A DNA stretch of 33,314 nucleotides from an uncultured beta proteobacterium. GTDB taxonomy: Bacteria > Pseudomonadota > Gammaproteobacteria > Burkholderiales > Burkholderiaceae_C. The stretch covers positions 1 to 33,314 of the forward strand of contig CAIYYA010000264.1 of assembly GCA_903930255.1 (NCBI GenBank), written 5' to 3'. Below, one piece after another: positions 1 to 33,314 of this stretch (position 1 is the first letter of the stretch; each line of letters begins with the position of its first letter). Below the pieces are notes generated by a model. It did no database searches and was not told the origin of the DNA. It saw nothing but the letters and a program-made list of their open reading frames with translations. The position numbers were made by a program, and so were the translations under genes.

Positions 1-1
1 C

Positions 2-1642
<1,641 letters not shown>

Positions 1643-1659
1643 TTGATTTTTTGTTTTAA

Positions 1660-2673
<1,014 letters not shown>

Positions 2674-2843
2674 TTCAGGCGTTTGCACGGGGCATCAAGT
2701 GGTTTTGCTGGTTGATGGCTTGTGTTTTGCCTATCCCTAAGCTGGGCTACCGAACAATCCAACAGCCTTCGCGGCGAGCGCGCCACGCCCACAAAGCAGC
2801 CGGCTGTTGGGCTTTGTTGGCGCTGCGCCCTCGCTGCCAATGG

Positions 2844-3473
2844 CTAATTGCGCACCAGTGTGGAGCCCGAACGTTTAACCGCATCACCCACCGCGAAACC
2901 CGGGTCTTGAGCAAAGTCGAAGCTGGTGCTTTGGCCTGTGGTGTATTGAACACCGACAGTCCATGACTTGCTGGTGCCCATATTCTCCTGAATTTTTTTG
3001 CCAGCATAGGCGCCACCGGCCGCACCGGCAATCGTTGCCAGGTCTTTGCCGAAGCCCCCGCCCACTTGGCGACCCAACACCGCACCAGCGACGCCACCGG
3101 CGATCATTCCAACGGCGTTACTCTCCCCGGCTTTTTCGGAAACACTGACGCTAGTGACATGGCCACAGTCGGTGCACAGGGCGGCCTGGGATGGGTTCTT
3201 GGTTGAATACACGCCTGCTTGTTGGGCTTTAAGTGCTTTGTCGTAAACGCTTTGTGCATCTCTGCGGCATTGCAGACGGGCTTCGGCTGAAGCTTCGTCG
3301 GCGCAGAGTTTTTTGTCGGCCTCAAAACGTGCTTTGATGGCTTGCGGGCTGTCGCTGCTGCCCGGACTGCTTGACCAGTTAGTTTGAGCCCAAGTTGACG
3401 TGGCTAAAGTGCACAGGAGTAGGCTTTGTGCCAACAAAAAGCTGGCTTTGCTGAAATGGGAACGGGTTGACAT
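2844..3473 (-). CDS. Secreted glycine-zipper protein (17 kDa surface antigen-like)
   Basis: The 209-residue predicted envelope protein has an N-terminal signal peptide with a hydrophobic run (FLLAQSLLLCTLATSTWAQ), a middle region with paired cysteines (LQCRRDAQ, AALCTDCGHV), and a glycine-zipper segment rich in GxxxG spacing (GMIAGGVAGAVLGRQVGGG..., then IAGAAGGAYAGKKI). This resembles the glycine-zipper 2TM / Rickettsia 17 kDa antigen group, whose members sit in or at the outer membrane with unclear function. The ATG at 3473 was chosen over an upstream in-frame ATG at 3527 because it follows a strong AAAGGAGCT ribosome site and starts the signal peptide. Signal peptidase I cleavage after TWAQ or WAQ is plausible. 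No lipobox Cys is visible near the cleavage point. Confidence 0.8.
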   Translation of the reverse strand: MSTRSHFSKASFLLAQSLLLCTLATSTWAQTNWSSSPGSSDSPQAIKARFEADKKLCADEASAEARLQCRRDAQSVYDKALKAQQAGVYSTKNPSQAALCTDCGHVTSVSVSEKAGESNAVGMIAGGVAGAVLGRQVGGGFGKDLATIAGAAGGAYAGKKIQENMGTSKSWTVGVQYTTGQSTSFDFAQDPGFAVGDAVKRSGSTLVRN

Positions 3474-3506
3474 GCGGAGCTCCTTTGAAATGCGTTGTGC
3501 ATGCAA

Positions 3507-3535
3507 GGATAACGCGATTGATGCCACTTTGACAA
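3507..3535 (-). promoter_or_regulatory. Candidate sigma-70 promoter of the glycine-zipper gene
   Basis: Read on the minus strand, TTGTCA (3535-3530) and TTATCC (3512-3507) are separated by 17 bp and lie 33 bp upstream of the chosen ATG. The match is reasonable but not strong. Confidence 0.35.
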
Positions 3536-3592
3536 CACGGTTGCAAAAGTACCGTTGATGCCGCTTCTGGCAAGTTATTTTTGCTTGACGCC

Positions 3593-4438
3593 TTAGACTG
3601 GCGCAACCTCATCGGCCCAGACATTGAAACGCAGCAAGGTGTTGGGGCCAAACGTGCTTGCCAGGGCGACATCGCAGGCATCGCGGCCCCGGGCCATGAG
3701 GACACGACCAATTTTTGGCTTGTTGTTACGCGCATCAAAGGTGTACCAACGGTCGCCCAGGTAGGCTTCAAACCATCCCGCAAAATCCATCGGACCTGGG
3801 ATGGGTGGGATGCGAATGTCACCCAAGTAACCCGTGCAGTATCGCGCCGGAATATTCATGCACCGACACAGCGCAATGGCCAGATGGGCATAGTCCCGGC
3901 AGACACCACATTTTTCGTTATAGGCCTCCCAGGCCGTGCGCGTGCGACGGGCAAATGGGTAGCCAAACGTGATGTGATGGTGCACAAAATCGCAGATTGC
4001 TTGCACACGTGCCCAGCCCGTTGGACCATTGCCAAACAATTGCCAGGCCGTTTCTGAAAGCAGATCGGTTTCGCAGTACCGGCTGCCCAGTAAATAAACC
4101 AAAGTTGATTCAGGCAAGCTCTCAACCGGTATTTGCTGCACCCATGGCGCCACCAGATCGGGCACACCGTCGTCGTTCAGCAGGGCATCGGCACGCAAAA
4201 CCAATCGCCCCTGGGGTGCCACGATACGGCTGCACCAGTTGCCAAACAGGTCATGGTAGGCAGTGATGGGCAGCGCGGGGTTGGTGAACAAAATATCCGG
4301 GCGAATCAGATCGGCCGCGCGTGAATGGTGAATATTCAGAGCCAAAATCATCGGTGTGGGTGCCGGGCACTCGTACTCGATCTCAAAGCCAACTCGAATT
4401 TGAAGCGGTTCACTGAAAGGGCGGTTTTGTTGTTTCAT
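3593..4438 (-). CDS. Transglutaminase-like domain protein
   Basis: The 281-residue protein has an N-terminal beta-rich part (IRVGFEIEYECPAPTPMILAL) and a C-terminal transglutaminase-like papain fold. The nucleophile Cys is in KCGVCRDYAHLAIALCR and the third-acid motif is in WYTFDARN. Relatives are cytosolic proteins found beside alpha-E and circularly permuted ATP-grasp genes, and most are uncharacterised. The expected H-A-W segment here reads DFAGWFEAYL, so the usual catalytic His position appears to be Ala. That makes transamidase or protease activity doubtful. The ATG at 4438 was preferred because the alignable domain starts soon after it; in-frame ATGs at 4450 and 4540 are alternatives. 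It lies downstream of the nif-linked operon and is separated from it by 455 bp, so it is probably unrelated. Confidence 0.83.
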   Translation of the reverse strand: MKQQNRPFSEPLQIRVGFEIEYECPAPTPMILALNIHHSRAADLIRPDILFTNPALPITAYHDLFGNWCSRIVAPQGRLVLRADALLNDDGVPDLVAPWVQQIPVESLPESTLVYLLGSRYCETDLLSETAWQLFGNGPTGWARVQAICDFVHHHITFGYPFARRTRTAWEAYNEKCGVCRDYAHLAIALCRCMNIPARYCTGYLGDIRIPPIPGPMDFAGWFEAYLGDRWYTFDARNNKPKIGRVLMARGRDACDVALASTFGPNTLLRFNVWADEVAPV

Positions 4439-4555
4439 GTTCGTTTCCATTTCATTCGATGATAGGGCGAACCGTCCCCTGAGGTCTGTTCGATGGCAGT
4501 CAAACCATTTCAATTGAATCGGCTGAAACTGAGTGATCACTCTTGCAAGGCCTTG

Positions 4556-4640
4556 GACTGTAGTTTCTTGTAAGTCTTTTTGGCCTGTAGCGCACGTGGA
4601 ATAAGCGTAAAGCGCTTCATATTTTATAGCATCTAGAGCT
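4556..4640 (+). repeat. Probable dispersed intergenic repeat (degenerate copy)
   Basis: The segment carries CTTTTTGGCCTGTAGCGC, then GGAATAAGCGTAAAGCGC, then ATTTTATAGC. It recalls a short repeat that I remember as very abundant between genes of Comamonadaceae (an AGCGC ... GCGCAAGCAGCTATCAAAA pattern). It shares CTGTAGCGC with the copy at 13672. Assignment rests partly on memory of such genomes. Confidence 0.4.
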
Positions 4641-4734
4641 TCAGGCAGAAGGTTTTATGGAATTGACCTCATGATCAGAATTCAGGAATGCACGCAAGAC
4701 TGCGCTGCGTAAACCTGGTACTGGCGAATAGCTT

Positions 4735-4868
4735 ATTCCATTTCCATAGCAATACGACATGTTGTTGCTTCGCCTTGCCCTCCCACAGGCATCGATAAAT
4801 GGCTTGGGACACGCGTTAGCACTGTCTGCGGCTTCGCGCCTAATGTCGAATAGATCTGAAAACGCAAT
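4735..4868 (-). mobile_element. MITE-like element, copy 1 (134 bp, 26-bp imperfect TIRs)
   Basis: The element begins ATTCCATTTCC and ends at CGCAAT. On the minus strand it is about 94% identical to 23795-23927. Both ends carry the same imperfect 26-bp terminal inverted repeat with core ATCAATNCGACAT. It encodes no transposase, so any movement would be in trans. It lies just 3' of rnfH, where it could affect transcript ends. Confidence 0.75.
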
Positions 4869-4893
4869 TACGTGGCCTCGGTTGGCGTGTGAC

Positions 4894-5163
4894 TCAATCG
4901 CTGTCCTCTGAGTCACCGCGCAGCGCCATCGGGTCGGCGCTAATGGGCCGGTAAATCTCCACTCGCTGACCAGCCTCCAGCCGAGCCTCCAGCGACACGG
5001 CCTTGCCAAAAACCCCAACCTTCTGAGAATTCAGATCCAGTGCAGGAAAAGTGCGCAAAATGCCGCTCGCTTGAATGGCATCCCGCACGGTAGCTTGTTC
5101 CGGCACTTCAACCTCTAACCAGCTCTGGCGGTTAGGCAGCGCGTAGGTGACACTGACTTTCAT
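4894..5163 (-). CDS. rnfH: RnfH family ubiquitin-fold protein
   Basis: The 89-residue protein belongs to the RnfH (UPF0125) family of small beta-grasp proteins often encoded beside rnf or smpB/ratA genes. Visible signs are the N-terminal VSVTYALPNRQSWLEVEVPE strand-turn-strand, the ATVRDAIQASGIL helix, KVGVFGKAVSLEARLEAGQRVEIYRPI, and a final acidic tail. It is the last gene of the rnf operon and overlaps the rnfE stop by an ATGA junction. Its biochemical role is not established; in Rhodobacter capsulatus rnfH lies in the nif-linked rnf operon. The context here supports a link to Rnf assembly or function during nitrogen fixation. Confidence 0.86.
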   Translation of the reverse strand: MKVSVTYALPNRQSWLEVEVPEQATVRDAIQASGILRTFPALDLNSQKVGVFGKAVSLEARLEAGQRVEIYRPISADPMALRGDSEDSD

Positions 5164-5849
5164 GATGCGGCACCCGCGGTCAGGGTTGCATCCGCCGCTC
5201 CAATCTGAGGTCGAGGCGCTGGCTTACGAGCATCCATAGCTCTTTTGGCGGCAATCATCAGCCCTAGCACGATGAAGCCACCGGCAGGCAAGATCATCAC
5301 CAAGGCACCGTCACCTGGATACAGCCGCATCTCCAGTACCGCCATAGCGGGGCCCAATAGGTTGGCCGCCCCTGAGAACAGCGTGCCGCTGCCACCAATT
5401 TCACGCACAGCACCCATTAGAGTTAGCGCCAAGGTAAAACCCAGACCCATAGCCAAACCGTCCAAAGCGGACAAAGCCACGCTGTTTTTGCAGGCAAACG
5501 ATTCAGCGCGACCCAAAATCAGGCAATTCACCACAATCAGCGGGATAAACAGGCCCAGCACCTTGTGGAGTTCGTGCAACCAGGCATTCATCGCCAGATC
5601 CACTATCGTCACCAAGGTGGCAATGATCAGTACAAATGCCGGAATACGCACCTCGTCGGTGATCAAACCGCGCAAAAAGGCCACCAACACATTGGAGGCG
5701 ATCAACACTGCCAAGGTGGCCACGCCCATTCCTAATCCCTGGGTTGCAGCCGATGTGACAGCCAAGGTGGGACACAGCGACAACATCTGACTGAACACCA
5801 CGTTGTTGCGCCACACCCCATCGACCATGATGTCTTGGGTTTGACTCAT
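5160..5849 (-). CDS. rnfE: Rnf electron transport complex subunit RnfE
   Basis: This integral-membrane subunit of the ion-translocating ferredoxin:NAD+ oxidoreductase (Rnf) has 229 residues. It is strongly hydrophobic with about six membrane segments and is homologous to RnfA. The conserved NNVVFSQMLSLCPTLAVT near the N-terminus and the inner NCLILGRAESFACKN match family members, where paired cysteines coordinate a membrane-embedded Fe-S cluster with RnfA. It overlaps rnfG upstream (ATGA) and rnfH downstream (ATGA), so translation is likely coupled. In diazotrophs Rnf is thought to run in reverse, using the membrane potential to reduce ferredoxin for nitrogenase. Confidence 0.96.
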   Translation of the reverse strand: MSQTQDIMVDGVWRNNVVFSQMLSLCPTLAVTSAATQGLGMGVATLAVLIASNVLVAFLRGLITDEVRIPAFVLIIATLVTIVDLAMNAWLHELHKVLGLFIPLIVVNCLILGRAESFACKNSVALSALDGLAMGLGFTLALTLMGAVREIGGSGTLFSGAANLLGPAMAVLEMRLYPGDGALVMILPAGGFIVLGLMIAAKRAMDARKPAPRPQIGAADATLTAGAAS

Positions 5850-6517
5850 TTAGCGACCTCCTCCAGTAGGGTTTTACGGTGAACCGCGAACAGTCGCAGT
5901 CCGTCTCGAATCCCGTTGACCACCGCGCGCGGTGTGATGGTGGCTCCGGCAAACTGATCAAATGGGCCACCGTCCTTTTTGACCGCCCACTGTGCATCGG
6001 GCGGGTTACCCAGCGACAAACCGGTGAAGCGAGTGATCCAGTCATTCCGATTGACTTCAATCTTGTCGCCAAGGCCGGGCGTTTCGGTGTGTTTCAACAC
6101 CCGCACGCCCAGCAGTTTGCCGTTTTCATCAATCCCCAGCAACAAGCGAATCTCACCGCTGTAGCCCTTGCGAGAGGTCTCAAACGCCACTCCGGTGACA
6201 TGTTTCGCCTTGCTGGCTCGATAGACCCGCAATGGCACGCCATCGATTTGTAACTGAACCGTGTCGGCGGCAGGGTTGTTATCGTAAATACTGATCGGTA
6301 TGACCTGTTCCAGGGAGTGGCGCAGGTCTTCTAGCGCGCTTTGCTCAATCGGATACTTGGTCAAACCATAGACAACCGTCAGCATCAGGGTAGCCGCCAA
6401 TGAGAAACCACCCAGCACCAAGGCGTGTTTGCCGCCGGCGAGCGTCATGAACTCGGTCAGCCGGACTGACCAAGATACAACAGGGGTCGAAGCGCATGTT
6501 TGATCGGTCGATTTCAT
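5846..6517 (-). CDS. rnfG: Rnf electron transport complex subunit RnfG (covalent-FMN protein)
   Basis: The 223-residue protein has one N-terminal membrane anchor (LVLGGFSLAATLMLTVVYGL) and an extracytoplasmic FMN-binding domain. The flavinylation motif is visible as DQFAGATITPRAVVNGIRD near the C-terminus, where the Thr of GATITP would be esterified to FMN by ApbE, encoded first in this operon. The ATG at 6517 was chosen because it overlaps the rnfD stop as ATGA; an in-frame start at 6565 would overlap rnfD by 50 bp. Other family signs are ETPGLGDKIE and WAVKKDGGPFDQFAGAT. It passes electrons between RnfD and the membrane subunits. Confidence 0.95.
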   Translation of the reverse strand: MKSTDQTCASTPVVSWSVRLTEFMTLAGGKHALVLGGFSLAATLMLTVVYGLTKYPIEQSALEDLRHSLEQVIPISIYDNNPAADTVQLQIDGVPLRVYRASKAKHVTGVAFETSRKGYSGEIRLLLGIDENGKLLGVRVLKHTETPGLGDKIEVNRNDWITRFTGLSLGNPPDAQWAVKKDGGPFDQFAGATITPRAVVNGIRDGLRLFAVHRKTLLEEVAK

Positions 6518-7602
6518 ATGTGAATCCTCGGTTGTGCTTTCGCCTCCAGAGACTTGCCACGCCAATTGCGTCCAAACACCCGGGGGCGCAGACTTCGGTC
6601 AATCAGCGGCACCATCGCATTCATCAGCACCACCGCAAAGGCCAAGCCTTCGGGGTAACCACCCAAAGCACGAATTACCCAGGTCAGAGCCCCTATACCG
6701 GCACCAAACAACAACTGCCCGCTGCGTGACACCGGCGATGTCACGTAGTCGGTGGCGATAAAAAAAGCACCCAGGATGGCGGCCCCGGACAGCAAATGGA
6801 TAGGCATAGAGGCGAAACGCGCCGGGTCAAGCGCATGGGAGAACGCTGCCAAAGCACCCAGGGTTCCCAGCATGGCTAGCGGGATATGCCAAGAGATGAT
6901 GCGCAAGGCCACCAGCAAAAGGCCGCCCACTAACAACAGAGCGGCAGAGGTTTCCCCCATAGAGCCAGACTCATTGCCGATGGCTAACTGTTGTGAGGTA
7001 GGCAGGTTCTCAGCGGTTTTCACAACTGATACGCCACGTGACAATTCGGTCTTCAGGGCACCCAGCGCAGTGGCTGCACTCATGTGTTCGGGTATCGGTG
7101 TGCGGCCGCTCACGATTGCCAGCGCATGGCTAAAGGAGGGGGCCGTGTCGCTGCCAAAGGGGGCTGGAGCCACCCACATTGTCAACTGCACCGGGAAAGA
7201 AATCAGTAGCACGATACGCGCCACCATGGCGGGGTTGAACATGTTTTGGCCTAATCCACCAAACAGGTGTTTGCCCAAAACAATGGCGCTCAAACTGCCC
7301 AGTACCCCAATCCACCAGGGTGCCCAGGGTGGCAGGCTCATGGCCAGCAACCAGCCTGTTAGCAAAGCTGACCCATCAAAAAGTCTGCTGCGCACGGGTT
7401 GCCCGAGTAGCACCAGCATCACCGCCTCTGCCGCTAGAGCACTTGCCAAGGTGATGACAAACAACATGACTGCTGGCCAGCCATACAACCACAGACCATA
7501 GAACGTGCCTGGCATCAAGGCCAGAATCACCCACACCATGGTGCGAGTAACGGTGTTGACCGTGTGCGTGAAGGGTCCGGCACGGTTGGCCAGTGTGCTC
7601 AT
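6514..7602 (-). CDS. rnfD: Rnf electron transport complex subunit RnfD
   Basis: The 362-residue membrane subunit is homologous to NqrB. It has multiple transmembrane segments and a covalent-FMN site, seen here as EHMSAATALGALK, where the Thr after SAA would carry FMN. Conserved segments include NMFNPAMVARIVLLISFP, FIATDYVTSPVSRSGQLLFG and GGYPEGLAFAVVLMNAMVPLID. The start overlaps the rnfC stop (ATGA) and the end overlaps rnfG. With RnfG it forms the flavin part of the electron path across the membrane and is the likely ion-pumping subunit. Its length is normal and no lesions were seen. Confidence 0.96.
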   Translation of the reverse strand: MSTLANRAGPFTHTVNTVTRTMVWVILALMPGTFYGLWLYGWPAVMLFVITLASALAAEAVMLVLLGQPVRSRLFDGSALLTGWLLAMSLPPWAPWWIGVLGSLSAIVLGKHLFGGLGQNMFNPAMVARIVLLISFPVQLTMWVAPAPFGSDTAPSFSHALAIVSGRTPIPEHMSAATALGALKTELSRGVSVVKTAENLPTSQQLAIGNESGSMGETSAALLLVGGLLLVALRIISWHIPLAMLGTLGALAAFSHALDPARFASMPIHLLSGAAILGAFFIATDYVTSPVSRSGQLLFGAGIGALTWVIRALGGYPEGLAFAVVLMNAMVPLIDRSLRPRVFGRNWRGKSLEAKAQPRIHI

Positions 7603-9098
7603 GTTGACTCCTCAAACAAGTGGCTGACTGACTCTGTTGCCTTAGTTGCTGCGGCAGCAGCTTTGGCTGCCTTGCGTGCAGCAGCGGCCGCTTTTTTGAT
7701 TTCGGCCTCGCGCGCAGAGCGCTCGTTGCGCGCCTGTATCAAAGAGCGAATGCGGTCTTGCCGACGCGCATCACGATCCAGTGCACTGAGCTTGCCATTG
7801 GCAAAGCTGAAGTAATGCGCCAGCGGAATGTGCGACGGACAAATAAAGGAACATGAGCCGCAGGCAATGCAGTCTTGGCTGCCAATGGCTTTGGCACCCT
7901 GCAGGTCGCCCCGCTTGATCAGTTGCGCCATTTCCACCGGAACCAGACCAGCCGGGCAGGCAGTGACGCACTTGCCACATCGGATGCACGGGGATTCTGG
8001 CCCTTCGTTGATTTCAGCAGCTGTGAGCGCCAATACACCACAAGAGCCCTTGACCACCGGTGCGTGCACCGAGGGTAACGGGGAGCCCATCATGGGGCCG
8101 CCGCCGATCAGCAATATCGGCACTGGGTGCAATCCGCCGCAAAAAGTCAGCAGGTCTTCTACCGAGGTGCCCAGCGCTACCTCTACATTGGCGGGCTCAC
8201 GCACACCGTAACCGGATACCGTCACCACTCGGCTGATCAGTGGCTCGCCGCGCCGAATGGCACTGCTGACCGCGCGCGCAGTCGCCACGTTGTGCACGAC
8301 CGCACCCACCTCGGCGGTTCGTTTGTTGGCTGGGGTTTCGCGCCCCGTCACGGCCAGTAACAAATGCTGAGCCGACCCCATGGGGAAGCGGGTAGGAACC
8401 GTCACCACGCGAATGCTACTGTCAACTTTGGCTGCCTTGCGCATGATCTTCACCGCTTTGGGCTTGTTGGCCTCAATCGCGATGATCACTTGTTCAGCGG
8501 CAATGGCGTAGGCCATGATGCGCACCCCGTCAACGATCTCGTTGGCCGACTCGCGCATCAACCGGTCGTCACAAGTGATGTAGGGCTCACATTCGGCACC
8601 GTTGATCACCAGGGTGTCGATGCTGTGTTTGTAGCGCATGTCGAGCTTGACCGCTGACGGGAACGCTGCCCCACCCAAACCCACAATGCCGGCGGCCGCC
8701 ACGCGCTCGCTCAGCTCTTTGGGCGTTGCGGGCAAGGGGAAGTCCGCTGTGATGGGCTGAACCAGTTCGGCCCAGCGATCTTCACCATCGGCATCAATCA
8801 CCACGGTAGGTTGAGTCAACCCTGACGGATGGGGTGCCATGCGCTCTTCAATGGCCATCACGGTACCCGACGTAGAGGCATGCACATTGGCCGAGATACC
8901 ACGGCCGGCACGCCCAATCAATTGACCCTTGCCGACCCATTGACCCACCTCAACAACGGGCTCGGCTGGACTGCCCACGTGTTGCTGCAATGGGATACAG
9001 ACCCGCTTGGGCGTGGGCATCCGCACGATCGGGCTTTCGCTGCTGAGTTCTTTGCGGTAACTCAGCTTAACCCCACCTCGAACTGAAAAAAGCATCAT
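7599..9098 (-). CDS. rnfC: Rnf electron transport complex subunit RnfC (NADH/FMN, 2x[4Fe-4S])
   Basis: This is the peripheral cytoplasmic subunit that carries the NADH and FMN sites. It has 499 residues. An N-terminal RnfC barrel-sandwich region is followed by the SLBB/Nqo1-like part (VGLGGAAFPSAVKLD, INGAECEPYITCDDRLM). Two [4Fe-4S] motifs lie at CIRCGKCVTACP and CIACGSCSFICP. The C-terminal tail is rich in Ala, Lys and Arg (AEIKKAAAAARKAAKAAAAA), as in many proteobacterial RnfC proteins. The ATG at 9098 was chosen because a GAAAGGAACC ribosome site lies just upstream; an in-frame TTG at 9116 would place the ribosome site inside the coding region. It follows rnfB by 14 bp. Confidence 0.96.
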   Translation of the reverse strand: MMLFSVRGGVKLSYRKELSSESPIVRMPTPKRVCIPLQQHVGSPAEPVVEVGQWVGKGQLIGRAGRGISANVHASTSGTVMAIEERMAPHPSGLTQPTVVIDADGEDRWAELVQPITADFPLPATPKELSERVAAAGIVGLGGAAFPSAVKLDMRYKHSIDTLVINGAECEPYITCDDRLMRESANEIVDGVRIMAYAIAAEQVIIAIEANKPKAVKIMRKAAKVDSSIRVVTVPTRFPMGSAQHLLLAVTGRETPANKRTAEVGAVVHNVATARAVSSAIRRGEPLISRVVTVSGYGVREPANVEVALGTSVEDLLTFCGGLHPVPILLIGGGPMMGSPLPSVHAPVVKGSCGVLALTAAEINEGPESPCIRCGKCVTACPAGLVPVEMAQLIKRGDLQGAKAIGSQDCIACGSCSFICPSHIPLAHYFSFANGKLSALDRDARRQDRIRSLIQARNERSAREAEIKKAAAAARKAAKAAAAATKATESVSHLFEEST

Positions 9099-9112
9099 GG
9101 CCGGGGTTCCTT

Positions 9113-9685
9113 TCAAGTCGCCACTGGCGGTCGCTTGGTGACAGGCTTGGGCCAGTGCCAGGTGGCCAGTGTGGGCATCACCGGTATCATCACAATGGCA
9201 TCAGTAGGGCATTCATCTTGGCACAGGCCACAGGCAAAACAGACCTCGGGCAACACAGTGTGCATTTGCTTTGAAGCCCCCACGATGGCATCAGAGCTGC
9301 ATTTGCGGATGCAGCGGGTGCAACCAATGCAACGCGCTTCATCCACCCAGGCCACGGTCGGCAACGCGGCATCCGCTCCATCCACCGCCAACCGCACGCC
9401 AATCAGTTCGGCCACACGCTGCGCGGTGGAGACACCGCCGGGTGGGCAACAGTTGGGTGCAGCACGGCCATCGACCATGGCGGCTGCAGCCTGCTTACAG
9501 CCGGCAAAACCGCATTGAGCACAGTTCGAACCAGGCAACAAAGCTGCGACAGCTTCAGCGCGGTCATCGACGGGTGCAGACAGGTAGCGTGCAGCGACAC
9601 CCAGCACCACGCCCAGCCCTGTGCCCAACAAACCAATGGCCCCTACCGCCTGCGCAGCTTGCGTCACCATGTGTGCATCGATCAT
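9113..9685 (-). CDS. rnfB: Rnf electron transport complex subunit RnfB (ferredoxin-like)
   Basis: The 190-residue protein has an N-terminal membrane anchor (VGAIGLLGTGLGVVLGVAARYL). A four-Cys Fe-S domain follows (SNCAQCGFAGCKQAAAA, then PNCCPPGG), and then a bacterial 2x[4Fe-4S] ferredoxin domain (CIGCTRCIRKCSSDAIVG and CFACGLCQDECPTDAIV). In Rnf it is the subunit that exchanges electrons with soluble ferredoxin. The ATG at 9685 sits one base after the rnfA stop; the longer frame to 9814 would read deep into rnfA. In this operon its likely partners are the ferredoxins encoded at 27069 and 31249. Confidence 0.96.
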   Translation of the reverse strand: MIDAHMVTQAAQAVGAIGLLGTGLGVVLGVAARYLSAPVDDRAEAVAALLPGSNCAQCGFAGCKQAAAAMVDGRAAPNCCPPGGVSTAQRVAELIGVRLAVDGADAALPTVAWVDEARCIGCTRCIRKCSSDAIVGASKQMHTVLPEVCFACGLCQDECPTDAIVMIPVMPTLATWHWPKPVTKRPPVAT

Positions 9686-9686
9686 C

Positions 9687-10265
9687 TTAAGCCCCCAGTC
9701 CGGCAAAGCCCATGAACGCCAGCGACAAAACACCAGCGGTGATGAAGCCGATGGGTGCCCCCTCAAAGGCTTTGGGCACCTCGGCCACGGCCAATCGCTC
9801 GCGCAGGCCGGCAAAAATCACCAGCACCAGTGCAAAACCCGCTGCGGTGCCAAAACCACGCAACAGACTGTTCACAAACCCATATCCACCTTGGATCGTT
9901 AACAGAGCGACCCCTAACACGGCACAGTTGGTGGTGATCAACGGCAAATAGACCCCGAGCGCCTCATAGAGTGGCGGTGAGATACGGCGAATCACCATCT
10001 CGGTGAACTGCACCACGGCGGCAATCACCAAAATGAAGGTCATGGTGCGCAGAAACGACAGCTCCAGCGGCGCCAGCACCCAGGTCTCGGCCACCCAGAC
10101 AAACCCGGTGGAAAGCGTCAGCACAAAGGTGGTGGCCAGGCCCATCCCCATGGCGGTATCGATGCGTGACGACGTTCCCATAAAAGGGCACAGTCCCAAA
10201 AACTTGGCCAGTACCACATTGTTGACAATGGCGGTGCTGAGCAGCACGAGTAAAAAATTTTCCAT
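9687..10265 (-). CDS. rnfA: Rnf electron transport complex subunit RnfA
   Basis: The 192-residue membrane subunit has about six transmembrane helices. It begins with the conserved [30 protein letters not shown], whose Cys, with its partner in [11 protein letters not shown], contributes to the membrane [2Fe-2S] centre shared with RnfE. Its start overlaps the stop of the RseC-like gene (TAATG), and rnfB follows after one base. The length and pattern are those of the family. Confidence 0.97.
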
Positions 10266-10801
10266 TACAGGCTCCGTTTCTCAACCACGTCGATGGCGAT
10301 ACCAGGCAATGCGGTCGTGTTGGGCGCGGCACAGGAAGCGTAAGCATGGTTGACAGCCCGACCCAGCAGCACCGGCACCAACGCATCACGCCAGCGCTTG
10401 GCCAGCACCCGCGCCGAAGCCAAGCCCGCCAGCAATCCGACCAGCGCAGCAGCGATGGCGACACCATCACCCGCGTCTTGCAGGGCAACGGCAGATAGCA
10501 GCATCGTGACCAATGGCAGCGCATAAGCAGTGACAGAGGCGCGCGTCAGTGCTTCGCGATCAAGACCAATGTGCACGGTGTCGCCCAAAGCCAAAAGTGC
10601 CTGCCCAGCGCCCAGTGAACGCGGAGCACGCCAGCTCGCCGCAGCTTTGGCGGTGCTACCACCACCGCAAGCGCTGCGCGTGGCGCAACTGCCACACGCA
10701 GCAGCTTGTTGGGCCACCAGCCAGACCTGGTCACGATCGACCGCCACCACACGAGCCAGCCCCTCAATCAAGTTGCTATCGATTTGCTGCAGCGAGTTCA
10801 T
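10265..10801 (-). CDS. RseC/MucC family membrane protein
   Basis: The 178-residue protein has the RseC/MucC layout: an N-terminal soluble part with a cysteine cluster ([14 protein letters not shown]) followed by [17 protein letters not shown] and two predicted membrane segments ([17 protein letters not shown] and [17 protein letters not shown]). RseC is a sigma-E modulator in E. coli. Homologues also occur in rnf operons and alongside SoxR-reducing Rnf complexes, which suggests a role in Rnf maturation or redox sensing. It overlaps apbE (ATGA) and rnfA (TAATG), so it is an integral part of this operon. Residues after 140 are not well conserved with the members I know. Confidence 0.82.
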
Positions 10802-11814
10802 GACAGCGCACTGACCAAACCAGCGTTGTCAATACAAATGGCCCGACAACCCGGATGACTGCGTAACAGCGTCAGGCGTGCCGACACATCACTGCTTGGA
10901 ATGAGTGCCAGCGTGGTTGACAAGGCATTGGCCTGGGTGGCGGTGGATGCCACCACGGTAACGCTCTCGAAAGCCGGTGCCGTGCGACCGGTATGCGGGT
11001 TGATCAGGTGGGTGTACAGGCCGTCGGTGTCTAACATCGTTCCATAACCACCCGAGGTGGCCACCGCCTGATCAAACACCGACAGGGTGTGCAGTGAACG
11101 TTTGGGATCACGTGGGTCTGCCAGACCAATTTGCCAAGCCGAACCATCGGGTTTGGCCGCCATCGCGCGCAGTTCACCCATGTCCACTAACACTTGGCTG
11201 AACCCGTGGGCGCGCAGCACTTCGCAACAGCGGTCGGTGATGAAGCCCTGGCCAATGCTGTTGAGCGTTAGGCCCATGCCTGCACGTGCCAGCGTGACCT
11301 GCGAGCCGACCTGCTGCACGTCGCGCCAATTGACCATAGTCCTTGCAAATTCAATTTTTTCCGCAGCCGGTGGCTGAGTCTTACCCCGCACCACAAAGTG
11401 CTCAAAGTACAAGGCCCAGAGCGGTTGAATGCTGGGATCAAACAAGCCGCCGGACAGCGCCGCCATGTCCAGCGAGGTGCGCAATAGCTGAACAAATTCT
11501 GCGGGGGCATTGTCCACGCGGCCATGGCGATTGAGCCTGGACAGCCATGAGTCTGCACGAAACAGGCTGAACATGTCTTCCAGCCGGGATACCTCAGCAA
11601 GTGTTGCGGTTAATGCAGCTTGTGCACGCGCAACATCCCCGCCATGATGGAGCACCAGAGAGGCCGGCGCGCCCATGGCCATACCCTGCCAGTGCAGCGG
11701 GGTCGCCTCAGCGCTTTGCTGGACGCGCCATGCCGCCAATGGCAGAACAGCCGCCATGATCATCAGCCGACGACGGCCCACGGTACGGGGCTTGGGGGTA
11801 GAAGAGTTACGCAT
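10798..11814 (-). CDS. apbE: FAD:protein FMN transferase (ApbE/RnfF)
   Basis: ApbE attaches FMN covalently to Thr residues of RnfD and RnfG. The 338-residue protein starts with a twin-arginine-like or Sec signal (GRRRLMIMAAVLPLAAW), consistent with work outside the cytoplasm. Family motifs include ARAGMGLTLNSIGQGFITD, VDMGELRAMA, and the late HLINPHTGRTAP. The ATG at 11814 follows an AAAGGATG ribosome site; the upstream in-frame alternative at 11865 overlaps the promoter. It is the first gene of the rnf operon and lies directly behind a sigma-54-type promoter (11849-11864). Rhodobacter calls the equivalent gene rnfF. Confidence 0.94.
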   Translation of the reverse strand: MRNSSTPKPRTVGRRRLMIMAAVLPLAAWRVQQSAEATPLHWQGMAMGAPASLVLHHGGDVARAQAALTATLAEVSRLEDMFSLFRADSWLSRLNRHGRVDNAPAEFVQLLRTSLDMAALSGGLFDPSIQPLWALYFEHFVVRGKTQPPAAEKIEFARTMVNWRDVQQVGSQVTLARAGMGLTLNSIGQGFITDRCCEVLRAHGFSQVLVDMGELRAMAAKPDGSAWQIGLADPRDPKRSLHTLSVFDQAVATSGGYGTMLDTDGLYTHLINPHTGRTAPAFESVTVVASTATQANALSTTLALIPSSDVSARLTLLRSHPGCRAICIDNAGLVSALS

Positions 11815-11848
11815 GACAGATTCATCCTTTCGCGTTTTCAACTCTTTT

Positions 11849-11864
11849 TGCAAAGAACATGCCA
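11849..11864 (-). promoter_or_regulatory. Sigma-54 (-24/-12) promoter of the apbE-rnf operon
   Basis: On the minus strand the site reads TGGCATGTTCTTTGCA. It fits the TGGCACG-N4-TTGCW consensus with one change. It predicts transcription starting about 24 bases before the apbE ATG. A TGT-N10-ACA NifA box lies about 70 bp upstream. Confidence 0.85.
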
Positions 11865-11924
11865 AGCTTTTGAGTCCAAATCGCGGGTGGATTTGTCGGA
11901 TTTGGCGTGAAGTTTGTGCGGGCT

Positions 11925-11940
11925 TGTCGGCTATTTGACA
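11925..11940. promoter_or_regulatory. NifA upstream activator sequence for apbE-rnf
   Basis: TGT-CGGCTATTTG-ACA is an exact TGT-N10-ACA. It lies between the nifW stop and the apbE promoter. NifA boxes are palindromic and act from either strand. The distance to the -24 element is short but usable. Confidence 0.75.
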
Positions 11941-11958
11941 AGGGCAGTCACGTTCACT

Positions 11959-12297
11959 TCAAGCCAGCGCCCGGCGTGGCAACGACGATTTGAGACTGTC
12001 CAGCGCGACATGCTGACGCCCCCCCACATCTTGAAACACCTTGAACACTTTTTCCTGCGCCGGGGTCGATGTGACGAAGTCGCCATAAGCTTTGAGCAAC
12101 TGTTCGCGGTACTGTGTGAACAGACCGACTTCGTCAGCCTGCGCCAACAAGTTCTCCTGGCGGATGTACTGAAAAAAGCGCTTCAAAATATGCAGACGAC
12201 TGACGTTGACAACATGCTGATCAAAGGGCACACCAAAGTAGTGAAGAAAATCCTCAGCAGAGGACAAGGCTTTAAGTTGCTGAAGAAAGGTTTCCAT
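11959..12297 (-). CDS. nifW: Nitrogenase-stabilizing/protective protein NifW
   Basis: The 112-residue protein matches NifW in length and core pattern. The N-terminal LSSAEDFLHYFGVPFDQHVVNVSRLHILKRFFQYI is close to the family signature. NifW binds the MoFe protein and protects it from oxygen or helps its maturation. It follows nifV by 24 bp with a CCGGAG ribosome site. The NifA box and promoter for the rnf operon lie just beyond its stop, so nifV-nifW and rnf can be transcribed separately or by read-through. Confidence 0.94.
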   Translation of the reverse strand: METFLQQLKALSSAEDFLHYFGVPFDQHVVNVSRLHILKRFFQYIRQENLLAQADEVGLFTQYREQLLKAYGDFVTSTPAQEKVFKVFQDVGGRQHVALDSLKSSLPRRALA

Positions 12298-12321
12298 CGT
12301 GGCTGACTCCGGGGTTGCTGG

Positions 12322-13464
12322 TTAAAGTGCTGGGCACTGAGGTCGGTGCGATTCCAATAAAAAGAGCCGCAATTCATCGGGGGTGGCTTCTTGTTTGACG
12401 CGCATGGCATGGTCACGGATGCGCGCCAAAATTCGCGCGGTCAAGGCGTCGTCGTCAAGCACAATGCCCAAGCAGCCATAGGCCTGGCGCACAGCTTGCG
12501 AGCCGGAATGCTTGCCCAGCACGGTGTGGCGCTGGCGACCGAGTTCAGAGGGGTCAAAACTCTCATAAGTCGAGGCATTTTTGAGCAGGCCATCGATGTG
12601 AATGCCCGATTCGTGGGTAAACACAGCCTCACCCACAATGCTTTTGTTAAATGCCACCTGACGGCCTGAAGCGCGTGAAACCAGTCGAGAAATCGATACC
12701 AGCGCCTGCGTGTCCACCCCAGTCTCGGCGTGGTGCAAATGGCGCACACCCATCACCACCTCTTCGAGTGCGGCGTTACCAGCACGCTCGCCCAGACCAT
12801 TCACCGTGGTGTTGGCGTGGGTAGCACCGCCGCGCAGGGCCGCCAGCGTGTTGGCCGTGGCCAGCCCTAGATCGTTGTGACTATGAATTTCGATCTCGAT
12901 GTCGACGGCCTCGCGCAAGCGGGCAATCGCCTCATACGTGGTGAACGGATCAAGCACACCCAGCGTGTCGGCAAAGCGAATCCGGCTGGCACCACAAGCC
13001 TGAGCCTGCCTGGCCACCCGTGCTAAAAAATCGGCATTGGCGCGGGAGGCATCTTCGGCACCCAAGGATATCTTTCGGCCACTGGCCACGGCCTTCTCAA
13101 TCACCCGGCTGATCTGCAGCAGAACCCATTCGCGTGACTGACGCAGCTTGTACTGCAAATGAATATCTGACACCGGGATGGAAAGGTGCACGATGTCAGC
13201 CTGGCAGCGCAAGGCACTGGCCAGATCAGCATCGGTGAGCCGCCCCCAGACCATCAGCGCAGCAGGAAGGCTGAGCTCGGCAATGGTGTTGATACAGTCA
13301 ATTTCTTCATCACTCATGGCCGGAATACCGATTTCCATCTCCGGCACGCCAGCCGCCGAGAGCGCACAGGCAATCGCGCATTTCTCATCGACCGTAAAAG
13401 CCACCCCGGCGGTCTGTTCGCCGTCGCGCAAGGTGGTGTCATTGATGATGAGGTTCAGAGGCAT
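12322..13464 (-). CDS. nifV: Homocitrate synthase NifV
   Basis: NifV condenses acetyl-CoA and 2-oxoglutarate to homocitrate, the organic ligand of FeMo-cofactor. The 380-residue protein has the N-terminal NDTTLRDGEQTAGVAFT of the isopropylmalate/homocitrate synthase family, the metal-binding HSHNDLGLATANTLAALRGG, GLGERAGNAALEEV, and the later HESGIHIDGLLKN. The ATG at 13464 follows AAAGGATG. An exact sigma-54 promoter lies about 30 bp upstream. A lysine-pathway homocitrate synthase or a 2-isopropylmalate synthase are less likely given the position with nifW. Confidence 0.96.
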   Translation of the reverse strand: MPLNLIINDTTLRDGEQTAGVAFTVDEKCAIACALSAAGVPEMEIGIPAMSDEEIDCINTIAELSLPAALMVWGRLTDADLASALRCQADIVHLSIPVSDIHLQYKLRQSREWVLLQISRVIEKAVASGRKISLGAEDASRANADFLARVARQAQACGASRIRFADTLGVLDPFTTYEAIARLREAVDIEIEIHSHNDLGLATANTLAALRGGATHANTTVNGLGERAGNAALEEVVMGVRHLHHAETGVDTQALVSISRLVSRASGRQVAFNKSIVGEAVFTHESGIHIDGLLKNASTYESFDPSELGRQRHTVLGKHSGSQAVRQAYGCLGIVLDDDALTARILARIRDHAMRVKQEATPDELRLFLLESHRPQCPAL

Positions 13465-13491
13465 GGTGTGGCATCCTTTGCCTACCTTTAT

Positions 13492-13507
13492 AGCAAGGTG
13501 CGTGCCA
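13492..13507 (-). promoter_or_regulatory. Sigma-54 (-24/-12) promoter of nifV-nifW
   Basis: On the minus strand TGGCACGCACCTTGCT matches the consensus TGGCACG-N4-TTGCW at every fixed position. The predicted start lies about 16 bases before the nifV ATG. A NifA box is centred about 115 bp upstream of the -24 element, the usual distance. Confidence 0.93.
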
Positions 13508-13612
13508 CCTCTGGTTGGCGCTTTTGCTGACCTGTTTTGCGACGTGCTGGTTCAATTTGTCGGGTCTTGCCCTGTTGGTGCGTTGAACACTCAACGATGC
13601 GCGTGTCGGAAA

Positions 13613-13628
13613 TGTGCTGTTTCAGACA
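13613..13628. promoter_or_regulatory. NifA upstream activator sequence for nifV
   Basis: TGT-GCTGTTTCAG-ACA is an exact TGT-N10-ACA at a normal distance from the nifV sigma-54 promoter. Confidence 0.85.
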
Positions 13629-13671
13629 GCGAGGCTTTAGCGGTGGTGGGTGGACCTGTGGCTAAACCAGA

Positions 13672-13839
13672 CTGTAGCGCCTATCAATCATGCACAGCCA
13701 GCTATCAAAATCTAAGCAAATTATTGAAGAAAAACAGCCGACTGCTCAATCCTTTTTTTGTTTGCGTCTTCACTGTCATTTTGGTTGCCGCCAATTTCAA
13801 ATTTGACGTTCGGCTTCGTTCCGCTTTGGTGCAGGACGA
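13672..13839 (+). repeat. Dispersed intergenic repeat, copy A
   Basis: The segment runs from CTGTAGCGCC through AGCTATCAAAATC, GCTGTTTTT-like and CCAATTTCAA blocks to GCAGGACGA. It aligns in order with 31663-31837, which has CTGAAGCGCC, AGCTATCAAAATC, CCAATTTTCAA and GCAAGACGA. The two are diverged and each about 170 bp long. No protein is encoded. Confidence 0.6.
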
Positions 13840-13932
13840 ATGGCATAAAGGCTGATGGCAGTCACTGGATTTTCTGATCTGCCTGCCGGATTGCCAACAT
13901 TGGGTGAGATGGCTTCCCAGTGGCTTGCATGG

Positions 13933-13950
13933 GTAGCACAATAATGCTAC
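13933..13950. promoter_or_regulatory. Palindrome upstream of TA module 1 (probable operator)
   Basis: GTAGCA-N6-TGCTAC lies 27 bp before the antitoxin ATG. It overlaps a weak promoter (TTGCAT, 17 bp, TACATT). Ribbon-helix-helix antitoxins normally repress their own operon through such inverted repeats. Confidence 0.5.
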
Positions 13951-13977
13951 ATTGACACCATACTTTGAAAGCAAACA

Positions 13978-14262
13978 ATGCAGACCACTACCATCCGCCT
14001 CGATGACACAATGAAGGATCGCATCGCAGCTGCGGCAGACCGTGCTGGAAAATCAGCTCACGCCTTCATTCTCGATGCCATCTCACAAACTGTTGAGCAG
14101 GTTGAAATCGACACTGAGTTCAATGAAATCGCAGATGATCGGTGGAAGGGGATACTGGCTTGCGGGAAGACGGTATCTTGGGAAGACGCGAAAGCGTATC
14201 TGACAGCCAAGTCACGGGGGGAAAGCCAGAGCAGGCCGTTGGCTCGCAGTGCGAACCATTGA
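13978..14262 (+). CDS. Ribbon-helix-helix antitoxin of a ParE-type TA module
   Basis: The 94-residue protein opens with a ribbon-helix-helix DNA-binding domain (TTTIRLDDTMKDRIAAAADRAGKSAHAFILDAISQTV). A flexible C-terminal part follows that would wrap the toxin (DRWKGILACGKTVSWEDAKAYL). It resembles CopG/ParD-type antitoxins that sit upstream of ParE toxins. Its stop overlaps the toxin start (TTGA), the usual TA arrangement. It is on the opposite strand to the neighbouring nif operons and appears to be accessory cargo. Confidence 0.82.
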   Translation: MQTTTIRLDDTMKDRIAAAADRAGKSAHAFILDAISQTVEQVEIDTEFNEIADDRWKGILACGKTVSWEDAKAYLTAKSRGESQSRPLARSANH

Positions 14263-14570
14263 CTACTGCCGTGACTCGCATTGAGATTGCGCCTGAGGTG
14301 TTCGACGACTTCGACCGCTTCTTTGACTACATTGCACAGTTTGATGTCGGCTCCGCGCCTGAACGTATTGGGGAAATTTTGGATGCTGTGCAAATTTTGG
14401 CTACCAGCCCCATGATTGGTCGTCCAGTTAAAGGTGGCAAACGCGAGTTGATCATCGGGAGAACTTCCCGTGGCTACGTTGCGTTGTACAGATACGTGGC
14501 ACCACTCGATACAGCCTTTGTGCTGGCAATTCGAAGCCAGCGCGAATCTGGGTACAAAAATAATAGTTGA
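14259..14570 (+). CDS. ParE/RelE superfamily toxin
   Basis: The protein of about 103 residues has ParE/RelE features: RIEIAPEVFDDFDRFFDYI, GEILDAVQILATSPMIGRPV, RELIIGRTSRGYVALYRY and a C-terminal AIRSQRESGYK. ParE members poison gyrase and RelE members cut mRNA on the ribosome; the sequence cannot decide firmly. No ATG fits the domain start. I chose the TTG at 14259, which overlaps the antitoxin stop by 4 bp; GTG at 14271 is an alternative. The frame stays open upstream to 14142, but that would overlap the antitoxin by 120 bp. Confidence 0.82.
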   Translation: MTTAVTRIEIAPEVFDDFDRFFDYIAQFDVGSAPERIGEILDAVQILATSPMIGRPVKGGKRELIIGRTSRGYVALYRYVAPLDTAFVLAIRSQRESGYKNNS

Positions 14571-14579
14571 ATTTGCGGG

Positions 14580-14604
14580 CCAAAAGCAGGTGCTTGCTTT
14601 TTGG
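14580..14604 (+). terminator. Possible terminator after the ParE gene
   Basis: CCAAAAGCA and TGCTTTTTGG pair across a short loop just after the toxin stop. The T-run lies inside the stem, so it could serve both strands. Confidence 0.4.
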
Positions 14605-14867
14605 TGGCTCATTGGTATCAACTGACTTTGGCGCACATCTTAGGACTGATCAAACCCCTGCTAAGGTCATGAGCACGCTACCTAATGTCATGTACAGCTT
14701 GTGACAGACTGTGAATTGGCATCCAGAAAGCTGCCTGTCGCGAATGCCTCCCCCGGGTCTTCTGGAGCCATTCAGCATCTAGACCCCAGTGACTCCTGAT
14801 GCTGCAGACCCGCCACCCACCATGAACCCGAATTTTGTCTTGCTGGTCGCATTGTCACCGCGCCGCC

Positions 14868-14958
14868 GATCCAGCCATGCACCTGCGCCAGGCGGGCTTC
14901 AGACCAGGCTGTCCATGGTGCGGCCAGTCAGCGCTGCGAGGTTGAAGGCTTTTATCCG
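14868..14958 (-). repeat. Duplicated 3' end of hscA (91-bp direct repeat, copy A)
   Basis: This segment matches 15585-15675 at about 77 of 91 positions. Read on the minus strand it encodes RIKAFNLAALTGRTMDSLV and a stop, against [19 protein letters not shown] and a stop at the end of the real hscA. It is an isolated fragment with no upstream coding sequence, and it lies on the far side of the TA module 14966-15561. Confidence 0.85.
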
Positions 14959-14965
14959 CCAACGC

Positions 14966-15283
14966 TCAGTGATAGTCATCCTCAAGCTGATGGCGAACTG
15001 CAGAGACGACCACGTTTTCGTTGTCAATAATCTCAAATAAAGCCACATAACCGGACCGTCCAAAAGGGATGATCAACTCACGAAGAAATGGGCTTGTGCC
15101 GATTTTTCGGCATGTGAAGGGCGATTGACGCAGGGTAGCCATGCCATTTTTGATGGCTTCCAGTGCCCGATCAGCCACATCGAGGTCAGCACCCTGTCGC
15201 AGTAATTCGCGTTGGAGCACAAAATCAAACAGTCGCTCCAAATCATTAGCGGCCTCAACAGTTAACCTGACCCGAAAACTCAC
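14966..15283 (-). CDS. ParE/RelE superfamily toxin of TA module 2
   Basis: The 105-residue protein has a ParE-like pattern: RVRLTVEAANDLERLFDFVLQ, ALEAIKNGMATLRQSPFTCRKI, LRELIIPFGRSGYVALFEI and a C-terminal VSAVRHQLEDDY. It starts at GTG 15283, overlapping the antitoxin stop by 4 bp (GTGA). The module lies between the hscA 3' end and a duplicated scrap of it. That suggests it arrived by insertion or recombination at the end of the isc operon. It could receive read-through transcription from the NifA-driven isc promoter. Confidence 0.86.
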   Translation of the reverse strand: MSFRVRLTVEAANDLERLFDFVLQRELLRQGADLDVADRALEAIKNGMATLRQSPFTCRKIGTSPFLRELIIPFGRSGYVALFEIIDNENVVVSAVRHQLEDDYH

Positions 15284-15561
15284 ACAGAATTCGCTGAGAT
15301 GGATGCCCGAGCATCGGTCAGTTTGCGCTCAAGTCGAGCAAGCAGGACATCGGCCTCTACATATGAATCAGTCAACTGGGCATTTTCCAGAGAAGCCAAG
15401 CCGCGTCGGATGAACTCTTGCTGATTGCGTCTGCGCTGCACACTATCGCGCACGGAGGTTTCCAGAAACTCGGATAAGGTTTCACCATGACCGAGCAGCG
15501 ATTGGATTTCGGCCCTGAACTCAGGAAGAACCCGCACGGGTGGAAGTGTGGCAGTTTTCAT
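15280..15561 (-). CDS. Antitoxin of TA module 2 (YlcI/ParD-like)
   Basis: The 93-residue protein precedes and overlaps the toxin. The N-terminal part (TATLPPVRVLPEFRAEIQSLLGHGETLSEFLETSVRDSVQRR) looks like a ribbon-helix-helix domain. The C-terminal region (DVLLARLERKLTDARASI) would bind the toxin. The ATG at 15561 has a TATTGCAATA palindrome 12 bp upstream, a candidate autoregulatory operator. It lies about 55 bp past the hscA stop on the same strand. The exact antitoxin family is not certain. Confidence 0.8.
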   Translation of the reverse strand: MKTATLPPVRVLPEFRAEIQSLLGHGETLSEFLETSVRDSVQRRRNQQEFIRRGLASLENAQLTDSYVEADVLLARLERKLTDARASISANSV

Positions 15562-15572
15562 GGTTGAAATTG

Positions 15573-15582
15573 TATTGCAATA
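15573..15582. promoter_or_regulatory. Palindrome upstream of TA module 2
   Basis: TATTGCAATA is a perfect 10-bp palindrome immediately upstream of the antitoxin start, a plausible operator. Confidence 0.35.
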
Positions 15583-15584
15583 AC

Positions 15585-15675
15585 GATGCAGCCATGCGCC
15601 TGCGCCAGGCAGGCTTCAGGCCAGGCTGTCCATGCTGCGGCCAGCCAGCGCCGCAAGAATCGAGGCGTTCATCCG
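15585..15675 (-). repeat. hscA 3' end, 91-bp direct repeat copy B (the functional one)
   Basis: This is the genuine end of hscA plus about 31 bp beyond its stop codon. It is repeated at 14868-14958 in the same orientation, 717 bp away. The TA module lies exactly between the two copies. Confidence 0.85.
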
Positions 15676-17490
15676 TTTGGCAGCAAAGTCGTCCGTGGCC
15701 GATGAGAGCGCTGCTGTGGCGGCACGCAGCTCGGGCAGTGCGGCCCCGGTTTCGAGCATGTCGCCCACTTTGAACATGGCCTGACGAATCGCGTTTTGCT
15801 CTGGGGGCAACAGCAGGGTCGCATCCTGACTGAGGGCACTGGCCGTGGCATCGAGTAAGCGGCGTGCATCGACCTGGGCTTCGCGTAGCGAGCGCAACAC
15901 CATATCTTCTTTGGACGACCCAATCGCATCAGCCAGCATGGTGGAGATTTGCGTATCTGCCAGGCCATAGGTGGGTTTCACCTCGATATGCGCCTCAATG
16001 CCGCTAAGCTGTTCGCGCGCAGTCACCGACAGCAGCCCATCCGCATCAATCTGAAAACTCACCCGTATGTGCACCGAGCCTGCCACAGCCGGTGGAATGC
16101 CGCGCAAAACAAAACGCGCCAGTGAGCGACAGTCTGCCACTGACTCACGCTCGCCCTGCACAACATGCAGCGACATGGCTGTTTGCCCGTCTTTGAAGGT
16201 GGTGAACTCCTGGGCGCGGGCAGTGGGCAGGGTGGAGTTGCGTGGGATGATTTTTTCAACCAAACCGCCCATGGTCTCTATTCCCAGTGACAGCGGGCAC
16301 ACATCCAGCAGCAACCAGTTATCTGCGCCTCCGTTACCCACCAGCACATTGGCCTGCAAGGCCGCACCGATGGCAACCACCTGGTCAGGGTCAATATCAA
16401 CCAGCGGCGCTTGGTCAAAAAATGCACGCACCGCCTCGCGTGCAATGGGCATGCGAGTTGAGCCACCCACCAGCACCACACCCGTGATGTCGTCAATGGT
16501 CAATTGTGAGTCGCGCAGAGCCCGTTTGGTCGCGTGCATGGTTCGACCGATCAGCCCGGCACTGATCTCAGCAAAAAGCTGCCGCGACAAAATGGCTTGC
16601 TGCTTCCTACCATCAACGTCCGTCAGCAGTAGCTCAGCCTGGTCGAGCTGAGACAGCGTTTCTTTGGCTGAGCGAGATGCCGCCAGCAGACGGCGCTGCG
16701 CACCCGGGGGCAAAGCTGCCAAGCCCTGGATGCCGTGCTGTCTGCAAAACCACTCGGCAATGGCGTGGTCAAAATCATCGCCACCCAAACTGGAGTCGCC
16801 TCCCGTGGCAAGCACTTCAAAAACGCCTTGCGTCAGCCTGAGAATGGAAATATCAAAGGTGCCACCGCCCAGGTCATAAATGGCAAAGGTGCCCTCAGCG
16901 CACTTGTCCAAGCCATAGGCAATGGCCGCCGCCGTGGGCTCATTGAGCAGGCGCAAAACGGTAAGGCCAGCCAGCTTTGCTGCATCTTTGGTAGCTTGAC
17001 GTTGTGCATCATCAAAGTAAGCAGGCACAGTGATCACTACCCCTGCCAGCGGTCCGCCCAAAGAGACTTCAGCGCGCTCGCGCAAAGCAGTCAAAATTTC
17101 TGCCGACACCTGCACCGGTGAACGTTCACCCGAAACCGTGTTGATGCCCACCATACCGGGCGCATCTGTAAAGCGGTATGGAAGACCTGCTGCACCCTTT
17201 AGATCGGCTAGGCTGCGCCCCATAAAACGCTTGACAGAGACAATCGTATTCTGCGGATCGTCGGCCTGGGCTTGCTGCGCCTCGTGTCCCACCACAATAC
17301 CGTTACCGGGCAAATAACGCACCACGGAGGGCAGTAGCAGAGCACCGTCATCGTCAGGCAAGGCACGCGCCACAGCACTTTGAACCGTCGCAATCAAAGA
17401 GTTGGTGGTTCCCAGGTCGATACCAGCGGCTAACCGGTGCTGGTGCGGTGCAGCACTTTGACCCGGCTCGCTGATTTGCAATAGTGCCAT
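15616..17490 (-). CDS. hscA: Fe-S assembly Hsp70 chaperone HscA
   Basis: This DnaK-like chaperone of 624 residues acts on IscU during Fe-S cluster transfer. The ATPase domain has [32 protein letters not shown] and [16 protein letters not shown]. The substrate-binding domain holds [11 protein letters not shown] and the usual beta-sandwich, followed by a helical lid. The length and the short C-terminus distinguish HscA from DnaK. It follows iscA by 18 bp in the iscS-iscU-erpA-iscA-hscA operon. No hscB (J-domain partner) or fdx gene follows. The operon instead runs into TA module 2, so a chromosomal HscB elsewhere is presumably used. Confidence 0.94.
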
Positions 17491-17508
17491 TTAATAGGGG
17501 CTCTGTGT

Positions 17509-17832
17509 TTACACCGCAAAACTCTCGCCACATCCGCAATTGGCTTTGGCGTTAGGGTTATTGAACTTAAAGCCTTCGTTCAGACCCTCGCGCACAAAAT
17601 CAAGTTCGGTGCCCGCCAACATGCCCAAACTGCGCGGGTCAACGATCACCTTGACACCATGGGTTTCGAAGCATTCGTCGTCATGGTTTGTTGCATCGAC
17701 AAACTCGAGCGCGTAGGCAAAGCCATTACAACCGCTGGTTTTCACAGCCAGGCGCAGGCCAATGCCGCTACCACGTTTATGCAAAGATTTTTCAATGTGG
17801 CGGGCCGCAGCGGGGGTCAATAAAACACTCAT
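17509..17832 (-). CDS. iscA: Iron-sulfur cluster assembly protein IscA
   Basis: This A-type carrier of 107 residues starts [17 protein letters not shown]. It has the three conserved Cys of the family, in TSGCNGFAY and in NCGCGESF at the C-terminus. A-type carriers bind Fe or Fe-S clusters and deliver them to apoproteins. The pattern [15 protein letters not shown] is typical IscA. It lies 11 bp after the other A-type gene and directly before hscA. Confidence 0.94.
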
Positions 17833-17843
17833 GGCATCACCTC

Positions 17844-18221
17844 TTACATTGAAAATGAACTGCCGCAGCCACAGGTGGTCTGTGCATTGGGGTTGTGAAT
17901 GACAAAGCGTGAGCCCTCCAGGCCCTCTTCAAAGTCCACCTTGGCGCCCAGCACATACTGCAGACTCATGGCATCTACCACCAACGCGACACCTTCGGTA
18001 AGGATCTGCGTATCGTCCTCGGCCACCTGGTCATCAAAGGCAAATCCATATTGAAAACCAGAGCAGCCACCGCCCGTCACATAAAGGCGCAGCTTGAGTT
18101 CAGGGTTGCCCTCTTCCGATATCAATTCAGCCACTTTGGCCGCCGCCGCCGGGGTGAACTCAAGTTGGCCGGGCATCATGCCAAACGCGTTGGCTTGGTC
18201 AGTGATCAATTCTGCTTGCAT
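17844..18221 (-). CDS. A-type Fe-S carrier, ErpA-like
   Basis: The 125-residue HesB/IscA family protein has conserved Cys in [12 protein letters not shown] and [35 protein letters not shown] and the acidic insert [13 protein letters not shown] are closer to ErpA than to IscA. An N-terminal extension of about 20 residues precedes the domain. The ATG at 18221 follows AAGGAA; the longer frame to 18287 overlaps iscU. Having both an ErpA-like and an IscA-like carrier in one nif-linked isc operon is unusual and may support high Fe-S demand. Confidence 0.9.
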
Positions 18222-18265
18222 GTTGATTCCTTGGTTGGGGATGAAATGGTCTGATGTGCATTGAA

Positions 18266-18700
18266 TTAGCGAGTGCTGGAAGCACAAGCAATTTGCTCAG
18301 ACACTAGCGTGCCAGCGCCCGCCGGGTGACGCGACCGGAAATCGGCCACAGCAGCCTTGATGGCATCCTCAGCCAGAATCGAGCAATGAATCTTGACCGG
18401 TGGCAGCGCCAGTTCTTCGGAAATGTCAGCATTCTTGATCGCCAGGGCTTCGTCCAATGTGCGCCCACGCACCCATTCGGTGACCAACGAGCTTGACGCA
18501 ATGGCCGAGCCGCAGCCATAGGTTTTGAACTTGGCATCTTCAATCACACCCTGTGCGTTGACCCTGATTTGCAAGCGCATCACATCACCGCAGGCGGGTG
18601 CGCCCACCATGCCGGTGCCCACACTGTCGTCACCCGCTTCAAAAGCGCCCACGTTGCGTGGGTTTTCGTAGTGGTCAACCACTTTTTCGCTGTATGCCAT
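18266..18700 (-). CDS. iscU: Fe-S scaffold protein IscU
   Basis: This is the scaffold on which IscS sulfur and iron form [2Fe-2S] clusters. Three cysteines are visible in [23 protein letters not shown] and [14 protein letters not shown]. The HscA-recognition motif LPPVK is present just before the third Cys. At 144 residues it is slightly longer than E. coli IscU, with a short C-terminal tail ([20 protein letters not shown]). It lacks the NifU central [2Fe-2S] and C-terminal Nfu domains, so this is an IscU scaffold and not NifU. Confidence 0.95.
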
Positions 18701-18749
18701 AAAAATTCTCCGTAAATGGATGGAAAAGTTCGACTGAGAGCACTCAGGG

Positions 18750-19994
18750 TCAGTGGGCAGCCCATTGAATCGTGCTCAGATCAACCCCTGCCTGCACCAT
18801 GTCCCACAGCGGGCTCATGGCGCGCAGACGATTCACCACCTGCGTTACCTGTTCAATCGTGTAATCGATGTCTTGTTCGGTGCTGAAACGCCCCAACGAA
18901 AAGCGCACCGAGCTATGCGCCAGCTCGTCACTGCGCCCCATGGCGCGAAGCACATAGCTGGGCTCCAAAGAAGCCGAGGTGCAGGCTGAACCCGACGACA
19001 CTGCTACACCCTTGATACCCATCAGCAGCGATTCACCCTCAACATAATTGAAGCTGACATTCAGGTATTGCGCAGCACGCTGATGCGCATCCCCATTGAG
19101 CACCACGGCATCGAGCTGTTTAAAACCTGTCCAAAGCCTTTCACGCAGGGCGCGCACGCGTGCGTTGTCTGCCGTCATTTCCTGGCGCGCCAAGTCAAAA
19201 GCATCACCCATGCCGACAATTTGGTGTGTTGGCAGCGTGCCTGAGCGCATGCCACGCTCGTGCCCACCGCCGTGCATCTGCGCCTCCAGTCGCACACGGG
19301 GTTTGCGCCGCACATACAAAGCGCCAATCCCCTTGGGGCCATAAATTTTGTGAGCGGATAAAGACATCAAATCAATCGGCAGCGTGACCAAATCAATGGC
19401 CACTTTGCCAGCTGCTTGAGCCGCATCCACATGGAACAGCACACCTTTGGTGCGGCAGATGGCACCGATTGCGGCAACATCCTGAATCACACCGGTTTCG
19501 TTGTTAACCATCATGACCGAGGCCAACAATGTATCGGGGCGCAATGCCGCCTCAAACACACCCAAATCAAGCAAACCCGTGGGCAGCACCGGCAGCACAG
19601 TTACTTCAAACCCTTCGCGCTCGAGCTCGCGCATGCTGTCGAGCACGGCTTTGTGTTCAGTGGCAACGGTAACCAAATGTTGGCCTTTGGTGCGGTAAAA
19701 ATGCGCCGACCCTTTGATGGCCAAGTTATTGGACTCTGTGGCGCCAGAAGTCCATGCCAATTCACGCGGGTCGGCGTTGATGAGCGCCGCCACCTGCTTG
19801 CGGGCCAATTCAACCGCTTCATCGGCGGCCCAGCCAAAAGCGTGCGAACGGCTGGCAGGGTTGCCAAACAGCTCTGTCAAATACGGCATCATCTTGCCCG
19901 CGACCCGGGGATCCACCGGTGTCGTGGCTGCGTAATCAAGGTAAACGGGGGCTGCAGCACTGCGGGCGACTTGGTCGCATTCGGAATCCGGCAT
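18750..19994 (-). CDS. iscS: Cysteine desulfurase, IscS-type (nif-linked)
   Basis: This PLP enzyme takes sulfur from cysteine for Fe-S assembly. It has 414 residues. The N-terminal [29 protein letters not shown], the PLP lysine in [17 protein letters not shown], and the active-site Cys loop [19 protein letters not shown] are all intact. The ISC-type long Cys loop and the partner iscU favour IscS over NifS, although in a nif cluster some annotators would call it nifS. It is the first gene of an operon driven by a sigma-54-type promoter (20033-20048) and is divergent from nifA. The ATG follows a CAGGAGCC ribosome site. Confidence 0.94.
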
Positions 19995-20032
19995 GTCAGG
20001 CTCCTGGTAATTAAGTAGAACACTGCCCTTTT

Positions 20033-20048
20033 TGCAATTTCAGTGCCA
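20033..20048 (-). promoter_or_regulatory. Sigma-54 (-24/-12) promoter of the isc operon
   Basis: On the minus strand TGGCACTGAAATTGCA fits TGGCACG-N4-TTGCW with one change. The predicted start lies about 28 bases before the iscS ATG. I found no exact TGT-N10-ACA box in the iscS-nifA gap; the nearest is TGC-N10-ACA at 20059-20074. Confidence 0.8.
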
Positions 20049-20137
20049 TGCCTATTCGTGCTAATAGCGGCACATTGAGCGCACTTTTTGTTGCTTTTGT
20101 TGGTGAAGTTCAGTCTTTGATTTGTGCCACTTGTCCC

Positions 20138-20150
20138 GTTTGTCGCAAAC
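20138..20150. promoter_or_regulatory. Palindrome in the nifA upstream region
   Basis: GTTTG-TCG-CAAAC lies about 117 bp before the nifA start. It is a possible operator for a regulator of nifA, but no specific factor can be assigned. No clear sigma-70 or sigma-54 promoter for nifA was found. Confidence 0.25.
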
Positions 20151-20266
20151 TGGAAAGGCCGCGCTTGTGAAGACAATGCCATCAAAATGGTTATTGGTGC
20201 GTTTCTTGCTTTACGTTGTTGGGTGACCGTTGGAATGGCACCGTGTCCCCTCAACCGGAGATCAAC

Positions 20267-21955
20267 ATGGTGAATACTCAAGCAATTGAATCGCGGCGTG
20301 AACTTAATGCCATTTACGAAGTCAGCAAAACGCTGGCAAGCTCACTCGACATTGCCAAAACGTTTCGGGAAACCCTGAATTTTTTGCTGCACGCGTTTGA
20401 CTGGCGGCGCGCCTTTGTGGTGCTGGGCGAGCCGCATGGGCGTTTGCGCGGGCTGTGTGCCGTGGGTTTGACGCGTGAAGAACAGCAGCGCTTGCAATTT
20501 GAGTCGGGTGAAGGCATTGTGGGCCGTGTCTATGCTAACGGCATTCAAATCGTAGTGCCGGACGTACGCACCGAGCCCCTGTTTCTGAATCGTACCGGCG
20601 CGGCTGACCAAACCCCCGACATTGCCGTGGCCATGCTGACCACCCCCATCAGCGCCGACCGTCGCACCGTTGGCGTGCTGGTCATCGACTGCAACAACCC
20701 AGATGAAGCACGCAGTTTTTCCAATGACCTGCAGTTGCTCAAGATGGTGGCTACCCTGATGGGGCAAGCATTTTTATTGCATCGCAGCGTTAGTGCTGCC
20801 AATACCCATCTACAAGACGAGGTGCGACGCATGAGCAAGGCGCTCAAACCCAGTCAACACATTGACCAAGTGGTTGGCATGTCTGCCCCGATGCAAGAAG
20901 TGTTTGACCAGGTTCACCAAGTGGCGCCGGCGCGCACCACTGTGCTGTTACGTGGCGAAAGCGGCACTGGCAAAGAGGTGATAGCCCGGGCCATTCACAA
21001 CCTGTCGCCGCGGAAAAAAGAGGCTTTTGTGCGCGTTAATTGCGCGGCGCTAACCGAATCCCTGCTTGAGAGTGAACTATTCGGCCATGAGAAAGGCTCA
21101 TTTACCGGAGCTCAAGGTCAGCGCAAAGGTCGTTTTGAGATGTCGCATGGTGGCACGCTGTTCCTGGATGAAATTGGCGATATTTCTGCCTCCTTTCAGG
21201 CCAAGCTATTACGCGTGTTGCAAGAGCGAGAATTTGAGCGGGTGGGTGGTAGCGCTGTGGTGAAAGTCGATGTACGCCTCATTCTGGCGACCAATCGCAA
21301 TCTGGAGCGCATGGTGCAGGCAGGCGAATTTCGCGCAGACCTGTACTACCGTATCAATGTGGTCAGCATTCAGTTGCCCCCGCTGCGAGAGCGCCGCGAC
21401 GACATTCCTGCTATGGCCAAGCACTTTCTCGATCGATTCAACAAAGAAAATGCGCGCTCTACCCAGTTTAGCCCTGCGGCCATGCGGGTGCTCACCAGTT
21501 GTTACTGGCCCGGCAACGTGCGCGAGCTGGAAAACTGCGTCGAGCGTACCGCCACCATGGCGCATGACGACATCATCACCAACCTGGCTTTTCCGTGCCA
21601 GGGCAACCGCTGCTTGACGCAAGTGTTGCATCACATTGAACGTGTCGATGCTGTGAGTCCTTCGCGTCTGTCTGGGATTCCCATCACCGAAGTACCCATG
21701 GCAGCGCCGCCCGTGGCTGCTGTTCCGGCATCCCTGGCTCCCAGCGACGATGCCAGCGTTGCCGTAGATGTGAGCGCTCAGGCAGAACCGGTTGCTGACA
21801 GTGAAGACAAGCCAGAGGGTGAGCGCGAGCGCCTGATCTGGGCTATGGAACGCTGCGGCTGGGTGCAAGCCAAAGCAGCCCGCCTGCTGAAAATTTCGCC
21901 ACGGCAAATGGGCTACGCCTTGCAAAAAAATGGGATTGAGGTCAGGAAGTTTTAA
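20267..21955 (+). CDS. nifA: Nif-specific sigma-54 activator NifA (oxygen-sensitive class)
   Basis: NifA is the transcriptional activator of nif genes. The 562-residue protein has an N-terminal GAF domain (about 10-180) and an AAA+ sigma-54-interaction domain with Walker A GESGTGKEV, the sigma-54 contact loop GSFTGA, Walker B GTLFLDEIGDIS, and RYRINV-like sensor region. A linker and a C-terminal Fis-type helix-turn-helix (AMERCGWVQAKAARLLKISPRQMGYAL) follow. Cys412, Cys424, Cys444 and Cys449 form C-X11-C-X19-C-X4-C, the redox signature of directly oxygen-sensitive NifA. The linker after it (about 470-520) is Ala/Pro/Val-rich. ATG 20267 follows CCGGAG. Its target boxes are found upstream of nifV, apbE and nifB in this window. 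Confidence 0.97.
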   Translation: MVNTQAIESRRELNAIYEVSKTLASSLDIAKTFRETLNFLLHAFDWRRAFVVLGEPHGRLRGLCAVGLTREEQQRLQFESGEGIVGRVYANGIQIVVPDVRTEPLFLNRTGAADQTPDIAVAMLTTPISADRRTVGVLVIDCNNPDEARSFSNDLQLLKMVATLMGQAFLLHRSVSAANTHLQDEVRRMSKALKPSQHIDQVVGMSAPMQEVFDQVHQVAPARTTVLLRGESGTGKEVIARAIHNLSPRKKEAFVRVNCAALTESLLESELFGHEKGSFTGAQGQRKGRFEMSHGGTLFLDEIGDISASFQAKLLRVLQEREFERVGGSAVVKVDVRLILATNRNLERMVQAGEFRADLYYRINVVSIQLPPLRERRDDIPAMAKHFLDRFNKENARSTQFSPAAMRVLTSCYWPGNVRELENCVERTATMAHDDIITNLAFPCQGNRCLTQVLHHIERVDAVSPSRLSGIPITEVPMAAPPVAAVPASLAPSDDASVAVDVSAQAEPVADSEDKPEGERERLIWAMERCGWVQAKAARLLKISPRQMGYALQKNGIEVRKF

Positions 21956-23153
21956 ACCAGCTTTGCAGCGCCAGCCCGCCCGTGCCCAAAACCAGTGGTC
22001 GACAACTTGGATTCAATTTGCAAAAGGCATCGAGCCCGCGCACATTGCCCTGGTTCACACCGCTTTTGACCTCGAAGGCGAACAACTCACCCTGCTGCCG
22101 CAGCACAAAATCCACCTCGCTGGTGCCATCGCGCCAATAGTGAATGCAGGGCTGCGTGCTGCTGTGTGTCAGGTTGCGCGCCAGCAACTCCGCGCCCACA
22201 GCGCTCTCGGTCAAGCGCCCCCATAGCTCTGGGGTCGCGCGCAATTGCGCTAGTGTCAATCCGTCGAAAAGTGCGTTGGCACCCAGCAATGCGGTGTTAA
22301 ACACTTGCAGCTTCGGGCTGGAACCCCGCTGGCGCACCGTTTGCCCGGAAAATTTTTGCAAACCACACACCATGCCCGCCCCTTCAAGCAGCTCCAGGTA
22401 GTGCGCCAGCGTGGTGGTGTTACCGGCGTCACTGAGTTGGCCCAGCATTTTTTGGTAGCTCAACTCCTGCGCGCTGTAACGGCAGGCCAGGTCAAACAGG
22501 CGGCGTAACAAAGCCGGTTTTTGCACAGGGGCCATCAGCAAAACATCTTTACTGATGGTGGTCTCTATCAGCGCATCGCGCACATAAGCCGCCCAACGCG
22601 CGGGCTCACTGATCAAGCTGGCGGCACCGGGGTAACCACCGTAGTAAATAAACTCATCGAGCGTGAAGCCAAAGGCTGCCTGCATTTCGGCAAACGTCCA
22701 GTGACCCAGGCGTGTCATCTCAAAGCGTCCGGCCATGCTCTCGGTCAAACCGCGGGCAATCAGCAAAGGGGCAGACCCCAACACCACCACCCGCACGTCA
22801 CACCCGGTACGGGTGTCTTCGTCCCATAAGTGCTTGATCTCTTCAGTCCAATTGGGCAGCTTTTGCACTTCATCGAGCACTAGCACGCAGCCTTGTGCTT
22901 GGGTACTGAGGGCGCGGGCCACCTCCCATTGCGTGCGCAGCCAACTGCTGCCTACCAACCCAGGGTTGTCGGCACTCACACTGTGCTGGGCAATGGCAGG
23001 GCCAGGCTGCGCCGTCAAGGCAGCCATTGCCTGGCGCACCAAGGTGGTTTTACCCACCTGGCGCGGCCCCGCCACCACCTGCAAAAAGCGCCGAGGCTCT
23101 TGCAGGCGTGCCAACAAACTACTCAAAAGGGGGCGTTGAATTTCGGCTGTCAT
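21942..23153 (-). CDS. AAA ATPase with DUF4143-type C-terminus
   Basis: The 403-residue protein has Walker A in VVAGPRQVGKTTLVRQ and Walker B in GCVLVLDEVQKLPNW. A sensor region (VVVLGSAPLLIARGLTESMAGRFEM) and a C-terminal DUF4143-like part ending in a nuclease-fold signature (EVDFVLRQQGELFAFEVKSG) follow. Such ATPases are common, mobile and of unknown role. The gene is convergent with nifA, and its last 14 bp overlap the nifA 3' end, so no room is left for a nifA terminator. Its upstream region carries an array of TACTCAAT motifs. Confidence 0.88.
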   Translation of the reverse strand: MTAEIQRPLLSSLLARLQEPRRFLQVVAGPRQVGKTTLVRQAMAALTAQPGPAIAQHSVSADNPGLVGSSWLRTQWEVARALSTQAQGCVLVLDEVQKLPNWTEEIKHLWDEDTRTGCDVRVVVLGSAPLLIARGLTESMAGRFEMTRLGHWTFAEMQAAFGFTLDEFIYYGGYPGAASLISEPARWAAYVRDALIETTISKDVLLMAPVQKPALLRRLFDLACRYSAQELSYQKMLGQLSDAGNTTTLAHYLELLEGAGMVCGLQKFSGQTVRQRGSSPKLQVFNTALLGANALFDGLTLAQLRATPELWGRLTESAVGAELLARNLTHSSTQPCIHYWRDGTSEVDFVLRQQGELFAFEVKSGVNQGNVRGLDAFCKLNPSCRPLVLGTGGLALQSWFKTS

Positions 23154-23155
23154 AA

Positions 23156-23263
23156 ATTACTCAATGGTTTGACTAATTTTACTCAATTGATTGAGTAATT
23201 TCAATTTCATCAACACTCAATGGCATTCATCGCTTGTCCGTGCTGGGTTGTTTACTACTCAAT
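23156..23263. promoter_or_regulatory. Array of TACTCAAT motifs upstream of the ATPase gene
   Basis: TACTCAAT occurs at 23158-23165, 23180-23187, 23190-23197 (reverse) and 23256-23263, with a CACTCAAT variant at 23214-23221. The two central copies form the perfect inverted repeat TTACTCAAT-TG-ATTGAGTAA (23179-23198). This looks like a multi-site operator for control of the ATPase gene. Confidence 0.55.
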
Positions 23264-23794
23264 TAATAGTACTTAACCCACCATTAGCATGCCGACAGCC
23301 CGGGCTATGATGCCACTCATGCCCGACACCCCCACCAACCCAGTCGCAGTCGAAAACATTGGCGCCGCCGCTTTCATCGCGCGTTGGCGCGGCGTCACCG
23401 CCAGCGAGCTGCCCACCGCGCAGAGCTTTGTTATCGACCTGTGCGCCCTGCTGGGCGTGGACAAACCGCACCCCACACCTGACCAAAGCTACATGTTCGA
23501 ACGCCCGGTGACCTTCCGCCATGGTGACGGCTCCGGCAGCGTCGGGCGCATTGACTGCTACCGCCAGGGCGCGTTTTGCCTAGAGTCCAAAAAGCTCAAG
23601 GGCGCTGGCTACACCAAAGGTTTTGATGACGGCCTGCTGCGCGCGCCCTGCCCGCTGCCGAAGGTCGCCCGCCGTTTGTGCTGGTGTACCCGACAGTGCA
23701 GATTTCGTCATGTTTTGGTGGGCACGAGCAGCGGCGTTGGTTGGTGCGGGTTTGGCGCAGCGCATGGGGTTGATCACCACCAACAGCTTGCGTC

Positions 23795-23927
23795 ATTCCG
23801 CTTTCAGATCAATACGACATAGGCGCGAAGCCGCAGACAGTGCTAACGCGTGTCCCAAGCCATCTATCGATGCCTGTGGGAGGGCAAGGCGAAGCAACAA
23901 CATGTCGGATTGATATGGAAATGGAAT
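23795..23927 (+). mobile_element. MITE-like element, copy 2 (133 bp), inserted in the type IIG pseudogene
   Basis: The ends are ATTCCGCTTTCAG and its imperfect complement (ATGGAAATGGAAT). The 26-bp terminal inverted repeats match at 21 of 26 positions. The host reading frame (TTNSLR before, QTFNRR after) defines the insertion point closely. Only a single C is repeated at the borders, so no clear target-site duplication is seen. Copy 1 is at 4735-4868 in the opposite orientation. Confidence 0.78.
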
Positions 23928-24150
23928 CAGACCTTTAACCGGCGTGTCGTTCAGTCTGCGCTGGAGGGGACTTTGCGCTTGACTGGTTCTGTTTCGAGTA
24001 GTTTTGTTTCGGACGAACCTGTGAATGTGCCAGCAGCAAACCCGGCCAGATGCGAACTGGTGTTTGCCATTCCCGACCACCCGTGGGTGGATAGCACCGA
24101 CGGTGCCGCCGTACGGATTGCCATGACGGTTGTTCAACGGGCAGCGCTAG

Positions 24151-24210
24151 CAAAAATGGGGTCGGATCCCGATTTTGCTCAGCAAAACTCGGGCTCTGAC
24201 CCCATTTTTG
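24151..24210. repeat. 60-bp imperfect hairpin (REP-like) inside the pseudogene
   Basis: CAAAAATGGGGTCGGATCCC and GGGCTCTGACCCCATTTTTG form the outer arms, with GATTTTGCT and AGCAAAACTC inside. The two halves pair over about 28 positions with a few mismatches. The GGGGTCNGANCCCGA core resembles REP sequences linked to RAYT (Y1 transposase-like) proteins. The family name is my inference. Confidence 0.6.
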
Positions 24211-24883
24211 CGGATTCCGGTGCAGGGCGACTCCTGACTGTGGCCGACGAACAACCGGGGTCAGAAGGCGAAGTCCTCGTCACGCTGGCTGAGCGGCGTG
24301 GGCAGTTTCCTGCAACGTACCAGTGGCTTTTGGAACGGGTGAAGCCTGAGCGCAACCAGAACAACCGCTCGAGCTAGCGTGATAACTGGTGGATTTTTGG
24401 TGAGCCCCGCAAAGTACTCAGACGCCAACTCGCTGGCCTGCCCCCCTTGGGGCTACACCTGCGCCGAGCGTAAAGCCCGCCAAAAACCTGACGCTAACCG
24501 GTCTGTACAACGTGCTGCAAGCCCTGCGCGAAGGCCGGGCGCTTACAGCCAAAGAGAAGCAAATCTACAGCGCCGGTCTGGTGGGCGTGCTGGGAACCTT
24601 GCATGACGGGTTGGACGCCGCTGTGCTGGCTGCCTTTGGCTGGGATGATTTGTCTGGCGCTATCAAAGACGAGCTGCTGCAACGTCTGGTCACCCTGAAC
24701 CAGCGCCGCGCCGCCGAGGAAGCTGCGGGCAAAGTGCGTTGGTTACGCCCGGCGTTTCAAAATTCGCTCTCTAAAACAGAGCTGTCTGCGCAAGTACAGC
24801 AAGCGCTAGAGGTCGATTTGGCAGTTAACCCAGCGACCCCTGCTGCTGCAGCTCAACACCTCGGGTATCGCCACCTGGGTTAA

Positions 24884-25024
24884 AGCCTGAAATCGCACAC
24901 CTACAACACTGACATTGCAGCGGGCATCGCAAGCGACATCCTGACGCGGTTTTATCCTGCCTTTGCCGCCATGGCAAACACCTTTGCAGCTCCGTTAACC
25001 GTTCAGTCCGATCCCGACACATGA
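24884..25024 (+). pseudogene. C-terminal remnant of a HEPN toxin (NTase substrate-binding family)
   Basis: In the frame just after the stop at 24881-24883 the DNA encodes LKSHTYNTDIAAGIASDIL and RFYPAFAAMANTFAAPL, ending at the TGA 25022-25024. SHTYN...A..I....YPAF is the C-terminal signature of the HI0074-type nucleotidyltransferase substrate-binding (HEPN) proteins. The N-terminal two-thirds, including the HEPN active region, are absent. The stop overlaps the following MNT start as ATGA, which is the native order of this toxin-antitoxin type. The upstream sequence belongs to the type IIG pseudogene. Confidence 0.68.
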
Positions 25025-25296
25025 AGTACGGGCTGCCAGATCAAACGGTCAATCAAATCTGCGCCTTGCTGGCGCAATACCCTGCGGTTGAGCGCGCAGT
25101 GTTGTACGGATCACGTGCTAAAGGAAATTACAAACCTGGCTCTGACATTGACCTGACCTTACACGGGTCAGACCTCACGCCCAGGTTGTGCGCCACTATT
25201 GCCGAACTCAAGCACCCCGAGCTTGAAGCCCATATTCAGCGGATTGGGGTGATCTTCTTTGAGAGAAAGTCACTGTCATCTTTGTCGCATCACTGA
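25021..25296 (+). CDS. MNT-type nucleotidyltransferase antitoxin, probably internally deleted
   Basis: The 91-residue protein has the minimal nucleotidyltransferase motif VLYGSRAKGNYKPGSDIDL, with Gly-Ser and the first two catalytic Asp. It also has the typical C-terminal HPELEAHIQRIGVIFFERK. These antitoxins neutralise HEPN toxins by AMPylating them. Family members are about 100-105 residues and carry a third acidic residue in a DLLLPYxxDLS segment between the two motifs. That stretch is missing here (LTPRLCATIAELKHPEL joins directly), which suggests an in-frame deletion and loss of activity. Its stop codon lies inside a NifA box for nifB. Confidence 0.75.
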   Translation: MKYGLPDQTVNQICALLAQYPAVERAVLYGSRAKGNYKPGSDIDLTLHGSDLTPRLCATIAELKHPELEAHIQRIGVIFFERKSLSSLSHH

Positions 25297-25298
25297 CA
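25283..25298. promoter_or_regulatory. NifA upstream activator sequence 1 for nifB
   Basis: TGT-CGCATCACTG-ACA is an exact TGT-N10-ACA about 92 bp upstream of the -24 element. It overlaps the last codons and stop of the MNT gene. Confidence 0.8.
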
Positions 25299-25335
25299 GT
25301 ACCCAGCAAAACGGAACGACAAGTCAACTGACTGC

Positions 25336-25351
25336 TGTGCCACATCCGACA
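25336..25351. promoter_or_regulatory. NifA upstream activator sequence 2 for nifB
   Basis: TGT-GCCACATCCG-ACA is a second exact NifA box. Its centre is 53 bp (about five helical turns) from box 1 and about 39 bp from the -24 element. Confidence 0.65.
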
Positions 25352-25380
25352 AAACAAGGTTAAAAAAGGTGATTTTCAGG

Positions 25381-25396
25381 TGGCACGAATTTAGCT
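25381..25396 (+). promoter_or_regulatory. Sigma-54 (-24/-12) promoter of the nifB operon
   Basis: TGGCACGAATTTAGCT fits TGGCACG-N4-TTGCW with one change (TAGC for TTGC) and the correct GG-to-GC spacing. It predicts a leader of about 34 bases before the nifB ATG. Confidence 0.85.
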
Positions 25397-25440
25397 AATA
25401 ACCCTGTGTGCGGCCATGGTCGGTCGCGAAAAGGGGTTTC

Positions 25441-27033
25441 ATGCAGACAAGTGTTAACACCGGTTCCATGCCAGCCAAGACGTATGTCAGCCTCGGCCAG
25501 ATCAAATCACGAGGCGCCAAGCTGGAGCTACCGGAAGTAGGTGGTGGCTGTGGCACACAGGGCGTAGCAGGCAAAGCCAGTTGTGGCTCATCCGACGGCC
25601 CGGCCGACATGCCCCAAGCGATTTGGGACAAGGTCAAAAACCACCCTTGCTATTCCGAAGAAGCACACCATCATTTCGCACGCATGCATGTGGCTGTAGC
25701 ACCGGCCTGCAACATCCAGTGCAACTACTGCAACCGCAAATACGACTGCTCCAACGAATCGCGCCCCGGTGTGGTGTCGCAAAAACTCACGCCAGAGCAG
25801 GCGGTCAGAAAAGTAGTCGCAGTGGCCAGCGAAATTCCGCAGATGACGGTGCTGGGCATTGCCGGACCCGGCGACGCTTTGGCCAACCCGAAGAAGACCT
25901 TTGACACCTTTCGCATGCTGCAAGCGCAGGCCCCTGACCTCAAGCTCTGCATCTCGACCAATGGCCTGGCGCTGCCCGATCTGGTCGATGAAATATGCAG
26001 CTACAACGTGGACCATGTCACCATCACCATCAACATGGTGAACCCGGCCGTCGGCGAAAAAATTTACCCCTGGATTTTCTACAACCATCGGCGCATCCGG
26101 GGACTAGAGGCTTCCCAAATACTGCATGAGCGCCAGATGCTGGGGTTGGAAATGCTCACCGCACGCGGGGTGCTAACCAAAGTCAACTCGGTGCTGATTC
26201 CCGGCATCAACGACCAACACCTGATCGAGGTGAACCGCGAAGTCAAAAAACGCGGCGCCTTTTTGCACAACATCATGCCGCTCATCTCTGAGCCTGAGCA
26301 CGGAACGGTATTTGGCCTGACTGGCCAGCGCGGCCCCAGCGCCGCCGAACTCAAAGCCGTGCAAGATGCCTGTATGGGCGGTGCCAACCTGATGCGCCAC
26401 TGCCGCCAGTGCCGTGCCGACGCCGTCGGATTGTTAGGCGAAGACCGCAGCGAAGAGTTTTCCCAGGACAAACTCGACAACATGTTGGTGGTTTATGACC
26501 TGGAAAAACGTCGCGCTTACCAAGACCAGGTGGCGCTCGAGAGACAAGCACAACAAACGGCCAAACAGCAAGCACAGCAAGCATCAGCTGCTATCAAAAT
26601 TGCGGATGACCTGAAGGTCATGGTGGCTGTGGCGACCAAAGGTGGTGGTCGGGTTAACGAACATTTTGGCCACGTCACCGAGTTTCAGGTGTTTGAAGTC
26701 TCGGCCGAGCGTGCTCTGTTTGTAGGGCATCGCCGGGTGGACCACTATTGCCAGGGTGGCTATGGCGACGATGACCAACTGCCCTCGGTGGTGCGCGCCA
26801 TCAACGACTGCCATGCCGTGCTGGTGGCCAAGATTGGCGCCTGCCCGCGCGATGAACTGAGTGCCGCCGGGGTCGAGCCAGTGGATCGCTATTTTGGCGA
26901 ATTTATCGAAAAAGCCGCACTTGACTGGTTTAACGACTACCGCGCGCGCATTGCCAGTGGTGCGGTGATTCACCAAAGCCGAGGCGACGCGTTGATTCGC
27001 CAAGGTGCTTACACCAGCGCCCTGGCAGCCTGA
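25441..27033 (+). CDS. nifB: Nitrogenase FeMo-cofactor biosynthesis radical SAM protein NifB
   Basis: NifB builds the [8Fe-9S-C] NifB-co core, inserting carbide from SAM. The 530-residue protein has the radical-SAM motif [14 protein letters not shown], preceded by [43 protein letters not shown] and the second Cys set [18 protein letters not shown] follow. A Gln/Ala-rich linker (about 365-385) joins a C-terminal NifX-like domain with [18 protein letters not shown]. An N-terminal stretch of about 55 residues contains two Cys and precedes the catalytic core, as in other proteobacterial NifB. ATG 25441 follows AAGGGG; a GTG at 25408 would lie at the predicted transcription start. Confidence 0.97.
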
Positions 27034-27068
27034 AATTCTTTAACCCTCAACCCTTACGGAGTATCACC

Positions 27069-27263
27069 ATGGCTCACCAAATCAATACCGCTACCTGCAC
27101 CAGTTGCGACGCCTGCCAACCCGAGTGCCCGAACGTCGCCATTCGTGTCAAAGGGGGTGTTTACATCATCAACGACAAAAAGTGCAATGACTGCGAAGGT
27201 CACTTTGACGAACCGCAGTGCGTCTCGGTCTGCCCAGTCGATGACTGCATCACCGAAGTCTGA
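27069..27263 (+). CDS. fdxN: 2[4Fe-4S] ferredoxin, FdxN-like
   Basis: The 64-residue ferredoxin has one [12 protein letters not shown] cluster motif (C-X2-C-X2-C-X3-C). The second, widened motif is [22 protein letters not shown] (C-X2-C-X8-C-X3-C), typical of FdxN proteins encoded after nifB. It may supply electrons to NifB or nitrogenase and is a likely partner of RnfB. It lies 35 bp after nifB. Confidence 0.94.
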
Positions 27264-27290
27264 TTTTCTTCACAGAAAGCCATCCTTATC

Positions 27291-27686
27291 ATGCTGCCCA
27301 ACGTCACCATCACACCCGCTGCGGCGAAGTTCATCAACCGGGTCGTGCGCTTTTCTGGTCTGGCCAAAGGCGCCGGTTTGCGCCTGGCCGTGACCCCTGG
27401 CGGCTGCTCGGGCTACTCGTCTGTGTTCAGCGCTGAATCTGCCCCGCAAGAAGGAGAACAGCTACTTGAAACAGGCGGAGTTCGCCTGTTTTTGGGCGCA
27501 GAAAGCCGCTTGATGCTCAACGGCATCACGGTTGACTTTGTTGAAACTGCCACCGAGTCTGGCTTGAGCTTTGTCAACCCCAACAAAGAGGCTTGCGCTT
27601 GCAGCAGTGCCGATGCCGCCCCCAAACCCAGCGTGACCCGGATTGGCATCGATGCCATCGGTCGCGGTCGCCCGGCATGGGTGTAG
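27291..27686 (+). CDS. HesB/IscA-like A-type Fe-S carrier (nif-associated)
   Basis: The 131-residue protein begins with the A-type pattern VTITPAAAKFINRVVRF and LRLAVTPGGCSGYSS, and the paired Cys appear as EACACSSAD. A C-terminal extension of about 25 residues (KPSVTRIGIDAIGRGRPAWV) goes beyond usual IscA. It is the third A-type protein in the window. A position directly after nifB-fdxN is typical for the nif-specific IscA, which in Azotobacter lies beside nifU. The start ATG has only a weak ribosome site. Confidence 0.9.
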   Translation: MLPNVTITPAAAKFINRVVRFSGLAKGAGLRLAVTPGGCSGYSSVFSAESAPQEGEQLLETGGVRLFLGAESRLMLNGITVDFVETATESGLSFVNPNKEACACSSADAAPKPSVTRIGIDAIGRGRPAWV

Positions 27687-27689
27687 CCC

Positions 27690-28037
27690 ATGGCTGACAT
27701 CAACCGCGACGATGACGAGATTGAGCTGGCCTCTCCCCCCCGCTTTACCTATGGTGAGCGGGTCGTATCACGCTCGGTGGTGCGCAACGATGGCACCTAC
27801 AACGGCCATGACATTGGTGCCGTGCTGGTCAACAAGGGCGAGATTGGCTATGTGATTCACATCAACACTTTTTTGCAGCAGTTTTATATCTACGCGGTGG
27901 ACTTTGTGGAGTCGGGGCACCGTGTCGGCATGCGCGCCAAAGAGCTTTGCACCCTGGACAACTTGCCCGACGAGGTGCTGGAGCAGTTGGGTGACAAAGC
28001 TGTGGCGCTTCGTACATTGGGATCGGCCAAGCCATGA
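27690..28037 (+). CDS. nifZ: Nitrogenase maturation protein NifZ
   Basis: The 115-residue protein shows the NifZ pattern: PRFTYGERVVSRSVVRNDGTY, GEIGYVIHINTFLQQFYIYAVDFVESG, VGMRAKEL. NifZ helps form the second P-cluster of the MoFe protein. The start lies 3 bp after the preceding stop, and the end overlaps the next gene as ATGA. A long, well-matched central segment makes the call firm. Confidence 0.94.
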   Translation: MADINRDDDEIELASPPRFTYGERVVSRSVVRNDGTYNGHDIGAVLVNKGEIGYVIHINTFLQQFYIYAVDFVESGHRVGMRAKELCTLDNLPDEVLEQLGDKAVALRTLGSAKP

Positions 28038-28312
28038 CGACTATCGAAATTCGCGAACCCGCCTATGCATGGGGCCAGCGCGTCATTGCGCTGGATGATT
28101 TGATCAACGACGGCAGCTTCCCAGATCGCCCGCTTGATGCACTGTTGGCAGCGCGCGGTTCAGTCGGTGAGATTGTCAAAATCGGCCATGCACAAGACCT
28201 GAATGAACCCGTCTATCTGGTGCAGTTTGACGGCGCTGTGATCGGTTGCCTTGAAATCGAACTGGTCCCAGCACCGTTGGGCTTGCTGCCAGAGAACGAG
28301 GACGCAGCGTGA
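28034..28312 (+). CDS. Second NifZ-domain protein
   Basis: The 92-residue protein has a weaker NifZ-like pattern (YAWGQRVIALDDLINDGS, GSVGEIVKIGHAQDLNEPVYLVQFDG, CLEIELVPA). NifZ and this protein share the same small beta-barrel fold, so it probably arose by tandem duplication and divergence. It overlaps nifZ (ATGA) and the next gene (GTGA), so the three are translationally coupled. Its role beyond nitrogenase maturation is not known. Confidence 0.82.
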   Translation: MTTIEIREPAYAWGQRVIALDDLINDGSFPDRPLDALLAARGSVGEIVKIGHAQDLNEPVYLVQFDGAVIGCLEIELVPAPLGLLPENEDAA

Positions 28313-28662
28313 ACCCGGCGGACCCGGCGATTGTGGTGAATGCCAGCACCCAAGTGGCAAACCTGACCCAGCATCGCCTGGCGCGGGCTCTGCGCAAACG
28401 TGTGCGTTACCGCTATGTCAAGCCACGCGTGTTGCGCGAAGGGCGTGGATTTCGAATTCAAAGCCCGTGCTGCTCGCGCAAGGTGGACCCGGCTGGCGGC
28501 ATGATTGACATCGCGTTGCTGGTGCCCCACGAAGGAAACAGTTGGTGCCTGTGCTCACGCGATCATGCCAGCAGCACCTGGGTGCCGCAGCTTCAAGACC
28601 AGCCGCTGGATGTGTTGCTGGAATTGTTGTGCAGCGACCCCCAACGCCAATTTTGGTACTGA
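28309..28662 (+). CDS. Nif-linked hypothetical protein
   Basis: The 117-residue protein starts at GTG 28309, overlapping the previous stop by 4 bp. It has a basic N-terminal half (LTQHRLARALRKRVRYRYVKPRVLREG), a Cys pair (SPCCSRKV), a second Cys pair (WCLCSRDH), and a C-terminal LDVLLELLCSDPQRQFWY. The layout suggests a small beta domain with possible metal or Fe-S binding through CC and CLC. The end recalls small DUF3024-type proteins, but I cannot confirm that. Its position between nifZ2 and nifT says it belongs to the nif operon. Confidence 0.78.
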   Translation: MNPADPAIVVNASTQVANLTQHRLARALRKRVRYRYVKPRVLREGRGFRIQSPCCSRKVDPAGGMIDIALLVPHEGNSWCLCSRDHASSTWVPQLQDQPLDVLLELLCSDPQRQFWY

Positions 28663-28687
28663 TCCATTTTCCCAACCAGGAGCTCCC

Positions 28688-28915
28688 ATGAAACTCATGA
28701 TCCGCAAAGACAGCAAAGGCACCTTGACCGGCTATGTGCCGAAAAAAGACCTTGAGGAACCCATTGTTGCCATGGTCAATCCCGCCATGTGGGGCGGGCT
28801 GGTGACTCTGGCCAATGGCTGGCAGTTTGATTTGCCGGCCATGCCAGCCGATACGCCGCTGCCCATCACCGTGGAAGCCCGGCGCTTGCCACTGGCGCAA
28901 GATGCAGAAGACTGA
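28688..28915 (+). CDS. nifT: Nitrogen fixation protein NifT/FixU
   Basis: The 75-residue protein begins MKLMIRKDSKGTLTGYVPKKDLEE and continues WGGLVTLANGWQFDLP, the usual NifT/FixU pattern. ATG 28688 follows CAGGAG; the frame stays open upstream to 28505 but that part overlaps the previous gene. NifT is a small nif protein of undefined role, often found after nifK or nifB and nifZ. The end is 2 bp from the next start. Confidence 0.93.
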   Translation: MKLMIRKDSKGTLTGYVPKKDLEEPIVAMVNPAMWGGLVTLANGWQFDLPAMPADTPLPITVEARRLPLAQDAED

Positions 28916-28917
28916 TC

Positions 28918-29178
28918 ATGGCCATCAGCACCGAATATCTGACTGCTGCAGGTGAAATCGTCGCTGCCGCCGCATCCGTGAAAGATGCTGCAGCCGCATT
29001 GCGCAGCCGCGATTCCGCCATGCGCGTGCTGGTGGTTGACGCAATCGACATGCGCGATGAAACACCCGCCTTGGAGTTGGGCCAGCGCGAAATCTACCTG
29101 GCCAGCTCAAACGGTCATTGCTGGAGTATCACCGAGCAACTGACTGAAGCCACGGCACTCATCCTGACACAGGATTAA
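28918..29178 (+). CDS. Nif-linked small hypothetical protein (DUF6129-like)
   Basis: The 86-residue protein has an N-terminal helical Ala-rich part (LTAAGEIVAAAASVKDAAAALRSRD) and a C-terminal piece, REIYLASSNGHCWSITEQLTEATALIL. That end resembles the nif-associated DUF6129 proteins as I remember them (YLVDGRDHC...LT..L..ATG). It follows nifT by 2 bp and precedes the DegT-like gene by 2 bp, so it is within a tightly packed operon. Its function is unknown. Confidence 0.78.
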   Translation: MAISTEYLTAAGEIVAAAASVKDAAAALRSRDSAMRVLVVDAIDMRDETPALELGQREIYLASSNGHCWSITEQLTEATALILTQD

Positions 29179-29180
29179 TC

Positions 29181-30341
29181 ATGGAAGTTGATGTCATCTC
29201 GCTGTTTGAGCCCGAGTCGGGTGCGCCCGAGCTGGCTCTTGTGCGTGCCGTGCTAGAGTCATCGCAATGGAGCGACGGCCCCATGATCGAGTCGTTCGAG
29301 CGTGCTTTTGCTGGCTGGATCGGTCGCAAACATGCAGTTGCCGTAGCCAGTGGAACGCTGGGCACATGGATCGCCCTGCGCGCGCTGGGCATTGGCCCCG
29401 GTGACGAGGTCATCTGCACCTCACACACCTGGCATCAGGTGGCCCAAGCCATTACCCTGGCGGGTGCAACGCCGGTGTTTGCCGACATCAACTACTGGAC
29501 AGGCAGTTTGAGTCCCGAAAAGGCGGCCCTCAAAATCACCCACAAGACACGCGCCATCCTGGCAGGCAACACCAACGGCCATCCGGCAGCCTGGGCGCAA
29601 CTAAGGTGGTTGGCCGATGCTCATGGACTCAAGCTGATCGAAGACAGCACCGAGGCTTTGGGCTCGCGCTACCAGGGTAACAATGTTGGCACTTTCGGTG
29701 ATGTGTCGGTGTTTGATTTTTCTGCGCCATCGGCCTTATGCACCGGCGAAGGCGGGATGCTGGTCACCGACGACGACACGCTGGTACACGAGCTGCGCTA
29801 CTTGCGCAAGCGCCGTGTGGCAGATCGGGCTTCCGTGTCGATTGGCTCGCGAGTGCCCCTTCAAGCAGGTATGAGCGAGCTGACTGCAGCGCTGGGTTTT
29901 GCCCAATTAGCCGGGCTGGATGATCGACTGGTGGCGCGCAGACAGGTGGTCACCTGGTACCACGAGCAAATGCAAAGCTTTGAGGGGGTCAAGCCGCCCT
30001 ACATTGGCGAGCATGTGGATGAAGTGCACTGGATGCTGTACGTGGTGCATTTGGGCAAGCGCTTCTCGGGCAGCACCCGTGCCCAGATGATCGACGACCT
30101 GCTGTCTTGCGGCATTGAAACGGCTCCCTACAGCCACCCACTGCACCAGCAGTTTTATTACATGAACAAGAGTGAAGCCATCGGCCACAAGCGTGGTGGC
30201 CTGATTGACACCGAGCGCATAGGCGACCGTGCTTTGGCGCTGCCATTGCACACGTTACTGGATGAGGCACACGTCCAGTACATCGTCAAAACTCTCAAAG
30301 ACACGGCCACCAATGTCGGTGCCGGGGCTGCCATTTATTAA
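29181..30341 (+). CDS. DegT/DnrJ/EryC1/StrS-fold protein lacking the PLP lysine
   Basis: The 386-residue protein aligns along the whole length of DegT-family aminotransferases: AVASGTLGTWIALRALGIGPGDEVI, AGATPVFADI, LKLIEDSTEALGSRYQG, GTFGDVSVFDFSAP, CTGEGGMLVT and a C-terminal ALPLHTLLDEAHVQYIV. In the family the sequence before TGEGG is S-F-x-x-x-K-x-L. Here it is DFSAPSALCTGEGG, so the Schiff-base lysine is Ser184 (codon TCG at 29730). Related dehydratases use His there, but Ser would not support PLP chemistry of either kind. The Asp of IEDS is kept. It is the ninth gene of the nifB operon, with no sugar-nucleotide genes near. I infer a nif-linked pseudoenzyme or altered enzyme. Confidence 0.9.
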   Translation: MEVDVISLFEPESGAPELALVRAVLESSQWSDGPMIESFERAFAGWIGRKHAVAVASGTLGTWIALRALGIGPGDEVICTSHTWHQVAQAITLAGATPVFADINYWTGSLSPEKAALKITHKTRAILAGNTNGHPAAWAQLRWLADAHGLKLIEDSTEALGSRYQGNNVGTFGDVSVFDFSAPSALCTGEGGMLVTDDDTLVHELRYLRKRRVADRASVSIGSRVPLQAGMSELTAALGFAQLAGLDDRLVARRQVVTWYHEQMQSFEGVKPPYIGEHVDEVHWMLYVVHLGKRFSGSTRAQMIDDLLSCGIETAPYSHPLHQQFYYMNKSEAIGHKRGGLIDTERIGDRALALPLHTLLDEAHVQYIVKTLKDTATNVGAGAAIY

Positions 30342-30349
30342 GGAAAACC

Positions 30350-31201
30350 ATGAACTCCCAAGACCTGATCCATGAGATCGCCAACAGCTTGGCATCTGGC
30401 GCAGTTATTCCATATTTGGGCCCCGACATGCTGTCGCTGTGCACCGACATCACGGTGCCGGCAACCCCGTTGACCCTGGCCGAGAGCATGACGACCAAGG
30501 TCAGCGTGCCGCACAAGATTCGCAAGCGCTTGACGCAAGCCGCACAGTTCATCGAAAACTTCAAGCATCGCAAGTCGGTGGTGCATCTGATGAACGAAGC
30601 CTTTGCCAGCACACCCGCACCATCGCCCTTGCACCTGGCACTGGCTGGCAGTGGCGCAGGCCTGTGGGTGGACACCTGGTATGACGACACCTTTGCTGCC
30701 GCGTTAGCACAGACGCAAGCAGCAGGTGAATGGCAACAGGTACAGGGTTTGTCACAGTCCGAGCACTTCGGCCATTGGACCGGTGTCTATTCAAGTGCGG
30801 GGGCGGTCTTGCCAGAGTTGCCCAAAGACGCTGCGCGCATTCTCTACAAACCCTTGGGCAGTCACGGCCCGGCTGGCAACTATCTTGTCTCTGACAGTGA
30901 TTACGTCGAGGTGCTGACTGAGATTGACATCCAGACCCCCATTCCGGCGGCCGTACAAGCTTGGCGCAGTGGGCGAAATTTTCTGTTTTTGGGTTGCCGC
31001 TTTGATGACCAACTGACACGCTGTTTTGCCCGCCAGATCATGAAACGCTCCAGCGACCGGCACTGGGCCGTTTTGCCCAATCAGCCCACCCGCATGGAAG
31101 CGCGTTTTTTGGCGGAACAAAACATCACCCGCATTGACATGACTTTGGCGCAGTTTGCAACAGCGCTGATGGATGCCATGCAACCAGCGCTTACGGTCTG
31201 A
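30350..31201 (+). CDS. SIR2-like domain protein, nif-operon linked
   Basis: The 283-residue protein has the layout of SIR2_2-type proteins: an N-terminal GAVIPYLGPDMLSL where the family has a GAG-x-S NAD loop, ILYKPLGSHGPAGNYLVSDSDYVEVLTEI, and the C-terminal Rossmann strand RNFLFLGCRFDDQLTRCFAR. The GAG loop reads GPD, and the KLHG-like His position is altered (KPLGSHG), so NAD hydrolysis is doubtful. It follows the DegT-like gene by 8 bp with AAGGAAAACC as ribosome site. In defence systems SIR2 domains consume NAD, but here the setting is a nitrogenase operon. The role is unknown. Confidence 0.82.
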   Translation: MNSQDLIHEIANSLASGAVIPYLGPDMLSLCTDITVPATPLTLAESMTTKVSVPHKIRKRLTQAAQFIENFKHRKSVVHLMNEAFASTPAPSPLHLALAGSGAGLWVDTWYDDTFAAALAQTQAAGEWQQVQGLSQSEHFGHWTGVYSSAGAVLPELPKDAARILYKPLGSHGPAGNYLVSDSDYVEVLTEIDIQTPIPAAVQAWRSGRNFLFLGCRFDDQLTRCFARQIMKRSSDRHWAVLPNQPTRMEARFLAEQNITRIDMTLAQFATALMDAMQPALTV

Positions 31202-31248
31202 ACCATTCGCCCGTTTTTTTACCCAACGGCCTTGCGCCACTAAACACC

Positions 31249-31539
31249 ATGACCACACTCACCGTACTCCCCTCCGGTAAATCTTACGAAGTCGCTGCAG
31301 GCACCAGCTTGCTCAAAGCCCTGCAAATTGCCGGCGAGCCGATCATCAGCAAATGCGGTGGCGAAGCCAAGTGCGAAAGCTGCCATGTGATCGTGTCCGT
31401 GGGGCGCAAGAGTCTGTCCAAAATCCAGCGTATCGAGAACGAAAAGCTCGACGGCATCGTCGGCGTCAGCTCTGGCTCGCGGCTGGCTTGTCAGGCCATT
31501 TTGGGTGAGGAGCCAGTGACGGTTGAACTGGTGCAATAG
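31249..31539 (+). CDS. [2Fe-2S] ferredoxin, nif-linked
   Basis: The 96-residue plant/adrenodoxin-fold ferredoxin has ligands in KCGGEAKCESCHV (C-X5-C-X2-C) and RLACQA 35 residues later. C-X5 spacing is that of the vertebrate-type ferredoxins and FdxD. It is the last gene of the nifB operon. It probably carries electrons to a nif-specific step, perhaps for NifB or the Fe-S operon. No clear terminator follows. Confidence 0.92.
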   Translation: MTTLTVLPSGKSYEVAAGTSLLKALQIAGEPIISKCGGEAKCESCHVIVSVGRKSLSKIQRIENEKLDGIVGVSSGSRLACQAILGEEPVTVELVQ

Positions 31540-31662
31540 GTGGTTTTGGGGCACTTGCTTGGCACGGCATTGACGCCCGGCGTGGCGATTCAGGATTGCG
31601 CAAGAACTATTGGACTATAAATTTTGACCGAATTGACTGTGCCGAAAATTGCATAAAAAAAG

Positions 31663-31837
31663 CTGAAGCGCCCGTCCACCATGCACAAGAAGCTATCAAA
31701 ATCAATGCAAATTTGCCAACAAAAGCAGCCTTCTGGTCAACCCTGTTCGATCGCCAACCGTATTGGGTTTTGCGATTTCGCTGTCAATTGGTTATTCACC
31801 AATTTTCAATTTAACGGTCGGACTTGATGCAAGACGA
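31663..31837 (+). repeat. Dispersed intergenic repeat, copy B
   Basis: It aligns in order with 13672-13839 (see copy A), sharing ATGCACA, AGCTATCAAAATC, TTTCGCTGTCA-like and CCAATTTTCAA blocks and the GCAAGACGA end. Divergence is marked, so it is an old repeat. Confidence 0.6.
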
Positions 31838-32009
31838 TTGACTTTTGAAGGGCTGGAAGCGGTCGGCCAGCTTGCCGAAGTGCTTGCTCCATACCAGCCA
31901 TTGAGAGAAGTATCGTTCACGCACCATTCTGCATGAGTGGATGCGTTGAGATTGGACAGGTTAAAAATCAAGCTCGCTGGCAATAGCTTTGCTTGAAATT
32001 TCCGCTTCT

Positions 32010-32027
32010 CTAGTCCATTTGGACTAG
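32010..32027. promoter_or_regulatory. Perfect palindrome upstream of the secreted protein gene
   Basis: CTAGTCCA-TT-TGGACTAG has 8-bp arms with no mismatch. It lies about 130 bp before the ATG at 32160. It could be an operator or a small hairpin; no T-run follows, so a terminator is unlikely. Confidence 0.45.
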
Positions 32028-32159
32028 GTCAAGCGCTCCAAATGAATAGAAAATCGGTAACAGATTCATTTTTCAAGTCCAGTGAAGCATGACTGCTTTA
32101 GCGGATTGGCTCATTGAAATCTATTTCTTCCGTCAATCATCCCCTCAAAAGGAACTCCA

Positions 32160-32621
32160 ATGAAACCAATCTCTATCGCATCCGCCAGCGCCCTGGCCCT
32201 CGGCCTGGCCCTCTCCAGCTTGCCCGCCCAAGCTCAAAAAAATTCCGCCAGTGCTTCTACGCCGGGCGGCGGCGGCGGCCTCGCCGCTGGGTCGAATGCG
32301 GTATCACCCACCGTGCAGATCATCCAACTAATTGAAGTAATCCAGACTGGCCCCAAGGGCAGCACCGCTGCACCCAAGGCCAGTACCTGGCGCATTGAGC
32401 CCACGGGCGCCACATTCAGCGGCCCGGTGAATCTATGCCTGAAGTACAACTCGGGCTCGGCGCAAATATCCCAAGTGGGCAATAGTATCTCGAGTGCCCT
32501 GACGACCATGCTCAAGGAGATCAAGGACAAAAGCGGCAAGTCGACCTACACACGGGCGCCCGGCGACCCTGTGAACGACAAGCTCAACAGCCAGTTGTGC
32601 GTCCGATTGGTCTCGTTCTAA
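32160..32621 (+). CDS. Secreted hypothetical protein
   Basis: The 153-residue predicted exported protein starts with a clear signal peptide (MKPISIASASALALGLALS, cut after AQA). A Gly-rich linker (PGGGGGLAAGSN) and a folded part with two Cys follow (NLCLKYNSG and NSQLCVRLVSF) that could form a disulfide. I recognise no family. The ATG follows AAAAGGAACTCC. It is a single-gene unit: a palindrome and repeat DNA lie upstream and a strong terminator lies downstream. Confidence 0.8.
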   Translation: MKPISIASASALALGLALSSLPAQAQKNSASASTPGGGGGLAAGSNAVSPTVQIIQLIEVIQTGPKGSTAAPKASTWRIEPTGATFSGPVNLCLKYNSGSAQISQVGNSISSALTTMLKEIKDKSGKSTYTRAPGDPVNDKLNSQLCVRLVSF

Positions 32622-32655
32622 TCTGACTAATGACACAGCCGCTACGTCGGCACCC

Positions 32656-32686
32656 AAAGGCCTGCCGCATTGCAGGCCTTTTTTTA
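32656..32686 (+). terminator. Rho-independent terminator after the secreted protein gene
   Basis: AAAGGCCTGC-CGCATT-GCAGGCCTTT with a following run of T is a strong GC-rich stem, 35 bp after the stop codon. Confidence 0.9.
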
Positions 32687-32816
32687 TCCATTTAATTTCT
32701 ACACACTGTCGCCCAATGACTCCAGAGGGTCTGATTGCAGTCGTTGAACCTGTGCACGCCCAAGCCTATTGGTGAGCGGCTAAACTGAGTTTCAGATAGC
32801 AACTGAGGTAAGTAGC

Positions 32817-33314
32817 ATGGACAACGAATTCTCTGTCAACTCGGACGGGTTGCATCAGGCCGTCGATTTGATGAGTCGTGATTTCAGTAACTCAGAAGGT
32901 CTTGCCCTGCCGATAGAACTGCCACAGTTCGGGATTGGTTCCAGGGCTGCACTGAACTCTCTTGCACCGAGCATTCTGGGGGGCGCGGCGCGTTTGGGCG
33001 AGGCCGCATCATTTGCCCACATGGACCCGCCAACCCCATGGATAACTTGGGCGATTACGCTTTGGAACGCATCGCTCAATCAGAACCTACTTCACCCTGC
33101 TACAGCACCTGTCGCTCGCCAAATGGAGCAACGGGTCGTGGCATGGCTCGCACCATTGTTCGGCATGAATGGTGGACACATGACACCGGGTTCGACAGTG
33201 GCCAATTTGACCGCTTTGTGGTCGGCGCGAGAGTGCGCTGGCATTACGGAGGTGATTGCATCAGACGGAGCGCATCTCTCCATTGCAAAAGCGGCTCATA
33301 TCTTGGGTCTCAAA
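32817..33314 (+). CDS. PLP-dependent group II decarboxylase, N-terminal part (3' end outside window)
   Basis: The frame is open from ATG 32817 to the window end (166 residues). It has the group II decarboxylase signature AASFAHMDPPTPWITW, followed by NQNLLHPATAPVARQMEQRVVAWLAPLFGMNGGHMTPGSTVANLTALWSARE, where the GSTxANL segment contacts PLP. Members decarboxylate glutamate, aspartate, diaminobutyrate or aromatic amino acids; the substrate cannot be told from this part. A GAGG ribosome site lies just upstream. It is separated from the nif genes by a strong terminator and is probably unrelated to them. Confidence 0.9.
   Translation, partial: MDNEFSVNSDGLHQAVDLMSRDFSNSEGLALPIELPQFGIGSRAALNSLAPSILGGAARLGEAASFAHMDPPTPWITWAITLWNASLNQNLLHPATAPVARQMEQRVVAWLAPLFGMNGGHMTPGSTVANLTALWSARECAGITEVIASDGAHLSIAKAAHILGLK

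Follow-up and report, generated by a model that had tools for sequence, protein, structure and literature searches.

A DegT-fold protein without the Schiff-base lysine, conserved in nif operons as a probable accessory of nitrogenase

Background

In photosynthetic Bradyrhizobium, BRADO5411 is listed under nitrogen fixation as "putative Aminotransferase, DegT/DnrJ/EryC1/StrS family", and its neighbours, which encode a 2Fe-2S ferredoxin and NifZ-domain, LRV FeS4, TPR and SufA-like proteins, resemble those of the gene described here (PMC3899966, in its accessible part). According to the same part of that paper, nif-related genes of one operon, among which BRADO5414, 5416, 5418 and 5424 are named, are conserved in the Nod-independent strains and in Azorhizobium caulinodans but not in three rhizobia without free-living fixation, and bacteroids of A. 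caulinodans show increased expression of the cluster (PMC3899966). The accessible part of PMC3899966 contains no discussion of the BRADO5411 active site. Judging from its gene order, BRADO5411 would belong to the clade called nif-DegT below.

A class-V aminotransferase, and no DegT protein, stands beside NifZ in the accessible part of PMC3912193; that of the Azorhizobium paper PMC2443382 names no aminotransferase, and "DegT" is absent from the main text, so far as accessible, of PMC9769520, PMC3916325 and PMC8305402. Literature searches for a DegT gene in a nif cluster or with nifB and Sir2, and for pseudoenzyme together with nitrogenase and pyridoxal, returned no match. SIR2-family proteins have been recorded in nif surroundings: Rcc03262 of Rhodobacter capsulatus adjoins NifT and was not found in a nifA double mutant (PMC6925177), ZMO1821 of Zymomonas lies in the nif cluster (PMC8594446), and PST_1325 of Pseudomonas stutzeri is located beside nifH (PMC11332353). 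In the accessible parts of these three papers, the proteins are given without a function.

Nitrogenase assembly is a bottleneck for the transfer of nitrogen fixation into new hosts. The lists of needed genes rest on a few model strains, which may lack the nif-DegT module.

Results

The nif-DegT gene and its operon

The window, that is, the whole stretch of 33,314 nucleotides analysed, contains an operon in the order nifB, 4Fe-4S ferredoxin, IscA-type protein, two NifZ proteins, DUF3024 protein, NifT, 86-aa protein, DegT protein (nif-DegT), SIR2_2 protein and 2Fe-2S ferredoxin (Table 1). This gene order, together with the linkage to NifT described below, supports the preliminary description, which had placed the DegT gene in a nif operon and not among sugar genes.

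Table 1. Features of the nif-DegT operon in the window
Feature	Position	Strand	Basis or remark
Promoter region before nifB	25283..25396	+	NifA-type sites TGT-N10-ACA at 25283 and 25336
nifB	25441..27033	+	PF04055, PF02579; ATG at 25441, ORF also open from GTG at 25408
4Fe-4S ferredoxin, FdxN-like	27069..27263	+	By sequence and position
IscA/HesB-type Fe-S protein	27291..27686	+	PF01521, TIGR00049
NifZ domain protein 1	27690..28037	+	PF04319
NifZ domain protein 2	28034..28312	+	PF04319
DUF3024 protein	28309..28662	+	PF11225
NifT	28688..28915	+	PF06988, TIGR02934
86-aa protein, directly 5' of DegT	28918..29178	+	Conserved position
Lys-less DegT-fold protein (nif-DegT), 386 aa	29181..30341	+	Intact ORF, PF01041, clade support, dN/dS
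Codon GAT, Asp179, at the ordinary-DegT Ser 5 residues before Lys	29715..29717	+	Asp in 93 of 93 nif members; Ser 25, Ala 2 of 27 others
Codon TCG, Ser184, Schiff-base Lys position	29730..29732	+	Codon read, PDB alignment, family alignment
PLQAGM, residues 226-231, replacing G-x-N-x-[RK]-M	29856..29873	+	Family alignment
Clade-specific C-terminal tail NVGAGAAIY, residues 378-386	30312..30338	+	C-terminal to the Pfam match, which stops at residue 372
SIR2_2-domain protein, 283 aa	30350..31201	+	PF13289, 72 bits
[2Fe-2S] ferredoxin (Fer2)	31249..31539	+	PF00111

For the NifA site and the -24/-12 element, the usual consensus patterns are taken as the reference. An imperfect -24/-12 element, TGGCAC-N5-TAGCT, is located at 25381-25396 and was not scored by the sigma-54 pattern scans; in the stretch 24800-33000, a third TGT-N10-ACA occurs at 28001, inside NifZ1. 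Behind the NifA-type sites, nif-DegT would presumably be co-expressed with the genes from nifB through NifZ to NifT.

The reading frame of nif-DegT is intact, as described earlier, with no internal stop over 386 codons. The protein matches PF01041 (DegT/DnrJ/EryC1/StrS) with 304.4 bits against a curated cut-off of 19.8, over residues 15-372 and profile positions 5-359 of 360, and so belongs to this family along the whole domain. Its best PDB matches (phmmer) are the perosamine synthetases 3dr4 and 3bn1, and ColD-type entries are also among the matches.

A codon-level comparison with nine close relatives gave dN/dS values of 0.066-0.096, with the caveat that dS in these nine window pairs is about 1.0-1.3 and near saturation; the closer pair L029-L030 has a dN of 0.032 and a dS of 0.299. 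From the above, nif-DegT is under strong purifying selection in the nif clusters of many bacteria. A decaying relic without function might be suspected from locus L134, where the frame is broken, and from genome G207, where no more than the final 34 residues can be recognised; however, the dN/dS values show selection, and columns and tail are invariant in 93 rows, so this reading is rejected as having next to no probability.

Of 113 loci found in named genomes by similarity to nif-DegT, 80 were kept; further loci came from genomes of the same class and of the phylum. The ferredoxin counterparts after nifB are annotated "4Fe-4S binding protein". The gene of the 86-aa protein is present in 79 of the 80 loci and lies at most 700 bp upstream of DegT in all 79 with room. 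The window protein itself has no Pfam match, and its counterparts differ against DUF6129 (L134 over the cut-off, L133 below it, L135 without a match). A SIR2-like gene is found in 75 of 80 loci, at most 2.5 kb downstream in 73 of the 75 with room, and is absent from L079 and L080; in Bradyrhizobium, G461 and G388 it adjoins NifT at the opposite side of nifB.

The operons of most relatives carry three more genes: a NifS-like class-V gene lies between NifZ and NifT in 72 of 76 judgeable loci, and TPR and LRV_FeS genes are each present in 63 of 70. The window operon contains none of them, so the NifS-like, LRV and TPR proteins are not obligatory partners. A tblastn search of the window with the LRV and TPR proteins of L133 gave no match; an LRV_FeS search of the window's own genome gave none either, and neither did the control genomes. 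At the junctions 27686-27690 and 28662-28688, where most relatives have their TPR, LRV_FeS and NifS-like genes, these genes are absent from the window and the gene borders are clean.

These neighbours bear on one alternative. LCB1/SPTLC1 is the Lys-less subunit of serine palmitoyltransferase, and nif-DegT might likewise be an inactive subunit paired with a working PLP enzyme, here the operon's class-V NifS-like cysteine desulfurase. The regular place of that gene agrees with the idea, and the L133 copy keeps the GHK Lys and the Cys-bearing loop. However, the gene is missing from that place in the window, L079, L080, L081 and L093, and the sole match in the window is the other NifS/IscS-like gene at 18750-19994, which is 41-42% identical. 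A NifS-like partnership is weakened, and we regard it as very unlikely.

Two further parts of the window can be described. Between the nifA-like gene and nifB (21945-25296) there are an AAA_14/DUF4143 ATPase gene, short ORFs and an ORF with a nucleotidyltransferase-like GSRAKG...SDIDL motif; the whole may be an insertion. Upstream of the nifA-like gene, 5160-19994 (minus strand) contains an rnf operon with ApbE, a homocitrate-synthase-like (NifV-like) gene, and genes for HSP70, two IscA-type proteins, NifU_N and a class-V NifS/IscS-like protein.

Loss of the Schiff-base lysine

The preliminary description proposed that Ser184 (TCG) replaces the PLP lysine, and the alignment confirms it: Ser184 stands opposite the K of FFGNKIITTGEGG in perosamine synthetase 3bn1 (phmmer), while 3dr4, which is near-identical to 3bn1, has Ala at this position. 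Among 93 full-length nif-type members, column 184 holds Ser in 76, Gly and Ala in 5 each, Cys and Leu in 3 each and Gln in 1, while the Lys column of 27 ordinary DegT proteins holds Lys in 24 and His in 3. Thus Lys occurs in 0 of 93 nif members against 24 of 27 others, and no nif member has His. A first alignment of 91 rows gave Ser 75, Ala 5, Gly 3, Cys 2, Leu 2 and Gln 1 in 88 nif-type proteins, with Lys in L017 and L018 and His in L001. Three members cut by contig ends (L031, L084, L086) have Ser, and L140, found later, has Gly. These three were left out of the 93 and 27, together with L102 (the same gene as L016), L118 (partial), L124 (internal stop) and L003 (a fragment). Most of the 93 rows are betaproteobacterial and many are close kin, so the row counts overstate independence; members from other families, at 47-55% identity, agree with the loss.

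Across nine close relatives, residue 184 is encoded by seven Ser codons (TCT 1, TCC 1, TCG 5) and two Cys codons (TGT, TGC). Since close relatives encode Ser or Cys by different codons, a sequencing error behind the TCG, which the preliminary description had allowed for, is rejected, and so is chance. Its proposed survey of nif-linked homologues for a fixed non-Lys residue was positive, also with the three cut members and L140 included. It is the loss of Lys that is fixed in the clade and not Ser itself: a particular importance of Ser did not hold up, as Ala, Gly, Cys, Leu and Gln also occur, and the column has an entropy of 1.08 bits, with 64% of columns more conserved. Lys is conserved elsewhere, at 271 (93 of 93), 373 (91 of 93), 114 (86 of 93) and 293 (75 of 93), and none of these aligns with the PLP site, which speaks against another conserved Lys in that column.

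The cofactor pocket and the C-terminal tail

That every other DegT landmark is present, as was claimed at first, proved wrong: Asp stands at 179, and P-L-Q-A-G takes the place of G-x-N-x-[RK]. By analogy to ArnB, we take the Ser at 179 and the Asn of G-x-N-x-R to be phosphate contacts, with the Asn contributed by the second subunit. In the clade this phosphate side is gone, with Asp for the Ser in every member and Gln at column 228 in 86 of 93, versus Asn 21, Lys 5 and Gln 1 in the 27 others; column 226 is Pro in 90 of 93 nif members versus Gly in 27 of 27. The pyridine-nitrogen Asp (Asp155) is present in all 93 nif members and all 27 others.

In the 3-dehydratases ColD and RfbH (E1), the Schiff-base Lys is replaced by His. 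Like them, nif-DegT might still bind PLP or PMP, though not through a Schiff base, and work as a PMP enzyme; the constant Asp155 and the ColD-type PDB matches fit this. However, the His-type relatives L001, L121 and L129 retain the Ser (179) and the Asn (228), positions that are occupied by Asp and mostly by Gln in the nif clade, and no constant catalytic residue has replaced the Lys. A PMP enzyme is therefore quite improbable. Identity with a His-type dehydratase is rejected, no His being found among the 93 at column 184.

Several columns that we place in the pocket from the known fold are strongly conserved: 130 (Asn), 154 (Glu), 155 (Asp) and 179 (Asp) are invariant in the clade, and 57 (Ser), 134 (His) and 158 (Glu) are the same in 92 of 93. 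Such a pocket, around a drifting Lys column and with the Ser-to-Asp swap at 179 complete, could have been remade as a binding or catalytic site for a phosphate-free ligand such as a metal ion, an amine or a small acid, making nif-DegT an enzyme or sensor. Against this, column 184 takes six different residues (Ser, Ala, Gly, Cys, Leu and Gln), so at least this side of the pocket has no constant chemical role; there is no known ligand, and the columns are placed by the known fold. We consider a new ligand rather unlikely.

Moreover, the clade has a C-terminal tail, N-x-GAG-x-x-IY, in which N378, G380, A381, G382, I385 and Y386 are each found in 93 of 93 members, V379 in 89, A383 in 90 and A384 in 92 of 93. 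The protein ends in IY or IYL in all 93, and the tail columns are mostly gaps in the 27 other DegT proteins.

The SIR2-like neighbour

Nif SIR2-like proteins have xxWYD, with Trp in 94 of 94, versus TTNYD in the ordinary L146 and L147, and mostly K-P-x-G, with His in 3 of 94, versus K-x-HG in the same two; their glycine loop is mostly YLGP. We take the motif residues to be the Asn of the NAD site and the catalytic His. Because this Asn, and nearly always the His, is gone, the neighbour may likewise be a pseudoenzyme, the second in this operon, a lead from motif comparison with two ordinary proteins. A search of PDB with the SIR2-like protein gave nothing useful (best E 0.49). In the class sample, the SIR2-like profile matched strongly in the eight nif-DegT genomes and G207, and nine more genomes matched at 1.8e-37 to 3.0e-32, eight of which have nifD.

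Distribution of nif-DegT

In a tree of 58 rows, one branch with support 100/100 splits 31 nif rows from the 27 others. NifT is found in 79 of the 80 similarity-fetched loci. The lone exception, for NifT as for the 86-aa gene, is L086, a locus that begins inside the DegT gene and carries SIR2-like and Fer2 genes. Among 274 genomes of the class, nifD was detected in 26 at an E-value of at most 1e-100 (25 of them above the curated cut-off) and DegT at E 1e-60 or better in 10, where the DegT, nifD and SIR2-like draws are taken as the same from their equal genome number and handles. Eight of the 10 are nif-type, and all eight belong to the 26 genomes with nifD. The remaining two, G028 and G174, have DegT proteins at 38-39% identity that keep Lys, and do not belong to these 26. 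Since only 8 of the 26 nifD genomes have nif-DegT, the protein can be no more than accessory.

In another class, 3 of 289 genomes contain nif-DegT, all three nif-linked. A phylum sample of 398 genomes gave seven matches at 1e-75, six of them nif-type; the seventh, G610 (L104), is Lys-bearing, and no operon gene was found beside it. The distant members L016, L100, L101, L103 and L140 are also nif-linked. The operon genes recur on a plasmid of Methylococcus (a gammaproteobacterium), on one of Bradyrhizobium (an alphaproteobacterium), where the DegT copy is broken, and in genomes of another class; G461, G388 and G718 are probably alphaproteobacteria.

Two incomplete copies were seen. On the plasmid of Bradyrhizobium sp. 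BWA-3-5 (L134, about 7790-8970), the broken DegT frame was left without annotation. In G207 (L158, 10951-11052, minus strand), the remaining 34 residues, which include the tail, lie within an open frame between the DUF6129-like and SIR2-like genes.

Discussion

As a transaminase, nif-DegT is almost certainly dead, judging from the residues it has lost, and it is very likely a retained accessory protein of nitrogenase. The pseudoenzyme proposal of the preliminary description thus stands as regards PLP chemistry, with no Lys and two more cofactor motifs lost, and as regards the nif linkage; a specific role for Ser and the intactness of the other landmarks do not stand. Since residues that normally hold the cofactor are lost and selection is nevertheless strong inside nif clusters, the protein probably has a different job in building or guarding nitrogenase. 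A scaffold role in nitrogenase maturation is suggested by the gene context.

We propose that a DegT protein of fold type I lost PLP catalysis, and presumably PLP binding, and was retained as a dedicated accessory of Mo-nitrogenase. Its structure is most likely the dimer typical of DegT proteins, and it would act by binding, not by transamination. Its interaction surfaces would be the old pocket (Asp155, Glu158, Asp179, Asn130) and the invariant tail; probable partners might be the 86-aa DUF6129-like protein, the SIR2-like protein or an Fe-S intermediate of the NifZ/NifT stage. From these conserved surfaces, we lean towards an adaptor that acts through pocket and tail, tempered by Asp155, which is kept throughout the clade and is not obviously needed without a pyridine ligand. 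More tentatively, and with the chances against it, the DegT and SIR2-like proteins, two enzymes dead in place, could form with the 86-aa protein a nitrogenase-specific assembly or protection complex, in which the tail is a docking peptide. The invariant tail and the pairing with a degenerate SIR2-like protein provide concrete handles on the function of nif-DegT.

In L133 and L135, nif-DegT is annotated as an aminotransferase. This conserved protein of diazotrophs is very probably none, and annotation-based models are therefore wrong there.

Comparison with known systems

GDP-perosamine synthetase (3dr4, 3bn1) is similar to nif-DegT in its DegT fold, length, pyridine-nitrogen Asp and TGEGG loop. 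In contrast, nif-DegT has no Lys, Asp179 for Ser, no G-x-N-x-R and an extra tail, and is encoded in a nif operon and not among sugar genes. The ColD/RfbH (E1) 3-dehydratases (3gr9, 3bb8) are also DegT proteins without the Schiff-base Lys; however, they fix His, whereas the nif clade fixes no residue at 184, and the three His-type relatives differ from the clade at 179 and 228 as described above. LCB1/SPTLC1 is likewise a fold-type-I PLP homologue retained after the loss of Lys, but for LCB1/SPTLC1 a catalytic partner from its own family has been proven, while none is known for nif-DegT.
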